Assembly: GCA_017406465.1 (NCBI GenBank) | Contig: JAFQYM010000036.1 | Location: forward strand, 1-64,000 | Origin: Kiritimatiellia bacterium | Lineage (GTDB): Bacteria; Verrucomicrobiota; Kiritimatiellia; RFP12; UBA1067 | Reading direction: 5' to 3' | Length of the DNA: 64,000 nucleotides | Shown here: in pieces, positions 1 to 64,000 of the stretch | How the letters are laid out: every line of letters begins with the position of its first letter | Position numbering within the stretch: the first letter of the stretch is position 1 | Translations under genes and position numbers: made by a program | The notes under the pieces: generated by a model | What the model saw: the letters and a program-made list of their open reading frames with translations, nothing else | Database searches by the model: none | Told to the model about the DNA's origin: nothing

Positions 1-180
1 GGGGGCGTGTGATTCTTCCTCATCCTCAACACCACCCAATGTTTTCAGGCACAACCACTCGCTGAAGCCCGCTTAACAGGCCTTCTCTTCCCATTCCGCT
101 TTTGCTAACTACAGTTGTCCGCTTTTGCTTTCACCGCGACAAAGGGTGTCAAGAGGGTGTCGCGTAGCGAATCAGCCGCG

Positions 181-1440
181 CTACAGATACCAGACAGGGA
201 AAGCCAGCAGATTGTCACGCAAGTGCGTCGGCGTGGAGCAATTACAAATGATAGCCCCCTGCCCGCGCTTCTTGCCCTTGATCTTCTCTAAGGCAGCAAA
301 CGCAGCGGCGTCGTTCGACTTTGGAGATGAGCTTTTCTTGATTTCGACGGGATAGAGCACTCCATTCTCCTCGATGACAAGGTCTATTTCGGACTCCACC
401 TCGACCCGCTGCCCTTCGCGCTGTACCGCAATCTTGTCACGGCCACGGTAATACGACACGAAATTCCGGTATTCAAGTCCCGCGTTGGAAAAACTCTTGA
501 GAATCTCCGAGACGACAAAGCTCTCGAACACGGCCCCGGCCATCGCGCCGCACGCCAGAGCATCAGCCGACAGCCAGCGTGTAAGATAGGCCACAAGCCC
601 CATGTCCCTGAAATGCAGTTTTGGAGCGCGAATCGCCCGCTTGAGTTCCGACGACGCATACGGCTGCAGCAGATATACGATTCCGGAAGTCTCGAGAATC
701 GACACCCAGCTTTTGACCGTCCCGACATCCTTGCCAATCTCGTCGGCGATGTTGGAGTAGTTCAAGACCTGTGCCGTCCGAGAAGCTGCGGCGACCATGA
801 ACTGGCGAAAGGCGGCAAGATCGTGTACTGCCTTGAGACTGCGCACGTCTCGCTCAAGATAGGTCTTCACGTAGTCGGCGTAATATGAATTCCAGTCCAC
901 TTCGGGATCTTGCAGTTCTGGATAGCCACCTCGATGGATTATTTTCCAGATTGACCCAGGATCCTTTGCGGTCTTTGAGCGCGAGAGCATGTATTCGTCC
1001 GTCGGCAGCACACGTTCCGCGAATGAATCGCCCGCAATCTCCCGCAGGGACAGTCCGTTCATTTCCAGTATGCGAACACGACCGGACAGTGACTCGCTCA
1101 CCCCCTGCATCAGCTGAAACGGCTGCGAACCGGAAAGGCAGTAAAGACCCTTCGCTCTGCGATTCTTGTCTGTCTCCATCTTGATGAAGCGGAACAAAAC
1201 AGGCGCATGCTGTACTTCGTCGATAGCAACGGGCGGAGGATTAAGCTGCATGAAGGTGCGGGAATCGTTCTTCGCCTGCTCTTCGACAAAAGGGTCATCC
1301 AGCGTCACATAGCGCAGATTGGGAAACACATGGGAAATCATAGTGGACTTTCCGACTTGGCGCGGACCAGTGACCAATACCGAGTTGCTGGTTTTCATCG
1401 CCTTAGCGAGCAACCCATCCATAAAGCGCTGTATGTACAT
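181..1440 (-). CDS. AAA+ ATPase with C-terminal DUF4143 domain
   Basis: A 419-residue protein. A P-loop GPRQVGKST lies near residues 25-33, a Walker B-like segment (VAIDEVQ) near 95 and a sensor-like LSGSQ near 127, matching the AAA_14 fold. The C-terminal half contains the DUF4143 pattern, including a PD-(D/E)XK-like segment ExDLVIEENGVLYPVEIKKS near residues 350-370. The family is widespread in gut bacteria and archaea, and its exact role is unresolved (often suggested to be defence- or mobile-element-linked). The start is supported by a GGAGGGC ribosome binding site just upstream. It lies outside the integrated element, beyond the displaced tRNA fragment, and is transcribed away from it. 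Confidence 0.9.
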   Translation of the reverse strand: MYIQRFMDGLLAKAMKTSNSVLVTGPRQVGKSTMISHVFPNLRYVTLDDPFVEEQAKNDSRTFMQLNPPPVAIDEVQHAPVLFRFIKMETDKNRRAKGLYCLSGSQPFQLMQGVSESLSGRVRILEMNGLSLREIAGDSFAERVLPTDEYMLSRSKTAKDPGSIWKIIHRGGYPELQDPEVDWNSYYADYVKTYLERDVRSLKAVHDLAAFRQFMVAAASRTAQVLNYSNIADEIGKDVGTVKSWVSILETSGIVYLLQPYASSELKRAIRAPKLHFRDMGLVAYLTRWLSADALACGAMAGAVFESFVVSEILKSFSNAGLEYRNFVSYYRGRDKIAVQREGQRVEVESEIDLVIEENGVLYPVEIKKSSSPKSNDAAAFAALEKIKGKKRGQGAIICNCSTPTHLRDNLLAFPVWYL

Positions 1441-1580
1441 TTGCCCTCCGACAATTTTAGATTATAAATCAAAATCTGCCAACAGAAGGTATAATATCAC
1501 ATTCCTCGTTGTAGCGTCAACGACGATTTTGAGACTTTCGGCAAATTAGCGCAAAGAACTAAACGGGCTGGGGTTAAAGC

Positions 1581-1606
1581 AAAAAGACCGCCTTAGGCGG
1601 CCTTTT
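1581..1606 (-). terminator. Displaced tRNA-Ala terminator (bidirectional)
   Basis: A 7-bp stem GACCGCC/GGCGGCC with a TTA loop is flanked by A5 on the left and T4 on the right. It follows the 3' tRNA fragment at 1609-1656 on the minus strand, so it is probably the original chromosomal terminator of tRNA-Ala, separated from the gene by the insertion. It could also stop plus-strand transcription. Confidence 0.7.
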
Positions 1607-1608
1607 CG

Positions 1609-1656
<48 letters not shown>

Positions 1657-1717
1657 TCAAGTAAAAACCCTAAAAACCCCTTTGTTTTTCATATATTCTC
1701 CGGCGGTTGCTGGGTTT

Positions 1718-1804
1718 GTGCATAGTAATGTGCATAGTTTCTCCTTGAGTTTAGCATCTGGTTTTGCTATACTACCATTGTTGTTTTCTGTTGTTTTGCG
1801 TTGA
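1718..1804. repeat. Left integrase arm-type repeats
   Basis: GTGCATAGT occurs at 1718-1726 and 1730-1738, a 12-bp period. A T-rich block at 1782-1804 (TGTTTTCTGTTGTTTTGCG) follows. The same pair with the same period, followed by a similar block, is found inside the right end at 16839-16888 in the same orientation. They are likely binding sites for the N-terminal domain of the integrase or for an excision factor. Confidence 0.65.
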
Positions 1805-1829
1805 CTTGCTGGCATGGGGTGTATTATAC
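1801..1829 (+). promoter_or_regulatory. Likely integrase promoter
   Basis: TTGACT at 1801-1806 is followed after 17 bp by TTATAC at 1824-1829, about 40 bp before the integrase start. The -35 lies inside the T-rich arm block, so arm binding could repress the gene. A minus-strand TATAAT overlaps the same spot. Confidence 0.5.
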
Positions 1830-1867
1830 CATAAATCACGACCCCAAAACCGAAGGAGGTAAAAAAA

Positions 1868-3670
1868 ATGGGTTTGAAACTGATGAAGGACAACCACGGC
1901 GAATACCGCCGCATCTGGTACGCAACCATGCACGTGAACGGGACGGCTCGGCTGACCAGCCGCAGACTGAAAACCCCGCTTCGCGGAAAGATACCGCTGG
2001 ACGAGAACGGACGCTTCTCGCTCAACCTCACAGGCGACGCCGCATTCGAGAAGTCCAAGGCGGCGGCAACCGCAGAATTGAAAGCCGTCCTCGATACCGC
2101 CCGCGAGATGAAGGCAGAAGAGCGAAACTCACCCGGCTACGCCGAGTCCGAGGCGTACCGTAAACTCATGGGGAGGTCAATTGAGAATTACCGCATAGCA
2201 GACCTTGCGGAACTGAATGCTAGCAGGAGACCAAAGCATATACTCACATCAGACAAACGCAAATGCCGCTATGGTTTGTCGGTGTACAAAATACTTGAAC
2301 ACTTTGCCAAGTGGTGCGCCCGCTATTCAAACGGTAAGCCGCGAGCCCAGAAGTGCGTGAAACTAACAGACATCAGACGAAGTGTCGTAAGCGCGTACTT
2401 TAGCGAAATATACGAGGTTCAATCCCGTAGCACATTTCTGAAGTATGTTTTTCTCCTTGCCAGCACTTATCGCTACTATATGCCAACTGCGGTCGAAAAC
2501 CCATTCAAAAAGGAATACGAGGAATCTTACAAAAAAATCACTAAGGCGAATGTTGGCGTAAATTCAATAGTCCATGAAGCACCATCAGAAACGCAGATGC
2601 GCCAGATTTGGGAATATGCTCGAAACGACAGGAGCAAACCCTATCTGTATCGCCTTGCCGTAGTCGCCGCCTGTACGGGAATGCGAATAGGAGATTGTTG
2701 CAATCTGACTTGGGACAAGGTGGACTTGCTGAACTACCTCATCACCACAAGTACATCCAAGACGGGCAAGCCCATCGCCGTCCCCATCTTCGACTACGTG
2801 CAAAATTCAAAAGACTACGACGAAATACTGGGGGAGTTACGGCGTGAACTGGAAGCGGCTATCACAGAACGCGAAGGCGGCGAAAAGTACGTGATACCAG
2901 AAGCCGCCGCAATCTACAAGCGCGACCCATCGCGCATAAACAAAATCGGCAAAATGCTCTTCGCCCGTGCGCTCTTTTCTGCACCAGAACCGGAGAAAGC
3001 CGTGATTGTCGGCGAAGAACCAAAGAAGAAGTCTCCCGCAAAAATTCTGCGTACCATCGAATCGGCTAACATAAAACCGGAGAAGAAGAGTCGACTTATA
3101 CGGACATACGAACTCTTCAGCCATGGCAAGTCCTATCGTCAAATCGCCGATGCTATTGGCAACCGCAAAGGGAACGTCTCGGACGACTTGTCTATCATCG
3201 AAGATATGACGGGAGAGCGGTTGCGTCCGGGCAACCCGTACATGGGCGTAAATGCGAAGCCGAGCCTCAAGACGCTTCTCAAGAAGACGCGCCGTGAACG
3301 GACGCAGGGGCAACGCGCCGGCTGTCTCTACGGGTGGCACTCATGCCGCGTCTTTTTTGTCGTGAAGGCAATCAATGCGGGTCTCAAGCCAGAAGTTTTG
3401 ATGGACATCGTGGGACACGCCTCTGTTCAAATGGTACTTCACTACTATAATCCTAAAGAGTTTACCGCCGCAGAGAAGATGCGGGAGCAGTTCCGGCGCA
3501 ACCGCATTGAACGCGCCACTTTGCAAGCATCCCAACAAAAAAGCGCACTACCGATGGCGGACGCCCTTGCCGATGCAAGACGCGCCATACTCGAGTCCAC
3601 AAGCATGACACCCGAAGCCAAAGGAAAGGCGGTAGCGGCGTTAATCATGCTGTCCTCTTCCGGCAAATAA
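1868..3670 (+). CDS. Tyrosine-recombinase integrase with an inserted HTH segment
   Basis: A 600-residue tyrosine recombinase that would catalyse insertion into and excision from tRNA-Ala. The catalytic set is visible: R273 (CTGMRIGD), H491 and R494 (WHSCR), H517 (VGHAS) and Y526 nine residues later. The spacing R273 to H491 is 218 residues, against about 96 in XerD or lambda Int. The extra roughly 120 residues include a helix-turn-helix-like stretch near 414-450 (SYRQIADAIGNRKGNVSDDL). AGGAGG lies 8 nt before the start. The gene is adjacent to the left attachment site and is followed by a hairpin. Confidence 0.92.
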   Translation: MGLKLMKDNHGEYRRIWYATMHVNGTARLTSRRLKTPLRGKIPLDENGRFSLNLTGDAAFEKSKAAATAELKAVLDTAREMKAEERNSPGYAESEAYRKLMGRSIENYRIADLAELNASRRPKHILTSDKRKCRYGLSVYKILEHFAKWCARYSNGKPRAQKCVKLTDIRRSVVSAYFSEIYEVQSRSTFLKYVFLLASTYRYYMPTAVENPFKKEYEESYKKITKANVGVNSIVHEAPSETQMRQIWEYARNDRSKPYLYRLAVVAACTGMRIGDCCNLTWDKVDLLNYLITTSTSKTGKPIAVPIFDYVQNSKDYDEILGELRRELEAAITEREGGEKYVIPEAAAIYKRDPSRINKIGKMLFARALFSAPEPEKAVIVGEEPKKKSPAKILRTIESANIKPEKKSRLIRTYELFSHGKSYRQIADAIGNRKGNVSDDLSIIEDMTGERLRPGNPYMGVNAKPSLKTLLKKTRRERTQGQRAGCLYGWHSCRVFFVVKAINAGLKPEVLMDIVGHASVQMVLHYYNPKEFTAAEKMREQFRRNRIERATLQASQQKSALPMADALADARRAILESTSMTPEAKGKAVAALIMLSSSGK

Positions 3671-3700
3671 TACACTGACAACGGCAATCCATCCACAAGG

Positions 3701-3730
3701 ACGAGGCGGCACAATTACGTGTCGCCTCGT
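3701..3730 (+). terminator. Hairpin after the integrase gene
   Basis: A 12-bp stem ACGAGGCGGCAC/GTGTCGCCTCGT with a 6-nt loop starts 31 nt after the integrase stop. The following T-run is poor (TCTGTCCT), so termination may be partial. Confidence 0.5.
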
Positions 3731-3751
3731 TCTGTCCTGCGCCAAGTTGTC

Positions 3752-3814
3752 TTGACCGTGCGGCATGAAGTGTAAACGCGAAACACCGCGAAACGCACAT
3801 TAAGGAACAAACAA
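3752..3814 (+). promoter_or_regulatory. Promoter/leader box shared with the second HTH_17 gene
   Basis: TTGACCGTGCGGCA at 3752-3765 sits exactly 63 bp before the start codon at 3815. TTGACCGTTCGGCA at 15391-15404 sits exactly 63 bp before the start at 15454. Both genes also share AAGGAAC just before the start and an ATGGAC beginning. Confidence 0.55.
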
Positions 3815-4174
3815 ATGGACGACATGACGCTCATAAGGAAAATAACTCTTGCCAGCCCTGAAAAAAAGGCGGCCGTCGTCGCCGTGCTGTCGGGCGCGGC
3901 TATCGTTGACAGAGGCAAAGCGCAGGATCAAGACGCAGACGCCTACCGCCTTGCGAAAATCACGGACGCGGCGAAACTTCTTGCCGTTGGAAGAAGCACC
4001 GTGTACAAACTCATCAAGACGGGACGCCTCGAAACGCGGGACTTGAACGGTTGTCAGCGGGTCACTATGCGCTCAATCAAGGAATTTATAGACGGCGAGC
4101 GTCCAGCAAACGAGCAAACGAAAGCCATCATCGCCGAATCAAAATCACGTTATGCACAAAGCCAATGCAAGTAG
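3815..4174 (+). CDS. Excisionase-like HTH_17 DNA-binding protein
   Basis: A 119-residue protein. Residues about 46-95 form a MerR/excisionase-type winged helix: a short strand (YRLAKITDAA), then LLAVGRSTVYKLIKTGRLE, then a strand and a C-terminal helix. The position directly after the integrase and the domain type suggest a recombination directionality factor or element regulator. The N-terminal 45 residues have no recognised domain. AAGGAAC serves as ribosome binding site. A strong terminator follows. Confidence 0.75.
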   Translation: MDDMTLIRKITLASPEKKAAVVAVLSGAAIVDRGKAQDQDADAYRLAKITDAAKLLAVGRSTVYKLIKTGRLETRDLNGCQRVTMRSIKEFIDGERPANEQTKAIIAESKSRYAQSQCK

Positions 4175-4192
4175 TCCGATTGAGATTGAGCG

Positions 4193-4235
4193 GCGAAAGG
4201 CACATCTGCTGGATGTGCCTTTCGCTTATTCTATT
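4193..4235 (+). terminator. Rho-independent terminator after the HTH_17 gene
   Basis: A perfect 14-bp stem GCGAAAGGCACATC (4193-4206) pairs with 4212-4225 across a 5-nt loop. It is followed by a T-rich tract TTATTCTATTTT. Confidence 0.9.
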
Positions 4236-4249
4236 TTGCTTGTCGTGAT

Positions 4250-4345
4250 TTGCGTTGTTTGCCGTTTATCCTTGTTTAGTAAATGGTGCATATTTCCACA
4301 CAACGCAACACAGTAGTGTTCATGTAGGCACACGGCAAACACAGC
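4250..4345. other. Nested inverted repeats, candidate replication or transfer origin
   Basis: TTGCGTTGT at 4250-4258 is inverted as ACAACGCAA near 4310-4318, and TTTGCCGT directly after it is inverted as ACGGCAAA near 4332-4339. The stretch between the plus-strand terminator and the end of the rep gene is AT-rich and has no open frame of note. Its place beside an HUH Rep fits a double-strand origin or oriT, but no nick site can be identified by eye. Confidence 0.35.
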
Positions 4346-4373
4346 ACCTCATATCTATTTTGTTTACACATAA

Positions 4374-5570
4374 TCAAGCAAGATAGTTCTTTAGTGCTTT
4401 GGTCATGCGCATCGTGGAATTACGAAGTTTCGGAGGTTTCGACCGTTTACGCTTGTTCAGCGTTTTCTTTACCTGTTGTACGATTGTCTCCACAATTTGA
4501 GATGTAACGCCAACGAACAGCCCAGCAATTGTAAACTTTTCAGGGAAAGGTTTGTCTTTGTGGACTTTTCTCCATATTCCCCTCAAAACCCCATCTCTGA
4601 TTTCTGGCGGAATGAGAATGGCTTCGGGTTTCAATTCCTCCAAGTTTTTCTTTTGCACCTTCCCCCACGGTTTTCCTCTTGGATAGCATTGCGTTGTCTT
4701 TGCTAAATAGTTAATCAATTTTGGCATGTAATCAGGGTCTGCTTCCTCATCAATCATTCTCGTACATACTCCGTACTGCCAAAAAAACCGCATTTTGCAT
4801 TGAGGAATAGGGCGACAACGAATTGCGTTGAACCACAATACTCGGAAGGTATTATGCACAAAGTCTGTTACCTCGTCCGACATTGAAGGCATAATTCCAC
4901 CTGCGTCAATAATAGCCTGCCTTTTGGCTTTCCGCATTTTTGCAACCCATGTGTATGCGTCAGTTGCCCAGTCATAATCCAAAGGCGTGTAAACAATGGC
5001 GTGTATATGCGGCCCTCCGTCTTCCGTCATTTCCCGGCGATAAATTATTGCGCATCGTTTGAAACACCGCGCAAATGAGGTGCTAAAAGTTTTTTGTGCT
5101 TTCTCGAAATCATCCAAGATTGCTTCTTGTCTCCACTCCTTTCCCTTCCAATTCTCTTCGCCCCAATGGTGTACCGTGAGCGTGACGTGATATTTGATTG
5201 AGCCGCGAGGCAAATCAAGACAATCTACAGCCTTCTTGAATTTTCGTTGAGATGCACGTGAAAAGCCCACAATCCTACCTCTTTTGGACTCCTTTATCCC
5301 TGTCCAATAACCTCGAAGACCTGTTTCGTGTCCGATTATCACCCCATGTGGAGTTTTATAGTCGTGCCCATTCTTATACCGATACTCCGCCCTGCCTGAT
5401 TTCTCGTTTTTCAGACGCTTAACAGATTTCCCGAATTCTTTCAGAGTGTGTTCTACACTTTTTGCGTCTAAATCAGTCTTGCGACCAGTTAGTAAATCAC
5501 TCATAAATGGAGTTAGACATCCCAACTCCTCCGCATCCTTCAATAGTTTCTTTTTCTTGTAGTCAATCAT
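4374..5570 (-). CDS. HUH-family rolling-circle Rep / relaxase
   Basis: A 398-residue protein with the three motifs of HUH endonucleases in order. Motif 1 is a strand YHVTLTVHH near residues 127-135. Motif 2 is PHIHAIVY with H188 and H190 as metal ligands. Motif 3 is YxxxxxxYLAK with Y281 and Y288 as candidate nucleophiles. It would nick and religate one strand to start rolling-circle replication or transfer of the excised element. It is the last gene of a nine-gene operon starting at 8980; AAGGAGC inside the end of the preceding gene serves as its ribosome binding site. Base composition is more AT-rich than in its neighbours. Confidence 0.82.
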   Translation of the reverse strand: MIDYKKKKLLKDAEELGCLTPFMSDLLTGRKTDLDAKSVEHTLKEFGKSVKRLKNEKSGRAEYRYKNGHDYKTPHGVIIGHETGLRGYWTGIKESKRGRIVGFSRASQRKFKKAVDCLDLPRGSIKYHVTLTVHHWGEENWKGKEWRQEAILDDFEKAQKTFSTSFARCFKRCAIIYRREMTEDGGPHIHAIVYTPLDYDWATDAYTWVAKMRKAKRQAIIDAGGIMPSMSDEVTDFVHNTFRVLWFNAIRCRPIPQCKMRFFWQYGVCTRMIDEEADPDYMPKLINYLAKTTQCYPRGKPWGKVQKKNLEELKPEAILIPPEIRDGVLRGIWRKVHKDKPFPEKFTIAGLFVGVTSQIVETIVQQVKKTLNKRKRSKPPKLRNSTMRMTKALKNYLA

Positions 5571-5576
5571 AGCGTC

Positions 5577-6014
5577 TTATGCTCCTTTCTTGTTTTCGAT
5601 TTCTGCCAATTGGCGGTTTATGTCGGCGGCGACCTCTCGCGGCAAGTACCACATAGCGGGACGCCCCGCTATCGGTATGAACCGCTTGAGCCAGACAGGA
5701 TTTGCCAGTTTCCAGCGGCACGGGTCTTCAGCGTCGGCTTCATATTCGACCACGCCGACGATTTCCCCCGCGTGTTGTGCAAGCGTCTCGTATGGCGGCA
5801 ACTCCCGCTCCACGATCCTGCCACTCTTCCAGTTGTCGGCTATGTACGCCCTGTCCTCGTCATACGCCGCCCGCGTGTAGTTGCGGCTGAAATGGACGGC
5901 ACAACGCCCGCGCACGGTACGCGGCTCGCTACTGCGCACCTCCACGGTCTTGTAGCCGTGCATCTGCGTCCAACCCCAAATCCACTTCACTGTAAACGCG
6001 CATTTCACGTCCAT
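5577..6014 (-). CDS. ASCH-domain protein
   Basis: A 145-residue protein that matches the ASCH fold pattern: N-terminal WxWxxxxGYKTVEVRS, then RGRCAVHFSR, a central GEIVGVVEY and a C-terminal basic/proline segment. ASCH domains are PUA-like and are thought to bind RNA or modified nucleotides; in mobile elements they are common but poorly understood. It lies between a small unknown gene and rep with nearly no gaps, so it is co-transcribed with them. Confidence 0.75.
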   Translation of the reverse strand: MDVKCAFTVKWIWGWTQMHGYKTVEVRSSEPRTVRGRCAVHFSRNYTRAAYDEDRAYIADNWKSGRIVERELPPYETLAQHAGEIVGVVEYEADAEDPCRWKLANPVWLKRFIPIAGRPAMWYLPREVAADINRQLAEIENKKGA

Positions 6015-6017
6015 AGG

Positions 6018-6251
6018 CTAATCCTCGTCGTCGAATGAAATACCAAGGCTACGCTTCATATCCGCCTCCTGTCGCCCGAAGGCGTCCTCTTCCATCGGTA
6101 TGCCTGTCTCCTCTTCCTTTCGGACGCGAAGTTTGTACACCTCCTCGCCGAAGCGTTCGGGGTCGTCGAAGATTTCCGAATCAAGCATATCGACCAACTC
6201 GCAGATGTTCTTCTTTGAGGTGTCGGTCTTCAGTATCTCGTCTGCTGTCAT
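6018..6251 (-). CDS. Small acidic protein of unknown function
   Basis: A 77-residue protein starting at 6251, where GGAGG precedes the ATG. The longer reading frame upstream is rejected because this site overlaps the stop of the previous gene (ATGA). The protein is rich in Glu, Asp and Lys and predicted helical. No recognisable domain. Operon position between the 88-residue protein and the ASCH gene supports it being real. Confidence 0.65.
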   Translation of the reverse strand: MTADEILKTDTSKKNICELVDMLDSEIFDDPERFGEEVYKLRVRKEEETGIPMEEDAFGRQEADMKRSLGISFDDED

Positions 6252-6514
6252 GGCTGCCTCCGTTTCTTTTCCTTTTCCCAAGGCTTCCCATACTTCCCGT
6301 AGTAATCCGACGCCAGAACCTCCCACTCGTCGTTGAGGTCTTCTTCTGGAACGTAAGTGCCCATTGCGGAATGCCACGCCATGCCCGAATCCTTGGGCAG
6401 TTTGTAGTTGGGCTTCATCTTCACCGTGTGCGCGACGCCGTTCTCGTCTATCGCCGTCGTCGGGTTGGGAAAGACGATTACTGGCGGCTCTATGAAGTCA
6501 TCTTCGGCCCTCAT
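6248..6514 (-). CDS. Small protein of unknown function
   Basis: An 88-residue protein linked to both neighbours by 4-bp ATGA overlaps (6511-6514 and 6248-6251), typical of translational coupling. It has a Pro-rich first half (PPVIVFPNP), a central acidic segment and a basic C-terminus (KEKKRRQP). Its family is not recognised. Confidence 0.7.
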   Translation of the reverse strand: MRAEDDFIEPPVIVFPNPTTAIDENGVAHTVKMKPNYKLPKDSGMAWHSAMGTYVPEEDLNDEWEVLASDYYGKYGKPWEKEKKRRQP

Positions 6515-7167
6515 TGAACGTCTCCTTCCTTATCCGTGATTGGGGCTTCGCTTTCGTCCCATATCAGTTTTTCGTCAAGCAGAGTGTCTGCCATGACATT
6601 ATCAATCATCAACCTGTAGTGCGATTCCTCGACGGCGTTGCTTCTCCGGGCTTCGAGAAGCGCGTTCATCATCGCCTCTCTCGAAACCATACCTCGCTTG
6701 TAGCGGTCGTACAGTCCCAACACCCCGCCCCCGTCGCGTCCCTCGCCAAATGGGGACAGGCGGAATCCGGCGGCTCGCCCAAGCGAAAGAAGTCTGTCGA
6801 TGGCTCTGCGGAACTGCAAGACCGAACGGGTTTCCCAGTCGTCAAGCCCTGCAATGACAAGGCAGATTCTGGGAAGCGGGACTCTCGTCTTGGCGTTGTA
6901 CTCGGCAAGGTTGCGTATCCGCCTTTGGGCAAACGCCTCAAGCCGAAGTTTCATTTCCATCATCAAGAGCGACCGCACAATCAGAATGCCAAGGCACTCG
7001 TCCGTACATGGATTCTCTATGTGCGGCAACCGTCGTCCCTGTTCTTCAGCCCTCTGCAAGACGAGCGGAGGGTACACCACCTCAAGAGGCGGCAGACAGC
7101 CCTCCAGCCGCCGCAGACCGGCTTCACATCCAAAGGCGTATGTCAACGTTTCTGTCTTCGCGTTCAT
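6511..7167 (-). CDS. FtsK-like protein without a Walker A motif
   Basis: A 218-residue protein. Residues about 55-115 follow the FtsK/SpoIIIE/TcpA motor pattern: TDECLG, then MEMKLRLEAFAQRRIRNLA, then EYNAK and a hydrophobic strand LPRICLVIAG where FtsK proteins carry Walker B (VVVDE). No GxxxxGK[ST] is present and the Walker B acids are replaced, so it should not hydrolyse ATP. It probably derives from the coupling/translocase ATPase of a related element and may act as an adaptor with Rep. ATGA overlap with the next gene; GGAGA precedes the start. Confidence 0.6.
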   Translation of the reverse strand: MNAKTETLTYAFGCEAGLRRLEGCLPPLEVVYPPLVLQRAEEQGRRLPHIENPCTDECLGILIVRSLLMMEMKLRLEAFAQRRIRNLAEYNAKTRVPLPRICLVIAGLDDWETRSVLQFRRAIDRLLSLGRAAGFRLSPFGEGRDGGGVLGLYDRYKRGMVSREAMMNALLEARRSNAVEESHYRLMIDNVMADTLLDEKLIWDESEAPITDKEGDVQ

Positions 7168-7228
7168 TTGTCTTACTGTCTCCTATTTCTGTTTGAGTTT
7201 TACCTTTCAATGCGTGTCGTTGCGCGTG

Positions 7229-7372
7229 TTAATTCGCCAACCCATACATTGCGTCTTTCCCCTGCGTTTTTGCCCCGAAAAACTTAATTCTTGACACTTT
7301 CAGGATTTTTTTCGGAGGCCATCGCGCGCCCACGCGCCCGCGACCCTCACTGTTCACTTTCTTTGCCGCCAT
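7229..7372 (-). CDS. Small very basic protein (47 residues)
   Basis: A short frame beginning with AGGAGG five nt before ATG, one of the best ribosome binding sites of the operon. The product starts MAAKKVNSEGRGRVGARW and is rich in Lys/Arg with few acidic residues, suggesting nucleic-acid contact. It lies in the 256-bp gap between the two FtsK-like genes, in the same direction. No family recognised. Confidence 0.5.
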   Translation of the reverse strand: MAAKKVNSEGRGRVGARWPPKKILKVSRIKFFGAKTQGKDAMYGLAN

Positions 7373-7423
7373 TTTTGCCTCCTGTTTCTTCGCGTATTTT
7401 GAAACTTTCCATGTCCCGCTCCA

Positions 7424-8293
7424 TCATGTCCGCAAGCAGACTTCGGACACGAACATCTTCGCCGCCGCCTTTGTCCTTGGGGTGCTAATCGGTGTGGCTA
7501 CCTGCATGGCGTATTCCGCCTCCGAACGGCTGTTGAACCATGTGCAGTGCTTCACAGACGACACCCAAGAGAACCCGACCTTGCTGTACCCCCTCGCAAG
7601 TGCGAACACGCGGGCGGACTCATTGCCTTTCGGCATAACACGGCAAACGACATATCCACAGTCGCCCTTGAGACCTTTTCCCGCATCATCCTGCGCCACG
7701 GCAACTTCTCCGCCGCCGAGCCGCACAACACGAATGGGTGCAAGGGCATCCGCCAAACGCGCCGCCATGCTCTCGCCCTCGTCATCGTCTTGGGACGCGA
7801 AGACGGCGTAGATGCCGACATCGCGGGCAGACAGAAGCGCAGGGCGCATCCCCTCGACAAGAGGCACGTCGGCGGCGGAGCAGACCGCCTCGACGACCAA
7901 GACGATTATGGGCAACTTATCGCCCGTCTTCTCGTCGTACTCGTCAAGACTGCCGACCCCCGCACGGGCAAACAGCCCTTGGCGGCGTTCCATTTCGGGC
8001 GCGAAGAAGCCCATAGCATCCAGCGGCGCGTTGTCCGTCTCTACCTCCGCCTTGACGTTGGGGATGTCCGGCAGCATCTTCAGGATCGTCTGCCGCCCGA
8101 ATGCGCGTATTTCCAGTTCATCCGCAGAGCGTCCAGCCGCCAGCGATTCAAGGAGCGAGCGCAGAGCGCGTAACCGCTCCTTGCGCGAAGCACCCCCAGC
8201 GAGGAGAAGCCCCGCTCCGATTTTCCCGCCGCCGATGTCGATTGCTTCGCCAGCCGCGCCGTTGACAGTTGCCGTCAGTTTCGAGTTGTTCAT
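7424..8293 (-). CDS. FtsK-like protein with degenerate ATPase motifs
   Basis: A 289-residue protein; the start at 8293 is preceded by AAAGGGA. An FtsK-type layout is visible: GAGLLLAGGASRKERL where Walker A (GxTGSGKS) is expected, then ETDNAPLDAM, APEMERRQGLFARAGVGSL, DEYDEKTGDKLPIIVLVVEA at the Walker B place, and ARDVGIYAVFASQ at the sensor strand. The P-loop lysine and Walker B acids are missing. It is thus a second pseudo-ATPase next to the one at 6511-7167. The C-terminus (FARGYSKVGF-like, then a Ser/Cys-containing tail) is specific to this protein. Confidence 0.62.
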   Translation of the reverse strand: MNNSKLTATVNGAAGEAIDIGGGKIGAGLLLAGGASRKERLRALRSLLESLAAGRSADELEIRAFGRQTILKMLPDIPNVKAEVETDNAPLDAMGFFAPEMERRQGLFARAGVGSLDEYDEKTGDKLPIIVLVVEAVCSAADVPLVEGMRPALLSARDVGIYAVFASQDDDEGESMAARLADALAPIRVVRLGGGEVAVAQDDAGKGLKGDCGYVVCRVMPKGNESARVFALARGYSKVGFSWVSSVKHCTWFNSRSEAEYAMQVATPISTPRTKAAAKMFVSEVCLRT

Positions 8294-8319
8294 TGCCTTG
8301 TTCCCTTTCTTGTTTCGTT

Positions 8320-8664
8320 TTAGTCGTTGGTTTTGTAGCCGAGGGCATCTTGCGCATCCCGAAGGTCGCCCCATACCTCCTTGTACGCATCGTCGCGCAC
8401 AGTGCCGTCGTGGGCGGCGTCCTTGAAGTTGGGGTAGTCTATAGCCTCCGCTTCTTCGGCGGCTATCCGCGTCCATTCTGCGCGTGGGAAGTCCATTCGC
8501 CAGCGGTAGTCGCCAGTCGGCGTGGCATGTACGCATGGCTCTACGCCGTGCGCACGGCAAAGCCGCTCAAGGTCGCCTCTGAACCGTGCGCGGACATGTA
8601 TCGTGTCCGGCTTGGAGTTGTGCCGCACCGCGCTGAAGAACCCGTTTCTCACGAATAGCCACAT
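8320..8664 (-). CDS. Conserved small protein of plasmids and integrative elements, function unknown
   Basis: A 114-residue protein starting at 8664 (MWLFVRNGFFSAV), where GGGAG precedes the ATG. Aromatic start, HVRARFRGDLERL, GDYRWR, IDYPNFK and YKEVWGDL recall a small hypothetical protein I associate with plasmids and mobile elements; its role is unknown to me. The longer upstream frame overlaps the previous gene and is rejected. Confidence 0.65.
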   Translation of the reverse strand: MWLFVRNGFFSAVRHNSKPDTIHVRARFRGDLERLCRAHGVEPCVHATPTGDYRWRMDFPRAEWTRIAAEEAEAIDYPNFKDAAHDGTVRDDAYKEVWGDLRDAQDALGYKTND

Positions 8665-8668
8665 GGCG

Positions 8669-8980
8669 TCACGCTCCCTTCCGGCTGTCGCCCTTGCCCG
8701 CGAACCTCTTTGTGAGTTCCCATCCGGGCTTGCGGTCGCGTCCCGCACGGACTGCGGCATCCACACGCGCCCGCCGCGCCGTGTTCACGGCAAGGCGTCT
8801 TGCCGCCCATGCCTCCGCCTTCGGGGTTGCCGTCACCTTGCGGACGGCTTCGTGGACGAGCCGCGCCACGATGACGCTCATCGTCACGTCTTGCTCATCC
8901 GCCAGCGTCATTACTTTCGCCGCGTCGCCGATGTCGCATCTGCTCATCAGCGCGTAGGTCGTCGGTCTTGCCTGTCTCAT
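8669..8980 (-). CDS. Small basic helical protein, possible mobilization accessory
   Basis: A 103-residue protein; start at 8980 with AAAGGAGAAACG before it. It opens with MRQARPTTYALMSRCDIGD and then a helical segment VTMSVIVARLVHEAV, followed by an Arg-rich half. The layout is reminiscent of ribbon-helix-helix MobC-like accessory proteins, but the match is weak. It is the first gene of the Rep operon and follows a long structured leader. Confidence 0.6.
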   Translation of the reverse strand: MRQARPTTYALMSRCDIGDAAKVMTLADEQDVTMSVIVARLVHEAVRKVTATPKAEAWAARRLAVNTARRARVDAAVRAGRDRKPGWELTKRFAGKGDSRKGA

Positions 8981-9197
8981 CGTTTCTCCTTTCGTTTCTC
9001 GTTTTCTTTGTCCGTCCAAAGCACCACGAGTAACGCACCCCTCGGAGAAACTTCAAGCCACCAGTCTTCGTTCAAAACTGGTGGCTCTGGAACCCAGTTT
9101 CCCTTTCGGGCACATCCGCTTTCGCGCTCCACCGTGGCAGTTCCGTCGCTCGGTTGGCATCATCGCTTTCGCAATGAACTCTATGATGTTCTGAACG
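8981..9197 (-). ncRNA. Structured leader RNA of the Rep operon (copy 2 of a two-member family)
   Basis: The expected transcript start (about 9197) gives a 217-nt leader. It begins with CGUUCA (9197-9192), which is complementary to UGAACG (9074-9069) in the loop of a 9-bp hairpin GCCACCAGU/ACUGGUGGC, forming a pseudoknot. Between them lie a GAAA-capped hairpin, the conserved core GCCAACCGAGCG and GCCACGGUGGAG (9158-9127), a CGCGAAAGCG hairpin, a CCCGAAAGGG hairpin and a GGAAC/GUUCC closing helix. The same elements in the same order, with changed but still paired stems, occur at 15306-15173. Confidence 0.7.
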
Positions 9198-9203
9198 TTG
9201 TGT

Positions 9204-9215
9204 ATTATACCAAAT
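9204..9215 (-). promoter_or_regulatory. Extended -10 promoter of the Rep operon
   Basis: TTTGGTATAAT with TATAAT at 9209-9204. The RNA element CGUUCA begins exactly six nt after it, as in the promoter at 15313-15318. Confidence 0.7.
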
Positions 9216-9281
9216 TCGCCGTCCGAAGACAATGGGGGGATGCGCGAAAATCGCGGCAAACACGGGTCGTTGCTACCCGTG

Positions 9282-12200
9282 TCAACCAAGCCACTCCTTC
9301 GACAGCGTGGAGAGTTTCTGCATGAGGGCGCGGGTACGGGAAAGCGCAAGAATGATGGCCTGGTAGTGGTCGATGTCTTCATTCGCGAGCGTGTGTCCTT
9401 TTCTGTCCTTCAGCCACTTCTGCGCGGGCTGGTAGCCGCCGATGAACATCCCCCATGCCTCTTCCGGCACATGGTCGAAATACTGCTCGTCGTTGATGTA
9501 CACCTTGCCGTTGGCAAAGCGCACGTCCTCAACGGCATTGCCCCCGCCCTTGGGGAAGTTGGCGATGCGGTTGCGTTCGCTCGCCGTGGGCTTCGCCTTC
9601 AGCAGATGCGTCTCGCGGAGTTCTCCGCCAATCTTCGCAAGTTTCTTGAACACCGCCGCGTTCGTCGGATAGGGTATGCGCGGGAAATCGACCTTAAGGA
9701 ACTCCCTGTACCGTTCGCGGTATTCGGGCGTGTGCAGAACGGCGTAGATGTAGTCGAAGAGTTCTTCCGGCGACGGCTTGCGCTTCAAGCCGTCAGCAAT
9801 GCGCCCAAACACATCCTTGTCGAAATTCGCCACCTTCTCCACGTTCCCCAGCGTGTCTTGGTAGAGGTAGAGAGGGAAGACATAACCACGCTCTTTCGTA
9901 CGACTTGAAACAAAGCAATCGTCCACAAGGCAATCCGCTACGCCAACAAGATTCCAATCATTCGTTGCAAGATGTTTGCAAACGACAAGTGCAATGTTGT
10001 CATGCTGGTGGATATGCTGCATGACAGGCTTCCTTTGCCGCCACACCGTCTTTGGAGTAAAGCATACCCATCTATCATCAAATGGACGATATGAATAGCG
10101 GACTATGTTACTACTGGAATCTATCGGCAAGTTGCCCAAGACAAAAGAAGCATAGTTTTTCCCAAGACCATACTTCGCCTTGAGTTCTGCCTCTTTGTAA
10201 CCCTTGCCATTGATGTCGCTTATACGTTCCTTGAGTTCATCTTGCGTATGTGCAACTGCGAAGGAATCCCCCATCGTCAGAACTGCGGTACTGTTAATCG
10301 GTAACAATGCGTCAATGCCGAATCCCGATTGGTACTGGTCGCTCCCCGCTTCATTCTGCGGCACAAGCAAATAGTATGGTGCGGTCGGCGTAACAGTAGC
10401 GAACCCCACAGTCGCAAGCGACTTGCTTTCGAGGTATGCGAACTTGTCCTTGCGCGTCCCCCACAGGTCGGCATAGTGGACTTTTGCGAGTTCACCTTTT
10501 TTCTTCTTGCCTGTCTTGACGAATATGTTTATTGCCGTGCCTACGGTGATTGAAAACACGTTCTCGTCCTTGCTGCCATTGGGGGCTTTCTCGTGCTTCA
10601 TGGAGTTGCCGTGAAGGTTCAGCACGTAGATTTCGTCGAAGCAGTCGAGAAGTTGCCACCGCATACCCCTAAACGTCGGGTTGTCGAGAAGCCCGTGGTT
10701 GTTGATGTAGGCGAGTACACCTTCTCCCCTGCGCTCCACGTAGTCCTGTGCAAGGCGAATGAACTTCACGTAGTCGTCGTTCAGCCAGTGCTTGCGCTCC
10801 TTCAGCTTCTCCTTCCCGCCCGGTTCCGTCTTGTAGTCCGCCACGAGGTCGGAAATCCACTTGCCGTTGTTCTGCGAGATGCCGCTGTAGGGCGGGTTGC
10901 CCATGACGACCATCACGGGGCAGTCGCGCTTGACGGCGTTCGCAGCGTTCGCCTCCGCGCCGAGGAGGATGTCGAAGAGCGTACCGCTCAAGTCCTTCGC
11001 CTTTTCAAGCGAATTGGTGAGAAAGATGTTGAAGCGTTTGTCTGTGTTGTGTTCATAGCCGGTGTCGGCGAGAACGCGGTCGAGCTTGATGTGCGCCATC
11101 GTGTAGGGGGCCATCAGAAGTTCAAAGCCGTTGAGACGCGGAATAAGGTTTTCAGCGACGTAGCCGGGCCACTTGCCTTTGTTGGCGAGGAACTTGCCGT
11201 AGATGCGGTTGATACACTCCGCTAGGAACGTCCCCGTTCCTGTCGCAGGGTCGAGAACCTGGACTTTCGGCACGGTCTTTTTGACCTTCTTCGTCAGGGA
11301 CTTTCCCGTGTCGCAGTTTTCCGTCACTTCAATCTGCACCATGTCGCGGCTGGCTATGCCGTCCGCGATGCCGAATTGTTTCACAAGGATGTCGTCGACG
11401 GCGCGGACGATGAAGCGCACCACGGGAAGCGGAGTGTACCATACGCCTCTATCCTTGCGCAGGCCCGCATCGTAGGCGTTGAGGAAGTCCTCGTAGAAGT
11501 GAATCATCGGGTCGCTGCGCTTTTTGGACTTTCCGTAGTCCTTCATGATGCCGCGCACGTCGGCGGCGGCGAAGAGACGAACGATGTCATCGACGGGCCA
11601 CTTGATTTCGTCCTCGATGTCGGAATTGATGTGGTTGAAGAGTTTGCGCAGGAATGGATTGGATTTCGGGATAAGACGCGCCGCCTCTTCGCGCGAGAAG
11701 TCCTCCGGCATGTCGTCGTGGAGACGTGCGGCGAACATTCCGTATGTGAGCGTCTGCGCGTAGATGTCGGAGAACTCGTCCGCGTTGGTGTCGGGCATGA
11801 GTACGCGCTTGAAACCCTCCATCAGTTCCCAGAGCGTCGAACCTTTGGCATTGCCGCTCGAAAGGAACTTCTGCGCGGCGACCTGAAGAAGCCGCGCCTT
11901 CGCCGCCATGAACTGCGCGAGCTGGGTCGGGGAGGTGATGGTCTGCGGCTCGGCATCGCCGAGGCGTTCGACAAGCGCGACGAACTTGCCGAAGTTCTCG
12001 GAAAGCGGGCGGATGCCGTCGCCAACCACCTCGCCGATGCGCACAGAATCGACGAATGCGCCGTTCTCGTAGAAATGGAAGTCGAGGAAGTCGGTGAATG
12101 CTATCGTCTGGTACGCCGCCTTGTAGCGGTCAAACTGCTCCTTGTAGCCGGAATCCTTCTTGCCGGCGAGGTCTCCCGCTCCAATCTTCTTCGTTTCGAC

Positions 12201-12458
12201 GATTGCGATTAGGAGACCGCCGTCAGGATCGGTCGTTATGGTGTAGTCGGGCTTGTTGCGCTCCATCGGCTTCGGCTCGTTCGTGACGCCGCGATTGGGT
12301 AGCAATGCCCGCAGAAGCGGCGAAAGCGCGTCGCGGTAGGACACTTCCGTTGCCTTACCCGTCCTGTACATCCTGTCCACGGCTTCAATGTATGCCACAC
12401 ACGCCGCTTCCTCTTTCGTCACGGAAGCGGACTTCTGAACAGTCTTTTTCGTCTTCAC
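9282..12458 (-). CDS. Type ISP/IIG-like restriction-modification enzyme
   Basis: A 1,058-residue single-chain enzyme. The N-terminal part carries a nuclease-like segment (KPDYTITTDPDGGLLIAIVE, then TKK near residues 70-92). The middle is an N6-adenine methyltransferase with motif I VLDPATGTGTF (D403) and motif IV NPPY (521-524). The C-terminal third matches the type ISP specificity domain. No helicase motifs are seen between nuclease and methyltransferase. It would methylate host DNA and cut unmethylated invading DNA. The start is GTG at 12458; its AGAGG ribosome binding site lies in a helix of the leader. Divergent from the AlbA_2 gene. Confidence 0.85.
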   Translation of the reverse strand: MKTKKTVQKSASVTKEEAACVAYIEAVDRMYRTGKATEVSYRDALSPLLRALLPNRGVTNEPKPMERNKPDYTITTDPDGGLLIAIVETKKIGAGDLAGKKDSGYKEQFDRYKAAYQTIAFTDFLDFHFYENGAFVDSVRIGEVVGDGIRPLSENFGKFVALVERLGDAEPQTITSPTQLAQFMAAKARLLQVAAQKFLSSGNAKGSTLWELMEGFKRVLMPDTNADEFSDIYAQTLTYGMFAARLHDDMPEDFSREEAARLIPKSNPFLRKLFNHINSDIEDEIKWPVDDIVRLFAAADVRGIMKDYGKSKKRSDPMIHFYEDFLNAYDAGLRKDRGVWYTPLPVVRFIVRAVDDILVKQFGIADGIASRDMVQIEVTENCDTGKSLTKKVKKTVPKVQVLDPATGTGTFLAECINRIYGKFLANKGKWPGYVAENLIPRLNGFELLMAPYTMAHIKLDRVLADTGYEHNTDKRFNIFLTNSLEKAKDLSGTLFDILLGAEANAANAVKRDCPVMVVMGNPPYSGISQNNGKWISDLVADYKTEPGGKEKLKERKHWLNDDYVKFIRLAQDYVERRGEGVLAYINNHGLLDNPTFRGMRWQLLDCFDEIYVLNLHGNSMKHEKAPNGSKDENVFSITVGTAINIFVKTGKKKKGELAKVHYADLWGTRKDKFAYLESKSLATVGFATVTPTAPYYLLVPQNEAGSDQYQSGFGIDALLPINSTAVLTMGDSFAVAHTQDELKERISDINGKGYKEAELKAKYGLGKNYASFVLGNLPIDSSSNIVRYSYRPFDDRWVCFTPKTVWRQRKPVMQHIHQHDNIALVVCKHLATNDWNLVGVADCLVDDCFVSSRTKERGYVFPLYLYQDTLGNVEKVANFDKDVFGRIADGLKRKPSPEELFDYIYAVLHTPEYRERYREFLKVDFPRIPYPTNAAVFKKLAKIGGELRETHLLKAKPTASERNRIANFPKGGGNAVEDVRFANGKVYINDEQYFDHVPEEAWGMFIGGYQPAQKWLKDRKGHTLANEDIDHYQAIILALSRTRALMQKLSTLSKEWLG

Positions 12459-12695
12459 AATAAGGGCCTCTCTTCTTGTGCTCTACTGAGGCCGTAGGAT
12501 TGCCTTTGAAGACACTCGAAGAGAGGCCACGCTTGCGCGTGAACCTCGCAACGAGTCGCCTTCGTGAAGTTTCCTACGTTTCAGTAGAACGACTTTGTTG
12601 CAGTTCCCTGCAAATTTGCGCCGCCGCGAACTTGCGTCCGCCTTGGCTATGTCCTTCACCCCGCCTTACACCGCAGTGCAAATTGAGGCGAATTG
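12459..12695 (-). ncRNA. Pseudoknotted leader RNA that can bury the restriction gene's ribosome binding site
   Basis: Expected 237-nt leader. Helix P1 pairs CUACUGA (12587-12581) with UCAGUAG (12489-12483). P2 pairs CGUAGGA (12578-12572) with UCCUACG (12499-12493). P3 pairs GGCCUCUCUUC (12528-12518) with GAAGAGAGGCC (12475-12465), an 11-bp perfect helix that contains the AGAGG ribosome binding site and crosses P1/P2, giving a pseudoknot. Small hairpins (CUUCACGAAG, CUCGUUGCGAG, CACGCGCAAGCGUG) fill the interior. The complementarity is direct observation; a regulatory role is inference. Confidence 0.65.
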
Positions 12696-12701
12696 GCGTA
12701 T

Positions 12702-12747
12702 ATTATACCATTTATCCGCCTCCAGCGGGTGAAAAATATGGTATAAT
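12702..12747. promoter_or_regulatory. Divergent promoters with a palindromic centre
   Basis: Minus-strand ATGGTATAAT (TATAAT 12707-12702) drives the restriction gene leader, and plus-strand ATGGTATAAT (TATAAT 12742-12747) drives the AlbA_2 gene. The two are mirror images around CCGC-CTCCA-GCGG near 12717-12729, which looks like a shared operator. The plus-strand start codon lies 9 nt after TATAAT. Confidence 0.65.
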
Positions 12748-12756
12748 AAGTGCCAA

Positions 12757-14163
12757 ATGACCGAAACCGACAGAATAGAGTACAAGCGGGAACTTTCGCC
12801 CGACATCGACCTTGAAGAGGAAGCGGTCGCGTTTCTCAATAGGCGCGAAGGCGGCATTCTCTACATCGGCATCGACAAGGCGGGCAATCCTGTCGGCGTG
12901 AAGGACATCGACGGCGACATCCTCAAAATCAAGGACAGACTGCGCAACAACATCCTTCCGTCTGCAATGGGGCTGTTCGATGTGACGGCGGATGTTATAG
13001 GCGGCGCGAAAGTCATCAAAGTGTTCTTCGCGGGCGGAAGCGAAAAGCCATACTACCTCAAACGTTATGGCATGACTCCGAAAGGCTGTTTCATCCGTGT
13101 GGGTACGGCTTGCGAGCCGATGCCGGAGGCGATGATTGAAGACCTGTTCGCAAGGCGTGTGCGCAACTCCATCGGGCGCATCCGTTCCGTCCGCCAAGAC
13201 CTCACCTTCGAGCAGTTGCGCATCTACTACCAAGAACACGGCTTCAAACTCAACGACAATTTTGCGCGGACGCTGGAGCTGCTGACGGACGACGGTGCAT
13301 ACAACTACGCCGCGTATCTGCTTGCCGACGAAAACGCGAACTCAATCAAGGTTGCGAAGTATGCGGGGCGCGACCGTGTGGAACTTGTCGCCAATAACGA
13401 ATACGGCATGACATCACTCGTCACCGCCACAAAGCGCGTAATCGAGCGGCTGAAGGTAGAGAACACCGTGCGGACGCGCAAGACCGCCTTGGAGCGCATC
13501 GACACGCCGCTGTGGGACGAACGCGCCGTGCGCGAAGCCGTCATAAACGCCATCGTCCATAACGACTACACTCGCGAAGTGCCGCCCAAGGTCGAACTCT
13601 TCTCCGACCATCTGGAGATAACATCGTTCGGACGCTTGCCGGAAGGTCTGACAAAGGATGACTTCTTCGCGGGTGTCTCAATTCCGCGCAATAAGGAATT
13701 GATGCGCATCTTCCGCGACCTTGAACTCGTCGAATCGCTCGGTTCCGGCATGGGCTACATCATGCAGAAGTACGGGCGCGACAACTTCATTTTCCTCGAT
13801 AACTTCATCCGCATGACCGTCCCCTACATCACCAAGGACAGGGAGGGTCTGGTGGTGGAAGCCGAACAAGCGACACCCCAAGTAACACCCCCAGTAGGCG
13901 TCAACCCTACAAGCAACCCTACAAGTAGCCTACAAGTAACCCTACAAGTAAATCGGCTTATTTCCATAATCAAGGGTGATATGCCACGGTCTGCAATAAT
14001 GGACGCATTGTCTCTTAAGGACAGGGTGACATTCACCGAAGATTACCTTCGCCCAGCCATGCGGCTTGGGCTAATTGAACTGACACAGCCTGATTCTCCG
14101 CGTTCGCCCACGCAGAAGTATCGTCTTACTGCAAAGGGCATGGCGGCTCTGGAAAAAGCATAG
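12757..14163 (+). CDS. Schlafen AlbA_2 / RecG-like regulator
   Basis: A 468-residue protein. Residues 5-115 match the AlbA_2 (Schlafen-like) domain (RIEYKREL, then GGILYIGIDKAGNPVGV). Residues about 255-350 match the HATPase_c_4 part often labelled RecG-like (REAVINAIVHNDYT, SLGSGMGYI). A Thr/Pro/Val-rich linker with repeated TPQVT and NPTS words leads to a C-terminal winged-helix (residues 395-468). Such proteins are common in mobile elements and act as regulators or stress/defence factors; substrate unknown. The start lies 9 nt after TATAAT, so the mRNA should be leaderless. Confidence 0.8.
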   Translation: MTETDRIEYKRELSPDIDLEEEAVAFLNRREGGILYIGIDKAGNPVGVKDIDGDILKIKDRLRNNILPSAMGLFDVTADVIGGAKVIKVFFAGGSEKPYYLKRYGMTPKGCFIRVGTACEPMPEAMIEDLFARRVRNSIGRIRSVRQDLTFEQLRIYYQEHGFKLNDNFARTLELLTDDGAYNYAAYLLADENANSIKVAKYAGRDRVELVANNEYGMTSLVTATKRVIERLKVENTVRTRKTALERIDTPLWDERAVREAVINAIVHNDYTREVPPKVELFSDHLEITSFGRLPEGLTKDDFFAGVSIPRNKELMRIFRDLELVESLGSGMGYIMQKYGRDNFIFLDNFIRMTVPYITKDREGLVVEAEQATPQVTPPVGVNPTSNPTSSLQVTLQVNRLISIIKGDMPRSAIMDALSLKDRVTFTEDYLRPAMRLGLIELTQPDSPRSPTQKYRLTAKGMAALEKA

Positions 14164-14164
14164 C

Positions 14165-15109
14165 CTATTCTTCTATCGGGTTGCCGCTAATATCCTTGTG
14201 CTGGTAGTGCCGACGCGCCATTGCAACGGGCATACCACGGGCATAAGAGTGAATATGCTTGATGATGTAATCCCAATCGGCATCTTGCATCTTGGTGAAG
14301 ATTTCAGGTTGCGTCATCTTACGCCCATCCTGTTCTGCGGGCGGCTCGTCCTTGCCGATAAACTCGACCCAGCGAACATTCTCGTAGTACCGCTTTGCCA
14401 AATCGGGGGCGGCGGCATAGATTGCGTCAGAGACCCATACGCCTTTCCAACAGGATGTATTCTTTGCCAGCGACGCTTCCCATTTGTGATATGCCTCCAT
14501 CGGAAACCATTTTCCGGTCTCACGTTTATAACAAGTTCCACACGCGGCTTTGCTGGTGATGGTGCCGCAACGATGCATAAGCTTAAACCACTCTTCATCC
14601 GTTCTCGCGGCAAGTTTCCTGTCGCGTTCGCTCATTGCTTCCATGCCATCATCCTTGTCCTTGCCTTTCTTCAAGTCCATCCGCGCCTTCCAGATGTTCT
14701 TGAAATGTTCCTTCGCCGATTCGTTGCTTTCGTTTACAATGAGGTATTCGAGCGAATCGAAGTCCATTGCATCCTCGATTGCCTTGCGGATGGCACGATA
14801 TTCAAGCATCGGGAAGTTGGGTCTCTCGTGGTTCTCAGAGAAGTAGAAATTCAAGGAAAGGCGTAGACGCGCCCCCGTAGGAGCTTCCATGAAGAGGTCA
14901 CGCCAGTATTCGTTGCCGCCGTTCCATGTGACGTTTCCGCTCTCGTCGGCGGTGGGCTTGCCGATGAACGCTTCAAGAGCGGCAAGCATTTCGGCTTCCG
15001 TGATATGTTTTCGCCCGTCGTCGTCGCCTCTTGCCGCAGATTTCGCATCAAGCAACTTCTTGTAAATGCTCTGCGCCACGCATTCATCCATATTTTCTTT
15101 CGGCATCAT
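14165..15109 (-). CDS. Element protein of unknown function with a Cys cluster
   Basis: About 314 residues. The start is placed at 15109 (or the next ATG at 15106) after GGACAGGACGACC; the longer frame would run into the structured leader. It is a soluble, charged protein. A segment near residues 180-200 (HRCGTITSKAACGTCYKR) holds three cysteines and one histidine that could bind zinc. It lies convergent with, and one base from, the AlbA_2 gene. I do not recognise the family. Its leader RNA is related to that of the Rep operon, which hints at common control. Confidence 0.65.
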   Translation of the reverse strand: MMPKENMDECVAQSIYKKLLDAKSAARGDDDGRKHITEAEMLAALEAFIGKPTADESGNVTWNGGNEYWRDLFMEAPTGARLRLSLNFYFSENHERPNFPMLEYRAIRKAIEDAMDFDSLEYLIVNESNESAKEHFKNIWKARMDLKKGKDKDDGMEAMSERDRKLAARTDEEWFKLMHRCGTITSKAACGTCYKRETGKWFPMEAYHKWEASLAKNTSCWKGVWVSDAIYAAAPDLAKRYYENVRWVEFIGKDEPPAEQDGRKMTQPEIFTKMQDADWDYIIKHIHSYARGMPVAMARRHYQHKDISGNPIEE

Positions 15110-15306
15110 GGTCGTCCTGTCCGTGCAAGCGCATCGGGAGGACTCCATGTCCCGCAATCGCGAAGCCGCCGTCGTTCAGGACGTGCGGCTTCTCGGAACG
15201 ATGTTTCCCCGCAAGGGGCGCATCTCGGCATCTTGCCGACTCCACCGTGGCGTTCCGCTCGGTTGGCACTCCCGCACAGGGCGGAAGTTTCCTGATGTCT
15301 TGAACG
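15110..15306 (-). ncRNA. Structured leader RNA (copy 1 of a two-member family)
   Basis: The transcript should start near 15306 with CGUUCA (15306-15301), complementary to UGAACG (15178-15173) inside the loop of a GAAGCCG/CGGCUUC hairpin. In order between them: an 8-bp hairpin ACUUCCGC/GCGGGAGU, the core GCCAACCGAGCGGAAC then GCCACGGUGGAG (15267-15240), an UCGGC/GCCGA hairpin, a CCCCUUGCGGGG hairpin within GAUG/CAUC, and GUUCC closing on GGAAC. The order and unpaired core match 9197-9069, while the stems differ in sequence. Confidence 0.7.
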
Positions 15307-15312
15307 GCGGAC

Positions 15313-15318
15313 ATTATA
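15313..15318 (-). promoter_or_regulatory. -10 element for the leader and the unknown gene
   Basis: TATAAT at 15318-15313, six nt before CGUUCA of the leader, the same spacing as at 9204-9209. Confidence 0.6.
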
Positions 15319-15390
15319 CACTTTCCGCGATCCTGATTCCATTGCGAACATAGGTAGTAGCGACCAGATAGAGCCTTTTGTGTCACATAG

Positions 15391-15453
15391 TTGACCGTTC
15401 GGCAATGTGTGTCGCCGTAGATGGTCTGCGAGCGAAAACAAAGGAACTGACAC
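15391..15453 (+). promoter_or_regulatory. Promoter/leader box shared with the first HTH_17 gene
   Basis: TTGACCGTTCGGCA at 15391-15404, 63 bp before the start codon, repeats the box at 3752. AAAGGAACTGACAC precedes the ATG. Confidence 0.55.
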
Positions 15454-15630
15454 ATGGACGCTAAAAGCAAACTGGTAACGATAAGCGAAGCGGCAGAAGA
15501 ACTTGGAGTTTCCCGCCGACAAGTACAGCGGCTAATCAAGGCTGGACGGCTACAAGGGGCTAAACTTGGATTGCGGGCGGAACGCTACCGCTATGTGACC
15601 CGCAACAGCCTCGATGCTATTGTGCTGTAA
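15454..15630 (+). CDS. Short HTH_17 (excisionase-type) DNA-binding protein
   Basis: A 58-residue protein consisting of a single MerR/excisionase-like domain: LVTISEAAEELGVSRRQVQ, RLIKAGRLQGAKLG, then YRYVTRNSLDAI. AAGGAAC lies before the ATG. Shares promoter box and spacing with the HTH_17 gene at 3815, so both may be members of one regulatory circuit (excision and replication control). It is followed 25 nt later by the winged-helix-like gene. Confidence 0.75.
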   Translation: MDAKSKLVTISEAAEELGVSRRQVQRLIKAGRLQGAKLGLRAERYRYVTRNSLDAIVL

Positions 15631-15655
15631 TGGCAACTGGAAAGGAGCAGGCAAA

Positions 15656-16411
15656 ATGAATACCACAAATCAGAAGAGGTTAGAGGCTTGCCGTGCCCAT
15701 TCGCTCGAAGGATTGATTCCTCCATTTCCCTCAAAGGGGGATGAAGGGATAGACTCCAAGGAGAAAGAGGCGGCGGCTCGCAGAAGATGGGTTTGGAACT
15801 TGGCGCGGGCACTCAAACAAGAGTGCGTAGACGACCAAGACGCCTATTTCATCAGCGCAATGGAGAAATTCAAAGTAGACGAAACCGAACGGGCCAAACT
15901 CTCTGACTATCTTGAACTTGCGAGGGACAATGCCAAATTCCCGCTCAACGCGCCAGAGCAGGTCTTCGCTTGCATAACACACTTTGAAAAATATTGGGGC
16001 GAGATACCCGCACCACGCTGGTGCAACAGGGCTGGAACGCCGTATAAGCGTATGTGGCTTGCCGTAGCCATGCTTGGCGCAAATGGAAGCATCTTTCCTT
16101 TCGCGTGTACGCGGATGAGCAATGCATTCGGCATTGTGTCTCCACAGACGGTAAGCGGCTTCCTGCTTATGGCAAAGAACAAAGGATTGATAAAGGTTGT
16201 GAGGAATGGTTCATCATACAAGGAAATCAGCGGCGGAAAGGCTGCGCTATACCAAATCGACAAGCAGAAAGACTATTCGATGATACAGCACATCATGCCC
16301 GACCGCAGTGGCAATACACGCCCGTCCCGCAACGAATACAACAGGCAAATGTTCTGGAAATATCTGGCAGAAGACCCAGACCTCAAATGGCTTGGGATAA
16401 CAAAGGATTAA
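15656..16411 (+). CDS. Element protein, possible winged-helix replication/regulatory factor
   Basis: A 251-residue protein; start at 15656 after AAAGGAGCAGGCAAA. Residues about 120-190 (AMLGANGSIFPFACTRMSNA, FGIVSPQTVSGFLLMAKNKG, LIKVVRNGSSYKE) have the shape of a winged helix seen in replication initiators and primase-associated proteins. The N-terminal half is charged and helical. Co-transcribed with the short HTH_17 gene. The function is not established. Confidence 0.6.
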   Translation: MNTTNQKRLEACRAHSLEGLIPPFPSKGDEGIDSKEKEAAARRRWVWNLARALKQECVDDQDAYFISAMEKFKVDETERAKLSDYLELARDNAKFPLNAPEQVFACITHFEKYWGEIPAPRWCNRAGTPYKRMWLAVAMLGANGSIFPFACTRMSNAFGIVSPQTVSGFLLMAKNKGLIKVVRNGSSYKEISGGKAALYQIDKQKDYSMIQHIMPDRSGNTRPSRNEYNRQMFWKYLAEDPDLKWLGITKD

Positions 16412-16434
16412 CCCGTCACATGCTCAAAATAGCA

Positions 16435-16481
16435 CCCCGTAATCGTGCCTCGAATTTTTGATTCGAGGTGCGATTGCGGGG
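16435..16481. other. 21-bp hairpin near the right end
   Basis: 16435-16455 pairs with 16461-16481 over 21 consecutive base pairs (three G-U if read as RNA) with a TTTTG loop. No T-run follows, so it is a poor terminator. A single-strand origin, an oriT hairpin or a transcription attenuator are possible readings. Confidence 0.5.
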
Positions 16482-16507
16482 TAACGAAAGGCGCGAAAGG
16501 TAATAAA

Positions 16508-16720
16508 ATGTACACACAGGGCTTCTTTATCGCCATAGAGTCTCCTTCTTGGTCTTCTTTGTACATACATATCCCTTATGTCTCTAATGGTACTTATGGT
16601 ACTTATCAACTTTGGCTCGTTTCGCACCATCCAAACCTCCAGTTGTCTTCCATCCGCAACCCTTCGCAGTTGGGCTTTTGCTCCCTACCCGAAAGCAGGG
16701 GCGGGTATGATTTTCTCTGA
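16508..16720 (+). CDS. Possible small protein (70 residues)
   Basis: Frame starting with ATG after GAAAGGTAATAAA, opening with MYTQGFFIAIESPSW. Aromatic and Ser-rich, no known domain. It occupies the stretch between the hairpin at 16435 and the right arm repeats. Coding status is uncertain; the codon choice is not clearly like that of neighbours. Confidence 0.25.
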   Translation: MYTQGFFIAIESPSWSSLYIHIPYVSNGTYGTYQLWLVSHHPNLQLSSIRNPSQLGFCSLPESRGGYDFL

Positions 16721-16838
16721 CAGCCTCCTTTTCCGCGCCGTCACCTCCGGCAAGGCGACAGCCGCAGACCGTTCAGACGCCATGTTTTTTCACAACAGGC
16801 TCTCGACTGCGCTCGCCCACGAGTAGAGGGGTGTTTGT

Positions 16839-16888
16839 GTGCATAGTTATGTGCATAGTTCCGCGCTGTTTTCCGCTGTCTTGCGTTG
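16839..16888. repeat. Right integrase arm-type repeats
   Basis: GTGCATAGT at 16839-16847 and 16851-16859 with a 12-bp period, then CTGTTTTCCGCTGTCTTGCG. This mirrors 1718-1804 in sequence, order and direction. Confidence 0.65.
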
Positions 16889-16905
16889 TGCAAGTTCCCC
16901 AAAAC

Positions 16906-16946
16906 AAGAAATGCGTCCCGCCCTTGACTTCATTGGGCGAAACGCA
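16906..16946 (-). terminator. Terminator of tRNA-Ala supplied by the element
   Basis: On the minus strand, directly after the tRNA, TGCGT and CGCCC pair with GGGCG and ACGCA around a central loop, followed by TTTCTTGTTTT. It replaces the chromosomal terminator stranded at 1581-1606. Confidence 0.65.
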
Positions 16947-16955
16947 CCTTTTCAA

Positions 16956-17032
<77 letters not shown>

Positions 17033-17053
17033 AATAAGTAAGAAGTGGCGCGT

Positions 17054-17082
17054 ATTATCTCATATCGGCGCGCCGTTGTCAA
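17054..17082 (-). promoter_or_regulatory. tRNA-Ala promoter
   Basis: TTGACA (17082-17077), 17-bp spacer, GATAAT (17059-17054), about 22 bp before the tRNA. It lies against the stop codon of fabG. Confidence 0.85.
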
Positions 17083-17090
17083 TGGCGAAC

Positions 17091-17855
17091 TTAGCCAATC
17101 ATTCCGCCGTTGACGGAAATGATCTGGCCGGTGACATACGCCGCCTCGTCGCCCGCAAGCCACGCAACCGCCTTGGCGATGTCCTCGGCCGTACCGAAGC
17201 GCTTGAGCGGGATCGTGTCCATGTACGCCTTCTTGACGTCGTCGGGAAGGACGTCGGTCATCTTCGACTGGATGAAGCCGGGCGCGACAGCGTTGCAGCG
17301 GATGTTGCGGCTACCAAGTTCCTTGGCAGTCGTCTTCGTGAGCGCGATTACGCCGCCCTTCGAGGCCGTGTAGTTCGCCTGCCCCGCATTGCCCATGATG
17401 CCGACAACGGAGGCGATATTGATGATCGAGCCGCCGAGCTGAGTGCCGTCCTCGGCCTTGTTCTTCATCATCGGGCGCGAGACAGCGCGCGTGAAGAGGA
17501 ACGTGCCCTTCAAGTTGACATTGAGAACAGCATCCCAGTCTTCGTCGGACATGCGCATGAGAAGACCGTCCTTCGTGATGCCCGCGTTGTTGACCATGAT
17601 GTCGACCTTGCCGAAGTCAGCTATGACGGCCTTCACGCACGCATCGACCTCGGCCGAAACCGCGACGTTGACGCCGTAGCCCTTGGCCTTGACGCCAAGC
17701 GCCTCAAGCGCGGCGACCGTCTCGGCGCACCATTCTTCCTTGAGGTCGCAGATTGCGACGTCTGCGCCGCATTCGGCGAGCTTCTTTGCGATGGCCGCGC
17801 CGATTCCGCGAGCGGCGCCTGTGACGATTGCGACTTTGCCTTTGAGGTTGTTCAT
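17091..17855 (-). CDS. fabG: 3-oxoacyl-[ACP] reductase
   Basis: A 254-residue short-chain dehydrogenase that reduces 3-oxoacyl-ACP with NADPH in fatty-acid elongation. The nucleotide motif TGAARGIG is at residues 12-19, NNAG at 89-92, and the catalytic S149, Y162 and K166 are in place. Length is normal for FabG. It lies downstream of fabD in the same direction, the common arrangement, though no acpP or fabF follows here. No clear Shine-Dalgarno precedes the start. Confidence 0.93.
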   Translation of the reverse strand: MNNLKGKVAIVTGAARGIGAAIAKKLAECGADVAICDLKEEWCAETVAALEALGVKAKGYGVNVAVSAEVDACVKAVIADFGKVDIMVNNAGITKDGLLMRMSDEDWDAVLNVNLKGTFLFTRAVSRPMMKNKAEDGTQLGGSIINIASVVGIMGNAGQANYTASKGGVIALTKTTAKELGSRNIRCNAVAPGFIQSKMTDVLPDDVKKAYMDTIPLKRFGTAEDIAKAVAWLAGDEAAYVTGQIISVNGGMIG

Positions 17856-17867
17856 AGTAGGTATCAG

Positions 17868-18023
17868 TTAGTAGTTGGTGGTTAGCAATTTTTTAACTCC
17901 GATTAATCCGAAATCTCCGCTAACGCTCCGATCTTTGGGGGCCTGGGGTGAAACCCAAGTCTTAGACAGTCTTCCCGATTTGAAACAGCGAAGCTGCGAA
18001 GCGGTAGCGAGAGCCAAAATCAT
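17868..18023 (-). CDS. Possible small protein between fabD and fabG
   Basis: A 51-residue frame with AAAGGA eight nt before its ATG, fully spanning the otherwise unexplained 194-bp fabD-fabG gap and ending 13 bp before the fabG start. The product (opening MILALATASQLRCFKSGRL) has no known domain. The DNA also has AACTCCGAT/ATCGGAGTT inverted ends (about 17895-18030) and an internal TGGGTTTCACCCCA hairpin, so it could be a mobile intergenic repeat instead of a gene. Confidence 0.35.
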   Translation of the reverse strand: MILALATASQLRCFKSGRLSKTWVSPQAPKDRSVSGDFGLIGVKKLLTTNY

Positions 18024-18049
18024 CGGAGTTTTCCTTTGGCAGATAAGGG

Positions 18050-18973
18050 TTAGGCGAGTGCGGCGACGGTGGCGTAGAGCGATGCGAGGTCGGCGACATT
18101 AGCCGTGGCGAGCGCAGGGTCGATCTTCTTCACGAGCCCGGAGAGCACCTTGCCGGGGCCGAACTCTACGAACGAGTCGCAGCCGAGGGCCTTCGCCGCC
18201 TCGACATCCGCCGCCCAGTTCGTCGTGCCTGTCACCTGCTCGAGCATCGTCGCCTTGATCTCGCCGGGGTCGGACGAATGGGGCTTGCCTGTGACATTGG
18301 AAAGCACAGGGAACTTCGGCGCAGAAAAGGCGATTCCGTCGAGGATGGGCGCGAGCTTCTCACGCGCCGGCTGCATGAACTTCGAGTGGAAGCCGCCAGC
18401 CGTTGCAAGGGGAATCGCGCGCTTGATGCCAAGTTCCTTGGCGACCGTCGCGGCCGCGGCAATCGCGTCCTTCGAGCCGGACAGAACCTGCTGCGCGGCG
18501 GAATTTATGTTGGCGACCGTGCAACCAGTCTTTTCGCAGAGCGCTGCGAGCTGCTCGCCCGTCGCGCCAACGATGGCGATCATTCCAGAGGGCGTCGCCT
18601 CGCACGCCTCCTGCATGAAGCGGCCACGCGCCTCAAGCACCTTGAGCGTCGAATCAAAGTCGAGGACTCCGGCGGCGCAAAGCGCACCCCACTCGCCAAG
18701 AGAGAGCCCAGCCGCGCACGCAAACTCCGTCGGTCTGCGCTTCTGGAGCGCGAGATACGCCGCGTAGCTCGTCACGAAGATCGCCGGCTGGCAGATATTG
18801 GACTTCGTCAGCTCCTCGGCCGGGCCTTCAAAGCAGATTTTCTTCAAGTCGAAGCCAAGAACGGCGTTCGCCTTGTCGAACAAGGCCATCGCCTCGGCGT
18901 CTGCCTCGGCAAAATCCTTGCCCATCCCCGGAACTTGGGCACCCTGGCCCGCAAATATGCAACAGTTCTTCAT
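18050..18973 (-). CDS. fabD: Malonyl-CoA:ACP transacylase
   Basis: A 307-residue enzyme that loads malonyl groups onto ACP. GQGAQ is at residues 9-13 and the nucleophile elbow GLSLGEW holds S91, matching S92 in E. coli FabD. A histidine in GGFHSKFM is in the expected place for the second catalytic residue. The start at 18973 is favoured because TATAAT (18988-18983) ends 9 nt before it; the ATG six nt upstream would lie before the transcript start. Confidence 0.92.
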   Translation of the reverse strand: MKNCCIFAGQGAQVPGMGKDFAEADAEAMALFDKANAVLGFDLKKICFEGPAEELTKSNICQPAIFVTSYAAYLALQKRRPTEFACAAGLSLGEWGALCAAGVLDFDSTLKVLEARGRFMQEACEATPSGMIAIVGATGEQLAALCEKTGCTVANINSAAQQVLSGSKDAIAAAATVAKELGIKRAIPLATAGGFHSKFMQPAREKLAPILDGIAFSAPKFPVLSNVTGKPHSSDPGEIKATMLEQVTGTTNWAADVEAAKALGCDSFVEFGPGKVLSGLVKKIDPALATANVADLASLYATVAALA

Positions 18974-18982
18974 AGTCATGAT

Positions 18983-18994
18983 ATTATATCAAAA
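18983..18994 (-). promoter_or_regulatory. fabD promoter (leaderless type)
   Basis: TTTTGATATAAT directly follows the TAA of the channel gene (18996). TATAAT ends 9 nt before the chosen start codon. Confidence 0.65.
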
Positions 18995-18995
18995 T

Positions 18996-20321
18996 TTATT
19001 CGCCGCTGTGGGCTGGCGAAGTGTCGCGGCTATGGGGCTGGCTCCTGTAGAGGGACCAGCCGTTGTTGAGCCAGAACGCGATGCCGCACACCCACATCGC
19101 GGGGGCGAGCAGCTGGTGGTTGCCGGAAATCTCCGCGACCATGACAATCGCCGTCAGAGGAATCCTTACCGAACTCGCGAGAAATCCCGCCATGCCGACG
19201 AGTGCAAACGCAGAAGGATGCACACCCCACGACGCGGGCAGGACACGTGCAAAGAAAAGCCCTGTCGCCGCGCCAAGCGTCGCGCCGCAGACGAGAGCCG
19301 GGGCGAACACGCCGCCCGAACCTCCCGAGCCGACGGTGAACGACGTGGAGAGCACGTTAAGGAAGAACATCGCGAGGAAGACGACTGCGTTGCCGTTCTC
19401 GACGAGGCAGCGGCGGATGATCGGATATCCGGCGCCGTACACGCCAGGAAAGACGAAGTAGCCGAGAAGCCCTACTAAAAGCCCGCCGACGACAACCTTG
19501 AGCGAGCCAGGAATGCGGAGGTTGGAGAACGTCTCCTCGGTCCCGCGAAAAAAGCTTATATAGAAGCGCGCACCGAACGTTATCACGATCGCGAGCGCGA
19601 AATACGGAAGGAGCCTGAGCGCATTCTCGTACGCGCAGTCCGGCATCGAGAAAAGCGGCTGCCAACCGAAGAAGTATGCGTAGATCGTGTAGGAGACAGG
19701 CGCCGCGATGAAGCACGGGAGAACCGTCTCGTACTCGACGTCGCTCGACGAGTAGAAGATCTCGCACCCGAAGATCGCACCGGCGAGAGGCGCCTGAAAA
19801 AGCGCCGCAATACCAGCTGCGAGACCGGCAGCCATCAGTATGCGGCGCGCGCGCACGGTGAGATTGAGCGACCTCGCGACTACGCTGCCGCAGGCCGCGC
19901 CAATAAGCGTCACGGGGCCTTCGTAGCCGGCCGACCCGCCGGAACCGACGGTCAGGACCGAGGCGACCGACTTGATCGGGATCACGGTCGAAGTGATGTA
20001 GCCGCCGTGCTGGTGGTATGCCTTGATGGCGCTGTCGGTGCCGCGTGCGTGCTCGAGCTTGGCAAACCTCTTGATAAGGGCATACCCTGCGAGCGCTCCG
20101 AGCGCCGGAAGGAAGATCATGATCCAGCGGCGACCTGCGAGCCACGAACCACCCATGAGCAGCGACTCGCCGAAGTCGATCATGTACCGGAAAGCGACAA
20201 CGACGAACCCGGTGACGAGCCCGACGAGCATCGACTCGCCGAAATACTGCCCGGTGCGAAACGAAAGTCCCTTCCCCGCAAGGAGGAATTTCCAGCTCGT
20301 TATCGAAAGCCGCCTGAACAT
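18996..20321 (-). CDS. ClC-type chloride channel / Cl-/H+ antiporter
   Basis: A 441-residue integral membrane protein with about ten hydrophobic segments. The selectivity-filter motifs are GSGGS at 126-130, GYEGP at 132-136 (E134 is the gating glutamate; usually GREGP) and GSGGSGGVFAPAL near 325-337. Length fits bacterial ClC proteins without CBS domains. It would exchange or conduct chloride across the inner membrane. It starts 8 bp after the DJ-1 gene and has no promoter of its own visible. Confidence 0.9.
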   Translation of the reverse strand: MFRRLSITSWKFLLAGKGLSFRTGQYFGESMLVGLVTGFVVVAFRYMIDFGESLLMGGSWLAGRRWIMIFLPALGALAGYALIKRFAKLEHARGTDSAIKAYHQHGGYITSTVIPIKSVASVLTVGSGGSAGYEGPVTLIGAACGSVVARSLNLTVRARRILMAAGLAAGIAALFQAPLAGAIFGCEIFYSSSDVEYETVLPCFIAAPVSYTIYAYFFGWQPLFSMPDCAYENALRLLPYFALAIVITFGARFYISFFRGTEETFSNLRIPGSLKVVVGGLLVGLLGYFVFPGVYGAGYPIIRRCLVENGNAVVFLAMFFLNVLSTSFTVGSGGSGGVFAPALVCGATLGAATGLFFARVLPASWGVHPSAFALVGMAGFLASSVRIPLTAIVMVAEISGNHQLLAPAMWVCGIAFWLNNGWSLYRSQPHSRDTSPAHSGE

Positions 20322-20328
20322 GGCGACA

Positions 20329-20889
20329 TCAATCGAGGACGTCGGTCACCATTCCCCGGGCGACTTTCGCGGCCGTCTTCTCGTCCGTCAGCGTCTTAAG
20401 GACGACAAGGGCAAACAGCATGGACGAGCCAGGCGCCTGGCCGGTTATGACATTGCCGTCCTGCACGACAGGCACGCCGGCGCAGGGACGGTCGAGATCG
20501 ATCGAACACGTCGGATAGCATGTGACGTGCTGGCCTTCCTCAAGGACACCGGCCTCCACGAGAACGAGCGGCGCGGCGCAGATCGCGCACAGGAGACGCC
20601 CTTCTTCTTTCTGACGGCGAAGCCGCTCCGCAAGGGCGGTCGACGCCTTTAGGTTGTCAGTCCCCTCGCCTCCGCCCGGAAGGACTATCGCGTCAAACCC
20701 ATCCTTCTCCGCTTCAGAGAAAGACGCATCCGCAAGCATGGTGACGCCGTGTGCACTGCGCACTTCGGGACCGCCAGCGAGAGCAGCTGTAACAACCTCG
20801 ACTCCACCTCGGCGGAGCACGTCTATCGCCGTAACGGCCTCGATGTCCTCGAAGCCGTCCGCGAGCACCACAAGCGCCTTAGCCGACAT
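20329..20889 (-). CDS. DJ-1/PfpI family protein (YajL-like)
   Basis: A 186-residue protein of the DJ-1 superfamily. E15 (ADGFEDIE) and the nucleophile-elbow cysteine C104 (CAICAAP) are conserved, as is PGGGEGTDNL at 71-80. Members are glyoxalase/deglycase or oxidative-stress chaperones; the precise activity cannot be read from sequence. Its start overlaps the end of the RRM gene by 11 bp, so the two are translationally coupled. Confidence 0.9.
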   Translation of the reverse strand: MSAKALVVLADGFEDIEAVTAIDVLRRGGVEVVTAALAGGPEVRSAHGVTMLADASFSEAEKDGFDAIVLPGGGEGTDNLKASTALAERLRRQKEEGRLLCAICAAPLVLVEAGVLEEGQHVTCYPTCSIDLDRPCAGVPVVQDGNVITGQAPGSSMLFALVVLKTLTDEKTAAKVARGMVTDVLD

Positions 20890-21358
20890 TCTTGGCCTCG
20901 TTGCACTTGAGCTTGCGACCGAGAATCTCCTTGTCGGAGAGTGCCTTTACCGCAGCATCGACTTCCTCGCGGTTCGGCATGTGCACGAACCCGAAACCCT
21001 TTGACCTGCCGTTGTAGCGGTTGGTGATGATACGGGCATACGTGACCTTGCCGTAGGCCTCGAACTCCTTGCGGAGCTGCTCCTCGGTGAGGTCGTAGCT
21101 GAGGTTGCCGACGTAGATCTCGATTGATCCGTCCGCGGGCGCGGGATGGGTCTTCTCGAACCTCGGTTCTCCGCGATCCTGACGCCTCTGGCCCTGCTTC
21201 TTGCCGAACTTGCAGGAGTCGCCCTTCCGGCACGGCCCAAAGATGCGGCAAAGCGCGCAGGCGACGAGAACGCCCGCCACGAAAGCGGCGATTGCAAGAG
21301 TCCATGCCGGGCACGGACTCGTCTTAAACAGCTCAAGAGCTCCACTGATACAGTTCAT
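20879..21358 (-). CDS. Membrane-anchored RRM RNA-binding protein
   Basis: A 159-residue protein. Residues about 19-39 form one hydrophobic transmembrane helix, followed by a short Cys-rich basic linker (C37, C43, C49; CRKGDSCKFGKK). An RNA recognition motif spans 79-155, with RNP2 IYVGNL (81-86) and RNP1 KGFGFVHM (120-127). The RRM would bind single-stranded RNA at the inner face of the membrane. Bacterial RRM proteins are usually soluble and about 80-100 residues, so the anchor is unusual. AAGGAAGG precedes the start. Confidence 0.88.
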   Translation of the reverse strand: MNCISGALELFKTSPCPAWTLAIAAFVAGVLVACALCRIFGPCRKGDSCKFGKKQGQRRQDRGEPRFEKTHPAPADGSIEIYVGNLSYDLTEEQLRKEFEAYGKVTYARIITNRYNGRSKGFGFVHMPNREEVDAAVKALSDKEILGRKLKCNEAKNVG

Positions 21359-21383
21359 TATGGTATCCTTCCTTTTTTCTTGC

Positions 21384-23465
21384 TTATGTGTTCCTGTAGT
21401 CTCCGAGCGACTTCATACGGCTCGGATGGCGTAGTTTCCTGAGAGCCTTCGCCTCGATCTGGCGGATTCGCTCTCGCGTTACGTTGAACAGCCGCCCGAC
21501 CTCCTCAAGCGTGCGGCTGTAGCCGTCGGTCAGGCCGAACCTGAAGTCGACGACCTGACGCTCACGGTCGGTGAGCGTGTTCAGTATGTCCCTCAACCTT
21601 TCCTTGAGAAGATGCCCCTCCGTGACTTCGAAGGGATTCTCGCTTGAAAGATCGGGAATGAAGTCGCCGTAGTGCGCGTCGTCGTTGTCGCCGACCTTCG
21701 ACTGCAGCGAAATCGGCTGCTGCGACATCCGCTTGACCGCCCTGACCTGGTCGGGGGGAAGCCCCATCTCCTTGGAAAGCTCCGCCTCGGTCGGTTCACG
21801 GCCGAGTTTCTGGATGAGCTTCTTCTGAACGCGCATCAGCTTGTTGATCGTCTCGATCATGTGGACGGGAATGCGGATCGTCCTCGCCTGGTCGGCAATC
21901 GCGCGCGTCGCCGCCTGACGGATCCACCACGTCGCATACGTCGAGAACTTGTAGCCCCGCTTGTACTCGAACTTCTCGACCGCCTTCATGAGGCCGGTGT
22001 TGCCCTCCTGGATAAGGTCGAGGAACGAAAGCCCGCGGTTCATGTACTTCTTCACGATCGAGATGACGAGACGGAGATTCGCCTCGACCATCTTCGTGCG
22101 CGCGGTCTGCCCCGCCTTGAGAACGCGCCTCAATTCGGAGAACGTCGTCATGAATTCCTCTGGAGGCATGCCGAACTTGGCCTCGAGAAGAGACATCTTC
22201 TCGCGTATCTGCGCGAGGTCGTTGTCGCGTTTCTTGGACGGACGGGCCTGCATGAGAGCGGACTGCTTCGCGACGAGCGCGCGGTACGGCAAGTAGATGC
22301 GCTCGTCGGCGTCGGCGCAAAGCGTCTCAAGGACCTTTTGCTTGAAGCTCAGGTCGATGAAGCACTGCTTTAGCGCGGCACGCGCGTTCGCAAGCTTCTT
22401 CTCGGCACCGCGCACCTCGGCGGCGGTCGGCCTCTTCTTCGCAATCGTGGAGAGAAACTTTGAGCTCGCTTCGGCGAGACGCGCCTCCACGTCCTTGATC
22501 TGCTTGCGGAAGCCCGGTATGAGCGCTATGTAGGCGTCACGGTTCTCGTCGAACTTGTCGGTGACAATCCTGTCGAAGCGCTCGTACTGGCCCTCGAGCT
22601 TGTCAAGCTGCTCGGCGTACATCTTCGGGGCGAAGAGGAACCTGTTGAACATGTTCTTCGTCTTCGCCTCGGCATCCTCGATCGTCTGGCAGATCGTGAC
22701 TTCCTCGTCGCGGGAAAGGAGCTGCACCTGGCCCATCTGGTGAAGATACATGCGGATCGGATCCTCGATCATCTCCGCGGCGCGCGCCTTCGGATCGGCC
22801 GCCTTCTGGCTCTTCGCATCCAGCCACTTCTTTACGTCCTCCTCGCGCAAGACCTGGACGCCCAGCGCTTCGAGGATCTTGAGATAGCGGTCAGACTGAA
22901 TCGCGTCGACAATGTTCGACGGAAGTATCTGGTTAAGCTCTTCGTAGGTGATGTAGCCGCCGTTCGCCTCGCTGCGGCGCTTCACGTCGAGGATGACGTC
23001 GTTAAGCTCCGTCTCGCGGAGAATTGACATACCCTCCATCGACGGGAGAATCGTCTCAGCCGTTTCAGCGTCGTCAGCGCCAAAGCTCGGCAGCGGCTGC
23101 TGGGGAATGGCGGCCTCGGCATCTTCAGAGTCGGTAGACCTCGCCTCCTCCTCGCGCTCCTGCCCCTCCTCGCGCTCTACCTCTGCGGCCAAGAGATCGG
23201 CGTCAAGCACCTCGTCATCAAGCTCGGCAGCCGCTTCGGCAGGAGGCAAGTCGTCGCCATCCGCTTCCGCCGGCTTTATGCGCTGGCGGCGAGGACGCGA
23301 GACAGAATCTTTCGTCTTTTTGGGGGCGCTTTTTTTCCCAGCGGCCGCTTTCGATCCCGCCTTTTTCGCAGGAGTCTTCTTTGAAACAGACTTCTTCTTG
23401 CCCGCCGCGGGCTTCTTCACAAGCTTTTTCGCGGCCTTCTTCAAGGCCTTCTTCACTTTCGCCAT
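21384..23465 (-). CDS. rpoD: Primary sigma factor RpoD
   Basis: A 693-residue housekeeping sigma factor. Residues 1-60 are Lys/Ala-rich like histone H1 ([14 protein letters not shown]), and 70-150 are acidic. Then come region 1.1, region 1.2-2 with [14 protein letters not shown], region 3, and region 4.2 with [20 protein letters not shown] near the C-terminus. The start at 23465 fits TATACT nine nt upstream; the longer frame would begin inside the promoter. Given the promoters seen in the window it presumably reads the extended -10 TGGTATAAT. Confidence 0.95.
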
Positions 23466-23474
23466 GGTTGCTCC

Positions 23475-23531
23475 AGTATACAATACACCCAACTGCACTT
23501 TGTCAAGTGGTTCGAATAGTATACCACAAAA
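23475..23531 (-). promoter_or_regulatory. rpoD promoter region
   Basis: TTGACA (about 23504-23499) and TATACT (23480-23475) stand 9 nt before the start codon, with an imperfect 18-20 bp spacer. A second TGGTATACT lies further upstream near 23520. Confidence 0.5.
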
Positions 23532-23564
23532 CTTGGCGGTCGTGTTGGGGAAAAATTAAGTTTT

Positions 23565-26500
23565 TTATTCCCACGGCTTGCGCTCAGGCGGGTCGAGATA
23601 GACCTTGTCGCTCGGGCGGAAAGACGTGTCTGCCTGCGGAACGATCTTGGCAAGTTCCGAAAGGAATCCGACGGAAACGGCAACGCGGGCGGCAGGGCCA
23701 AGATCGACCTCGACCTGCGTGCCGTCGGAATTTACGATCTCGAGGAAAACAGGAAGCCGCCCCGGGCTCTTTACCACGGCCTGGCGAATGCGCACCGCCT
23801 TGTCGGCAAGCCCGGGGTCGTCGTACTTTAGCCGTATCCTGAGCCCCGTCGAAAGCTCCGCAAGGGCGTCGGAAAGCGGCCGCGCCTCGCGGACGGTAAA
23901 GTTCAGGTCGCCGACTTCGGGATGCCTCTTGTCGAACTTGTCTTCCTTCCCGTAGTTGACGCGGTAGGCGACTTCGCCGGAAAGCATAACGAGCTGGTCT
24001 ACGCACGACTCAACGGCCGAATGCTTCTCCCACGCCTTCGCAAAGCAGAACGCGTCGAGAAAGCCCCCCGAGCCGTCGTCGATCTGGAGAATCGCCCACT
24101 TCTGCCCGGGCGTTCCGTCGGGGCGGGGCTTCCCGAGCTTGACGGTACACGTCGCGAGTATGCCTACGACGCGCACGTCGAGATGCTTCAGCGCACGCTC
24201 TTCCTTGAGGTGCGGGTTCGACTTCTTCTTCCACTTGTCGACGGGCTGCGCCTTCAAAAGCTCATCTACCGCCTCGGGATCGGCGAGCTGCGCCGTCTTG
24301 AAGGTGGCGACCTCGGATATGACGCGGCGGCACGACTGGAGCGGATGTCCGGAAACATATACGCCAAGCAAGTCACGCTCGTTCTTAAGATCCTCCGCGG
24401 GCGAAAATGGCGGCGAGTCCACGAGTTCGGCGTCCGACACCTTTTCCTCGCCGCCCTCAGCCATCATGTCGAAGAAGTTCGCCTGCGCGCTTGCCTGCTC
24501 CTTCGCCCTCTGCTGGCACTTCTTGATTGCAAACTCTATGTTGTTGAAGAGCTTCGCGCGGTTCGGCTCGAGTGTCGAGAACGCACCGGTCTTCGCAAGG
24601 TTTTCAAGGACTCGCTTGTTGCACACGCCTGTCCCGGCATGGCGCATGCAGAAGTCGAGGAAGCCGGTATACGGGCCGTTTTTCTCACGCTCTTCGACAA
24701 TCGCGTCGCCCGAGGCGCCAACACCCTTGATGCCTGCGAGCCCGTAGCGGATTCCTCGCGCATCAGGAGTCGGCACGAAGCGCGCGCCAGACTCGTTGAC
24801 ATCGGGGAGCCGCAGTTCGAGATCCATTTCCTGCGCCTCGGCGACAAAGCCGGGGAGCTTTGCGAAGTTCCCGATTTCAGAGGAAATCTGGGCGCACATG
24901 AACTCGGCGGGGTAATGTGCCTTCAAGTAGCCCGTCTGGTAGGCAACCCACGCGTAGCAGACCGCATGCGACTTGTTGAACGCGTACGACGCGAACGCGC
25001 GCCAGTCGTCCCATATCTTGTCGATGAGAGTGCGCGCCTCGGTCTCATCCGCCCACTTGCCGATGCGGAACTCGGGGTTCGCGAGACAGCCCTCTACGAA
25101 CTTGACCTTCAGCTCCTCCATCACGGCAAGCTGCTTCTTGCCCATCGCCTTGCGGAGCTTGTCGGACATGCCGCGCGTGAAACCACCGAGGAGTCGGGAG
25201 AGAAGCATCACCTGTTCCTGGTAGACGCAGACGCCGTACGTGTCCTTCAAGTACTTCTCCATCAGCGGATGGTCGTAGACGATCTCCTCCTCGCCCTTCT
25301 TGCGGCGGACGAAAGTCGGGATGTACTCCATCGGCCCAGGACGGTAAAGCGCATTCATTGCGACGAGGTCGGTAAGTCGCTCCGGCTGAAGTGCCATCAG
25401 CCACTTCTTCATGCCGTCCGATTCGAACTGGAAAAGACCCGTCGTCTCGCCGCGACCGAAAAGCTCGTATGTCTCCTTGTCGTCGTCGGGAATCTTGTCG
25501 GGGTCGAGAAGTCCGTCGGGGCCTCGCAGCGCCTCGGGGACACGCGGGTTGTTCGGTCCAAGGATTGCGACGCACTCCTTCTCCACCGTCAGCGTCTTTA
25601 GCCCGAGGAAGTCCATCTTGAGAAGCCCGACCGGCTCGACAAAATGGCCGTCGTACTGCGTCGTCAAAAGCGACTCGCCCTCGGTCGGCATCACCGGCAG
25701 CGTCTCGGTCAGCGGATCGCGCGAGATAATGACGCCGCATGCATGGACGCCCGGCTGGCGCATGCCGCCCTCGAGCCGCCTTGCGCGCTCCATGAGGAGA
25801 TGCACCGTCTCGTCCTCAGAGTTGAAGGCGTCGACAAGCCCCTGCGAGTAGTCGCCGTTCGGGTTGCCGTTCTTGTCCTTCGTACTCGTTGCCTTCTTGA
25901 AGGTGATCTTCGGCGTCTCGGGAACGAGCCCCGCAAGCTTGTTGGTGTCGGCGAGCGGATAGTCCATCACGCGGCCGACGTCCTTGATGACGCTCTTCGC
26001 CGCCATCTGCCCGAAAGTCACAATGTGCGCCACATGGTCAGCGCCGTACTTCTGCGTCACGAACTCGAGCACCTTGCCACGCCCCGCGTCGTCGAAGTCC
26101 ACGTCGATATCAGGCATCGAGATTCGGTCGGGGTTCAGGAACCTCTCGAACAGCAAGTCGTACTTTATCGGGTCGACGTTCGTAATGCCAAGCGCGTAGG
26201 CAACGGCCGCGCCCGCCGCGGAGCCGCGCCCGGGCCCCACCCACACGCCCATCTTCCGCGCGTTCGCGATGTAGTCGTTTACGATGAGGAAGTAGCCGGG
26301 GAAGCCCATCGTCTTTATGACGCCAAGCTCGAAATCGATGCGCTCCTCGATCTCCTTGGGAATCCCGTGCGTTCCACACTCCCCTGGTAGGGGCGCCTCT
26401 CCGAGGCGTCCGCTTCCCCATCTCTTTCTGGCTCCATCCCACACCAGCGACGCAAGATAGTCCGCCTCGAACTTGATCCTAAGGACTTTTTCGTACCCTC

Positions 26501-27563
26501 CGAGGCGCTCGAAGTTCTTCGGCTTGTCCTCGGTGTTGAACTCGGCCCTCAGCGCCGCCTCGTCAAATTTCTTCGCATATTCTTCTTCACTGCCGAACTC
26601 AGCGGGAATCGGGAACTTAGGCATGATCGGATCAGAGTTGAGCTCGTACTCCTCAATGAGCCCTGCGACATCCTGCGTCGCATCGACGACCTCTGGGTGG
26701 TCGTGGAAGAGCTCGCGCATCTCCTCCTCGGTCTTGAAGTACTCCTGGCCCGTGTAGATCATACGGTTCGGGTCGGAGAGCTTCGTGCCAGTCGAGAGCG
26801 CGAGCAGGACGTCGTGCGAGTCGTCGTCCTCCTTCTCGAGGAAGTGGACGTCGTTCGTCGCGATGACACGGATGCCGAGCTTCTTGCCGAGCGCGATGAC
26901 GGCATTTGCGACGTCGCGCTGGCGGGCGTAGAGTTCGTGGAACTCGTCGACAGCCGCAGGGGGGATCTGCTTGCCGTCGCCCTCGCCCTTCCCGGACGGG
27001 TGCAGCATCACCTCGAGCGAGTAGTCGTCGCCGAAGAGCTTCTTGTACCAAAGCGCGATTTCCTCGGCCTTCTTTGGATTGTTACCGCCCTTTAGCGACG
27101 TGTCGAGGTAATAGGCGATCTCTCCCGCGATGCAGGCGGACGAGCAGTGAAGCCCCTCGTGGTACTTCTCGAGAAGCTCGTGGTCGATTCGCGGATTGTA
27201 GTAGTAGCCGTTGATGTGCGCCTCAGAGACGAGCCGCACGAGATTGTGGTAGCCGACGAGGTTCTTTGCATGGAGGCACAGGTGGAAGCGCTTCTCCTTT
27301 AGCTCCTTGTGCTGGCGGAAGAACTCGTGGCGCTCGCGGTGGTCATGGTCGACTATGTACGCCTCGACGCCAAGAATCGGCTTTATGCCCTGCTTCCTCG
27401 CCTCGTCGTAGAACGCCTTGGCCGCAAACATGTTGCCATGGTCTGTGACGGCGAGCGAGGTCATCCCAAGCGACTTCGCCTTGGCGACGAGCGGCACGAT
27501 GCCGCACTGCCCGTCGAGCAGCGAATATGTGGTGTGAAGGTGGAGATGCGTGAAGCCGCCCAT
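23565..27563 (-). CDS. dnaE: DNA polymerase III alpha subunit
   Basis: A 1,332-residue replicative polymerase. The PHP domain opens with HLHLHTTYSLLDG; the palm motif PDIDVDF gives catalytic D485 and D487; helix-hairpin-helix and OB parts follow in the C-terminal third. About 15 extra residues near 382-397 (GRLGEAPLPGECGTHG) lie where other DnaE proteins have a short loop; they are encoded by a palindromic repeat at 26376-26419. ATG begins 8 nt after TATAAT (27576-27571), so the mRNA should be leaderless. Confidence 0.96.
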   Translation of the reverse strand: MGGFTHLHLHTTYSLLDGQCGIVPLVAKAKSLGMTSLAVTDHGNMFAAKAFYDEARKQGIKPILGVEAYIVDHDHRERHEFFRQHKELKEKRFHLCLHAKNLVGYHNLVRLVSEAHINGYYYNPRIDHELLEKYHEGLHCSSACIAGEIAYYLDTSLKGGNNPKKAEEIALWYKKLFGDDYSLEVMLHPSGKGEGDGKQIPPAAVDEFHELYARQRDVANAVIALGKKLGIRVIATNDVHFLEKEDDDSHDVLLALSTGTKLSDPNRMIYTGQEYFKTEEEMRELFHDHPEVVDATQDVAGLIEEYELNSDPIMPKFPIPAEFGSEEEYAKKFDEAALRAEFNTEDKPKNFERLGGYEKVLRIKFEADYLASLVWDGARKRWGSGRLGEAPLPGECGTHGIPKEIEERIDFELGVIKTMGFPGYFLIVNDYIANARKMGVWVGPGRGSAAGAAVAYALGITNVDPIKYDLLFERFLNPDRISMPDIDVDFDDAGRGKVLEFVTQKYGADHVAHIVTFGQMAAKSVIKDVGRVMDYPLADTNKLAGLVPETPKITFKKATSTKDKNGNPNGDYSQGLVDAFNSEDETVHLLMERARRLEGGMRQPGVHACGVIISRDPLTETLPVMPTEGESLLTTQYDGHFVEPVGLLKMDFLGLKTLTVEKECVAILGPNNPRVPEALRGPDGLLDPDKIPDDDKETYELFGRGETTGLFQFESDGMKKWLMALQPERLTDLVAMNALYRPGPMEYIPTFVRRKKGEEEIVYDHPLMEKYLKDTYGVCVYQEQVMLLSRLLGGFTRGMSDKLRKAMGKKQLAVMEELKVKFVEGCLANPEFRIGKWADETEARTLIDKIWDDWRAFASYAFNKSHAVCYAWVAYQTGYLKAHYPAEFMCAQISSEIGNFAKLPGFVAEAQEMDLELRLPDVNESGARFVPTPDARGIRYGLAGIKGVGASGDAIVEEREKNGPYTGFLDFCMRHAGTGVCNKRVLENLAKTGAFSTLEPNRAKLFNNIEFAIKKCQQRAKEQASAQANFFDMMAEGGEEKVSDAELVDSPPFSPAEDLKNERDLLGVYVSGHPLQSCRRVISEVATFKTAQLADPEAVDELLKAQPVDKWKKKSNPHLKEERALKHLDVRVVGILATCTVKLGKPRPDGTPGQKWAILQIDDGSGGFLDAFCFAKAWEKHSAVESCVDQLVMLSGEVAYRVNYGKEDKFDKRHPEVGDLNFTVREARPLSDALAELSTGLRIRLKYDDPGLADKAVRIRQAVVKSPGRLPVFLEIVNSDGTQVEVDLGPAARVAVSVGFLSELAKIVPQADTSFRPSDKVYLDPPERKPWE
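26376..26419. repeat. REP-like palindrome inside dnaE
   Basis: GGCGCCTC-TCC-GAGGCGTCC forms a compact hairpin, flanked by CCCCTGGTAGGGG and a further CTTCCCC. It keeps the reading frame and adds a Gly/Pro-rich loop to DnaE. Its form recalls intergenic REP elements; no other copy is visible in this window. Confidence 0.5.
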
Positions 27564-27570
27564 AGGGGAT

Positions 27571-27581
27571 ATTATACCATA
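27571..27581 (-). promoter_or_regulatory. dnaE promoter (leaderless type)
   Basis: TTATGGTATAAT, TATAAT at 27576-27571, seven nt before ATG. The previous gene's TAG (27589-27587) is only 10 nt upstream of TATAAT. Confidence 0.75.
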
Positions 27582-27586
27582 ATGCT

Positions 27587-30500
27587 CTAATATAGCTTCT
27601 TGCCGTAGACGAGCAACTTGTTCAAGTGGTAGACTTCGTCCTTCGCGTCGGGAACGCGGCGAATGCGGACATAGCGTGCACGAGGCGCGGAGGACCGCAA
27701 GTCGATGCGATACGTGTCGCGCACCTGGTCATCGCGATAGACAGTCGTCCATTCGGCGCCGTCCTCCGAAATCTGGAGTTCAAGCGGTGCCTGACGATGG
27801 CGGTTCTGCCACCCCGCCTTGTTCTCGGCGACCACTCCGCACACCGAAACAGGGCCCGGAAGCATCACGACGGCCCAGGGCGTCTTCTCCTTCGCGGTGT
27901 GGAACCCGTTTTCACCGCACGGTGTCGCGTCGATGCAGCGGGCGTAGTTCTTCGGCTTGTCCCATCCGCTCGTAGTCGAAGTCTTGAGAAGACCTTCGGC
28001 CGAGACAAGCTGCCCGCCGAAGTCGACGGCTGGATAGGGCTTGCCGTTACCCTTGTACGGCTCAAGCTTATCCTGGAGCATCGCGATCTGGCGAAAGGCC
28101 TCAAGGTTGTCGGACTTCGACGCGCCCAGCATCAGCGGATTGAAGTCGAGCGCAGAGCCCGTGCCGTCCTTCGTCTTTTCGGCCACAACTTCGCCAAGGG
28201 TCTTTATGTAGACGGCTGAAAGCCCCTTGTCTCCCATCATGACGTCGCCGCCCCAGCCGAGCACCTGCGTGAAGTAGTTCTTCGTTCCGTACTGCGCGAG
28301 CAGCATTGACTTCAAGACGGGCACCACAAGCGCAACGTCAGAGCCAAGGGGCTTCGCCCACTCCTCGAGCATCTTCTTGAAGTCGGCCTCCTCTTGTATT
28401 TGTTCTTCGCTCTGCCGGAGCGAGGGCGCAAACGCGACAAGCTCGTTGGCAAGCGCCTCGCGGCCCTTCTCCTTCATGACACGTGCGAAGTACGGGGTAA
28501 GAAAGTCCCATAGCGGCTGGCGACCTGTCTTCATCCCACGCGAGCAGCCGCGCACCCATGTTCGCATCGTGTCGATAGACGCTCCCGTGCGGGCGACCCA
28601 ATCGCCGTACGCCTTCCACGCGCCGTAGTGCGCGGGCCACGAGCGACAGGCCTGCTGGAAGTACGCCTCCACGTCTGACGGCTTGAGCCCACGCTCTTCG
28701 GCTACAATTGCAAGCTCCAGGAGCCGGTTTGCGGCATGACGCTTCTCGCGGTCGCCGCGAAAAGTCTTCTCGATGGCGACGGAATACTGCCAGGGATGCT
28801 TGTTCCAGAAGCAAAGGTGCATCTGAGAATGGCCGGTAACGCTGTAGTCGACCTCCCAACGGCCGCTCGGGAGACGGCGCGTGTAGGCGCAGTGGGCAGG
28901 CTGCCCTGCAGTCGTCGAGGGAAGCCCGTGGGCGTTGGAGACTGCGCTCCCGAACTTCGATAGTTCGCCGCACACGCCGCCGACGATCTGCGAATACTTC
29001 CTCTTCGGCCACTCTCCAGCCGTCGACCACGGCTTGTAGTATAGAGGCCCCTGCACAGAATCACCAAAGCAGTTGAAGGTGCGGTAGGCGATCATCCAGC
29101 ACGCGCCGCCATATTCCTTGCTCGGCAGGTTCACGAACTTGTCGAGATGGCGCTGCTGCGCTGCCATGTTGTCGACGCTCGCGGATCCGTGGCCTTGGTG
29201 CAGGGCAAAGCGCCATATCCAGACTGGCTGCGAATAGGCACCCTTGTGGAGACGCCCCGCCTTGGCCGTCGCGCGGTAGGCGTCGAGGACGTCGGCGAGC
29301 CATGCTTCGTCCTTGTCGGGATAGTTTAGCGCGAGCGCCGTCATGAAACGGCGACCTTCGTTGTTCACGAACGCGCCGTCCACAAAGGGAACCCACTTGC
29401 CGTTATCCTGGAAAACAAGCGACTCGAGCGCAAGCGCGGCAGCCGCACCATCACCAGGACCATCGCCTGCGCGCGCCCAACCATCGGAACTGTTCGCCGG
29501 AAACGTGCCGCTCCACGCGAAGTCCTCAAGCCACGTGCGGTCGTTCATAAACGCCTTGAGGAACTGTGCAGAGCCCGGGCGTGCAACGAGCGCCTCCCAG
29601 CCCTTCTGCCCTATAAGCCGCAGCACGGCATGGCGGGCAACGGCAAGCTTCTGCTGCTCGTTAAGAACTGCTTTTGGCTTGATGTTGTCGATTGCGTTCT
29701 TCGTGCGGGCAAGCGCGAATTCAGGGCTCACGCCGCCAGGACCCGTCGTTGGCCGCGGCCTAACTGCCGCGCGCGGGAGCCCCTGCGACTCGAACTTCTC
29801 GCCGTCCATCATGAGACGCCCCATCGCGTACTGCCCCCAAAAGGTGTTGCGTCCGAGCTCAAGCGCCGCCTTTAGCGCGGCCTTGCCCTGCGGATTCAGC
29901 GGCTTGTTCGTTCCATCCGTCGTCGCGGCATATTCCATGACCTTGACGAGCTGGCGCTGACTTGCGGAGAAATGCGCCTGCGGAACGCGCTTGATGGCGT
30001 CGAAAAACGCAGTCGACCCGTCCTTCTTCTCGTTCGTCACCTTCTCGACCATCGTGACGCCCTTGTAGTCGTCGATCTCGAAATGCTTCAGCCAGCCGAG
30101 CGAATCGTCCTTGTCATGCGCGGAAAGCGCCTTCCATTCGTCGGTCCAGGCGCACTTGCCCTTGAAAAGCTCGTTCCTATGGAATGTTCCCATCATGGGA
30201 ACGAGCAAATCGAACGCAGCGCCGTAGAGATCAGCCGCCTTTTCACCCTTCTGCGACGCCGCCTTCTTGAAAAGCGTCTCCGCCTGGATTCTCCTCGCAG
30301 ACAGTTTCGCAACGAGCTCCGCAAGCTTCACGGCCGTGATGCCGCCCGGCACGTTCTCAATCTGCGCAAAGACCTTGGGTCGAGTCCCCGGCCCATAACA
30401 CGTGATCGCAGGGAAGCGCTTCGTCATTATCAGGATGTCCGACAGGAGCGCATTCGATTCCTTGACCGTCTCCGTGGGCTCTTCCATCTCGTCGTACACG

Positions 30501-30718
30501 GCAAGAAGATACTTCGAGCCGACCGCATGCCGGAACTCGGAACTCTCGAAGACCTTGCGAACCTGCTCGCCGCTGACGCACCAGTCACTGCCTGTCTGAA
30601 GAACGAGAATGCCCTTTCCGGCGCGCGCGGCCTCAACGTCGATCTTTACCCCATCGGCGAACGCCGAGCCGACTAACGCAAGAAAAAGGGTGGCCACAAA
30701 TCTCTCTACAAATTTCAC
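27587..30718 (-). CDS. Secreted protein with thioredoxin-like, transglutaminase-like and discoidin-like regions
   Basis: A 1,043-residue protein. A signal peptide (MKFVERFVATLFLALVGSAF) is followed by a thioredoxin-like start (ILVLQTGSDWC, residues about 36-46). In the middle, GGVCGELS (C583), GQPAHCAYTRR (H609) and WEVDYS (D624) resemble the Cys-His-Asp core of transglutaminase-like proteases. The last 130 residues look like an F5/8 type C (CBM32-like) module (PWAVVMLPGPVSVCGVV, LELQISEDGAEW, RYVRIRRVPD). It may bind and process host or wall polymers outside the cell. GTG start six nt after TATAAT. Activity not established. Confidence 0.7.
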   Translation of the reverse strand: MKFVERFVATLFLALVGSAFADGVKIDVEAARAGKGILVLQTGSDWCVSGEQVRKVFESSEFRHAVGSKYLLAVYDEMEEPTETVKESNALLSDILIMTKRFPAITCYGPGTRPKVFAQIENVPGGITAVKLAELVAKLSARRIQAETLFKKAASQKGEKAADLYGAAFDLLVPMMGTFHRNELFKGKCAWTDEWKALSAHDKDDSLGWLKHFEIDDYKGVTMVEKVTNEKKDGSTAFFDAIKRVPQAHFSASQRQLVKVMEYAATTDGTNKPLNPQGKAALKAALELGRNTFWGQYAMGRLMMDGEKFESQGLPRAAVRPRPTTGPGGVSPEFALARTKNAIDNIKPKAVLNEQQKLAVARHAVLRLIGQKGWEALVARPGSAQFLKAFMNDRTWLEDFAWSGTFPANSSDGWARAGDGPGDGAAAALALESLVFQDNGKWVPFVDGAFVNNEGRRFMTALALNYPDKDEAWLADVLDAYRATAKAGRLHKGAYSQPVWIWRFALHQGHGSASVDNMAAQQRHLDKFVNLPSKEYGGACWMIAYRTFNCFGDSVQGPLYYKPWSTAGEWPKRKYSQIVGGVCGELSKFGSAVSNAHGLPSTTAGQPAHCAYTRRLPSGRWEVDYSVTGHSQMHLCFWNKHPWQYSVAIEKTFRGDREKRHAANRLLELAIVAEERGLKPSDVEAYFQQACRSWPAHYGAWKAYGDWVARTGASIDTMRTWVRGCSRGMKTGRQPLWDFLTPYFARVMKEKGREALANELVAFAPSLRQSEEQIQEEADFKKMLEEWAKPLGSDVALVVPVLKSMLLAQYGTKNYFTQVLGWGGDVMMGDKGLSAVYIKTLGEVVAEKTKDGTGSALDFNPLMLGASKSDNLEAFRQIAMLQDKLEPYKGNGKPYPAVDFGGQLVSAEGLLKTSTTSGWDKPKNYARCIDATPCGENGFHTAKEKTPWAVVMLPGPVSVCGVVAENKAGWQNRHRQAPLELQISEDGAEWTTVYRDDQVRDTYRIDLRSSAPRARYVRIRRVPDAKDEVYHLNKLLVYGKKLY

Positions 30719-30724
30719 GGTGCA

Positions 30725-30770
30725 ATTATACCAAAAATATGCGCCGAAGGCGAAGGCCTCCGGCGCATAT
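30725..30770 (-). promoter_or_regulatory. Terminator fused to the next promoter
   Basis: A hairpin at 30770-30737 (ATATGCGCCG and AGGC paired, one mismatch, GAAG loop) ends the transcript of the 1,930-residue gene. Its T-run TTTTT runs straight into GGTATAAT (TATAAT 30730-30725), the promoter of the next gene, whose GTG lies six nt further. Confidence 0.8.
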
Positions 30771-30810
30771 CTCGCGGCATTTCCGCCGCGGCTTCTATAT
30801 GACGCAGGTC

Positions 30811-33800
30811 TTATTCAATCACCGGCTGGAAGAACTTTTCACTCCCCTTGCCAAAGCTCCACGTTGCCGTGTCGCCATCGCTGAAGTCGTAATCACCAAC
30901 AGGTGCCACATGGAGATCCACGAATCCGGAAGCCGGGAGAGTAGCGCCGCCCATCAGCTTCAGCGTGCCGTTGATAGACGACTTGCCATCGACAAGTGTG
31001 CCAGTGCGTGTCAGCGTGACCTCAACCTCGACAGTGGAATCACCAACAGTGATGTCGGAAACCGTGAACTCATAGGTGAAGGTGTCCGTAAGATCAAGGT
31101 TCAGGAGATAGGCACTGGAGAACTGATCGGAGGAGAGCGTTGCAAGAGCCTCCGCAACGGCCGATTTGGCACCAAGCTTGTTCAGCCACGCCGCCTGGTC
31201 GGCGGACAACTGAACATTGCGGTCAGTGAAGGTGATGGACTCGTCCTCGACAAACACTGCCGGCTCCTCGGCGTCTTCGTAGCTACCCTCGATGGACGTC
31301 ACCGAACCAGCGCCGATGAACTCGATCTTCTGGACAGGTGAGACATCGCCTTGGTAGGCGAAGAGGATGTCTGTGGCGCCGCCAACTGTCATCGCATTTG
31401 TCACCGCGCCATCGACGATCGACGCCCTATAGGTCTTGTTCGTCAGGTCGAGGACAAAGACAAAGGTGTAATCCTGTTCCTTCGTGGCCGTAACATCGAC
31501 GGTCGCGTTAGTCCACACCTTGTTTACGCCATCAGAAGTGTAGAGCTGGAACTGGTACGTTCCCGAAGTCTCGCCCGAAGCAAGCCTGACGGCGGCCTTG
31601 GCGTCGCCAACGTCTTCATCTTCGTCGTTCGCGTCGTCGAAGCTGAACTTCATCGCGACCGTGACGAACTGTCCATCGGAAGGCCTGTTCGCCATGTAGG
31701 TGTTGCCATCCTCGATCTTGATCTTGCCCTCGGCATACCCTACTTCGTTCGACCACGATCCAGTGTAGTTGGGCGCATCATACGCCTCGTATATCCAGCC
31801 CAGGTAGTCCCTGATGCCATACGTACCGTCGCCGTTGTCCGTGACTTCATAGCCCTCGGCAACATACTCGTCTGCCACAAACTTGTTGAACGTTCCGCCG
31901 CTGACTGCGATCGTGCCGCCCTCGACATTGCCGAAGAGGTCGCCTGTCACGGTGTACGTTCCGTTCGAGATGGCGACCGTGGCGCCGCTCGCCGTGTTGG
32001 TGACGATGCCGCCCGCTCCCGTGACCGTGCCATTGCCGACAATCGTCACGCCGCCTGCGTTGGAGAACGCATATCCACCCGCCGGCCCCGCAACCGTCTT
32101 GCCGTTCAAATCGATTGTGATGGACTTGCCGGAGGCGATCTCTGCCGCGCTTTCAAGCTCAATGCCGGCCAACAGCTTGACCGTCAGGCCGTTCTCCGCC
32201 GCCGCGACGGCTTCGGCGAGGGTTCTGTATACCTGCACCTGGAGCACGCCATCATAGACGGCCGCGACAGGATCGGCCACCTTCGTGAATACACCTGTAT
32301 CGGTGTTCAGGTCGAACATCGGCAAATATTTGACATAAGCCGCCGGATCGCCGGAGAGAATCTCGATGGTAGTTCCATTCGGACCGGCATTCGCCGCCTC
32401 AATTCCCGTATTGGCGGTCATCATCGTATAAAGCGTACGGACTTCATTTATGGTAACTGCAATGACAGCTTGTGCAAAGGTGTACCTCGTCTTGCCTTCC
32501 AAAGCCGTGGTCGTCAGGATATAGTCCCCGTCGGCGACGATGTCACCGTAAGTATATTCACCTGGAACGACATTGAAGGTAACCTCGCGGGCAACCGTAG
32601 CACCATCGACGACATTGTCAAGAAGCACGATGTCCTTGTTCTGGGCGACCGCATCAACAGCCGCCTGTAGCGAGCTGTACTTGGTCGTCGTTTCGCCTAC
32701 GGTGATGCTCGCCACATACCGCTTGACCTCGGTCGTCCCGGCAGGATCGAACGTCGTCTCGCCATTCGAGGTGTCTATCGTATACTCTGTAGTGCCGGAT
32801 ATCTCGTATCCATCCACAGCCGCATACGTCACCGTCACCACGGAATCGGGCGCAACATTGTAATCGCCGGACGAAGTGCCTATCGTATTATCGCCGATCT
32901 TGACGGTAACGGTCGTGTTGGCGATCGACGGAACCGTGATCGTCACATGAGGCACAGTGAGTGTCAGAACGCCATCGACAACATCGAGACTATAGCCTTC
33001 AGTTGTGCCGTCAGCAAGTACGAACTTGCTCGCATCGAGGTCTGCAGCCTTGAGGAGCGCAACATCGGTTTCAGGCTCGATTGCACTGACATCGACAGTC
33101 ACCGTTCCCTCGGCAGGATAACCGACCGTACCGCTGACAACGAGTCCGTCGGCATCATCCGCCGCAAACGCCTTGAAGGTGGAGCCTTCCGCGAACGTCA
33201 GGTTGCCCGTGAGCGTGCCGGTGCCGCCGAACGTGCCGGCAACCGTCGTCGCACCCTTCCAAGTGCCGGTCAGGTTGACCGCGCCACCATTAACTTCAAG
33301 CGCGACATTCTGCGAAGCCGTTCCAGAGAGCGTAAGGGTGCCTGTGGACGAAGCATCAAGCTTGAGTCCCGCAAAGCGCGAGTAACCGTCGTCCACCACC
33401 TTGCCGCTCCATTCGGTATCCTTGCTCTGGATAACATTGAGGTAGCGGCTTCCAGAACCGTAGTTACCCTGGAAGTTCTTCGAACCGGAAAGACTGCCAA
33501 CAGTGTATGTAAGCGCACGCGAGAGCAGAATATCGCCAGACTGCTCGTTGACAAGCGTGACTGCCGTCGAGAGATTGTTGGTTGTAAGCGCCCTCCAACC
33601 GGTTCCCTCGTACTTCAGAGAGCCGGTTCCTTGTATGCGGGCGTAATCGGTGTCGGTTTCACCCTCGGAACCATTACCTGTGCTGGTCAGCGTGAACACG
33701 CCGGTGTCGGTGGTGGTGATGGTGGTGCCGCCGCCGAAATTGCTCAGTGCCGCCGCCTTGAGTTCGCCGGCGAGCGTTATGCCGCCGGTGCCGTACCATG

Positions 33801-36603
33801 CCACGTTGGAATTGGGTACGGTGAACGAAAATCCTTCGCCAACATAAATGTTGCCAACGGTGTATTCGGAAGGCAACGTATTGCCAAACACAACGCGCTT
33901 GGAGTTGAGCTGCACATAACCGGTGAACTCGTCCGCCTCCAGAATCTGCAAAGTAGTGGTAGCACTATTACTCGTCGTGTAAATTGCACCGCTTCCGCTC
34001 AAATGGCTAATGACGAATTTGTTGCCGGATATACCGTTGTTGATGGTGAGCGTACCAGTGACTTTCAGCGGCACCGAGCACTGGTAATTGCCGTTGTTCG
34101 GCAGCCAGCCGGAGCAGTTGTAAAGTTCGAGGACGGAACCCGTATTGCCGTAATCGTTCGGCAGGAAATTCGTGCCAGTCCAATTTGTTCCGCCAACCAG
34201 ATTTGTGACATCCTTCATCTGCACAGTGCCAGTCCAGTTGGAGTTCTTCCACCACGTATTGCCCGTGGGCGTCGGAGCGCGGCCGGAGAACACCACCGTG
34301 CCGGAGCCGCTGACGGCCTGCGAGGCATGACTGCTGGCGAGCGTTCCATCCGCATTTAACGTGCCATTGACGACAAAGCCGCCAGGCGCCGTCCATGTCT
34401 TGCCGGATGCGACGGTAGCGACAGCACCGGAATCGATTTGCAGGACGCCGCTTGCTGAGGTTCCGTCGGACGATCCGATAATCACTTTGTATTTCGTGAG
34501 CGTAATCGTCCCCGTAAATTCGGATGCGTCACGGATCGTAAGGCCGTTGCCGTTGGAAGAGCCCCCTCCTGTCGAGAGTGTGCCACTGCCCGTTAGTTTG
34601 GCGAATGTCGCTTTAGTGCCGCCATATCCATCACAGATATTCAGGCCACCCGCATCAAGTTCGACAGTGCCGGGGAATTCCGTTGTTGTGCTCGGGAAAT
34701 AGAGATTGACGTCCGTGAAGCGAAGAGTAGATTCCTCATTCCCGTAAAGTGCAGGATTCCAGTCCTTTCGCTCGTCGCTGGAGGCAGTGATGTTCTTGAC
34801 CCACACCGTGCCTGTCCAGTTGGCGGAATCGGTCCAGCCAAGCCCAGTTGTGGGTTTTGAGCCATCATATACAACCGTGCCCGCGCCGGTGACGGTGGTG
34901 GGGGTAATGGAAGAGCCCATCGGGACGGTCGCGCCGACGCCGACGTTGAGCGTCGTCGTCGTGATTGCGCCTTCGCCGTCAAAGGCGAGCGTGCCGGCGC
35001 CCGTGACGTAGACCGTCGTGTAGGTCGCATCCTCGCTGACAGTATATGGCGTGTCGCCGGAGACGTTGATGACGAGTTCGCCGTCGGCGGCCTGCTTCGG
35101 GACTTCCACAATCTGGATGGCGGCGATGCCCGCGCGCGCACTCGTCAGGCGATGGCCGACGACGGTGAAAGTTCCGTCGGCATTGACAAAGGTGGGCGTC
35201 GCGATGTAGTTGCCGCCCTCAGTCCAAGCGGTCGGGGACGAAGCGCCCCAGCTGTCTGTATCAGCGCCCTCACATTCGACGAGTGCGCTTGTCGTGTCGT
35301 CCCACTTGTAGTTCGTGCCGTTGATGGTAACGTAGCCGAACTTCACGTTGTCGTCGTTGTTGGAGAAATAGACTACAGCATAATAGCTGTAGTAGGGGAT
35401 GCCGGAGACGACGACCTGCGGGGATGCGTTCGCGCCGTCAGCGTCGTCGATATAGCCCTGGCGAAGGTCGGTCGCGGCGCTCACGCTGCTGCAAGTCCAG
35501 TATCCACGCGTGCCGGAAATCGTGACGCCCACTCCGGCGACGGTGGACGCCGCGCCCGTAGAGTCGACCTGCGTCACGGTCGAAAGCGTTCCGTTATTGC
35601 CGATAAGGTTGTTCCAGGAGGTGCCGGGGACGGCGTAGTCGCCTACGCCAACGTCAGCGAGGGTAGAAAGCGCAGTACCGCTCGTAAAGTTCACGCTGAT
35701 GGAGGGTTTGTAGGTCTTCGCGACGATGTCGTCCGGATCGCCATCGACGTAGTAGAGTACAATGCCGGTGGAGGTCTGGACGAGTTCGACGGTGCCGACC
35801 GGATCGGACGTGGTGAGCGTGGTCTCGCCGGTGGTGTTGACCGTCGCAAGGTAGACGGTTTCCACTTCCGTCTCGCCGTCTATGCCATACACCTTGATCG
35901 CCGCATCGGCGGTAAAGGTCTTTGTGGTGCCGGAGCCGAACGTCACAAGCGTCTTGGATGCTACCCGTGAAGTACCGGAGAGCGTGATATCCGCCTGCTT
36001 GATCACCTGCGCGTTGGCAACTGTGATGTCGCCACCATAGGCGACTGTACCGGAGCCCTTGAGGTAATACCAGAATGGCAACGTGGTGTTGCGCGCCGAC
36101 GTAAGCCCAGCCTCCCAAGTAATGCCACCCTCTTTGGCAGATGAAAGCTTAAAAGGCGTAGAATCATTGCCTTCCAGTTGATTGCCCGCAAAGGCAGTAA
36201 TCATAATAACGGATGTCTCGTCCGCCGTTAGCCAACATCCAGTAGAACTACTTTGAATCTTCGCAATGCCGCCCGACCAAAAAACCCTTGCGCCATTATA
36301 TGCACCTACGCGCAATCTCCAGCCATCAATGGCCGTTGAAGTCGCGACACTAACCACGCCCGTGACAAGCGCGGGATCGTAGTTGCCGCCAGAAACGAAA
36401 GGCACTTTATCAGTCTCTTTCAATGTCCAGTTGCCAACAGGATCCCATTCCCCCGAGTCGTCTCCTACATAGATGTTTTCGTATGTCTCCGCTTCGCCAG
36501 TGACAGGGTTTGTCATCTGCACTTCTGCTATCGCCGCGATCGGCAGTATAAGTGCGAATGCCGCGACGATACGCGTAGCGGCCCAGTTGAACAGGTTTCT
36601 CAT
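30811..36603 (-). CDS. Giant secreted repeat protein (autotransporter-like beta repeats)
   Basis: A 1,930-residue secreted or surface protein. Signal peptide with a hydrophobic core and AIA cleavage site near residue 26. The body consists of Gly/Thr/Ser-rich beta-helix-like repeats (GTGTLTGNLTFAEGSTF, GSGTVVFSG) with modules that contain NWTGTV and YGNTGSVLEL at 200-260-residue spacing, then a region of Ile/Val/Thr-rich Ig-like parts. No membrane-beta-barrel signature is evident at the C-terminus (KGSEKFFQPVIE). It shares the NWTGTV modules with the protein at 38191-44580. Probably an adhesin or coat protein. Leader of about 95 nt and an AAAGGG ribosome binding site. Confidence 0.8.
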   Translation of the reverse strand: MRNLFNWAATRIVAAFALILPIAAIAEVQMTNPVTGEAETYENIYVGDDSGEWDPVGNWTLKETDKVPFVSGGNYDPALVTGVVSVATSTAIDGWRLRVGAYNGARVFWSGGIAKIQSSSTGCWLTADETSVIMITAFAGNQLEGNDSTPFKLSSAKEGGITWEAGLTSARNTTLPFWYYLKGSGTVAYGGDITVANAQVIKQADITLSGTSRVASKTLVTFGSGTTKTFTADAAIKVYGIDGETEVETVYLATVNTTGETTLTTSDPVGTVELVQTSTGIVLYYVDGDPDDIVAKTYKPSISVNFTSGTALSTLADVGVGDYAVPGTSWNNLIGNNGTLSTVTQVDSTGAASTVAGVGVTISGTRGYWTCSSVSAATDLRQGYIDDADGANASPQVVVSGIPYYSYYAVVYFSNNDDNVKFGYVTINGTNYKWDDTTSALVECEGADTDSWGASSPTAWTEGGNYIATPTFVNADGTFTVVGHRLTSARAGIAAIQIVEVPKQAADGELVINVSGDTPYTVSEDATYTTVYVTGAGTLAFDGEGAITTTTLNVGVGATVPMGSSITPTTVTGAGTVVYDGSKPTTGLGWTDSANWTGTVWVKNITASSDERKDWNPALYGNEESTLRFTDVNLYFPSTTTEFPGTVELDAGGLNICDGYGGTKATFAKLTGSGTLSTGGGSSNGNGLTIRDASEFTGTITLTKYKVIIGSSDGTSASGVLQIDSGAVATVASGKTWTAPGGFVVNGTLNADGTLASSHASQAVSGSGTVVFSGRAPTPTGNTWWKNSNWTGTVQMKDVTNLVGGTNWTGTNFLPNDYGNTGSVLELYNCSGWLPNNGNYQCSVPLKVTGTLTINNGISGNKFVISHLSGSGAIYTTSNSATTTLQILEADEFTGYVQLNSKRVVFGNTLPSEYTVGNIYVGEGFSFTVPNSNVAWYGTGGITLAGELKAAALSNFGGGTTITTTDTGVFTLTSTGNGSEGETDTDYARIQGTGSLKYEGTGWRALTTNNLSTAVTLVNEQSGDILLSRALTYTVGSLSGSKNFQGNYGSGSRYLNVIQSKDTEWSGKVVDDGYSRFAGLKLDASSTGTLTLSGTASQNVALEVNGGAVNLTGTWKGATTVAGTFGGTGTLTGNLTFAEGSTFKAFAADDADGLVVSGTVGYPAEGTVTVDVSAIEPETDVALLKAADLDASKFVLADGTTEGYSLDVVDGVLTLTVPHVTITVPSIANTTVTVKIGDNTIGTSSGDYNVAPDSVVTVTYAAVDGYEISGTTEYTIDTSNGETTFDPAGTTEVKRYVASITVGETTTKYSSLQAAVDAVAQNKDIVLLDNVVDGATVAREVTFNVVPGEYTYGDIVADGDYILTTTALEGKTRYTFAQAVIAVTINEVRTLYTMMTANTGIEAANAGPNGTTIEILSGDPAAYVKYLPMFDLNTDTGVFTKVADPVAAVYDGVLQVQVYRTLAEAVAAAENGLTVKLLAGIELESAAEIASGKSITIDLNGKTVAGPAGGYAFSNAGGVTIVGNGTVTGAGGIVTNTASGATVAISNGTYTVTGDLFGNVEGGTIAVSGGTFNKFVADEYVAEGYEVTDNGDGTYGIRDYLGWIYEAYDAPNYTGSWSNEVGYAEGKIKIEDGNTYMANRPSDGQFVTVAMKFSFDDANDEDEDVGDAKAAVRLASGETSGTYQFQLYTSDGVNKVWTNATVDVTATKEQDYTFVFVLDLTNKTYRASIVDGAVTNAMTVGGATDILFAYQGDVSPVQKIEFIGAGSVTSIEGSYEDAEEPAVFVEDESITFTDRNVQLSADQAAWLNKLGAKSAVAEALATLSSDQFSSAYLLNLDLTDTFTYEFTVSDITVGDSTVEVEVTLTRTGTLVDGKSSINGTLKLMGGATLPASGFVDLHVAPVGDYDFSDGDTATWSFGKGSEKFFQPVIE

Positions 36604-36705
36604 TTGTCAGCCCTTTCTTTCGTATGATGTGTGCAGACTTTGCCCGCGACGACACCGATGTAAATCATGCACACAAGACACACGCCCTGCGCTTATGACG
36701 CATAT

Positions 36706-36746
36706 ATTGTACCAAAACACCCCCTCCCCCACAAGGGGGGAAAAAC
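36706..36746 (-). promoter_or_regulatory. Terminator fused to the promoter of the 1,930-residue gene
   Basis: A C6/G5 hairpin (CCCCCCTTGTGGGGG) runs into GTGTTTTGG and TACAAT (36711-36706). The transcript for the giant gene would begin near 36699. Confidence 0.6.
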
Positions 36747-36866
36747 GCAAAATATTCATAGTGTAGAGATGGTCGAAGGGATTACTCAAACCATCTTAGT
36801 GGAATCGAGCTTAGTGGCATTGAGTGCGTCCAGTAACGACACTGACATCTTCCTGTTCCTGGCGGC

Positions 36867-38018
36867 CTATCCCGCGCTTTTCCATAGTCGCTTCCGCCAC
36901 CACTGTTTTCTCGTCCGCTCCGTAATCTCATTTGCGTACTTCTCCCGCCATGCCGCGAGCATATTCGCGTCCTCAATTCGTGCAGGGTCAGTCAGCGCGT
37001 CCAGCCGTTCGAAAAGGGCCGCCGCGCTCTGTCTAGCGCCCTTGACGACTTCCTCCCATATCGCTCGTGCCCTTACAATCTCCACCGGCGGCATGACGTC
37101 GACCGCGCCTTTTGTCTTTCGAGCCACATCCTTTGCCTCTTCAAATCTTTCGTCCGCTCCGTAATCTTGTTTCGGATCCACCCCTTCCGTAGCACCGGCT
37201 CTTGGCGACAAAACCACGTCCATCGGCGTCGGGTCTGCGAGTTCCGTAATCTGCTTTAGCTTCTTCGCAGCGGCCTTGTAGCGCATCACCGTCGTGTACT
37301 GGAGTGCAAGCGCGGGGATATTATCGCGAAGCCAGCCCTTCACGCCAGGGTTGCGACCGACGATCACACCATCCTCGTCGCGCCGGAGCGAGTTGTCGAT
37401 GTAGCATTCGAGGTCTTCTATCAAACTGCCAAAGCGAATCGCGTCCTCATGGGATTTGCGCCGGACAATCCACGCGTCGAGGATCTGCTCCTTAGTGGGA
37501 CAGGCGTTGTCTGTGCGCCGAAGACGTATCTTCCGCCGCTCGGCCGCTAGAGCACGACGGCGGGCATTCTCGGCTGCGTAGTAGCTCGGACGGCGGACAT
37601 GTGCCTTCAGGCGCGAAACCCTCCGGCCGCTCTCGCGGCGCATGAAGTCGAGATAGGCATAGTAGCCCATGTCGCGCAGAACGGTCAGCGCGAACTCCTC
37701 GCCCTCAAAGAATCCGTCCCTCCGCCAACGGATGGCAAGGCCGTCAGACATCTCGCAAATGTCGCCGAACTCTTTCGCCCGGCTGCGGCGCTTCGCTTTC
37801 GCACGGCGGCGACGACGCTCCTGCGCGGAGACGATCGCGTTCTCTACCGATGCATACTTGGCCCACCAGGTGGAAAGCGCGGCGGATTGCTCTTGGGGTG
37901 CAATATTCACACCGTGGGGCGCAACATTTCCGTTGCGGGGCGCGGCAGCTCGATTTTGAGCAGCGTGGCGACTGCGAGAGGGTTTTCTTTGGCTTGAAAA
38001 CGTCTTTTTCTGCTTCAT
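36867..38018 (-). CDS. Basic protein of unknown function
   Basis: A 383-residue protein. The first 85 residues are low-complexity Arg/Lys/Ala/Gln (MKQKKTFSSQRKPSRSRH), followed by a mixed alpha region with WIVRRKSHEDAIRFGSL and a C-terminal helix with RKQWWRKRLWKS. No signal peptide or known domain. The start at 38018 is chosen because TATGCT (with TTGCTC 18 bp upstream) ends six nt before it; the ATG 36 bp upstream lies before that promoter. The highly basic composition suggests nucleic-acid or envelope association; function unknown. Confidence 0.6.
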   Translation of the reverse strand: MKQKKTFSSQRKPSRSRHAAQNRAAAPRNGNVAPHGVNIAPQEQSAALSTWWAKYASVENAIVSAQERRRRRAKAKRRSRAKEFGDICEMSDGLAIRWRRDGFFEGEEFALTVLRDMGYYAYLDFMRRESGRRVSRLKAHVRRPSYYAAENARRRALAAERRKIRLRRTDNACPTKEQILDAWIVRRKSHEDAIRFGSLIEDLECYIDNSLRRDEDGVIVGRNPGVKGWLRDNIPALALQYTTVMRYKAAAKKLKQITELADPTPMDVVLSPRAGATEGVDPKQDYGADERFEEAKDVARKTKGAVDVMPPVEIVRARAIWEEVVKGARQSAAALFERLDALTDPARIEDANMLAAWREKYANEITERTRKQWWRKRLWKSAG

Positions 38019-38115
38019 GGCAACAGCATACCATAAACGACAGGCAATGAGCAAGTGAAAAATGAGATTATGGTGCGGATGAAATATTTAACTGAGCCAA
38101 ATGCACTTCGATCTG

Positions 38116-38159
38116 ATTATATTGAAAACACGGAGGCCCCGCACGAGCGGGGCCTCCGT
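38116..38159 (-). promoter_or_regulatory. Terminator of the 2,129-residue gene fused to a promoter
   Basis: A perfect 13-bp stem ACGGAGGCCCCGC/GCGGGGCCTCCGT with a 4-nt loop (38159-38130) is followed by GTTTTCAA and TATAAT (38121-38116), which points to the basic-protein gene about 100 nt downstream. Confidence 0.85.
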
Positions 38160-38190
38160 ATTGGCTTTCGGCATTAGTATGCCATGGACA

Positions 38191-41100
38191 TTAGAACGCC
38201 ATGAAGAAGAGACCCTTTGCAACCTTGATAAGGGTATCGCCGTCAATCCTCCAGCCAGACGGAGGGGTACCGGAATGGAGAAGCTTAAGCGGCCCGATAG
38301 AAGGATCTTGCGTATAGGCACTAATGGCAGCCGCGATACTCGGATACCTCATGCCGTTCTTGTCCACAACCATGTAACCCTCGACCTGATCGCCCTTCAT
38401 CGACGTGAGGGTGCCAGATCCAGCGAAGTCGATGGTCTGGACGCTCGTCTTGCTCGCCGCGAGCGGGAAGCTCTCAGAATTCGCCGCGTCCTTCATGACA
38501 TAACCATTCACAGTCACACCATAGGTGTTGCTTTCGTAGTCGATCGTAAGCACGACCATGTAGGTCTCGGAGGCGTCAGGCGGGAGAGCCGCGTTCGAGA
38601 TCGCCGCCCATTCGTTAGCGTTCGTCAGCACCATAAACGTAGTGGCGCCGTACACCTCTCCAAGCTTGATCGCCGCCTGCGCCTCGCCGCTCACGTCGTC
38701 TGCGCTCGTCGACGAGAAGCAGACGGTGAACTCGAGAAGGACGCGCGAGGCAGTGGACGCCGCAGTCGCAACAAACCTGTTGTCGCTTATCGCCGCCGTG
38801 CCGTCCGTATAGGTGACGGCGTTGGTCCATGCACCACCGGCGTCCGACGCACTCGCGCTCGTGCCAGTTGCGCTTGCTGCCCTTTCGTTGATCCAGTCAG
38901 CGGTAACATCTGCAACCGGCGCCGCGCCAGAGCCACCGGAAACCACGACCGACGAAGTGCCATCCGTAGCGGCAATCTCGTAACTGACGCTGTCGTATGC
39001 CGAAGAGTGTCCAGTCACCACATTTGAGAACGTCACCGTCGTTCCGTCGACCGTGCCCGGATAATCCGTGCCGTCAACAGTGAGCGTGTATGCTGTAGCA
39101 TCACCAGAAACCGTTGCAGTTACAGTTGCCGTCGCGAAATCTTTGCCATAGTCGAACGCGACATCGCTCACCGTCGCGCCCTTGGCCTCCACCGTTGGAG
39201 CCGTCGCGGTCACGTCAGTTGCAATCGCATTGATCGTCTGCGTCGCACCATCCGTGATCTTGTAGCCCGAAGCAGCGGTCCAAGTTATCTCGACATTCGA
39301 GCCGACATCGACGGTGTAGGGCGAAGAACCCGCCACGCAGCCAACCGTCACCGTAGCCGATGCATTCTCGACATCGGGGATTGTGACCGTGCATGCAACA
39401 TAGATTCCGTCAGCCGCCGTGCAAAGCGGAACCTGCTGCGCGGCCCCGCCGACAGTCAGCGCGCTCGCGGCGACATTACCGCTCGTCGAAAGGAGTTTCG
39501 TGCCGCCAGCCGTGGACGTTCCCGCCGCGCGGTCAAGCGTGGCAATCGTCACGGGAGTCTCAAGCGTCGAGGATATCATGCCCGAGTACCCTTCCGCAAC
39601 CTTTGTTATTGCGACGGTCGGCGAATTGGCACTTGTCGAGAACGACAGGTTGCCCGTGCCGGTGATTTCCGCGAATGTGTAAGTCCTGGTAGACATGGCG
39701 GTTATATTCATCGCGCCGTCAAGCCGGAGCGTGGGATTGACTGTCTTGCCTGCTTCAAGGATATACCCGCCGGTCATTCCCGCGAGGGCGACCGTCGAAC
39801 CCGTCGTGCCGTAATTGTTGAAGTTGACGCCGTTCGAAGCGTTGACAATCGGCAGCGAAACGGTACCTGTCCACGCGCTGAAGGTAAGAGAAGTCGCGAG
39901 CACATCGGCAGGATTCTGATAGGCAAGCTCACCAGCCCCAGTGATTGCATTAGCGATTGACCCGCCCGACATTACGCCGACACCAACTCCGGACGGAATC
40001 TCGACCTTCGCGTTTCCGCTCAATGCCGACGTTAATGCGCCAGTAGCCGTAATCTTCAATGTTCCTGTTCCATTGATGACGCGACTGCCGAAGAAGTTGG
40101 CGTCCGAAACTGCGACTTTACCATCATTGATCTCCAACTTGGAGATGGTCATCTCAGTACCGCCAGCCGCTTTCGCAAGCGTCAAGGTGGAGTCGGACGC
40201 AACATTGATTGTAAACTCGTCAGCCGTGATGGAATCGGGAAGCGTCAGCGTCGCATCGCCCTCAGTAGTCAGGATGATCTTGGAGTATTCGTTTCCGCCG
40301 TCCCACGTCGGCGACCAAGTAAGCGCATCCCACGTCGTCGTGGCGTTCGCCGCGACAGTGGCGCGGTAGAGCTTCACAGCCGGGAACTCCACGGAGAGTT
40401 GCGCAATCGCATTCGGTCCAAGAGCCGTCTTGTAGAGACGTACGCAGTCGATACGCGCTGCCTTCTGCACAGTCTCGCTCAGGTCGTTGGCGGGGGATTC
40501 ATCCTTCGCAAAGCGAACGATGCCAGTCGACTGGATGCCGCCGTGCACGGAGCCGACCTGGATGCCGCCGCCGAGCGTGAACGTCGAATACGTCTCATTA
40601 AGCACCTGCTCGCCATCGCAATAGACCTTGATGGTCTGGTTGTTCTCGACAGAGAAGACGTAGACGTGCTGCGCCGTGGTGGCGTTCTGCACCGTCATCG
40701 TCGCGAGCGTCGTGAACGCCGAATTCCCCGTCGTCTTCACGAGCTTCATCTGCGTTTCGGGATCGGCTCCGGCGACAAGGCCGATGAGACCACCGTTGTA
40801 TGTGCCGAACGTGATGACCGCCGCATTCTCGTACGCGGGCACCGTGCAACGCACAACAGCAGTCCAGGACGAAGGATAGGCATTGTCGTCTGTCATGTTG
40901 CGCCACGGATGGGCGTATGTATAGAGCATGCCATCGTCCGTGAACGCATCGCTTCCGGTAACGCCATCAGAACTCAAGGCCGTGTTATCAGAGCCGGAGT
41001 TCTCGAAACCGGTCTTGTTGTTTGCGCTGTCGTATTCCATTTCATATGCGCACCAGCATGCCGCACCTGAGACGGAGGGAGTCCACGCGAACGTAAGCGT

Positions 41101-44100
41101 ATTTCCGCTTACCGTTCCCGTGACTGACTCCGTCGTGCCATCAGGTCTTGTGAGCGTCATCGTGCTGCTCGTAAACGTCGCACCTGTGACCGAAAACGTC
41201 TTGACGCCATCGTCCGCCAGCGACTCGGTGTGAATGACGTTCAACGTCGTCAGCGACGATGGATACATAATTGTTCCATCGACAATGAGATTCAGTGTCA
41301 GCGTCGTGAGCGATTCCATGTTTTGAAGGTTGACGGTGCCGCTGTTCGAGCCGGCAAGCGTCAACTCGGTCGCGCCGCTCGTCACATAGAGGCTCGCACT
41401 TTCTGCAACATTGACCGTGCCAGGAAGCGACGTCGCCGTCGTGATGGCTACTAATCCAGACGCAATCTCCAACGTAGAAGATGCATTGCCATAGGACGAC
41501 TCATCATAGAATGTCGATGGCAGATACCCCGTATCGCCATTGAGCCGCACCGTACCTGTCCAGTTCACGGAATCGTCAAACCCGCTGCCAGACAGATCCA
41601 CGCTCTGACCGCATACTACCGTCCCCGAACCCGTCACTGTCCCGGAAAGCGAACCATTCAGAGTCATCGTGCCACTGTTGACAATGCCGCCATTAGCTGT
41701 CCATGTCTTGCCAGACGCGATAGTGACATCTCCAGCAATTACGAGTTTCTTCTGGTAGTCTGAGAAGTTTGGCGTCCAAGATGACGAGGCACCAAACACA
41801 ATGCTCTTCTTTGCGTTGTCAGAAATAGTAACCGTTCCCGTAAAACCTGTGACATCACGGAAAATATATTGTGTCGTTGCGGTTCCGGAGCCAGTCAAAG
41901 CAAGTGTACCAGAACCTGTAAGCGCCTTAAAGACGCAGCTCTTGCTTCCATCGCCGTTATTGAGTGTAAATGTATCTCCTTCGTCAATGACAAGTGTGGC
42001 GGCGCAATATGTAGCATTGGCAGTAGTGCTCTGTGTCGTGTAGCCTGCAAACGATGTTGCCTTTATGAACGAATTCACACTGCCATAAGATGCGAAGTCT
42101 ATATATCCGTGTGAACTATTATTCGTTTTGCCGCACTGGACAATGATCAATGTTCCTTCCCACTCGTTATTTGTCCAGGTCGCACCGGTTGGAAGCGTTT
42201 TGCTGGGATACTGGACTGTTCCATTACCCTTAATGATACCAGAGAAAGAACCTGCCCCAGCAGTAATGACTTTGCCCGATCCATTGACATGTATGGCTTC
42301 TGTAGCAGTTATCGTGTATGCCCCCGAAAGGGTCAATACAACACCCTCGCTAACATTAAAGGTCACCTTGTGGAGCGAAATCGCGCTAGGAAGCGTTAGC
42401 GTGGAATTCGCCGTGACATTAATGACATACAACTTTGTGCTGTCATCTGTGGCCCATCCATCTAGGTCTCCAGAACCCCATGTCGCGTCAGAGGAGATCG
42501 TCACTTCCGCAGGTGCAGAGTAAATGATCGAGCCGTCGGACTTGGCTACATAATTCGGCGACGCAACCCCTCCAATCGTCACGCCGGTTTCGGAGTCCAG
42601 AACGCCGCTGATGCCAGTCGCCACGAAATACGGGAACGTCACACCCTCTGGAAGCGCGAAGACCGTGTTTTCGTCGACCGTTACCGAGCCCTGGATGAAT
42701 GCATCTGATGAAGACGAAACCGTCGCAGGGAGGTCGGTATAGTCAAGTGTGGCGTCACTGGCGTCGATAGAGGAGATAGCCATCGAGCCGTTGCCGTGTA
42801 GCTTGAGAACGCCGCCAGCAGTATGAGACGGGTTTGCGCCAGCCGCCTTTTCGCTTGCACCGCTTATCTGCGCCCCGCCAGAGAATGTCACCGAAGCGCT
42901 ATTGTTGATTTCCAAATTGACCGTGCCCATTATCGCATAAGCACCCGTGCGCGCCATAGAGAAGCCGGTGTCAAACTTAAACCATGTCTCCGCATTTGCC
43001 GTAGGGTCGCCAAGAATAGTTGAACGTGAACCTTCACTTTGAGCAAGCGAACATCCCGTAGCGGTAGGTTCGACTATCATACCGCCAAGAGTAAGCGGGG
43101 AAAACTTGGCTATACAGGCATGACTCGCGTTAACGAAGCGAAGGACGTTGCCTGGTGCGGCATATGCAGTCGAATCAAAGCCTGAAGCATTTGAATATCC
43201 GAAACACTGCCACTTGACAGGCGCAACGGAAGTTGTGTATGTGGGCATAATGTCATAGCCAGACTTAAGATCGAATGTGCTGTAGTTGGGCGACTCAAAA
43301 TTGCTGAATCCAGAATTGCAAGTAAGCACATACGACGCATACGACCACTTGGCATACTCCGCCGCTACAGCCGACGGCCAAATGAAACTGGTCATCTGGG
43401 ATTCTGAAAGCACGCCCTTAAAAATGGCAATGCCGGTAATCTTCATGCCGGTGGCGGGTCCACCATTTGTTGTCGAACCGCGCGGGCCGCCAATAACACA
43501 ACCATATATACTACTATCGCTCGTCGAGCCAAGCGTCTTCAGGTTATATAAAGCCGACCTTGTTCCATTGCTAAGATACCAAAGATGCGTTCCTAGGTTG
43601 CTATCAGTTGTGCTCGCAGAGTAATATGAAAATGCCATGACACCGCTTGTCTCTGTAGCAACAAAAGTATGAGAAGTTTGACTAACTCCGTTCGCAGAAA
43701 TACAAGTTTTACCCGCCCACAGACCTTGTGAAGCACCAGAGTTGTCAATATAAACACCTGTTCTATTGCCATTGCCGTCGCCTGTGGCAGTCCCATTCGA
43801 GTCAATAGAGGAGTTCACAAGAGTCTGAGCAGAGCCCAGAGACAAATTCAAATCGGAATACCTAACCAACACCGTCATCCCCGATGTCAGTGCCGCACTT
43901 GAATCCACCTTCACGCCAACACTCTGATTTATAGTAATTGAGGAGGCGTTGGCGGCTACGGAGTTGCCATTAGCGTTGAGCGTATATGTATTGCCATCCG
44001 AGCCGGTCTTGGAGGTCACGCCGAACTGGCCTGCTTCCCAGATGACTACCGCGCTATCGCTCCACGAGCGGGTGAGCGAGAGGTTATAGATGACATAGTG

Positions 44101-44580
44101 GCTATTGGCGTTGTCAGCACCAGCAACAGAGCCGCCTATAGAGCCGCCGTTGACGCTTCCAGCCGAGACGATCTGCGCATTAATGTCATCACCCGACTGC
44201 GTGAACTTTAGGACCATGCCCTTGAGCCACCCGTCATCAACCAACTGCGCTTGACAGGTGATGTAGCCGCTGCCTTCGTTTGAGCGGTCGAAGTTGTTGA
44301 AGGTAAAGCTCTTGGTCGCAGCAGTCCCCGCCCAATCGCCTGACATGCGCCCGTGCAGTGTCTCTGACGTCAACTCGCTAAGCGTCACACCTTTGAAGGC
44401 AAGCGTATCAGTACCAACAGCACTAAGAGCGCCTCCCGTCTCCTCGAGCGAGTCCGCCGCCCATGCTCCGCCGGCCGCGAGGGCGGCGAGCGCTGCGACG
44501 GCGAGGCGCGTTGAAACGGCCTTAGGGAGATAACGGGCAATTTTCGCCCCCCCCGCGATTCTCTCGATTATGTTTTTCAT
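38191..44580 (-). CDS. Giant secreted repeat protein
   Basis: A 2,129-residue protein. The start at 44580 (MKNIIERIAGGAKIARYL) has GGGGGAAACGAC before it. A long n-region is followed by a hydrophobic core (AVAALAALAAGGAWA), a typical signal peptide. LamG-like segments lie in the N-terminal third and near the middle (residues about 1250-1440), and beta-repeat modules (NEWEGTL, NWTGTVRLNGDTG, YGNASSTLEI, AWTGTVSLP) between them. The C-terminus has an Ig-like region and ends in KVAKGLFFMAF. It would be exported and surface-located; binding target unknown. Shares modules with the protein at 30811-36603. Confidence 0.8.
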   Translation of the reverse strand: MKNIIERIAGGAKIARYLPKAVSTRLAVAALAALAAGGAWAADSLEETGGALSAVGTDTLAFKGVTLSELTSETLHGRMSGDWAGTAATKSFTFNNFDRSNEGSGYITCQAQLVDDGWLKGMVLKFTQSGDDINAQIVSAGSVNGGSIGGSVAGADNANSHYVIYNLSLTRSWSDSAVVIWEAGQFGVTSKTGSDGNTYTLNANGNSVAANASSITINQSVGVKVDSSAALTSGMTVLVRYSDLNLSLGSAQTLVNSSIDSNGTATGDGNGNRTGVYIDNSGASQGLWAGKTCISANGVSQTSHTFVATETSGVMAFSYYSASTTDSNLGTHLWYLSNGTRSALYNLKTLGSTSDSSIYGCVIGGPRGSTTNGGPATGMKITGIAIFKGVLSESQMTSFIWPSAVAAEYAKWSYASYVLTCNSGFSNFESPNYSTFDLKSGYDIMPTYTTSVAPVKWQCFGYSNASGFDSTAYAAPGNVLRFVNASHACIAKFSPLTLGGMIVEPTATGCSLAQSEGSRSTILGDPTANAETWFKFDTGFSMARTGAYAIMGTVNLEINNSASVTFSGGAQISGASEKAAGANPSHTAGGVLKLHGNGSMAISSIDASDATLDYTDLPATVSSSSDAFIQGSVTVDENTVFALPEGVTFPYFVATGISGVLDSETGVTIGGVASPNYVAKSDGSIIYSAPAEVTISSDATWGSGDLDGWATDDSTKLYVINVTANSTLTLPSAISLHKVTFNVSEGVVLTLSGAYTITATEAIHVNGSGKVITAGAGSFSGIIKGNGTVQYPSKTLPTGATWTNNEWEGTLIIVQCGKTNNSSHGYIDFASYGSVNSFIKATSFAGYTTQSTTANATYCAATLVIDEGDTFTLNNGDGSKSCVFKALTGSGTLALTGSGTATTQYIFRDVTGFTGTVTISDNAKKSIVFGASSSWTPNFSDYQKKLVIAGDVTIASGKTWTANGGIVNSGTMTLNGSLSGTVTGSGTVVCGQSVDLSGSGFDDSVNWTGTVRLNGDTGYLPSTFYDESSYGNASSTLEIASGLVAITTATSLPGTVNVAESASLYVTSGATELTLAGSNSGTVNLQNMESLTTLTLNLIVDGTIMYPSSLTTLNVIHTESLADDGVKTFSVTGATFTSSTMTLTRPDGTTESVTGTVSGNTLTFAWTPSVSGAACWCAYEMEYDSANNKTGFENSGSDNTALSSDGVTGSDAFTDDGMLYTYAHPWRNMTDDNAYPSSWTAVVRCTVPAYENAAVITFGTYNGGLIGLVAGADPETQMKLVKTTGNSAFTTLATMTVQNATTAQHVYVFSVENNQTIKVYCDGEQVLNETYSTFTLGGGIQVGSVHGGIQSTGIVRFAKDESPANDLSETVQKAARIDCVRLYKTALGPNAIAQLSVEFPAVKLYRATVAANATTTWDALTWSPTWDGGNEYSKIILTTEGDATLTLPDSITADEFTINVASDSTLTLAKAAGGTEMTISKLEINDGKVAVSDANFFGSRVINGTGTLKITATGALTSALSGNAKVEIPSGVGVGVMSGGSIANAITGAGELAYQNPADVLATSLTFSAWTGTVSLPIVNASNGVNFNNYGTTGSTVALAGMTGGYILEAGKTVNPTLRLDGAMNITAMSTRTYTFAEITGTGNLSFSTSANSPTVAITKVAEGYSGMISSTLETPVTIATLDRAAGTSTAGGTKLLSTSGNVAASALTVGGAAQQVPLCTAADGIYVACTVTIPDVENASATVTVGCVAGSSPYTVDVGSNVEITWTAASGYKITDGATQTINAIATDVTATAPTVEAKGATVSDVAFDYGKDFATATVTATVSGDATAYTLTVDGTDYPGTVDGTTVTFSNVVTGHSSAYDSVSYEIAATDGTSSVVVSGGSGAAPVADVTADWINERAASATGTSASASDAGGAWTNAVTYTDGTAAISDNRFVATAASTASRVLLEFTVCFSSTSADDVSGEAQAAIKLGEVYGATTFMVLTNANEWAAISNAALPPDASETYMVVLTIDYESNTYGVTVNGYVMKDAANSESFPLAASKTSVQTIDFAGSGTLTSMKGDQVEGYMVVDKNGMRYPSIAAAISAYTQDPSIGPLKLLHSGTPPSGWRIDGDTLIKVAKGLFFMAF

Positions 44581-44613
44581 GTCGTTTCCCCCTTTGGTTG
44601 TTTGAATGGTTTG
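44555..44613. repeat. 59-bp direct repeat, copy A (start region of giant gene)
   Basis: Covers the ribosome binding site, the start and the first codons of the 2,129-residue gene. It matches 45286-45344 at 58 of 59 positions, 731 bp away. Confidence 0.9.
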
Positions 44614-44620
44614 GTTGAAA

Positions 44621-44902
44621 TCATGCAAAAGCGAGTTCTTCGTGTGTAGCCCCCGCGCCGTTGAACGAAAAGACCAAACGCACCTCGCCCTTTAGTTTCT
44701 TGAAAAACTTTTGGGCTGCGGCGAAATCAGAAGTGCTCATTATGGACCGCGCATAATCCTGTGCCTTGCACTCCGCTTCAAGCGCATCAAGTTCGGCACG
44801 GAAAGACTGATCCTCCATCCACTTGTCCATTTCCGCCTTGGTCTCGGCCATGCTCCGTTTCATCTCTGGAGTGATGGAAATCTTTTCCGGCTTTATGTTC
44901 AT
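44621..44902 (-). CDS. Probable antitoxin or partner of the RelE/HigB-like toxin
   Basis: A 93-residue acidic-helical protein (MNIKPEKISITPEMKRSM, then KAEMDKWMEDQSFRAELDAL). It overlaps the toxin gene by 4 bp (ATGA, 44899-44902), as in coupled toxin-antitoxin pairs. No helix-turn-helix is evident, so assignment rests on position and size. The gene order (toxin first) is that of higBA-type modules. Confidence 0.55.
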   Translation of the reverse strand: MNIKPEKISITPEMKRSMAETKAEMDKWMEDQSFRAELDALEAECKAQDYARSIMSTSDFAAAQKFFKKLKGEVRLVFSFNGAGATHEELAFA

Positions 44903-45231
44903 TGAGCACCTCCTGTCAATTTCCTCTTTATGTCCACGGCTTTCTCCAATTCTGCCGCAGGAATTTTTTTGGTCTTTTTCCGATACGCATGAACGATGGC
45001 AACAATGTCTTCAATAGCATAAAAATAAAACATACGCTCGTTGCCGTCTGCAAGTATTCGGATCGCGAAAAGATTTTCAAACCCGATCACCTTCTCCGCA
45101 AGCGGGTAGCGCAAATATCCATCAAGCGCAAGTTTCTGCTTTGCCAAAGCATACTTGCGCTGAGAAATCGGCGACATGGCCTTTGCAAAAGCCTTCACCT
45201 CGTCAGTCTCATATATGCGCTTTGCAGACAT
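44899..45231 (-). CDS. RelE/HigB-like toxin
   Basis: A 110-residue protein; start at 45231 after AAAAGGAACCGAA. The pattern YETDEVKAFAK, then QRKYALAKQKLALDGYLRYP, IGFENLFAIRIL and ERMFYFYAIEDIVAIVHAY, KKTKKIPAAELEKA follows the HigB/RelE-like (phage Gp49-like) ribonuclease-toxin family, which cleaves mRNA at the ribosome. The longer upstream frame runs through the 59-bp repeat and is rejected. Confidence 0.75.
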   Translation of the reverse strand: MSAKRIYETDEVKAFAKAMSPISQRKYALAKQKLALDGYLRYPLAEKVIGFENLFAIRILADGNERMFYFYAIEDIVAIVHAYRKKTKKIPAAELEKAVDIKRKLTGGAQ

Positions 45232-45254
45232 TTCGGTTCCTTTTCGCCTATCGT

Positions 45255-45563
45255 TCAGGCGACCATGACGCCCCGGCGCCTCCCTGCGATTCTTTCGATT
45301 ATGTTTTTCATGTCGTTTCCCCCTTTGGTTGTTTGAATGGTTTGAAACGCGGTGATCAACCGCCGTTCCAAACTCCAATGATACTCATCCATGTTGCGGC
45401 ACGCTTTTGATACGTCAACCGATCCGTCCTGAACAGCTCTTCGAAACGACGAAAGACTTTTGTAGAAGCTCGGATCAAGTTCTTTGCGAAGCACCCCCGC
45501 CGGTTTTGCGCGTCGGTTGCGCAAAGCCGGAACTCTGGAGTTTTTCTGTCCTTTTACTTGCAT
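45255..45563 (-). CDS. Hypothetical protein running into a truncated copy of the giant gene's start
   Basis: A 102-residue frame with GGAAAGG before its ATG. The first 75 residues (MQVKGQKNSRVPALRNRR, then KELDPSFYKSLSSFRRAV) have no known domain. The last part is read through the 59-bp repeat and ends with MKNIIERIAGRRRG, the start of the giant protein followed by unrelated sequence. It may be the original upstream gene, now fused to the remnant, or the short MKNIIERI peptide alone may be translated. Confidence 0.45.
   Translation of the reverse strand: MQVKGQKNSRVPALRNRRAKPAGVLRKELDPSFYKSLSSFRRAVQDGSVDVSKACRNMDEYHWSLERRLITAFQTIQTTKGGNDMKNIIERIAGRRRGVMVA
45286..45344. repeat. 59-bp direct repeat, copy B
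   Basis: Matches 44555-44613 with one mismatch and retains the GGGGGAAACGAC ribosome binding site and the MKNIIERIAG codons, after which the sequence diverges into the toxin gene's upstream region. Confidence 0.9.
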
Positions 45564-45613
45564 TGGCCTTTCCCGATTCTTCAGATTCCCTTAAGGCATA
45601 TTAACACTCTGAC

Positions 45614-45624
45614 ATTATACCAAA
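45614..45624 (-). promoter_or_regulatory. Extended -10 promoter containing a stop codon
   Basis: ATTTGGTATAAT, TATAAT at 45619-45614. The TAA of the small frame at 45615-45743 lies inside the TATAAT. Confidence 0.65.
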
Positions 45625-45743
45625 TCCACCCTGCCGACTGCAACGGGACACGGAAAACAACCGGGGTGGCAAAAGCGAACGAGAGACAATGCGGCAGCAA
45701 GGCGCGTCGCGCCCCGTGTCAGTTTTTTCATTGTCTTTCTCAT
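45615..45743 (-). CDS. Small signal-peptide-like protein, possible gene remnant
   Basis: A 42-residue frame with AAAAGGAGAAGAAA directly before the ATG. The product (MRKTMKKLTRGATRLAAALS) resembles the start of an exported protein but stops after 42 residues with four Pro and two Cys in the tail. It could be a peptide of its own or the 5' remnant of a lost surface-protein gene. Promoter TATAAT at 45816-45811 lies about 70 nt upstream. Confidence 0.4.
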   Translation of the reverse strand: MRKTMKKLTRGATRLAAALSLVRFCHPGCFPCPVAVGRVDLV

Positions 45744-45810
45744 TTTCTTCTCCTTTTGAAGTGTGGCCTTAAGTGCACAATGCACCCTACAACCCATCCC
45801 CAGCGTCCGC

Positions 45811-45821
45811 ATTATACCAAA
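45811..45821 (-). promoter_or_regulatory. Extended -10 promoter containing the epimerase stop codon
   Basis: ATTTGGTATAAT, TATAAT at 45816-45811. The TAA of the epimerase gene (45814-45812) is part of it. Confidence 0.65.
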
Positions 45822-46999
45822 TGGTCTGGGAAAGCGCAATTGGCAAGTTCGATGGATTTCGTCATCATGCGCGGGATGTGGAACGGTCCCTTGAAGAGAT
45901 TGCCCTTCGCAGGCTGCGCAACCGTTCCATCGCGGTGGAGATAGCCGTACCACTCGCCGTATTTCTTGTCGGGCATGCGCTTATATGTCCATTCGCGCAT
46001 CTTTTTGTGCCAATTCAGCCACTTATCCTTCTTCGTGAGGTTCCAAGCGTACTGCGTCGCGATAAGCGTCTCGCACTGCGGCCACCAGAATTTCATGTCC
46101 TGCTCGTAGCACTGCGGCGGGAAGTTTTTGCAGTCGCGGAAACTTATTATGCCGCCGTACTTCTTGTCCCAGCCCCACGCGAGCGACCAGTCGAGGATCG
46201 TCAGCGCGAGCTTCAAGAGCTCCTTGTCGCCCGACTTCTCGGCGACTTCCATAAGGAACCAGCTCGTCTCGATGGCATGGCCGGGGTTGATCGTGCGGCC
46301 GATCATCGTGTCGATGAACTCGCCGTTCGGGCCGACAGTCTCGAGAAGCGCCTTGAACTCGGGATGTACGAAGTTGTCCTTGAGTAGCCGTATCGACTCG
46401 GCGATCTGCTCATCGAGGATCGGGTCGTCGCAGACGTCCTTTAGGCGAAGCGCGACATTGATGAGGATCATCGTCAGCGAATGGCCCTGCGCCTCGAACG
46501 ACGGCTCGAACTTCGCGGGCATCATCTTCGGGTCGGCCATGAACTTCTTGATGCGCTTGAAGAGCGCGAGCGCCTTTTTCGCATACTCCTTCGAGCCCGT
46601 CGCCTTGGCGTACTCGCTCATGGCGATCGCGGCGAAGCATTCGCTGAAGACATAGCGGCGCATCCTGAGCGGCGTGCCGTCGGCCTTGAGCGAGAAGTAG
46701 GCGCGCCCGCGCCTGTCGAAGAGGTGCGCCTCGATGAAGTCGAGGGTTGACTTCGCCGCCGCGAGGTACTTCTTGTCCTTCTTGACGGCGTTGTAGGCGT
46801 AGGAGCAGGTGAACGCGAAGCGCCCCTGGAACCAGCCGCTCTTCGTCGAGTCCATCAGCTTGCCGTCGCGGTCGACGCAAGTGTAGACGCCGCCGTTCTT
46901 GCGGTCCCAGCCGTACTTCAGCCAGAAAGGCATGATGTCGGTCGTGAGGTCCGCGCGGCACTTGTCCGCCCACTTCTTCCAGTATGTCTTCGCATCCAT
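45812..46999 (-). CDS. N-acylglucosamine 2-epimerase family protein
   Basis: A 395-residue (alpha/alpha)6-barrel enzyme of the AGE family (renin-binding-protein type). Seen: W-rich start (TYWKKWADKCRADL), FKALLETVGPNGEF, GHAIETSWFLMEVA with the conserved histidine, and WWPQCETLIATQYA near residues 320-335. In this context it would convert ManNAc to GlcNAc, the role NanE has in E. coli. The start at 46999 follows GGGGAATAGCG; the codon seven residues upstream is less well placed. It follows nanA in the same direction. Confidence 0.88.
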   Translation of the reverse strand: MDAKTYWKKWADKCRADLTTDIMPFWLKYGWDRKNGGVYTCVDRDGKLMDSTKSGWFQGRFAFTCSYAYNAVKKDKKYLAAAKSTLDFIEAHLFDRRGRAYFSLKADGTPLRMRRYVFSECFAAIAMSEYAKATGSKEYAKKALALFKRIKKFMADPKMMPAKFEPSFEAQGHSLTMILINVALRLKDVCDDPILDEQIAESIRLLKDNFVHPEFKALLETVGPNGEFIDTMIGRTINPGHAIETSWFLMEVAEKSGDKELLKLALTILDWSLAWGWDKKYGGIISFRDCKNFPPQCYEQDMKFWWPQCETLIATQYAWNLTKKDKWLNWHKKMREWTYKRMPDKKYGEWYGYLHRDGTVAQPAKGNLFKGPFHIPRMMTKSIELANCAFPDHLV

Positions 47000-47039
47000 C
47001 GCTATTCCCCGTTGTTTCAAATGACTTTTTGTTAAGCCG

Positions 47040-47093
47040 TGTAGAACATGTAGATCGTGTAGAAGCTTCTACATGTTCTGCATGTTCTACATG
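47040..47093. repeat. Palindrome made of three plus three 9-bp repeats
   Basis: Three direct copies of TGTAGAnCn (47040-47066) meet three inverted copies of TTCTRCATG (47067-47093) at an AAGCTT centre. It fills the gap between nanA and the epimerase gene and would form a long imperfect hairpin in the mRNA. It may be an operator, a partial terminator or an mRNA-stability element. Confidence 0.6.
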
Positions 47094-47102
47094 GTTAATC
47101 GC

Positions 47103-47993
47103 TTACCGATAGCCGATCTTCTTGAGGCGCTTGACGCAGTCGGCCTTCTGCTTGTCGGTGAGCGAGATGTTCGGGAGCCGCACTCCGCCCATGTCGAGCC
47201 CCCACACGGCCATCATCGCCTTGCCGCCGGCGACGCCGCCATACTGCACGAGGATGTCGACGATGTCGCAGACCTTCTTCATGCCGGCCTCGACCTTCTT
47301 GAGATCGCCCTTCTTCACCGCATCCCAGATCTTGTAGTAGATTCCGGCCGAGTAGTTGTAGGTCGAGCCGATCGCGCTCTTCGCGCCGAGCGCAACCGCG
47401 CCAGCGAACCACTCGTCGATGCCCCAGGTGATGTCGTACTTCCCGCCGAGGCACTTGATGCAGCGCTGGTACATGTAGAGATCGGGATAGTTGAACTTGA
47501 TACCGGCGAGGTTCTTGATCTTGCCGTCGGCAGCGAGAAGGAATTTCTCCATGTCGAAGTTGACGCCGCTCATGCCGGTGTGATAGTAGTAGAACGGAAG
47601 CTTCGTCGAGGTCTTGAGCGCCTCCTTGAGATAAGCGACGAGCGCATCGATCGAGCCGGGCTTGAAGAAGTTCGGCGGAACGATCGAGGTCGCGTCCATG
47701 CCGCACTTCACGGCATACGCACCGAGCTCCTGTACCTCGGGGAGAGCAAGCGCGCCGATGTGCGCGATGAGATAGAGCTTGCCTTTCGCGGCCTTGACCC
47801 ACGCGTCGAAGACGGCCTTGCGCTCGGCGACGGAGCAGCAGATGCCCTCTCCAGTCGTGCCGGAGACGTAGACGCCCGTCACCTTCTGCTTGATAAGCGT
47901 CTCGGCCTGTTTCTTGACAAGCGCGAGGTTTACGCTGCCGTCTGCGTTGAACGGCGTATGAGCCGCCGCGATGAGTCCTTCGAGTTTCTTCAT
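47103..47993 (-). CDS. nanA: N-acetylneuraminate lyase
   Basis: A 296-residue class I aldolase of the DapA superfamily that splits Neu5Ac into ManNAc and pyruvate. GTTGE at 45-49, Y137 (FYYYHTG) and the Schiff-base K166 (AGIKF) align with E. coli NanA (Y137, K165). The Tyr-His-Thr context is of NanA, not DapA, type. AAGGAG precedes the start. Located between the epimerase and the transporter/sialidase genes, it is the committed step of the pathway. Confidence 0.9.
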   Translation of the reverse strand: MKKLEGLIAAAHTPFNADGSVNLALVKKQAETLIKQKVTGVYVSGTTGEGICCSVAERKAVFDAWVKAAKGKLYLIAHIGALALPEVQELGAYAVKCGMDATSIVPPNFFKPGSIDALVAYLKEALKTSTKLPFYYYHTGMSGVNFDMEKFLLAADGKIKNLAGIKFNYPDLYMYQRCIKCLGGKYDITWGIDEWFAGAVALGAKSAIGSTYNYSAGIYYKIWDAVKKGDLKKVEAGMKKVCDIVDILVQYGGVAGGKAMMAVWGLDMGGVRLPNISLTDKQKADCVKRLKKIGYR

Positions 47994-48045
47994 GTGTTCT
48001 CCTTATGTGGAAGTTTGACGGGAAACTTGTTTTAAGTCCGCGCAC

Positions 48046-48057
48046 ATTATACCAAAA
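48046..48057 (-). promoter_or_regulatory. nanA promoter
   Basis: ATTTTGGTATAAT, TATAAT at 48051-48046, with a leader of about 45 nt before nanA. Confidence 0.7.
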
Positions 48058-48090
48058 TCCCCGCACCCCATGTAAAATAAATCCGCGCGA

Positions 48091-48119
48091 TTGACCTTTG
48101 GAGCAAAATTGAATATAAT
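48091..48119 (+). promoter_or_regulatory. Promoter of the lipase gene (leaderless type)
   Basis: TTGACC (48091-48096), 17-bp spacer, TATAAT (48114-48119), seven nt before ATG. One of the few leaderless promoters here with a good -35. Confidence 0.8.
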
Positions 48120-48126
48120 TCCCCGC

Positions 48127-49059
48127 ATGAAACGACGCGCTGCACTTATGGCAATCGCAATGACGGCTTCTTGCGGATGCCGCATTCTTGAAACTGGCTA
48201 CGGCGACGACAACATCGTGGTCCGCTCGTCCGCCGACGCCGTCTCCGCCACGACCGGCGCGGCAAAGTCGACAATTGCCTGGGCAGGGGCGAAAGTGATG
48301 TCCTTCGGTGACGATCTCGACGCGGACAGGCAAAAACTTTTCATCTCGATAGGCGAACACGCCGCTGCCGCCTACCGCGGCCATCCTGCCCTTCCCGAAG
48401 GATATCGCCCGCTTTCGCCAGACGAGTTCGCGAAACTCGCGCTCCCCTCGCAGCTCTATAGCTACGAGCCAGAGACGGGGTTTGTCGAAGACGCGGAAGG
48501 CGCGGGCTTCGGCGTACGTCTCTCCCGCGCCGAGAAGGAAGACTCCGTTGTCGTCGCCTTCAGGGGATCAAACGCGCCAGGCGAAGACGAGCACTGGATG
48601 CAGGACTGGGTTGTCGACGCCCAGCAAGGCGGTGGCGGAACGCCAAAGCAATATCTGCACGGCGCGGAAGTCCTGTCTGCCGTCAGGCGCGCGTTCCCGG
48701 ACTCCAAGCTCGTCGTCGCAGGCCACTCCCTCGGCGGCGGAATCGCCGCGTATTCGACGATCAACCTTCCGAGCCCTGGCGACATTCTCTGCGCCACCTA
48801 CAACGCGGCGGGAATTTCAAGCATAACTCTGCTCACCCTTCCGAAAGACGTCATCACAGAAGCGGCAAAGCGTATATCCAACATCCGCAGCAAAGGCGAC
48901 CCTGTCTCTGCGATTCCCGGAACGCAGCTCGTCGGGGATATCTTCGAAGTGGACAATCTCCGCTTCGCGAACCACTCTATCGACGGACTCCTCATCGACA
49001 TGCGCCGCCGCGCGGAAGGTCGCAGAGCAGGATGGCTCCGCGACCTATTCGACGACTAG
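48127..49059 (+). CDS. Lipase-like lipoprotein (class 3 alpha/beta hydrolase)
   Basis: A 310-residue protein. The N-terminus MKRRAALMAIAMTASCG is a signal peptide with a lipobox-like cysteine at about residue 15-17, so it is probably lipid-anchored. VVAFRGSN and the nucleophile elbow GHSLGGG (S201) identify a lipase class 3 hydrolase; a GDPVSAIPG segment near 258-266 probably supplies the acid and H near 285 (FANHS) the base. The upstream TTG at 48091 is rejected as start because it is the -35 box. Transcribed against its neighbours; substrate unknown. Confidence 0.8.
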   Translation: MKRRAALMAIAMTASCGCRILETGYGDDNIVVRSSADAVSATTGAAKSTIAWAGAKVMSFGDDLDADRQKLFISIGEHAAAAYRGHPALPEGYRPLSPDEFAKLALPSQLYSYEPETGFVEDAEGAGFGVRLSRAEKEDSVVVAFRGSNAPGEDEHWMQDWVVDAQQGGGGTPKQYLHGAEVLSAVRRAFPDSKLVVAGHSLGGGIAAYSTINLPSPGDILCATYNAAGISSITLLTLPKDVITEAAKRISNIRSKGDPVSAIPGTQLVGDIFEVDNLRFANHSIDGLLIDMRRRAEGRRAGWLRDLFDD

Positions 49060-49086
49060 CCCTTTGCGTTCTTTGCGGCTAAAAAC

Positions 49087-51669
49087 TTAGCGCTTCAAAG
49101 TCTTTAGCGTCAGCCCAGCGAGATCCTTGCCCTTCTCTTGGAGGACAAACGACGCGATGTAGGCAACGGCAACGCAGACGACAAGGCCGATGCCGCCCAA
49201 GAGGAACGGATGGAACTTAAGCCCGAAGACGTCGCAATGGAGTATTTCGCAGCTGAAGCAGACGAAGTAGTTCGCCGCAAGCCCGAGGACCGCCGCGATA
49301 CCCTTGATGCGCGGCATGAAGACGCCCATGAAGAACAGCCCCGTCAAGCCCGCCGTCAGCATCGCGATGTACTTGTTGAAGTTGTCGAACAAGGCGCTCG
49401 ACTCCATCCTCGCGAGCGTCAAGGCCGCCATGATGCCGATGATGCCGACGACATACGTGCACACCTGGCCGCACCTGATCTGCGCCTTGCCGGAGATCCC
49501 CGGATTGAAGCGCTTGACGAAGTCGGTTACGACGGCGGTCGACGCCGAGGAGAGGTTCGCCGAAAGCGTGGATATCGTCGCCGCGAAGACCGCCGCGATC
49601 ACGAGCCCCGCGAGCCACGGCGGCATTTCAGTCGCCATGAAGATCGGCAGGACCGAGTCGCCCTTCGGCATCGTCACGTCCATCGCCTCCGGGTGCGTAT
49701 GGTAGAACGCGAAGAGCGCCATGCCGATTCCGTAGAAGACGACCTGCGCGAAAACGCTCATGCAGCCGTTGAACCACAGCGAGCGCTTCGTCGCGTTCTC
49801 GTCGGGCGTCGCGATGTAGCGCTGGATGACGCACTGGTCGCTCGTATAGGAAGAGAGGTTCGAGATAAGCCCCTGCACCGCGACGACCCAGAAGACGGGC
49901 TGCGTCAGGATGAAGCGGAAATCCCACATGGTGTTTTTGTTGTAGGTGCTCGCGACATTCCAGAACGTCGAGAAGTGCTCGCCCGGCGCGCCCGTCTTCA
50001 GGATGAGAAGGACGAGAACCGACACCGCGCCGCCCATAAGGACGATACCCTGGACGAAGTCGGACCAAATGACCGCCTCGAGTCCGCCGAGCGAACAGTA
50101 GACCATCGTGAGGATACCGCAGATCAAGATACACGCGTCGATGGAGATTCCCGTAACGGCATTAAGCGCAATCGCGGGGAGCAGCGTCACGACCGCCACG
50201 CGGCATACCATGAAGACGACGAACGCCGCAGAGCCGAAGAGCCGGACACCCAGATTGAAGCGCTTTTCGAGGTATTCGTATGCCGAGGTTATGCCGAGCC
50301 GGCAGAAGAACGGCAGGTAGTAGTAGATTGCGACAGGCGCCATACCGATGATGAAGAACGCCATCACGAAGTAGCGCCAGTCCTGGAGATACGCCTGCGT
50401 CGGTATTGCGATGAAGGTGATCGAAGAAAGCATCGTCGCGAAGATCGACATTCCGGCGACATACCACGGTATGCGGTTTCCGCCGCGGAAGTAGTCGTTC
50501 TCGTCCTTCTTCTTGAAGATGAAGAAGCACGCCATGCCGACCATCAAGAGAGCGTAGACACCGACAACTGCCCACGCCATCGCGCCGAACTTGCCGGTCT
50601 TCCTGAAGCTTGCGACTGAAACAGCGTCCGTCCTTGTCGCCGGCGCAATTTCGCCGCCCGCGATAATAAGCGTGTACTGCTCAGGAGTCTTTCCCGGCTT
50701 GATGCCCGCCGCCGCGCCGCAGCGCGGCGAATCTGCCGCGGCGATTTCGCCATACTCGCACCACGCGTCGGTCACGCAGTTGTAGGCGAGGATTTTGCGC
50801 TGCCAGCCGAGCTTCACGGGGTCGGTTTCCTTCGAGCCGTTGATCGCGCGGTCTATCCACCCCTTCTCGCCGAAGCCTCCGACGAGCAGGATATGCTGGT
50901 GTCCGCTCGGCAGAAACGCCGCGCCAATCGTCGTCGTGTTTTCCGGCAGAGGCGAGAGCGTCTTCCAGGGCGTGGACTGGGACATCTGAGACGACTGAGA
51001 CAACTGGGACAAAACAAGCGCGTAGCCATCGTGGAGCGGCTGCTTTGTCGCGGCGTCGAATCCACCATAGACGACGAGCATCTTTTCTTTTTGGTCGCCG
51101 TTCTGTATCGCCGCGACCATCTGCGCGCGCGCGGGTCCAGGCAGCTCGGCGACAAGCTGCCACTCGCCCTTCTCGGCAGCGAGATCGAGCGCATACACCT
51201 TCTTCGACGCAACGACATAGACCTTCGCGCCATCAGCAGCAGCCGCGCCCATCACGACTGGCTCTGGCAAGTCGGGTAGCCGCTCAACATGGTAGGGCTC
51301 GCTCTCCGAGCGGGCCGCCGCAAGCAGAAACGCCTCAACAAATGTCTCCTGAAAGTCCGTTCCACCAGCGCAGAATATGCCGTTCGGAGTCTCGCAGCAC
51401 ACGCCCTCGGCCACTGGATGCGGCAGTTCGCCAACCTTATTCCACGTTCCGTCCATTTCGCGAACAGTTACGTCCGCGCTATACATCTTCTCCCCGCCCT
51501 CGAAATAGCTGCCGCCAGCGACGAGGAATCGCCCATCAGACAAGAATCCGGAAAATGGCCGTGCGACCTTCGCGGGCATTGTCTCGCCCGCCTTCCAGTC
51601 AACCTCGACCGGCGTCGCAAACGCAGCGGTAGTGACAAACCCTACGACTAGTAAAAGGAGTTTCTTCAT
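49087..51669 (-). CDS. Kelch (NanM-like) domain fused to a sodium:solute symporter
   Basis: An 860-residue protein. A signal peptide (MKKLLLLVVGFVTTAAFA) precedes about 340 residues of Kelch repeats (LVAGGSYFEGGEKMYS, LPHPVAEGVC, MLVVYGGFDA, ILLVGGFGEKG) like the cyclically permuted Neu5Ac mutarotase NanM. Residues about 370-860 carry 13-14 membrane segments of the SSS family (GGNRIPWYVAGMSIFATMLS, SLGGLEAVIWSDFVQG, NLSSYTSDQCVIQRY). It would convert the alpha anomer released by sialidase outside the inner membrane and import Neu5Ac with Na+. Starts 16 bp after the sialidase gene. Confidence 0.85.
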   Translation of the reverse strand: MKKLLLLVVGFVTTAAFATPVEVDWKAGETMPAKVARPFSGFLSDGRFLVAGGSYFEGGEKMYSADVTVREMDGTWNKVGELPHPVAEGVCCETPNGIFCAGGTDFQETFVEAFLLAAARSESEPYHVERLPDLPEPVVMGAAAADGAKVYVVASKKVYALDLAAEKGEWQLVAELPGPARAQMVAAIQNGDQKEKMLVVYGGFDAATKQPLHDGYALVLSQLSQSSQMSQSTPWKTLSPLPENTTTIGAAFLPSGHQHILLVGGFGEKGWIDRAINGSKETDPVKLGWQRKILAYNCVTDAWCEYGEIAAADSPRCGAAAGIKPGKTPEQYTLIIAGGEIAPATRTDAVSVASFRKTGKFGAMAWAVVGVYALLMVGMACFFIFKKKDENDYFRGGNRIPWYVAGMSIFATMLSSITFIAIPTQAYLQDWRYFVMAFFIIGMAPVAIYYYLPFFCRLGITSAYEYLEKRFNLGVRLFGSAAFVVFMVCRVAVVTLLPAIALNAVTGISIDACILICGILTMVYCSLGGLEAVIWSDFVQGIVLMGGAVSVLVLLILKTGAPGEHFSTFWNVASTYNKNTMWDFRFILTQPVFWVVAVQGLISNLSSYTSDQCVIQRYIATPDENATKRSLWFNGCMSVFAQVVFYGIGMALFAFYHTHPEAMDVTMPKGDSVLPIFMATEMPPWLAGLVIAAVFAATISTLSANLSSASTAVVTDFVKRFNPGISGKAQIRCGQVCTYVVGIIGIMAALTLARMESSALFDNFNKYIAMLTAGLTGLFFMGVFMPRIKGIAAVLGLAANYFVCFSCEILHCDVFGLKFHPFLLGGIGLVVCVAVAYIASFVLQEKGKDLAGLTLKTLKR

Positions 51670-51685
51670 CTGTGCTTCCCTTTCA

Positions 51686-53572
51686 TCACTTGAGCTGCGC
51701 CTTTATGTCGGCAAGCGGCACAGTCGTGAAGTTGATCGTCGCGTAGCCCGCACCCTCGTAGAGCACGCCTATGTCGCCGTTCGGGAGAATCGTCATGTCG
51801 GAATACGCAGCGCCCTTCGGCTCAATGCAGATTCCGTCGCTCCACGTATTGCCGTCGTCAGCCGACACGCGAAGATAGAGAAGCGCACGGCGGTTGGGGC
51901 TCTTGCAGTTCGAAAATAGAAGCGCCTTGCCGTAGCGCATGATCTGCGCGTTGCACTGGGGATCCTCAAGCGTCTTGTCGTAGCGCGACTTCCAGGTCTT
52001 GCCGCAGTCCTTAGTGACGTGAATCTGCCTGCCGCCGCCGCGCCAGCGGGAGTTGATCATCCACGAGCCGTCCGAAAGCTCCACGACCTTGCATTCGTCG
52101 CCGTTCTTGACGGGCTTGCCGAAGGGCTTCCACGTCTTGCCGTGGTCGTCAGACCCGAAGAGCGCGTTGCCGTCGTTCACGTGGACGATCGTGTGGAGGA
52201 GCGTGCCGTCCTTCGCCTGGATTCCGGAGCCGGACGTGATGAAGATAAACCCACCCTCCCTGTCGCGCTTTCCAAAGGGCCATTCGGGGAAAGCGATGTC
52301 GCTCGAAATGTCGCGCGGCTTCGACCATGTCTTGCCGTTGTCGGACGATTCCTGCACGTAGAACTGGAACACCCCGTGGCGCTTCTTAGATTCCCACACG
52401 TTGTAGAAGAGGAATATCTTCTTCGTCTCCGCGTCGACGACGAACGACGGGTCCGATCCCGCCCAGTGCTCGTCGTCGTTCCAGGCCCACTTCCAGGTGA
52501 AAACCGGCTCAGTCCACGTCTTGCCGCCGTCGGACGAGCGGCGGACCGCGATGTTTATCGGCTTCGCGTGATTGAGGTCGCCACCGCCTTCATGCCGCGC
52601 GTCGCAGACCGCCACGAGGTCGCCGTTTGGCGCGGTGCAGAGCGCGGGGATTCTGTAGACGGCGGTCTTGACTCCCTCGACGGCGTCGCCACCCTTGAAG
52701 AGGACCTGCTTGGAGTTCACGAGAGCGTCAAGCGCACGGCAGGCGTCTGGACGAGGACCGACCTTGGTCTTCGCGTTCGCAAACAGCTTGATGTTCTTGT
52801 TCTCGGTGTCGCCGCCAGTCGTGAGGGCAAAGCCGTTCTCGACCACCTCCGCGTCGATTGTCATGATTGGATTCTTGTCGGCCGTAAAGCGCCCGTCCTC
52901 AATCGCCTTCCACTCTCCGCCAATCGGCTTTGCAAAGAAGTTCGTGAACCTCGCGCGGCGAACCCGGCTGCGCGACTCCTCGTTGCGGCGGAAGTCCTCG
53001 ACGAAGCTGTAGACGTTCTTGATGGCATGGGCGCCTTTCGTCTGCAGCGTGGTGAAAGTCGCAATCTTGAACCATGCGCCGTCTCGGAAGAGATAGGCCG
53101 AGAACGCCGTCCTGTAGTCACCGTCCTGTTTGGCATGCAGGGCGAAGCGATAGGTCTCGCCAATCTTCCAGTCAAACGGCATCAAGGACTTCCCGCCAGT
53201 GCCCTCGCCGCCAAAACGGCTGATCGTCACGCCCTCGCCCGCATACAGGTTCTTCGTGCGAACCTTCTCGTCCACGCCGTCGGCCTTCGCCTTGAAGTCG
53301 AACGGATCGCCAGGATCCCACACAGAGAAGATTGCGACCTTCTTTCCGTCGTAGAGTTCCTGAATGCCGCAGTAGCCGCAGCTAAAGCATATCGCGGCAA
53401 AGTAGCTGCCGGGGACGGACTTCTCTACCGTCACCTCACCGTATACCCACTCGACGTCAGGCGTGGGATGCCACATGTGTACCGAGCGCGCGGATATCGG
53501 ACTTGGAGCCGCGACAACGGAAACGGCAATACAAGACGCAAAAACAGCAAACACCTTCTTCAGATTGTCCAT
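51686..53572 (-). CDS. Exo-sialidase with N-terminal DUF3472 domain
   Basis: A 628-residue secreted enzyme (signal peptide 1-22). Residues about 30-240 resemble DUF3472 (GGKSLMPFDWKIGETYRFAL, FKIATFTT). From 300 on it is a GH33-type sialidase: YRIP at 306-309 (first Arg of the Arg triad), then five Asp boxes (SSDGGKTWTE, SSDNGKTWSK, GSDDHGKTW, TKDCGKTW, SADDGNTW). It would cleave terminal sialic acids from host glycans. AAGGGGG precedes the start. First gene of the operon with the Kelch-SSS transporter. Confidence 0.92.
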   Translation of the reverse strand: MDNLKKVFAVFASCIAVSVVAAPSPISARSVHMWHPTPDVEWVYGEVTVEKSVPGSYFAAICFSCGYCGIQELYDGKKVAIFSVWDPGDPFDFKAKADGVDEKVRTKNLYAGEGVTISRFGGEGTGGKSLMPFDWKIGETYRFALHAKQDGDYRTAFSAYLFRDGAWFKIATFTTLQTKGAHAIKNVYSFVEDFRRNEESRSRVRRARFTNFFAKPIGGEWKAIEDGRFTADKNPIMTIDAEVVENGFALTTGGDTENKNIKLFANAKTKVGPRPDACRALDALVNSKQVLFKGGDAVEGVKTAVYRIPALCTAPNGDLVAVCDARHEGGGDLNHAKPINIAVRRSSDGGKTWTEPVFTWKWAWNDDEHWAGSDPSFVVDAETKKIFLFYNVWESKKRHGVFQFYVQESSDNGKTWSKPRDISSDIAFPEWPFGKRDREGGFIFITSGSGIQAKDGTLLHTIVHVNDGNALFGSDDHGKTWKPFGKPVKNGDECKVVELSDGSWMINSRWRGGGRQIHVTKDCGKTWKSRYDKTLEDPQCNAQIMRYGKALLFSNCKSPNRRALLYLRVSADDGNTWSDGICIEPKGAAYSDMTILPNGDIGVLYEGAGYATINFTTVPLADIKAQLK

Positions 53573-53610
53573 CGTGGCCCCCTTGCTATAGGATTTGGAA
53601 GTTTGAAAGC

Positions 53611-53640
53611 ATTATACTAAATATTTACATAATAAGACAA
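53611..53640 (-). promoter_or_regulatory. Sialidase operon promoter
   Basis: TTGTCT (53640-53635), 18-bp spacer, TATAAT (53616-53611), leader of about 33 nt. It begins 15 bp after the stop of the metalloprotease gene. Confidence 0.7.
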
Positions 53641-53654
53641 CCGTTATTTGGCCG

Positions 53655-56600
53655 CTATCGGATGACCGCGGCTGCTCCGATGATGCGTCGCTCAACAAAT
53701 TGGATGTCCTTGATCCACACGGCATCGTCGGTCTCCGGCGTGCCGTCCTTGTATTCTTCGGGATCGTTCATCGCAAAGCGCTGAGAGAAGACGAATACAA
53801 CCTCATGCGTTCCCTCGGGGATGTCCACCTGCGCATCCGTCCAACTATTCGTGCATTCTGTCTGCGTGATGACCGGCGAATCGTCCAAAAGGACATCGAA
53901 GTGCGAATAGTTGTTGCCGGCAACGCTCACGCCGCCAAAGTACGACTTGTACTTGAAGCGGAGAACTTTCGGCCCAATAATCGTCGCCTTGAGCGGAGTG
54001 GTGCACTGATACTGATAGTCCGTCTGGTTGAAGCTGCGGATAGCGTCGCCCTCGACAAACCACGGATACTTCCGGCCAGTCTGCCAGACGGCATTGCCAG
54101 TCGAAAAGCTTCCGTCAAGCTCGATTGCCGCACCATCCCTCCACTTGGCCACCTCGCCGCAGGTCTCGCGCAAAACCCTTGCATTGTCGTTGGTCGCGTC
54201 GCCAAGCATAAAGCCAAACTCCGTGGACGTGGTCGAGAAATACCACGACGCGTCATTGTCTCCGCCGTATGCCATGATCGTGTGGCGCGTCACATTGCCA
54301 TCCTTGAAGTAGAACCCCCTTCCATACTCAAACGGAGAATTGATTATGTTCTGCTTCCTTGCGTGTCCGCATCCCATGTTGTGCGCGTTCTCGTGGATCA
54401 TCGTATGCTGCTTGCCAGTGTCGACCGCCCTGATGCTGCATACGCTGAATGCGCATTCATGCTGGCTCGCTACGTCGTATGGATAATTGAGCGGCGAGCT
54501 ATTCCCGAGCGTGTTGCCGGTCACATCCACCAGCAGCGTCACTGTGTCCGCACCATAAAGCTCGCGCGCGGCGCGCAAGCTGACGGCCGACCCCGTGCCA
54601 GCCGCAATCAATGCAGGCGCCGTGTCGATATTGTCGTACACGCCATTAACTTTGCAGACTCCTGCAAGGCGATAGGAATAATACCGGTCGAGACGGTTGG
54701 TCGCAAGCACCGCATTCATCTTCTCGATCTGCGTCGCGGCAAATTCCGAGAGCGCCACGCCCTTGTTCGCAACATACGCCTGCGCCCCGTTGTCGTATGC
54801 CACAAGCACATCAACCGTCGCTGGCGTTTCCGGCGGTTCAGGGTCATCGCCATCAGTCGCCATAGACGCCATCACCGCCGCTTCCGAAACCGCCCTGTCA
54901 CTCGTTCCAAGTGCGATATGCGAGGCATAGAGCGAGAAGTCCTTGGCGGGATTGGGATAGTCGCACAATGACGAACCGCGCCAGAAATGATAGGGCCCGC
55001 AACCGAACGTAACGGGAGAGATCACTGTGTTGTAGCTGCTGGACAACGATGTCTCCTTCAGAAGCGCAACGCCATCTTGATAGAAAGCGACCCCATCCCC
55101 GCTCTTGAAAGTAAGAGTATAGAGGTGCGGCTTAGATACGTCAAGTGATGTTTCGGCAAGGCGCACGGCTGGATAGCTGGCAAGAGAATTGTCTGCGCTC
55201 CTGATGTAGAACTTGCCGCCACCGTCGTATTCGGCTTGCAATCCGCACTTTGCGGCACCTTGCTGCACCCACATGCCGCAAACCGTTCCGACAGCATCCG
55301 ACGGGAAGGAGGCCATCACCGAAACCGATGCTTCACCGGTGGTCTCGCCGAATGTCGCCTCGACAACAGTCTCGTCAAGGGCAAGCGCACCAGACGGAGC
55401 AAGCGGGAATACTCGCGGAATTACGCCTGGCACATTCAGTCCGTAGGCAATGCTGCCGCCAGACGCTGTCATGTGCGGCGCAGGCTCGTCCGAAAGAATA
55501 TCCAAAACTGCAGCCTCGCGAATGACAAGTCCCGCATACGGATAGCGCGGCGAATCCTCTGCTGTCGCACCGAACGTCACACTGTTGACGCTTTCACCGC
55601 TAAACACGAGTCCAGTCGCAACGTATGCAACTTTGCCGTCGAGCAAGACACGCGTGCCACCACTGCCATTTGAATAGTAGCCGATTTGCAATAGATGTTC
55701 GCCCGTCGCAAGGACGATGTCATTCGTCTGGTTTGCCGTGGTCCCCAGCGAACCATTGACTCCGATCCACCGGCAATTCAGCTTTCCAGTAGTTTCACGC
55801 ACACAATAAATCTTATAATCGCCAACCCTCCATGAGCAGATGGTTGCGACATCGGATGGCGATGACTCGGGCACAACGACCTTGACGGCGATTGAGACCG
55901 CCTTGGTAGAAAGCCCGTCTAGGACAATCGGCGACGCAGCGATTCTCGCACCGCCTCCTTCCGCAACCGTCGCGTCGTCCGGCATCGCGAGCGCAAGCGA
56001 AAGATCGTTGGACACAAACGGTACGGCTTCCTCTATGGCCGACTTCTCGACAACCTTCGCATAAAGCGTGTTGTTCGATACCTCAAGTTGCCACTTGAGC
56101 CCCTTGGCCAGTTCTGGGAGCCGACTCGTCTTGGCGTTCTTTGCATCGCTGATTCCGGCATTGCCCTTAAGAAGCGGATAGGACGCTCCGGCCGCAAGGT
56201 TGTCCGCTCCCGCAAGTTCAAAGTAGACACCGGAAACCGAAACATCATTTGTCGCTACGATCGGTGGCTCGGACGCGGCAGAAACGGAAATCGTCGCAGC
56301 TTCGTCGAGCGTCAGCATCGGCACCTTTAGCGAGCAGCCGCTATTGACTTTAAGCGTCGCATTGCTCGCGACAATCCAGCCAAGGCCATAAAGCGCAGTA
56401 CCCGACGAATAGCCAACAGCCAACGCGCCCGCTTCAATGTCCGTAACGCCCGAGTGCTTAAGTTCGGCATTGGCTGCAAGCGTTCCGCCGCCGCGCTTGA
56501 CAATGCCCCAGCCGGACGTGTCGCTTCTGTTGTCGGTCTGGATGCCCACATTTAGGATTAGCGACTTCCCGTCAGAGACATTGATTTCAGAATCGGAATT

Positions 56601-58976
56601 GCGAATCAGGATATAGCCGCCGCCGTTGTTTTCAATGGCCGAGTTGTCGGTCACATAGACGCCCGGATTGCCCATCAGGTCAAGGCGCTTGGCGTATATC
56701 GTACCACCGCTCAAAAATAGCGTCCTGCGCAAGTGTTCCATATTATTGTATATGACGGCGCCGCCCTTCTCGATGGTCAGCGAGGTCTGGTCCATTTGGT
56801 AACCTGTACCGCCACCCATGTTGAAAACAAGCTCGCCTCCATTGCCAACTTCGAGCTTCGTCCTGCCTATCACCCCCCTGCCGCCGTTGATTGCGCCGGT
56901 CAAGACCACGGTTCCTTCACCTACGCGGAAAGTGGAGGTGCCTGAATGCCACCCATTGGTATTTAGCGCCACGAGCGCCTGCGTCTTCCCGACGCCTGGA
57001 GCCACCGTCATAATAGCGCTGGGCGCAATGTTGATCATTGTCGTAAAGCTGCCGCTATTCTCATCGACGATTTGTCCGAACGGCGCATTGAAAGTAAGCG
57101 CACATCCCGTCATATTCGTAAACGTCGTCGCAGAGAGCTGCACCGGCACATTGAACGTCACGTCGCCCGATGGTGCGAAGTTGGCATTGGGAATAGTGAT
57201 CTTTGCATCGTCGTCACCACCATCAAATGCGTACGCAGTCTCGATGGATGAAAACGCAACAGAGCCCGGCGCAACCGCACCCTTTACCGTTACAGTCGCA
57301 CACGAAACCCCGGCAAGATCTGGGAACATCACCGCGTCACCCGAAAAATAGCTGTTACCAGTCCATGGCAACACGTAACTGTCATTGTTTAACCAAAGAC
57401 CATTGCCGTCCGAATCGCCCGACCAAGTGAGGCCGTCGTGCAAGGTTATAGAACGAACAGACTGCGCCACGCCGTCGACTACCGCACATGCCGTAAGCGT
57501 CTTCGGACCGGTTACGAGATACATATATACGTTTGTGCCAGATCCGCCATGCAAGGATCCTGTCGTCGGAGTAGACCTGTCAAGCGTATAGTAGATTTCG
57601 GCCGCTGGATTCGAATTGGTTAGCGTTACATAGCACGAGCTGTAAAAATACGATCCGTCCGCAATGTCGTTCCCGCTGTCATCCACAAACCGCACATCCC
57701 AGTCGTACGGCAACATATGCTCGCGAAGCCCCGCAATGTCGTCATAAGTCTGCAACAAAGTACCGCGGTTGTTGTTGACTCCCTCAACACCCAAGGCGCA
57801 ACCGTACTCCGACGGCGAAATCTCAGGCGTGGAAAAGTAGGGAACAGGATTATAATACCCATCATTGTCCCCACTATATGTGTAGGCCATTACCGTACCT
57901 CGCAAGACGTTGTTAGCATCGGCAAAATGGTAGCCGCATGAATCTGAATAGCGGCCGGGCCCAGAATTAGATCCTTGCCGGTTGCTGTGTCCGCAACCCA
58001 TGTTGTGCCCTGTTTCGTGGCTCATCGTATAGCGGCTGTAGACCGTGTTAATGTCGCAGACGTTGTAGGCGTAGGTATCGAATTTTGAAGGCACGTCATA
58101 ACCACCGGACAAGTAGTATCCATAGGCAATGCCAGTAGTGGTGCCGCTTGTCTTGTCTATAAGCAAGGTTGTGGTATCTGCGCCAAACTTCTCCCTCAAC
58201 TGAGAAATCTTCGCCAGCTTGCCTTCGCTTGCGCGCAAACTGCCAAGAAGCGCACCGTTGATCGCAGACCACTTGTCGTCTATCTCCACAACGCCAACTA
58301 GCCGATAGCAGAACTTGTCGTCAAGCTGAGAATTGGCGAGCACCGTGTTCATCTTGGCGACAGCATAGTCAGCAAATTCCTCGATGCTGTCGAACCCAAG
58401 TTGTGTACACTTCACTTTCGCGCCCTGGTCGAAGGCGACAAGGATATCGACCACGCTCTTCTGAGCGGCGAAGAGAAGTACCGAACCAGTTTCCTTGAGA
58501 ACTGGCGATTTCTTGACCGTCTTGACGGCAGGAGTCTCTGTCTGCGAAGCATCGGACACATCGTTCGTTACTGTCGCGGCGCATGTGGCGCACTCGTCGG
58601 GTTCTTGCACCTTGTCCAACGAGGAAAACGACTTCTTGCCGTCCTTCACGACAAAGGTATAGATTTTCCCTGCGGCGAAGTCGTCAACCGTGATGCGCAG
58701 CTTGCCTACGCCAAACTTTACGACTGCGCCGGCACCAGTCGCGCCGTCCTTTGCGATAAACGACTGACCGGCGATACCGGCCGGCGGCGCGGAGACTATG
58801 TCGAGCGAAAGCGAGACGCCACCTGGCCCACTAAGGAGCAATTTGTCGCCAACGGCGAAAGCAGGAACGGAATCGACCGCCTCTCCACTGCTAGAAAAAT
58901 CATATAAAAACTCAGATGCCGAAGCATTAAAGCCAAGGGCAAAAGCGAGCGCCGCTGTTACGATCGTCCGTTTCAT
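53655..58976 (-). CDS. Large secreted protein with two zincin metalloprotease domains
   Basis: A 1,773-residue protein with signal peptide (MKRTIVTAALAFALGFNASA). Two separate HExxHxxGxxH sites are complete: HETGHNMGCGH with H320, E321, H324 and H330, and HENAHNMGCGH with H1528, E1529, H1532 and H1538. Both are preceded by VDILVAFDQGA/VDVLVAYDNGA and a LLID/LLVD strand, as in reprolysin-like M12B or M66-type domains. Between them are beta-repeat segments and LamG-like modules (about 1030-1400). It probably cuts host glycoproteins next to the sialidase. Start at 58976, since TATAAT ends seven nt upstream. Confidence 0.85.
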   Translation of the reverse strand: MKRTIVTAALAFALGFNASASEFLYDFSSSGEAVDSVPAFAVGDKLLLSGPGGVSLSLDIVSAPPAGIAGQSFIAKDGATGAGAVVKFGVGKLRITVDDFAAGKIYTFVVKDGKKSFSSLDKVQEPDECATCAATVTNDVSDASQTETPAVKTVKKSPVLKETGSVLLFAAQKSVVDILVAFDQGAKVKCTQLGFDSIEEFADYAVAKMNTVLANSQLDDKFCYRLVGVVEIDDKWSAINGALLGSLRASEGKLAKISQLREKFGADTTTLLIDKTSGTTTGIAYGYYLSGGYDVPSKFDTYAYNVCDINTVYSRYTMSHETGHNMGCGHSNRQGSNSGPGRYSDSCGYHFADANNVLRGTVMAYTYSGDNDGYYNPVPYFSTPEISPSEYGCALGVEGVNNNRGTLLQTYDDIAGLREHMLPYDWDVRFVDDSGNDIADGSYFYSSCYVTLTNSNPAAEIYYTLDRSTPTTGSLHGGSGTNVYMYLVTGPKTLTACAVVDGVAQSVRSITLHDGLTWSGDSDGNGLWLNNDSYVLPWTGNSYFSGDAVMFPDLAGVSCATVTVKGAVAPGSVAFSSIETAYAFDGGDDDAKITIPNANFAPSGDVTFNVPVQLSATTFTNMTGCALTFNAPFGQIVDENSGSFTTMINIAPSAIMTVAPGVGKTQALVALNTNGWHSGTSTFRVGEGTVVLTGAINGGRGVIGRTKLEVGNGGELVFNMGGGTGYQMDQTSLTIEKGGAVIYNNMEHLRRTLFLSGGTIYAKRLDLMGNPGVYVTDNSAIENNGGGYILIRNSDSEINVSDGKSLILNVGIQTDNRSDTSGWGIVKRGGGTLAANAELKHSGVTDIEAGALAVGYSSGTALYGLGWIVASNATLKVNSGCSLKVPMLTLDEAATISVSAASEPPIVATNDVSVSGVYFELAGADNLAAGASYPLLKGNAGISDAKNAKTSRLPELAKGLKWQLEVSNNTLYAKVVEKSAIEEAVPFVSNDLSLALAMPDDATVAEGGGARIAASPIVLDGLSTKAVSIAVKVVVPESSPSDVATICSWRVGDYKIYCVRETTGKLNCRWIGVNGSLGTTANQTNDIVLATGEHLLQIGYYSNGSGGTRVLLDGKVAYVATGLVFSGESVNSVTFGATAEDSPRYPYAGLVIREAAVLDILSDEPAPHMTASGGSIAYGLNVPGVIPRVFPLAPSGALALDETVVEATFGETTGEASVSVMASFPSDAVGTVCGMWVQQGAAKCGLQAEYDGGGKFYIRSADNSLASYPAVRLAETSLDVSKPHLYTLTFKSGDGVAFYQDGVALLKETSLSSSYNTVISPVTFGCGPYHFWRGSSLCDYPNPAKDFSLYASHIALGTSDRAVSEAAVMASMATDGDDPEPPETPATVDVLVAYDNGAQAYVANKGVALSEFAATQIEKMNAVLATNRLDRYYSYRLAGVCKVNGVYDNIDTAPALIAAGTGSAVSLRAARELYGADTVTLLVDVTGNTLGNSSPLNYPYDVASQHECAFSVCSIRAVDTGKQHTMIHENAHNMGCGHARKQNIINSPFEYGRGFYFKDGNVTRHTIMAYGGDNDASWYFSTTSTEFGFMLGDATNDNARVLRETCGEVAKWRDGAAIELDGSFSTGNAVWQTGRKYPWFVEGDAIRSFNQTDYQYQCTTPLKATIIGPKVLRFKYKSYFGGVSVAGNNYSHFDVLLDDSPVITQTECTNSWTDAQVDIPEGTHEVVFVFSQRFAMNDPEEYKDGTPETDDAVWIKDIQFVERRIIGAAAVIR

Positions 58977-58983
58977 GGGAGAC

Positions 58984-58994
58984 ATTATACCAAA
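58984..58994 (-). promoter_or_regulatory. Metalloprotease promoter (leaderless type)
   Basis: CTTTGGTATAATG, TATAAT at 58989-58984, seven nt before ATG at 58976. The ATG overlapping the TATAAT itself (58985) cannot be in the transcript. Confidence 0.75.
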
Positions 58995-59008
58995 GTTTCA
59001 GACAGATT

Positions 59009-60274
59009 TCACATCTTGCGACGCATGACAAGCGCCGAAAGGAGGCAAAGGACGAGCGGCGCAAGGACAAAATCGGCCGCGAAAGCCCCAAGCGCGTCCT
59101 TGGGCTCCACACAGTCGTCTGCCGCGAGCTTTGAAAGCGGCGCAAGCGCGCTCGGCGGCTTCACGCACGTCTCGACGGCCCTGACTATAGTAAGGCCAAA
59201 CCTGTCAACGGCATCCGTCTCGAGACTGTCGGGATACTGCTCGATGACGCTCGGCCCCATCTCGACGACGATAAGCATTACGAAGGCGACAAACAACGCG
59301 ACCGGGCGGGAAAGCCCAGAGCCGAGGAACACGCCAAAGGCGGCGACAAGCGCGAGGACTGACACCATGACGATGTACGAGCGAAAGAGATTCCATGCAA
59401 AAGAGTCTGCCGGGACAAGCAGCTCGACATCCTGCCTCGGACGCAGCATCACGGGCTTGTCGCCCATGTTCCTGAACGAAAGGACGTCATGATTCCACTC
59501 AAGCTGGCAAAGGTGCAGCGGCACCGTCACAGCCGTCTGCGTGATGTTGCTGACTATGCCGAAGAATCCGTTTGCCAGAATCGTCCCGTAGACCTCGTCG
59601 CGCATGCTGAAGGTGTTTGAAAAGCGCAATCTCGCGGCCGGCTCCACAAACAGGCTTCCGTTGCTCCAGTCGTAGAGCCCGGGGAACGCCCACGAGGCGG
59701 TCTCATTCGTCTGCACCGTCTGGTAGTGGTCCTTCGCGCGCTGCTCGAGTATCCTGAGGACGACTGGCTTCTTCGCCTTCTTCACTAGCGGTGGAGTCTC
59801 GGGGTCGGACATGTAGACATCGTACATCTTGAGCGCCTCTTCCTTCGGCGATTCAAGAAGCGGGCGGTAGACGTGGTTGCAGCTGCGACCTGAAAACTCA
59901 GACGAGGCAAGGAGCGTCACACACGGAAACGCGAGAATAGCGGCGGCGACAGCAACAAGCGCGAGGAACTTGCCCCACGCAATCGCGAACGACGAGACTG
60001 GACGCACCTGCGTCAGCTGAAGCCGCTTCGACTCGCGTTCCGCCGCTATCATGCCCGTGGCGGCGGCGAGAACGGCGACGATGAGCAGCGCGAAGACTCC
60101 GCCAAGCCCGTAGAGGACGAGCATCTCCCTCTTGCCCTCGTCGGTCGCGTCGGTCACGAGGACGAAATTGGCGGCGAACATCCACCCGAGCGACGCCACG
60201 AGGAGCATCAGCGCGGTCCACGACCGTACGAGAGAGACGGCCTCAAGCCAGAAAATCCGCCAAAGCGAAATCAT
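59009..60274 (-). CDS. ABC transporter permease (ABC-2 type)
   Basis: A 421-residue membrane protein with hydrophobic segments near 20-40, 55-80, 100-125, 290-315, 325-345 and 395-415, and a large soluble loop (130-270), typical of ABC-2 permeases. It starts 32 bp inside the ATPase gene, so the two are made together. Substrate unknown. The segment AAERESKRLQLTQVRP after the second helix is the conserved coupling region of this type. Confidence 0.82.
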   Translation of the reverse strand: MISLWRIFWLEAVSLVRSWTALMLLVASLGWMFAANFVLVTDATDEGKREMLVLYGLGGVFALLIVAVLAAATGMIAAERESKRLQLTQVRPVSSFAIAWGKFLALVAVAAAILAFPCVTLLASSEFSGRSCNHVYRPLLESPKEEALKMYDVYMSDPETPPLVKKAKKPVVLRILEQRAKDHYQTVQTNETASWAFPGLYDWSNGSLFVEPAARLRFSNTFSMRDEVYGTILANGFFGIVSNITQTAVTVPLHLCQLEWNHDVLSFRNMGDKPVMLRPRQDVELLVPADSFAWNLFRSYIVMVSVLALVAAFGVFLGSGLSRPVALFVAFVMLIVVEMGPSVIEQYPDSLETDAVDRFGLTIVRAVETCVKPPSALAPLSKLAADDCVEPKDALGAFAADFVLAPLVLCLLSALVMRRKM

Positions 60275-61001
60275 CGCCGCTGCCCACCTTTGCCAAGAAG
60301 AACTCCTCGAGCGACTCGCCGAGTTCCGATACCTTTCCCTCCGCGGCGGATTTGCCGCGGTTCAAGATCATTACGCGATCGCAGATATCCTCCGTGTCCG
60401 CAAGGAGATGCGAAGTCGTGAGAACCGTCATCCCATTCTTCGCAAGCGCCTTGACGAGCGTCTTGACCTCCTTCGTGGACACAGGGTCGAGTCCAGACGT
60501 CGGCTCGTCGAGTACGAGAAGCTCGGGCTTCCCGATAAGCGCCGACGCGAGCGCGACGCGGCGCGCCATGCCCTTGGAGAAACCGCCTACCGCACGCGTG
60601 GCGACGTCGGAGAGCTTTACCATCTCAAGAAGCTGGTCCGTGCGTTCGCGCGCCACCTTGCGCGGCAGGTTGCACAGCCCCGCGTAGTACATGAGCGTCT
60701 CGCGAGCCGTGAGGAACGGATGGAGATAGCTGAGTTCGGGGAGATACCCGAGTTTCGCGCGCGCGGTCTTTGCCTGCGGCGGAAGGCCAAACAGGGAAAT
60801 CTTCCCCGACGACGGAGGAAGAAGACCAAGCATCATCTTTATCGTCGTCGACTTGCCGGACCCATTGGGCCCAAGAAGGCCAAATACCTCGCCTCGACGG
60901 ACCTCGAGGTCTAGACCCGACACGGCCTCGACCGTCGGCCTCAGCCAAAAGTCGCGGAAAGTCTTCGAGACATTCTCGAGTTTCACTATCGCTTCGTCCA
61001 T
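60243..61001 (-). CDS. ABC transporter ATP-binding protein
   Basis: A 252-residue ATPase: Walker A GPNGSGKST near 44-52, signature GGFSKGMARRV near 140-150, Walker B LLVLDEPTSGLDP near 160-172 and the switch histidine in TTSHL. It powers the permease encoded by the overlapping next gene. GAAGGGATTGAA precedes the start. Confidence 0.92.
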   Translation of the reverse strand: MDEAIVKLENVSKTFRDFWLRPTVEAVSGLDLEVRRGEVFGLLGPNGSGKSTTIKMMLGLLPPSSGKISLFGLPPQAKTARAKLGYLPELSYLHPFLTARETLMYYAGLCNLPRKVARERTDQLLEMVKLSDVATRAVGGFSKGMARRVALASALIGKPELLVLDEPTSGLDPVSTKEVKTLVKALAKNGMTVLTTSHLLADTEDICDRVMILNRGKSAAEGKVSELGESLEEFFLAKVGSGDDFALADFLA

Positions 61002-61013
61002 TTCAATCCCTTC

Positions 61014-64000
61014 CTAAAACCGCCTTACGCCCTCAAGCCGCTGACGCGCCTTCGGGGAGAGCGTCTTGTAGCCAAACCTACGCGCCGTCTCGCGGTAGAG
61101 CGTATCTGGCTCGCAGGCGCCAAGGTCCTTCTCCACCTCGGCCATCTTAGCCCTCAGCTCGTCATTCGACACCTTGTCGAGGTCTGTGCGCGGCACTTCC
61201 GCCGCGGACACGGAGCGGCGACGCGGGAACGTCACCTCGGGCGTGAACTTCGGCGCGGGAAGAACCCCGTCGGGCGAACGGCGAATCTCCTCAAGCTCCT
61301 TGAGAAGCCGCTCTTCGCCGCGTGCGCGGTCAAGAGCCCAGTCCGCAGACCACACGTGGACGGTGTTCCACCCAAGCGAACGGAGAACAGACCCCCTCAG
61401 TTCGTCGCGGTCGCGCACAGTGAGCGCAGACGCGTAAGAATCGCCGTCGCACTCGACCGCCGCGAGATAGCCATCCTTGCGCGAAGGATCCTTGACACCG
61501 ACGTCGACGCGGAAGCCGGAGCAGCCGACATCGCGCTCGACAGTGAAGCCGTGCTCGGAAAGGAACGAAGCAACCTCGTCGGCAAAGCGGTCGCGCCGCT
61601 TTTCCGCAGCGTCAGCGGCCGCGGCGATTCCGCCGCGCTCGGCATATTCGAGGAAGGCCCGCAGATGCGCGGCTCCAACTGCCTGCGTGCGCGAAAGATC
61701 AATCTCCGCGCCCTTGCACGACGCAAACACTACGACCTGCTCCTTCGCACGCGTAACGGCGACATTGAGACGACGCTCGCCGCCGGAGCGGTTGAGCGGG
61801 CCAAAGTTCATGAGGAACTTGCCGTCCGGGCCCTTCGCGTAGCCGACGGAGAAGAGTATGACGTCGCGCTCGTCGCCCTGGACATTCTCGAGGTTCTTCA
61901 CAAAGAACGGTTCCTCGCCACCATCAGCAAAGTAGTCCTCGTACTTCGGGTTCGCTGCGCGGCGTTCTTCGAAGATGTCTTCAATAAGGTTCTTCTGCGC
62001 CATCGAGAAAGTGACGACACCAGCGCTGCGGCGCTTCTGCGACGGGTCGGCAAGACGCGAGAACACGTAGTCCACAAGCGCCTCGGCCTCGGCCCTGTTT
62101 GTGCGGCTCGCCTTCGCGTCGTAAACTCCATTTTCGACGAAGTGCCACGCGACGCCGAGACGCGGCGTCGTCTTCGCCGCGGGGAAAGTGCAAAGTCGGT
62201 CGCCGTAGTAGTGATGGTTCGAGAACGCAATAAGCGACTCGTGGCGGCTGCGATAGTGCCAACTTAAGTACGCGGAGCTGAGACCCGCAGCAAGGCATTC
62301 GTCGAGGATGCTCTCGAGATCCTCCGACTCGTCCTCGTCGTCGCCGGTCTCGCCCTTCTGGAAAAAGTTTGTCGGCGGCATCTGCTTCGGATCGCCAACG
62401 ACAACGCACTGCTTCGCGCGCGCGATAACGCCGATCGCGTCCCACACCGGTATCTGTGACGCCTCGTCGAAGACAACCAAGTCAAAAGTTGATTCCGCAG
62501 GGAGATACTGCGCGACAGACAATGGGCTCATGAGGAAGCACGGCTTGATGCGCCCGATTATTCCGCGTGCTTCCGCGAGCAGGCGGCGTATCGGCTTCTG
62601 GCGTGACTTCTTAGCGCACTCGCGGCGGACGATTCCGAGTTCGCATCCGTCGGGGCAGTCGCCGAGGCGTCCGGACGGGAGAAGCGCCGCGAGCTTTGCG
62701 CGAACAGCATGCTTAACGAGCTCGGCATATTCCGCGTCGAGGCGGCGGAACTCAATTATCTGCTCCTCGCGCTTCAATCCCGCAAACGAGGCAAGCGCAG
62801 ATTCTGTGCGAAGTATCTCGCAAATAGTCGCGGATGCGAGCGAACGGTCGAACGACTCGCCCGCCTGCTCGGGATCGACGTCGCCAGACGCAAGCGCTGT
62901 CGCAAAGCCAAGCCCGATTCTCTTCGCGACTTCACCGGCAGACTCGCGATAGCGCATGACACCGCGCGACTCACCCATAGCTGCGATTGCGGCGTCGAGC
63001 TTCGCGGCAAAGACGCCGCCAAAGCCCTCGAAGCGCCCGACGAGCCCGGGACCGAACCTAAGCGCGCCGCCCCCGCCGAACAGCACGGACATTCCTCGCG
63101 CAAAGCTACCCTTGGCACGGAGCGCGGCAAGTTTGCCGCGCATCTCCTCCTCTGCACCGGGATTCCACGCGAAGGTCGCGACAGGGAGGAGTGCTTTTAC
63201 GGCGTCTGCCGTCGTGCCACGCCAGTCAGCCGCGGCACGAAGCACGAGCTCGCGAATGTCGGAGACGTCCTTCTCGCTCCAGTCGCAGACCTTCCCGCCA
63301 GCGAGCGGGAAAGTCTTTGCGCCGCCGGCGATCTTCTCCGCAAAGCAGTCGTATGCAGTCAGCCCGTTGTTCTGCCGCTTGTGGAGCGCGGCAATCGGTG
63401 CATCGAGGGCGGAGCGGTAGTTGGAAATCTGGTCGACTGTCTTCTGCCACTCGTTCGGCGTACCCTTGTCAATGTAGTCAAGCGCCTCCTTGAACTGGGC
63501 GAGGACTTCGGTCTTGCCGGACTTGTTCGAATGAAGCTCGAGGCAGAATGGCTTAAGGCCCACAGATGAGAGACGACGATGGACGACATCGAGAGCGGCC
63601 TTCTTCTCGGAGACGAAGAGCACCCTGCGGCCAAGCGCAAGATTGTGTGCGATTAGGTTGGTGATCGTCTGCGACTTGCCGGTGCCGGGCGGCCCGTGGA
63701 GAACGAACGACTTTCCCATCGCGGAATAGAGGACTGCAGCAAGCTGGGAGGAGTCGGCCGAAAGCGGGGTGAACAGTTCGCCGTACTTGATGTGCGAGGC
63801 GATTTCCTCTGGCGGGAAGACCTCTACGCCATCGTCATAGTCGCCGCCGCCTTTCATGAGGTGCGAGACGAAGGGATGGCTGCCAAGCTGGTCGGCGCGG
63901 GCAGTAAGGTCCTTCCACATCACGAACTTGCCGAACGAGAAGTTGCCGATCGCGGCATCTTCCTCGATGTCCCAGCCCTCCATGCCCTTCACCGCCTCGC
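61014..64000 (-). CDS. Superfamily 1 helicase with C-terminal nuclease-like domain (5' end beyond the window)
   Basis: At least 995 residues; the frame is open to the window edge, so the N-terminus is missing. Walker A GPPGTGKSQT, VLFVSEKKAALDVV (Ia), LVVFDEASQIPVWDAI (II), VVVGDPKQMPPTNF (III), and VNVAVTRAKEQVVVF-type motif VI (NVAVTRAKEQVVVF) identify a DUF4011/AAA_11-AAA_12 helicase. Near the C-terminus AAVECDGDSYA, RDRDELRGSVLRSLGW and HVWSADW match the REase_MTES_1575/Vsr-like nuclease fold. Such proteins occur in repair and in defence islands; which applies here is open. Confidence 0.85.
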   Translation of the reverse strand, partial: EAVKGMEGWDIEEDAAIGNFSFGKFVMWKDLTARADQLGSHPFVSHLMKGGGDYDDGVEVFPPEEIASHIKYGELFTPLSADSSQLAAVLYSAMGKSFVLHGPPGTGKSQTITNLIAHNLALGRRVLFVSEKKAALDVVHRRLSSVGLKPFCLELHSNKSGKTEVLAQFKEALDYIDKGTPNEWQKTVDQISNYRSALDAPIAALHKRQNNGLTAYDCFAEKIAGGAKTFPLAGGKVCDWSEKDVSDIRELVLRAAADWRGTTADAVKALLPVATFAWNPGAEEEMRGKLAALRAKGSFARGMSVLFGGGGALRFGPGLVGRFEGFGGVFAAKLDAAIAAMGESRGVMRYRESAGEVAKRIGLGFATALASGDVDPEQAGESFDRSLASATICEILRTESALASFAGLKREEQIIEFRRLDAEYAELVKHAVRAKLAALLPSGRLGDCPDGCELGIVRRECAKKSRQKPIRRLLAEARGIIGRIKPCFLMSPLSVAQYLPAESTFDLVVFDEASQIPVWDAIGVIARAKQCVVVGDPKQMPPTNFFQKGETGDDEDESEDLESILDECLAAGLSSAYLSWHYRSRHESLIAFSNHHYYGDRLCTFPAAKTTPRLGVAWHFVENGVYDAKASRTNRAEAEALVDYVFSRLADPSQKRRSAGVVTFSMAQKNLIEDIFEERRAANPKYEDYFADGGEEPFFVKNLENVQGDERDVILFSVGYAKGPDGKFLMNFGPLNRSGGERRLNVAVTRAKEQVVVFASCKGAEIDLSRTQAVGAAHLRAFLEYAERGGIAAAADAAEKRRDRFADEVASFLSEHGFTVERDVGCSGFRVDVGVKDPSRKDGYLAAVECDGDSYASALTVRDRDELRGSVLRSLGWNTVHVWSADWALDRARGEERLLKELEEIRRSPDGVLPAPKFTPEVTFPRRRSVSAAEVPRTDLDKVSNDELRAKMAEVEKDLGACEPDTLYRETARRFGYKTLSPKARQRLEGVRRF

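What the first reader, a model, noticed from the sequence alone, without database searches (positions are those of the whole stretch)
6511..8293. Two adjacent FtsK-like proteins that both lost the ATPase motifs
The proteins at 6511-7167 and 7424-8293 keep the FtsK/TcpA pattern around EM(K/E)RR..LFA..G(V/I)R.L..Y(N/D)(A/E)K and the hydrophobic strand of Walker B, but neither has GK[ST] nor the Walker B acids. Elements with an HUH Rep normally carry one active FtsK-like coupling ATPase. Two inactive ones in one operon suggest a hexamer scaffold without motor function, or adaptors that recruit the host's FtsK or a helper element's ATPase.
Basis: partly seen in the sequence, partly recalled or inferred. 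Interest (0 to 1): 0.72.

Follow-up and report, generated by a model that had tools for sequence, protein, structure and literature searches.

The report
Two motorless FtsK-like mobile-element proteins
A mobile DNA element in gut bacteria carries two relatives of the FtsK DNA pump that have lost the parts needed to burn ATP, yet related elements keep them that way under selection, so they probably work as helper parts rather than as motors.

Summary
P1 (6511-7167, -) and P2 (7424-8293, -) are homologues of the FtsK motor domain. P2 has a degenerate P-loop (GGASRKERL) and no catalytic Glu; P1 starts after the P-loop and has AG where FtsK has DE. No frameshift hides a motif. All relatives found (P1 in G056, G041, G055; P2 in G056; one 260-aa protein in G061) are equally dead, form one clade, and P1/P2 evolve under purifying selection (P1 omega 0.17-0.23; P2 0.32), so they are not pseudogenes. 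P1 and P2 keep the arginine aligned with the trans-acting finger (6 of 6 rows); the catalytic residues needed in cis are gone.

They lie in a 15.3-kb tRNA-Ala element, in an operon led by a SAM-I/IV-like riboswitch. The 'pair with HUH Rep' idea is only partly right: P2 and Rep co-occur in the same two genomes, but P1 also occurs without Rep or P2, and in the four loci that can be read it lies near a Type IIG restriction enzyme. No VirD4/VirB4-type helper was found above cut-off in five genomes. Best reading: pseudo-ATPase subunits acting on an active FtsK-type motor, probably the host's. The partner is inferred, not shown.

The parts
1609..1656 (.). attL: 48-bp direct repeat, copy of the 3' part of tRNA-Ala(GGC), next to the integrase
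   Evidence: sequence; pattern; 48/48 bp identical to the G056 att. The Rfam 'tmRNA' hit here is this tRNA-Ala fragment
1868..3670 (+). tyrosine integrase, 600 aa
   Evidence: Pfam Phage_integrase 1.8e-14; 83% identical in G056
3815..4174 (+). HTH_17 protein, excisionase-like by position (inference)
   Evidence: Pfam HTH_17 5.3e-8; 86% in G056
4374..5570 (-). HUH Rep, 398 aa
   Evidence: Pfam REP_ORF2-G2P 8.2e-5, below cut-off; HIH motif and a downstream Tyr kept in G056 Rep at 33% identity
5577..6014 (-). 145-aa protein of the operon (ASCH-like by eye only; no Pfam hit)
   Evidence: PHROG 3193, unknown function, 5.3e-13; 88% in G056
6018..6242 (-). 74-aa protein, found with P1 in all five loci
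6248..6514 (-). 88-aa protein of the operon
   Evidence: 73% in G056; no hit in the G041, G055, G061 loci
6511..7167 (-). P1: P-loop-less FtsK-like protein, 218 aa, with a C-terminal helical tail that is a separate ORF in G061
7321..7345 (-). 25-nt G+C-rich hairpin in the P2-P1 spacer, identical in G056
   Evidence: longest shared word 25 nt against at most 12 in 200 shuffles; spacer otherwise 64% identical over aligned positions; in 2 of 61 genomes of the genus
7424..8293 (-). P2: full-length FtsK-motor-like pseudo-ATPase, 289 aa
8320..8664 (-). 114-aa protein of the operon, no family hit
   Evidence: in 11 of 155 genomes of the order; no FtsK-like gene found around the eight other copies fetched
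8669..8980 (-). 103-aa protein, first gene of the operon, no family hit
   Evidence: present in all five P1 loci
9085..9194 (-). SAM-I/IV-like riboswitch leader of the operon, with a TATAAT box upstream
   Evidence: Rfam SAM-I-IV 36.1 bits here, cut-off 41.1; the G056 and G041 orthologues score 43.7
9282..12458 (-). Type IIG/ISP-like restriction-methylation enzyme, 1058 aa
   Evidence: Pfam Type_ISP_C 3.4e-70, N6_Mtase 1.9e-7; PADLOC REase_MTase_IIG 3e-291
12757..14163 (+). Schlafen AlbA_2 / HATPase_c_4 / Fic-like_C protein, cargo
14165..15112 (-). 315-aa protein, no family hit; follows the second leader
   Evidence: relatives by tblastn also in leader loci of G041, G056, G160, G065, G027, G004
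15191..15303 (-). second SAM-I/IV-like leader
   Evidence: Rfam 38.9 bits, cut-off 41.1
16956..17003 (.). attR: 48-bp direct repeat inside tRNA-Ala(GGC) 16957-17032

Best explanation
P1 and P2 are catalytically dead descendants of an FtsK-type DNA-pump domain, kept by selection in a tRNA-Ala-integrated mobile element of Kiritimatiellota-type gut/rumen bacteria. Shown: homology, loss of the catalytic residues in cis, the predicted fold, one dead clade, purifying selection, the operon. Inferred: they work as non-motor subunits. P2, which has the whole RecA-like core and keeps the residues aligned with the arginine finger and sensor-1 Gln, would dock at the subunit interface of an active FtsK-family ATPase and modulate or tether it for the element's benefit. 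P1, which lacks the P-loop half but keeps the finger arginine and adds a helical tail, would act as a capping or adaptor piece. The likeliest active partner is the host's own FtsK, the only clear FtsK-family motor found in the host genome. Expression is probably gated by the SAM-I/IV-like leader.
For: FtsK homology and dead motifs. Fold: P2 best Z 15.8 over 208 residues at 3.5 A to FtsK, 13.4 to TcpA; P1 best Z 9.8 over 118 residues. Dead proteins form one side of a branch with support 98/97 against 22 other FtsKs. Purifying selection: P1 window-G056 omega 0.17 (bootstrap 0.10-0.25), G041-G055 0.23 (Fisher 1.7e-3), P2 0.32 (0.20-0.48). Arginine column: R in P1 4 of 4, P2 2 of 2, intact 30 of 30 (A4) and 15 of 15 (A5); sensor Gln in P2 2 of 2 and 30 of 30 intact. 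Host FtsK is the only family match in G000 with E below 0.006 besides P2; no VirB4/VirD4-type helper above cut-off in five genomes.
Against: No partner, complex or phenotype is shown. The G061 relative lost the arginine as well (A), and P1 lost the sensor Gln. P2 codons 1-60, which hold the old P-loop, are not significantly constrained (omega 0.48, Fisher p=0.064), and most of P2's middle is near-identical DNA in the two elements, perhaps by recent recombination. P1 persists without Rep, Int or P2, which fits a role outside transfer. Models are of modest confidence (mean pLDDT 66 and 61) and their alignments included intact FtsKs, so the fold is not an independent test. Long branches could inflate the clade support. 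The host genome is 83% complete, so a helper motor could be missing.
Confidence: 0.42

Rival explanations
1. Poison subunits: P1/P2 enter the hexamers of a competing FtsK-type pump (of a plasmid, conjugative element or phage, or of the host during segregation) and stall it, so the element blocks rivals or delays division.
For: cis-dead subunits would break the ATP cycle of a ring (general mechanism, from knowledge). P1 stays when Rep and Int are gone and lies beside or near a Type IIG restriction enzyme in all four loci where this can be seen. Other genomes of the genus carry small intact FtsK-like genes that could be targets.
Against: P1 and P2 keep the finger arginine, which a pure poison would not need. 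RM linkage may only reflect common descent of one element backbone.
Confidence: 0.22
2. Exapted FtsK fold with no ATPase partner: DNA- or RNA-binding or structural accessory proteins of the element, for example for Rep at an origin.
For: P2 and Rep occur in the same two genomes of the genus; a 25-nt hairpin between P2 and P1 is conserved in exactly those two.
Against: Rep differs almost completely between the two elements while the hairpin is identical; P1 lives without Rep.
Confidence: 0.14
3. Targeting modules of the neighbouring restriction enzyme, in the spirit of 'HerA/FtsK capture' defence systems: they recognise FtsK-type pumps or their DNA and bring the nuclease to the invader.
For: Type IIG enzyme upstream in 4 of 4 loci whose contig reaches that far; P1's only PADLOC match is SspH; concept in PMC10853773, passages read.
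Against: [quoted passage not shown] here it is dead. P1 follows a leader of its own, after the restriction gene. Linkage is not independent evidence, as the elements are related.
Confidence: 0.12
4. Decaying remnants of a lost coupling ATPase with no present function.
For: Motifs lost; truncated elements in G041, G055, G061; the P-loop region of P2 is weakly constrained.
Against: Open frames and purifying selection in all comparisons of P1, dS near 1; shared dead state in one clade.
Confidence: 0.08

Closest known systems
TcpA / FtsK-like coupling proteins of ICEs and IMEs with RCR-type relaxases (PMC5357655, passages read)
   Same: FtsK-type motor domain encoded upstream of a rolling-circle-type Rep in a tyrosine-integrase element; P2 model resembles pCW3 TcpA (Z 13.4)
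   Different: ATPase-dead; two genes; P1 lacks the P-loop half; no VirB4/VirD4-type genes above cut-off in five genomes; host group is not Firmicutes
Degenerate ATPase domains of type VII secretion EccC/EssC (D2, D3, DUF; PMC11154593, passages read)
   Same: FtsK-type domains that lost Walker A, catalytic Glu and ATP binding yet are needed; P2 hits EssC at 1.2e-7
   Different: There they are in one chain with other ATPase domains; P1/P2 stand alone in a mobile element
'HerA/FtsK capture' anti-invader systems, DndH/SspH (PMC10853773, passages read)
   Same: FtsK-clade domain near restriction genes; P1 matches SspH at 2e-8
   Different: Those domains are described as translocases and occur with other defence genes; P1/P2 are dead and separate
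RecA-fold pseudo-ATPase cofactors such as Psy3-Csm2 (function recalled; listed for P1 at Z 6.5, rmsd 4.5, 111 aligned)
   Same: RecA-like fold without ATPase activity, works on an active relative
   Different: Different clade; low Z; analogy only

Membership tests
FtsK_SpoIIIE (PF01580) superfamily, by descent | significant sequence match | tested here: met
   P2 4.7e-5, just under the curated cut-off; P1 none in Pfam but PHROG FtsK-like 1.8e-7, SspH 2e-8; P1-family profile hits the host FtsK at 2.5e-5 (the profile includes the G061 row)
FtsK_SpoIIIE (PF01580) superfamily, by descent | RecA-like core | tested here: met
   P2 Z 15.8; P1 partial, Z 9.8; alignments held intact FtsKs
Active FtsK/TcpA-type ATPase | Walker A G..G.GK[ST] | tested here: not met
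Active FtsK/TcpA-type ATPase | Walker B D-E with catalytic Glu | tested here: not met
   E-A in P2, A-G in P1
Active FtsK/TcpA-type ATPase | arginine upstream of strand 4 (finger) | tested here: met
   R157 in P2, R131 in P1; lost in G061; definition from PMC10853773
Active FtsK/TcpA-type ATPase | sensor-1 Gln | tested here: inconclusive
   kept in P2, lost in P1 and G061
TcpA coupling protein of an IME | gene upstream of an RCR-type relaxase/Rep | tested here: met
   P2, P1 upstream of the HUH Rep in G000 and G056; three other loci have no Rep match
TcpA coupling protein of an IME | helper conjugation system reachable | tested here: inconclusive
   no PF12846 or PF02534 match above cut-off in five genomes; genomes incomplete, helper could be in another cell
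EccC/EssC degenerate ATPase domain | in one chain with other FtsK-type domains, one of them active | tested here: not met
   stand-alone ORFs of 218 and 289 aa
HerA/FtsK capture system | active HerA/FtsK translocase domain | tested here: not met
SAM-I/IV riboswitch (RF01725), operon leader | score above Rfam gathering | tested here: inconclusive
   window copies 36.1 and 38.9 bits against 41.1; orthologues 43.7; 17 of 20 related leader loci pass
SAM-I/IV riboswitch (RF01725), operon leader | binds SAM and switches expression | not testable with these tools
   needs in-line probing or reporter

The most novel reading that the evidence does not exclude
A mobile element whose replication/transfer operon is switched by the cell's SAM level and encodes FtsK-derived pseudo-subunits, dead in cis but able to give an arginine finger in trans, that plug into the host's FtsK ring and redirect it. 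This would be a way of hijacking a chromosome-segregation motor without bringing a motor.
Probability: 0.13. Interest if true: 0.8.

Novelty: new variant of a known kind. Interest (0 to 1): 0.5.

Why it matters
Pseudo-ATPases of the FtsK fold are known as parts of larger secretion ATPases. Stand-alone ones, one of them without the P-loop half, kept by selection inside a mobile element, would make testable whether a dead subunit can steer a live DNA pump and whether small elements borrow the host FtsK this way. The SAM-riboswitch-like leader on the same operon suggests a link between methyl-donor level, restriction-modification and element activity.

Tried and rejected
Frameshift or misannotation: rejected. 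All relatives are dead; a stop lies just upstream of P1 in its frame; no full P-loop in other frames of the genes.

Pseudogenes: rejected for P1, unlikely for P2.

tmRNA as attachment site: Rfam gave tmRNA fragments at the left end; the direct repeat shows that the site is tRNA-Ala.

25-nt hairpin as Rep nick site: considered, weakened because Rep differs while the hairpin is identical.

114-aa operon protein as a guide to active relatives: found in 11 of 155 genomes; around the eight further copies no FtsK-like frame.

Phages and plasmids: no relative of Rep. Viral contigs: no relative of P1, P2 or Rep. Genome contigs with the P1 profile: 4 loci, the same four genomes.

No paper in these listings describes stand-alone ATPase-dead FtsK proteins in a mobile element or a SAM riboswitch on a mobilisation operon, but the terms were narrow (searches returned nothing) and the library lacks most subscription journals. 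I saw listings with starts of abstracts for these, passages of PMC5357655, PMC11154593, PMC10853773 and PMC12839542, and no whole paper.

Fold lists are no proof of absence of other families.

Full report
What is there. The two ORFs lie on the minus strand, P1 at 6511-7167 (218 aa) and P2 at 7424-8293 (289 aa), 256 bp apart, P2 first in the direction of transcription. They sit inside a mobile element bounded by a 48-bp direct repeat (1609-1656 and 16956-17003) that is the 3' part of tRNA-Ala(GGC), so one unit is 15,347 bp. A tyrosine integrase and an HTH_17 protein lie next to the left repeat. The operon runs leader, 103-aa, 114-aa, P2, P1, 88-aa, 74-aa, 145-aa, HUH Rep. Cargo: a 1058-aa Type IIG/ISP-like restriction-methylation enzyme and a Schlafen AlbA_2 protein. 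Four genomes with relatives are named in public records as an uncultured Verrucomicrobia, an uncultured bacterium, a Lentisphaerae and a Kiritimatiellae bacterium; the last is from sheep rumen by its title.

Homology and dead motifs. P2 matches FtsK_SpoIIIE at 4.7e-5, 23.4 bits against a cut-off of 24, and EssC at 1.2e-7. P1 has no Pfam hit but matches FtsK/SpoIIIE-like PHROGs at 1.8e-7 and SspH at 2e-8. I aligned them with intact FtsK-like proteins from viral contigs: 80 loci were returned, I checked 40, 38 had open frames over the match, and I used 30 with P2 and 15 with P1. All 30 have Walker A; 28 of 30 pass my strict hhhDE pattern, but all 30 have D and E at the two columns. P2 has R at the Lys column, L at Ser/Thr, E at the Asp column, A at the Glu column. 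P1 begins after the P-loop and has A and G at D and E. The arginine just upstream of strand 4, which PMC10853773 (passages) gives as the arginine finger of the HerA/FtsK clade, is kept in P1 (4 of 4 rows) and P2 (2 of 2) and lost in G061 (A). The sensor Gln is kept in P2 and lost in P1 and G061.

Relatives. In 161 genomes of the order, 40 have some match to the P1-family profile; the family itself is in five of them, G000 (the window), G056, G041, G055 and G061, and the other 35 match through other, longer FtsK-like frames. P2 searched alone matched 21 of 145 genomes, but a close relative was found only in G000 and G056; the rest are FtsK-level matches plus one unrelated frame. G056 has the same element with P1 at 77%, P2 at 86%, integrase 83%, restriction enzyme 92%, but Rep at only 34%; the Rep stretch (window 4186-5567) is the only part between the left repeat and 13847 that does not align as DNA. 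G041 and G055 have the restriction enzyme, 103-aa, P1 and 74-aa genes, without hits to 114-aa, P2, 88-aa, 145-aa, Rep or integrase; G061 has a single 260-aa protein that matches both P1 (45%) and P2 (33%), with P1's C-terminal tail as a separate ORF. So P1 occurs in loci without Rep, and P2 and Rep occur in the same two genomes of the genus. On a tree of 29 rows the seven dead proteins are one side of a branch, support 98/97, P1 with G061 at 97/93; branches are long, so this is suggestive.

Selection. Nei-Gojobori omega: P1 window-G056 0.17 (bootstrap 0.10-0.25, Fisher 2e-20), window-G041 0.19, G041-G055 0.23 (0.08-0.60, Fisher 1.7e-3); P2 window-G056 0.32 (0.20-0.48, Fisher 1.4e-6). By parts, P2 codons 1-60 give 0.48 (Fisher 0.064, not significant), 61-235 0.07 and 236-284 0.23. 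The middle of P2 is 97.9% identical DNA, perhaps by recombination.

Structure. P2: mean pLDDT 66, residues about 30-180 mostly above 70; FtsK 2ius E=4.7e-9 by Foldseek, Z 15.8, 208 residues, 3.5 A. P1: mean pLDDT 61; EssC 8.4e-5, FtsK Z 9.8, 118 residues, 3.3 A. The input alignments contained intact FtsKs, so these models are not independent of the homology claim.

Possible partners. In G000 the FtsK model finds the host FtsK (2.5e-56), P2, and ten weak matches at E 0.006 or worse. VirB4-type AAA_10 and VirD4-type T4SS-DNA_transf models give no match above cut-off in the five genomes (two sub-threshold AAA_10 matches, in 950- and 848-aa frames, in G055 and G061). Completeness of G000 is 83%. 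Small intact FtsK-like genes exist in other genomes of the genus and family, without the neighbours of P1/P2 in the loci checked.

The leader. 9085-9194 and 15191-15303 match Rfam SAM-I-IV at 36.1 and 38.9 bits, below the cut-off of 41.1; the G056 and G041 copies score 43.7. A covariance model from four leaders finds relatives in 24 of 114 genomes of the family. Of 20 loci given to Rfam (30 were delivered), 17 pass its cut-off; the three that do not are the two window copies and G055. Among these leaders, one is directly upstream of metK and one of an operon with metK (Pfam; others by eye). So the class is very likely a real SAM riboswitch here, and the element seems to carry diverged copies.

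Mechanism. Loss of cis residues in all members, conserved finger arginine in P1 and P2, the kept core fold of P2 and purifying selection together favour non-motor subunits that act on an active FtsK-family ring. Which ring, and whether it is helped, tethered or stalled, is inference. P1's association with the restriction enzyme in the four loci that can be read leaves room for a role in conflict between elements. I give the co-subunit reading 0.42, poison 0.22, exaptation without ATPase 0.14, capture-type targeting 0.12, decay 0.08.

Verdict. The finding is real and unusual, a new variant of the known theme of degenerate FtsK-type domains (EccC/EssC, PMC11154593; compare IME TcpA, PMC5357655).

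Noticed in passing
window 9085-9194 and 15191-15303; 24 of 114 genomes of the family: SAM-I/IV-like leaders on mobile-element operons as well as in front of metK. Two per element here.
   Followed up: partly
window 4186-5567 versus L052: The Rep cassette is the one part from attL to 13847 that does not align as DNA between two otherwise 85-88% identical elements, as if swapped.
   Followed up: partly
window 7321-7345: 25-nt hairpin identical in G056 inside a poorly conserved spacer between P2 and P1; in 2 of 61 genomes of the genus. Function unknown.
   Followed up: partly
L053, L054, L055: In G041 and G055 homology to the element ends at the same point right after the 74-aa gene, with different flanks; in G061 the tRNA-Ala site and an integrase remnant lie just beyond that gene. 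Unexplained common boundary.
   Followed up: partly
L063:9071-10729 (G004): 552-aa protein with a DnaA-like N-terminal part (by eye) and an intact FtsK-type motor domain.
   Followed up: no
window 181-1440: AAA_14/DUF4143 ATPase just outside the left repeat, strong match to PADLOC PDC-S01.
   Followed up: no
window 1610-1680: Rfam calls a tmRNA here, but it is a tRNA-Ala 3' fragment made by integration.
   Followed up: yes
L059:5340-6134 and 7583-8284 (G009): Two separate small FtsK-like frames, both with intact P-loops by eye, within 3 kb of each other: a live counterpart of the pair.
   Followed up: no

Follow-up and report, generated by a model that had tools for sequence, protein, structure and literature searches.

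Two leader RNAs of a Kiritimatiellia integrative element as probable diverged SAM-I/IV riboswitches with a putative 5'-strand-exchange switch

Two genes in a 64,000-nucleotide stretch of DNA from a Kiritimatiellia bacterium (contig JAFQYM010000036.1, positions 1 to 64,000; the window in what follows) are each preceded by a long structured leader, here leader A and leader B. This raises the question to which class of RNA the leaders belong, which signal they perceive and how they act on the genes behind them. An earlier note on this DNA had described them as two copies of one cis-regulatory leader RNA of an unnamed class. The first part of this description holds, all motifs having been found in place in both leaders. 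Within the 64-kb window, exact matches of two 12-base core motifs occur at leaders A and B only.

Both leaders lie within an integrative element of 15.3 kb (1609-17003), delimited by perfect 48-bp direct repeats (1609-1656 and 16956-17003) that correspond to the 3' end of tRNA-Ala. The cargo consists of an integrase, an excisionase-like gene, a G2P-like Rep, two FtsK-like genes and a type ISP/IIG restriction-methyltransferase. An element with the same att site and both leaders is present in two relatives; in relative G081 the leaders are on one contig and in unchanged order. The first gene behind leader A is gene A (103 aa; 8669-8980, minus strand), whose orthologues stand behind orthologous leaders. 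The rest of its putative operon (4374-8664, minus strand) holds FtsK-like genes (7424 to about 8293 and 6511-7167), others, and the G2P-like Rep gene (4374-5570); the operon is deduced from spacing and strand. The genes that follow leader A from 8980 to 4374 run on the minus strand. Leader B precedes gene B (314 aa; 14165-15109, minus strand), homologues of which follow the same leader at four other loci. Neither gene A nor gene B gave a Pfam, PHROG, PADLOC or PDB match worth keeping, their AlphaFold models are weak (mean pLDDT 71 and 55) and gave no fold match, and a search of the phage collection with gene B returned nothing. Gene B of the window is shorter than its counterpart in L165, which has about 70 additional N-terminal residues (NPYW...NAPE module), and the L164 copy is apparently frameshifted. 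Between leaders A and B (9282-14163) the window carries the restriction-methyltransferase gene and a Schlafen AlbA_2/Fic-like_C gene.

Leader A (9056-9197; this and all leader features below are on the minus strand) can be laid out as a SAM-I/IV aptamer followed by an additional hairpin, P6. Its sequence begins with CGTTCA (9192-9197) six bases past the TATAAT (9204-9209) of a promoter-like element (9204-9232, recognised from the sequence), in which TTGTCT (9227-9232) stands 17 nt upstream. The P1 5' strand ACAUC (9185-9189) pairs with GAUGU (9112-9116). The P3 5' strand GCCAACCGAGC (9148-9158), the putative core of the ligand site, pairs with GCCACGGUGGA (9128-9138, GCCACGGTGGA in DNA letters). 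P4 (9117-9126) and P5 (9101-9110, motif CCCGAAAGGG) occupy 9101-9126, and in the pseudoknot PK-2, backed by the covariation count, GGAAC of the P3 loop (9140-9144) pairs with GUUCC (9089-9093). The loop of P6 (hairpin 9057-9085), UUUGAACG (9069-9076), is complementary to the 5' strand CGUUCAGA (9190-9197), which gives a further pseudoknot, PK-3. Leader B (15164-15306, with P6 at 15162-15192) has the same layout. TATAAT (15313-15318) is followed after six bases by CGTTCA (15301-15306), the P3 core motif GCCAACCGAGC lies at 15257-15267, GCCACGGTGGA at 15241-15251 and CCCCTTGCGGGG at 15207-15218. PK-2 is formed by CGGAACG (15251-15257) and CGUUCCG (15194-15200), and PK-3 by CGUUCA (15301-15306) and UGAACG (15173-15178). 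An SD-like AGGA and the start codon of gene B are at 15107-15118.

The leaders look unnamed because an Rfam scan of the 64 kb with the curated thresholds returns only a tRNA and misses both of them. With permissive filters, both match the SAM-I/IV family (RF01725, clan CL00012) end to end, leader A with 36.1 bits (E 2e-4; 9194-9085) and leader B with 38.9 bits (E 4e-5; 15303-15191), each below the curated cut-off of 41.1 bits. A third copy of the leader in the same genome scores 50.2 bits, and most same-genus relatives reach 41-53 bits. A new RNA class under the control of a ligand, a protein or an antisense signal, as the earlier note proposed, would agree with the lack of a gathering-level Rfam match in the window. 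Set against the full-length match, the relatives above threshold and the occurrence of relatives upstream of metK or of a MetK homologue, we regard such a class as very improbable, and the description as unnamed had to be given up. That note had looked to the absence of any Rfam hit for support and, in substance, the hit is there.

The published SAM-I/IV layout comprises P1-P5 and PK-2 without PK-1 (PMC6890682), and the internal loop in P2, which belongs to SAM-I and SAM-IV, is absent from this class (PMC2864571). P1, P2, P3, P4 and P5 are present in this order in both window leaders, as is PK-2, between the P3 loop and sequence 3' of P5. Judged by eye, P2 is continuous with no internal loop, and PK-1 was not recognised. 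Among the relatives, L163 and L168 lack P4, and P2 contains a short mismatch in L145, L147, L162 and L167; visual inspection for a kink-turn in this helix of the L145 group gave no support for one. SAM-I (RF00162) shares the core of the SAM clan and P4 with these leaders, but they have PK-2 and no recognisable PK-1, and a genome-wide search with RF00162 at E 0.1 gave zero matches. SAM-IV (RF00634) has the core, P5 and PK-2 in common but possesses PK-1 and lacks P4 (PMC6890682), whereas P4 occurs in most leaders here and all three of its pairs change on both sides. Membership in SAM-I or SAM-IV thus fits less well than SAM-I/IV. From the full-length match, P1-P5, PK-2, the CCAACC..GGUGG core and the metK association of relatives, leaders A and B are assigned as diverged copies of the known SAM-I/IV class and not of an unnamed one. 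They differ from RF01725 members in their sub-threshold scores, in the added P6 and PK-3, in a 5' end that has two partners, and in their setting, an integrative element in which they precede Rep/FtsK-like and uncharacterised genes. What is new is therefore the extended leader form and its position in a mobile element, while the aptamer class is already known.

Relatives of the extended form were collected with a covariance model (R1) built from 12 leaders. Since both window copies are in the training set, their R1 scores, such as the 117.9 bits of leader A, are not independent; the RF01725 match is independent of that training. Above 90 bits R1 retrieves 27 long leaders, which belong to a single taxonomic family, and the best match seen outside it is L053 with 64 bits (L028 and L053 are from uncultured Lentisphaerae; L025 is RUG12088). 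Within the genus the distribution is scattered, with any R1 match in 8 of 61 genomes. The genes behind the long leader are diverse: gene A on three elements, gene B or a relative of it at five loci, and MoxR-like ATPases in six cases. In L236 the long leader precedes a MetK homologue, and in L226 the MoxR operon behind it has another MetK homologue as its last gene. In related genomes, some 20 SAM-I/IV leaders of a shorter form sit upstream of metK; no recognised riboswitch was found upstream of the metK of this host.

In L226 (59-4577) and L235 (9685-14492) the long leader is followed by a MoxR-like AAA ATPase, a small protein, a VWA (CoxE-like) protein and the MetK homologue, possibly a conflict-type system under SAM control. 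Operons with an ADP-ribosylglycohydrolase-like gene are headed by long leaders in L145 (8523-12039) and L168 (6601-8422). In place of a -10 box, a GGCACG-N5-TGCT-like sequence that resembles a sigma-54 promoter precedes the leaders of L231, L232, L234, L235 and L237. SAM-I/IV riboswitches above threshold occur on the IMG/VR viral contigs L134, L135, L139, L140, L142, L143 and L144, two of them on L139; in several of these viral leaders a small ORF lies directly downstream and the apparent PK-2 3' strand adjoins the start codon. One viral-contig leader, searched against the phage collection, likewise returned nothing.

The conserved core and the metK context and homology make S-adenosylmethionine the likely ligand of leaders A and B. 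The genes behind them are not sulfur or SAM genes, which counts against this assignment; such a context, seen in L226, L236 and the short leaders, is typical of the class and not a strict mark of it. On these elements the SAM-clan scaffold might have acquired another specificity, for instance for SAH or for a derivative of SAM, with the switching anatomy unchanged. This would suit the scores below the Rfam cut-off, the variability of J1/2 among leaders and the scarcity of SAM genes downstream, and retuned SAM-clan-like variants are reported for another class, spermidine (PMC10853860). The same P3 core, CCAACCGAG..CCACGGUGG, and P1 CAUC/GAUG nonetheless recur as identical strings in the leaders that precede metK in related genomes, and MetK homologues are found behind this long leader, so that retuning appears unlikely. 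The suggestion of the earlier note that a single signal governs both operons is probably right.

Covariation was assessed in 25 distinct leaders, in an alignment fitted to the nested helices and not to PK-2 or PK-3. With both pseudoknots included, 95.1% of cells are paired, and pairing falls to 32-50% when partners are slid by 1-3 columns. At 17 of the 40 pairs both partners vary, compared with 7.6 (sd 1.7) in shuffles, which bears out the selection on RNA structure that had been surmised from the two copies. PK-2 is paired in every leader (100% of cells; two pairs change on both sides) and PK-3 in 84% of cells (four pairs). In L243, a diverged leader before a gene A of 93% identity, the 5' strand and the P6 loop have changed together (AGUUUGAGAC with GUCUCAAACG). 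A partner-swap test of PK-3 is non-significant over all 19 representatives (3638/20000) and significant over the eight divergent ones (318/40320); most leaders have one sequence in common.

The pseudoknot at the 5' end that the earlier note described is thus real and covaries, but its complementarity is longer than CGUUCA and the same strand can alternatively pair close to the start codon. In leader A, CGUUCAGAAC is complementary to GUUUUGAACG at 10 of 10 positions, the last two of which are common to P1. Past P6, many leaders read CGUUUGC ... UUCCUGA ... CUUGACG ... AAGGA ... GCAAACG-AUG, a platform able to form a stem that covers the SD and the start; in leader A the anti-SD GUUUCUCC (9044-9051) pairs with the SD-side GGAGAAAC (8982-8989). 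A competing helix can join the 5' end, the P1 5' strand and J1/2 to the segment between anti-SD and SD. In leader A the partner segment is CUCGUGGUGCUUUGGACG (9013-9030), complementary to 9179-9197; the helix comprises 18 pairs (9197-9178 region with 9013-9031) and excludes P1. The candidate partner in leader B, UCCCGAUGCGCUUGCACG (15122-15139), is weak in this copy.

Over 27 leaders the competing helix is stronger than with shuffled platforms (mean z -3.5), and stronger with own partners, at -18.0, than with swapped ones, at -15.8 (sd 0.62; 3/20000). Of 25 leaders modelled, 24 have it overlapping P1, and in most cases, though not in every one, it leaves the ribosome site more open than P1 does. 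For leader A, the competing state is at -84.6 kcal/mol with 19 of 19 ribosome-site bases free, and the P1 state at -82.5 kcal/mol with 5 of 19 free. Leader B counts against the helix: its P1 state is favoured by 5.6 kcal/mol, and GC-rich windows elsewhere in the aptamer pair with the platform equally well (57/104). The mechanism is further weakened by this control with sliding aptamer windows, as at least one other window does so in 17 of 27 leaders, and the helix of leader B is among the weakest. The competing helix or PK-3 recurs in independent form in L053 and L243, the distant L053 having its own perfect competing helix (GCAUCAGGAAU with AUUCCUGAUGC).

Sequence and covariation together establish the aptamer layout, PK-3 and the competing helix as predicted structures of these leaders. 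As 5'-end pairing between anti-SD and SD excludes P1 and opens the ribosome-binding site, we infer a translational OFF switch. When SAM is bound, P1 and PK-3 would hold the 5' end of the leader, and the platform would fold into the anti-SD/SD stem, so that the start site is sequestered and the genes stay untranslated. At low SAM, the leader's 5' end would invade the platform, P1 would be excluded, and the freed SD and start codon would permit translation of gene A, with the Rep/FtsK-like operon, and of gene B. We further infer from this model that SAM represses the leaders and that falling cellular SAM derepresses the element, which would then express its replication and mobilisation genes. 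The SAM-I riboswitch of the Xanthomonas met operon is likewise a SAM-clan aptamer acting on translation, as is proposed here; there it belongs to a methionine operon with tRNA sensing (PMC7270179), whereas the present leaders are on a mobile element and would use 5'-strand exchange.

A mainly transcriptional SAM-I/IV riboswitch, with P6 as a terminator relic or a Rho-dependent site, would explain why P6 directly follows the aptamer and why the equivalent hairpin of L053 ends in a U run. No U run follows P6 in the window leaders, however, and the conserved feature past P6 is complementarity to the SD/start region; we hold transcriptional action to be distinctly unlikely. That the leaders are riboswitches of the SAM-I/IV class with an added P6, acting as translational OFF switches through exchange of the 5' strand and turning the element genes on at low SAM, is in our judgement quite probable.

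Feedback control of methionine and SAM metabolism is what SAM riboswitches are known for. Our literature search, chiefly of openly accessible papers, found no report of one on an integrative element. Here the class occurs on such an element, before replication and transfer genes, and the host's own metK does without it. The leaders also show that mobile members of a known riboswitch class may escape notice under a curated cut-off, and the extended leader offers a clear switch, open to testing, that works by partner exchange of the 5' end and the P1 5' strand. If SAM controls the element genes, the element senses how its host is supplied with methyl donor, close to a restriction-methyltransferase that uses SAM. 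Tentatively, the two riboswitches may free the replication/mobilisation operon and a second gene when SAM is low, for example in a starved cell or during infection by a phage that degrades SAM. The extended switch may govern other accessory operons of this bacterial family as well.

Follow-up and report, generated by a model that had tools for sequence, protein, structure and literature searches.

The leader of a restriction-modification (R-M) gene in the window, as we call the whole 64,000-nt stretch of DNA analyzed here, belongs with a probability of about 0.7 to a family of structured cis-regulatory RNAs of Verrucomicrobiota, in which a two-state, riboswitch-like fold would serve as a sensor. 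Judged from Rfam 15 and from the part of the literature covered by our searches, the family is undescribed. On the pattern of conserved pairings and of sequences past the fold, the RNA probably decides whether each downstream gene is transcribed or translated.

The leader core, a folded RNA of about 150 nt, lies before the R-M gene at positions 12467–12614 of the minus strand, as do all leader elements given below. From 5' to 3' it consists of the hairpin H1, the strands a, b, c, d and a', the hairpin P5, and the strands f, d', c', b' and f'; helices b, c and d are nested, and a–a' and f–f' cross those three. H1 (TTGCAG-GGAA-CTGCAA, 12598–12613) covaries in the fitted alignment. Helix a–a' joins GTCG (12590–12593) to CGAC (12555–12558), helix b joins CTACTGA (12581–12587) to TCAGTAG (12483–12489), helix c joins CGTAGGA (12572–12578) to TCCTACG (12493–12499), and helix d joins GAAGG (within 12555–12563) to TCTTC (within 12503–12512). 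Helix f is formed by the 5' arm GGCCTCTCTTC (12518–12528) and the 3' arm GAAGAGAGGCC (12465–12475); in the window copy, the 5' arm is overlapped by the 3' strand of the covarying P5 (GAGGTTCACGC..GCGTGGCCTC, 12523–12547). Almost no linkers separate the helices, so that a four-way junction of a, b, d and f would result. Helix c is possibly a kissing loop, because c' sits in the small hairpin h3 (12489–12505), in which one pair shows many double changes. Upstream of the core, a 5' domain (12620–12690) folds into two hairpins (12662–12690 and 12620–12642) flanking a CATAG motif (12645–12653); by eye, this module varies between copies in the upstream alignment. It is preceded by an extended -10 promoter element, TGGTATAAT (12702–12710), and TATAAT-like boxes occur at a similar distance in other copies with the ribosome binding site (SD) in f'.

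The first-pass annotation had pointed to an 11-nt perfect complementarity covering the SD and to two 7-bp helices, our b and c, crossing it. All three pairings are present, with the arms of the 11-nt helix 42 nt apart, and the 11-nt pairing is far from chance. The sequence GGCCTCTCTTC is found at two places only in the window, namely 12518–12528 and 12465–12475, and in 2000 dinucleotide shuffles, the SD region matched the leader upstream of it over at least 11 nt three times. Just 2 of the 64 ORF starts of the window have such an 11-nt match; the second one, at 12756, by eye resembles a symmetric TATAAT promoter pair. The 271-nt leader region has a folding energy of -110.2 kcal/mol (z = -6.57), a value reached by none of 200 shuffles.

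Homologs of the leader keep all three of these helices, and others, by compensatory changes, in answer to the covariation check that the annotation had proposed. In an alignment not fitted to the structure, 90.6% of the cells pair, versus 72.6% after shuffling, and the covariation is 0.546, versus 0.196 after shuffling and at most 0.101 with the partners slid; H1 is poorly aligned there (52.5%). The fitted 73-row alignment, which like any fitted alignment leans toward its own structure, has 95.1% of cells paired and double changes in 33 of 34 pairs. The values for the individual helices are 98.1% and 7 of 8 pairs for b, 98.2% and 7 of 7 for c, and 98.6% and 6 of 6 for d. The crossing helices a–a' and f–f' stood outside the model; in alignment A5 they display double compensatory changes in 17 of 17 pairs, among them 4 of 4 in a–a', with 84.1% of cells paired, versus 73.2% after shuffling and at most 60.6% after sliding. 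Likewise, the f/f' duplex energy is -20.10 kcal/mol, versus -12.99 ± 0.45 kcal/mol after swapping partners among 52 copies (0 of 500 swaps as low). Judged by this covariation in homologs, the pseudoknot in the window leader is real.

A BLAST search with the leader against 114 genomes from the taxonomic family yielded 27 homologous copies, chosen by hand from the matches listed, the remaining rows being mostly short and chance-looking. The covariance model R1 comprises 26 rows (25 of these copies plus the window) and the model R2 52 more diverse rows. RNA matches were found in 77 of the 114 family genomes (E <= 0.01), 107 of 161 genomes of the order (E <= 1e-4), 114 of 345 genomes of the class (E <= 1e-5) and 71 of 387 genomes sampled across the phylum (R2), 13 of these 71 lying outside the class; all these counts are lower bounds, and the larger searches used stricter filters. 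The window's own genome carries 11 copies (E <= 0.01), and the maximum is 25 diverse copies in one genome of 1.9 Mb. A pattern search found 55 DNA stretches, mostly labeled Kiritimatiellae, Verrucomicrobia, Lentisphaerae or just bacterium. Rfam 15 gave no relevant match to the window at gathering and permissive thresholds, to 20 loci at the gathering threshold or to two distant copies at permissive thresholds, and no known Rfam family thus claims the RNA at gathering score.

Several copies deserve separate mention. Strong copies on short contigs labeled Bacillota (L226, two copies) and Actinomycetaceae (L231) may reflect mis-binning or transfer, and a Halegenticoccus match (L214) was unconfirmed by R2. 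Locus L249 holds two copies in tandem (1501–1644 and 1812–1961), about 170 nt apart on one strand, like a tandem aptamer; in the window's genome, L310 (G000:C98) holds two copies (2472–2630 and 4246–4410) 1.8 kb apart. Owing to the symmetry of the RNA, the model also matches the opposite strand at L035, L116, L136 and several other loci; the matches at these three were dropped before one set of copy counts, and the duplex tests of that same set also left out L157–L160, four divergent copies of the window's genome. Other identities of the leader were discarded. A tRNA/tmRNA scan gave nothing but a tRNA-Ala at another place in the window, and Rfam had no match that would point to group I/II introns, OMEGA RNAs, retrons or known ribozymes. 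The search for a phage or plasmid origin yielded a single match of 27 bases among phages, nothing among plasmids and no viral contig with the pattern.

The sequence past the fold points to its output. A T-rich run (at least five T in seven, within 22 nt past f') follows f' in 152 of 169 copies (96/105, 20/28 and 36/36 in the three copy sets), versus 6–15% in control windows, which gave, when pooled, 15/168, 10/167, 18/165 and 17/165 at +100, +200, +300 and +400 and 24/169, 26/169 and 15/169 at -100, -200 and -300. Among 73 diverse copies, the putative terminator stem, in which the 3' strand of P5 and f face f' and the tail, has an energy of -25.59, versus -15.60 ± 0.41 in permuted controls (0 of 300), and the P5 hairpin one of -21.37, versus -14.97 ± 0.36 (0 of 300); the 5' strand of P5 paired with the tail was not distinct from permuted controls in the same copies (18 of 300). 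In most copies, f–f' is lengthened by the tail and then followed by T's, and the 5' half of this stem also pairs with covariation in P5; most copies hence resemble attenuators with an intrinsic terminator at their end. A stable stem directly before a T-run is present in 152 of 169 copies, the window copy not truly being among them, as it reaches the loose T count (TTATTGT) without a true T-run. The competition of the outer part of P5 with f is weak in some copies, where P5 often closes without that part, and we dropped it as a universal feature. Inspection by eye also led us to drop the idea of a conserved leader peptide behind the T-run, since the AUG of such a peptide is often AUA or missing.

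In the window copy, the place of the T-run is taken by the SD and the start codon, the tail after f' being CCCTTATTGTG. The gene (9282–12458, minus strand) encodes a protein of 1058 aa that joins an N6 methylase (N6_Mtase, 1.9e-7) and the Type ISP C-terminal specificity domain (Type_ISP_C, 3.4e-70) in one polypeptide, and is thus a Type ISP R-M protein. Its start is the GTG at 12458, 8 nt past the SD AGAGAGG (12467–12473), as supported by a 92% identical homolog in G045 that begins with ATG at the same place. As the annotation had claimed, the SD lies inside a long helix, namely in the 3' arm f', so that folding should mask it. The isolated pieces have energies of -25.5 kcal/mol for f–f', -16.2 kcal/mol for the full P5 and -6.8 kcal/mol for its inner part, which favors the masked state as the default of this copy. 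We read the window leader as riboswitch-like, with a putative translational output in the cell. Next to it, a divergent gene (12757–14163) encodes SLFN_AlbA_2, HATPase_c_4 and Fic-like_C domains; in G045, G100 and G021, the R-M gene has such a divergent neighbor, too. A tRNA-Ala (GGC) at 16957–17032 and a run of small genes at 4374–9019 by eye suggest an integrated element around the R-M gene.

These features enable us to propose a putative two-state model. In the first state, P5 would be formed, leaving the 3' arm free and the gene on. In the second state, the extended f–f' would form and transcription would stop; in the window version, where the SD and start codon stand instead of the T-run, the entry of the ribosome would be blocked. 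The choice between the P5 and f–f' states would be made by a signal that acts on the core, in the simplest case a small molecule, and the masked state would be the default in the window copy. As in riboswitches, a conserved structured domain occupies the 5' leader of same-strand genes, and at the level of sequence its putative expression platform is coupled to an alternative structure, with the competition of P5-outer seen in a part of the copies. Several points speak against the riboswitch-like reading, namely the nine downstream neighbors on the other strand, the weak competition between P5-outer and f in some copies, the leaning of fitted alignments toward their structure, the flanking modules described below, the window copy's want of a true T-run and a set of downstream genes that names no metabolite.

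The genes beside the copies bear on two further explanations. In 120 of the 169 copies, the called downstream neighbor (an ORF of at least 80 aa within 700 nt) shares the strand of the RNA; in 9 it lies on the opposite one, and in 40 none is called. The corresponding upstream counts are 94, 55 and 20. The RNA could be a free-standing small RNA or ribozyme with its own terminator, the downstream gene being incidental, as its compact fold, its terminator-like 3' end and the promoter-like box of some copies would allow. We consider this unlikely, given the 120 to 9 strand bias downstream, the up to 25 diverse copies per genome and the form with the SD in f', which runs into a coding start.

The downstream genes are unrelated to each other and include those of secreted repeat proteins, zinc-ribbon proteins and several kinds of R-M operon. 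Near the window's family, 92 downstream proteins (105 copies minus the 7 copies then known to have the SD in f' and 6 others) contain LRR_5 (11), Sel1 (5), Laminin_G_3 (3) and Zn_Ribbon_1 (3); at other loci, 59 proteins (64 copies gave 61, of which 2 were set aside) contain PEP-CTERM (5), LRR_5 (4), TSP3_bac (4), Sel1 (3) and N6_N4_Mtase (3). Among the downstream genes, 61 of 119 satisfy a simple signal-peptide rule, versus 99 of 409 other ORFs of the same loci. By eye, a secreted protein family with a shared YDLE..F start recurs at L281, L284, L285, L289 and L306, and the proteins at L284 and L285 carry TSP3 repeats. Upstream, many promoterless copies (L039, L047, L055, L057, L098, L116, L141 and others) stand about 25 nt behind a gene of toxin-antitoxin type, with a conserved linker; a TATAAT-like box lies upstream of other copies, among them that of the window. 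The fixed linker with an ORF ending beside it was found in 40 of 105 copies, and Pfam assigned to these 40 ORFs PIN (7), HepT-like (6), DUF5615 (3), PIN_3 (2), PDDEXK_2 (2) and others, several families being possible for a single protein. Flanking modules common to unrelated genes would not normally be expected of a riboswitch platform and point to possible copying through recombination. Together with the accessory nature of the downstream genes, the linker and its toxin-antitoxin type ORFs would suit a recombination or cassette element, in which the fold would function as DNA or would be a fixed terminator separating the cassettes; this we consider rather improbable, since DNA recombination would need neither crossing helices nor an alternative hairpin kept by compensatory change, and the RNA-less loci L234, L235 and L241 keep linker remnants rather than clean edges. 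The same remnants argue against a mobile element with clean excision.

R-M genes recur behind the RNA, a putative enrichment by our judgement. The form with the SD in f' precedes eight methyltransferase or R-M loci (the window, L034, L035, L036, L037, L038, L041 and L339). N6_Mtase lies downstream at the window, L034, L036 and L037; Type_ISP_C is shown for the window, the other three having been scanned over 480 aa only. Behind the masking RNA, L035 and L041 have EcoRI_methylase, and L038 by eye a broken one. The Type ISP gene at L339 is 33% identical and from another family, and there f' (GACGAGAGGG) is closely followed by ATG; by eye, L251 has a similar start-codon geometry before a gene not recognized as R-M. 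Copies also precede methyltransferase genes at L277, L293, L296 and L301, a PLD/ResIII protein at L304 and, by eye, a Mod-Res pair at L312; the second copy at L310 precedes an operon in which Pfam identifies an N6/N4 methylase and inspection by eye a C5 methylase together with genes resembling McrB and McrC.

From the masked SD the first-pass annotation had derived a lock that could put off restriction until the DNA of a newly entered host is fully methylated. The structural half of this proposal holds, with a covarying pseudoknot and the SD in f', but its R-M-timing half is not supported. The RNA is neither needed by R-M genes nor confined to them. An ISP homolog is encoded in 26 of 155 genomes of the order (E <= 1e-60), and no viral relative of the ISP protein was found by the peptide patterns used. 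Homologous loci that lack the pairing, which the annotation had named as counterevidence, do occur: R2 matched 6 of the 23 Type ISP homolog loci scanned, some of which hold little upstream DNA, and the SD is in f' at the ISP loci of G000, G045, G021 and G100. The 84% identical ISP gene of G053 is preceded by the terminator form of the RNA, its start codon lying well away from f'. The other R-M operons that were read have the methyltransferase behind the RNA, so that masking would restrain protection no less than cutting; this gene order, with the methylase or the fused enzyme first, argues against a delay of the endonuclease relative to the methylase. With the identical RNA type before many unrelated genes, the methylase itself masked at three loci, among them L035 and L041, and a single-polypeptide ISP enzyme that presumably makes both activities together, so that masking could not separate them, we regard an R-M-specific timing lock as very improbable.

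With somewhat less than even odds, the RNA may form a phylum-wide riboswitch class for one signal that switches accessory genes, including those of surface proteins, genes beside toxin-antitoxin genes and several kinds of R-M operon, with the terminator stem as an arm of the sensor and a translational lock at some R-M genes. If the signal reports infection or the entry of foreign DNA, this would be a control of defense at the RNA level. Rfam appears to have missed an abundant control RNA in a phylum that is frequent in animal guts. The one core with two outputs, transcription and translation, provides a defined sequence to probe and a set of target genes, and as R-M genes in Verrucomicrobiota can sit behind a complex leader RNA, RNA control of restriction is directly testable.

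The RNA shares features with several known systems. It resembles riboswitches and orphan candidates in its leader position and its conserved loops with compensated helices, and riboswitches in deriving terminator or SD-masking outputs from one core and in the alternative hairpin that competes with the output stem; it differs in that the genes behind it are accessory and not metabolic ones, the output stem doubles as an arm of the pseudoknotted core, Rfam has no match and any ligand is putative. With intrinsic-terminator attenuators it shares a stem followed by a T-run (152 of 169 copies) and a competing hairpin, whereas its fold is much larger, no conserved leader peptide was seen, and the window copy would act, if at all, on translation. 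Like the large ornate RNAs OLE, GOLLD, ROOL and raiA, it is an elaborate conserved fold of gut and rumen bacteria; unlike them, it has a core of about 150 nt, a leader position and many copies per genome, with no Rfam match. Finally, C proteins control Type II R-M systems according to two reports (PMC2997769, PMC4824078), and the leader RNA would likewise restrain the expression of an R-M gene; in contrast to C proteins, it is a cis-acting RNA, it is not specific to R-M genes, and it precedes the methylase.
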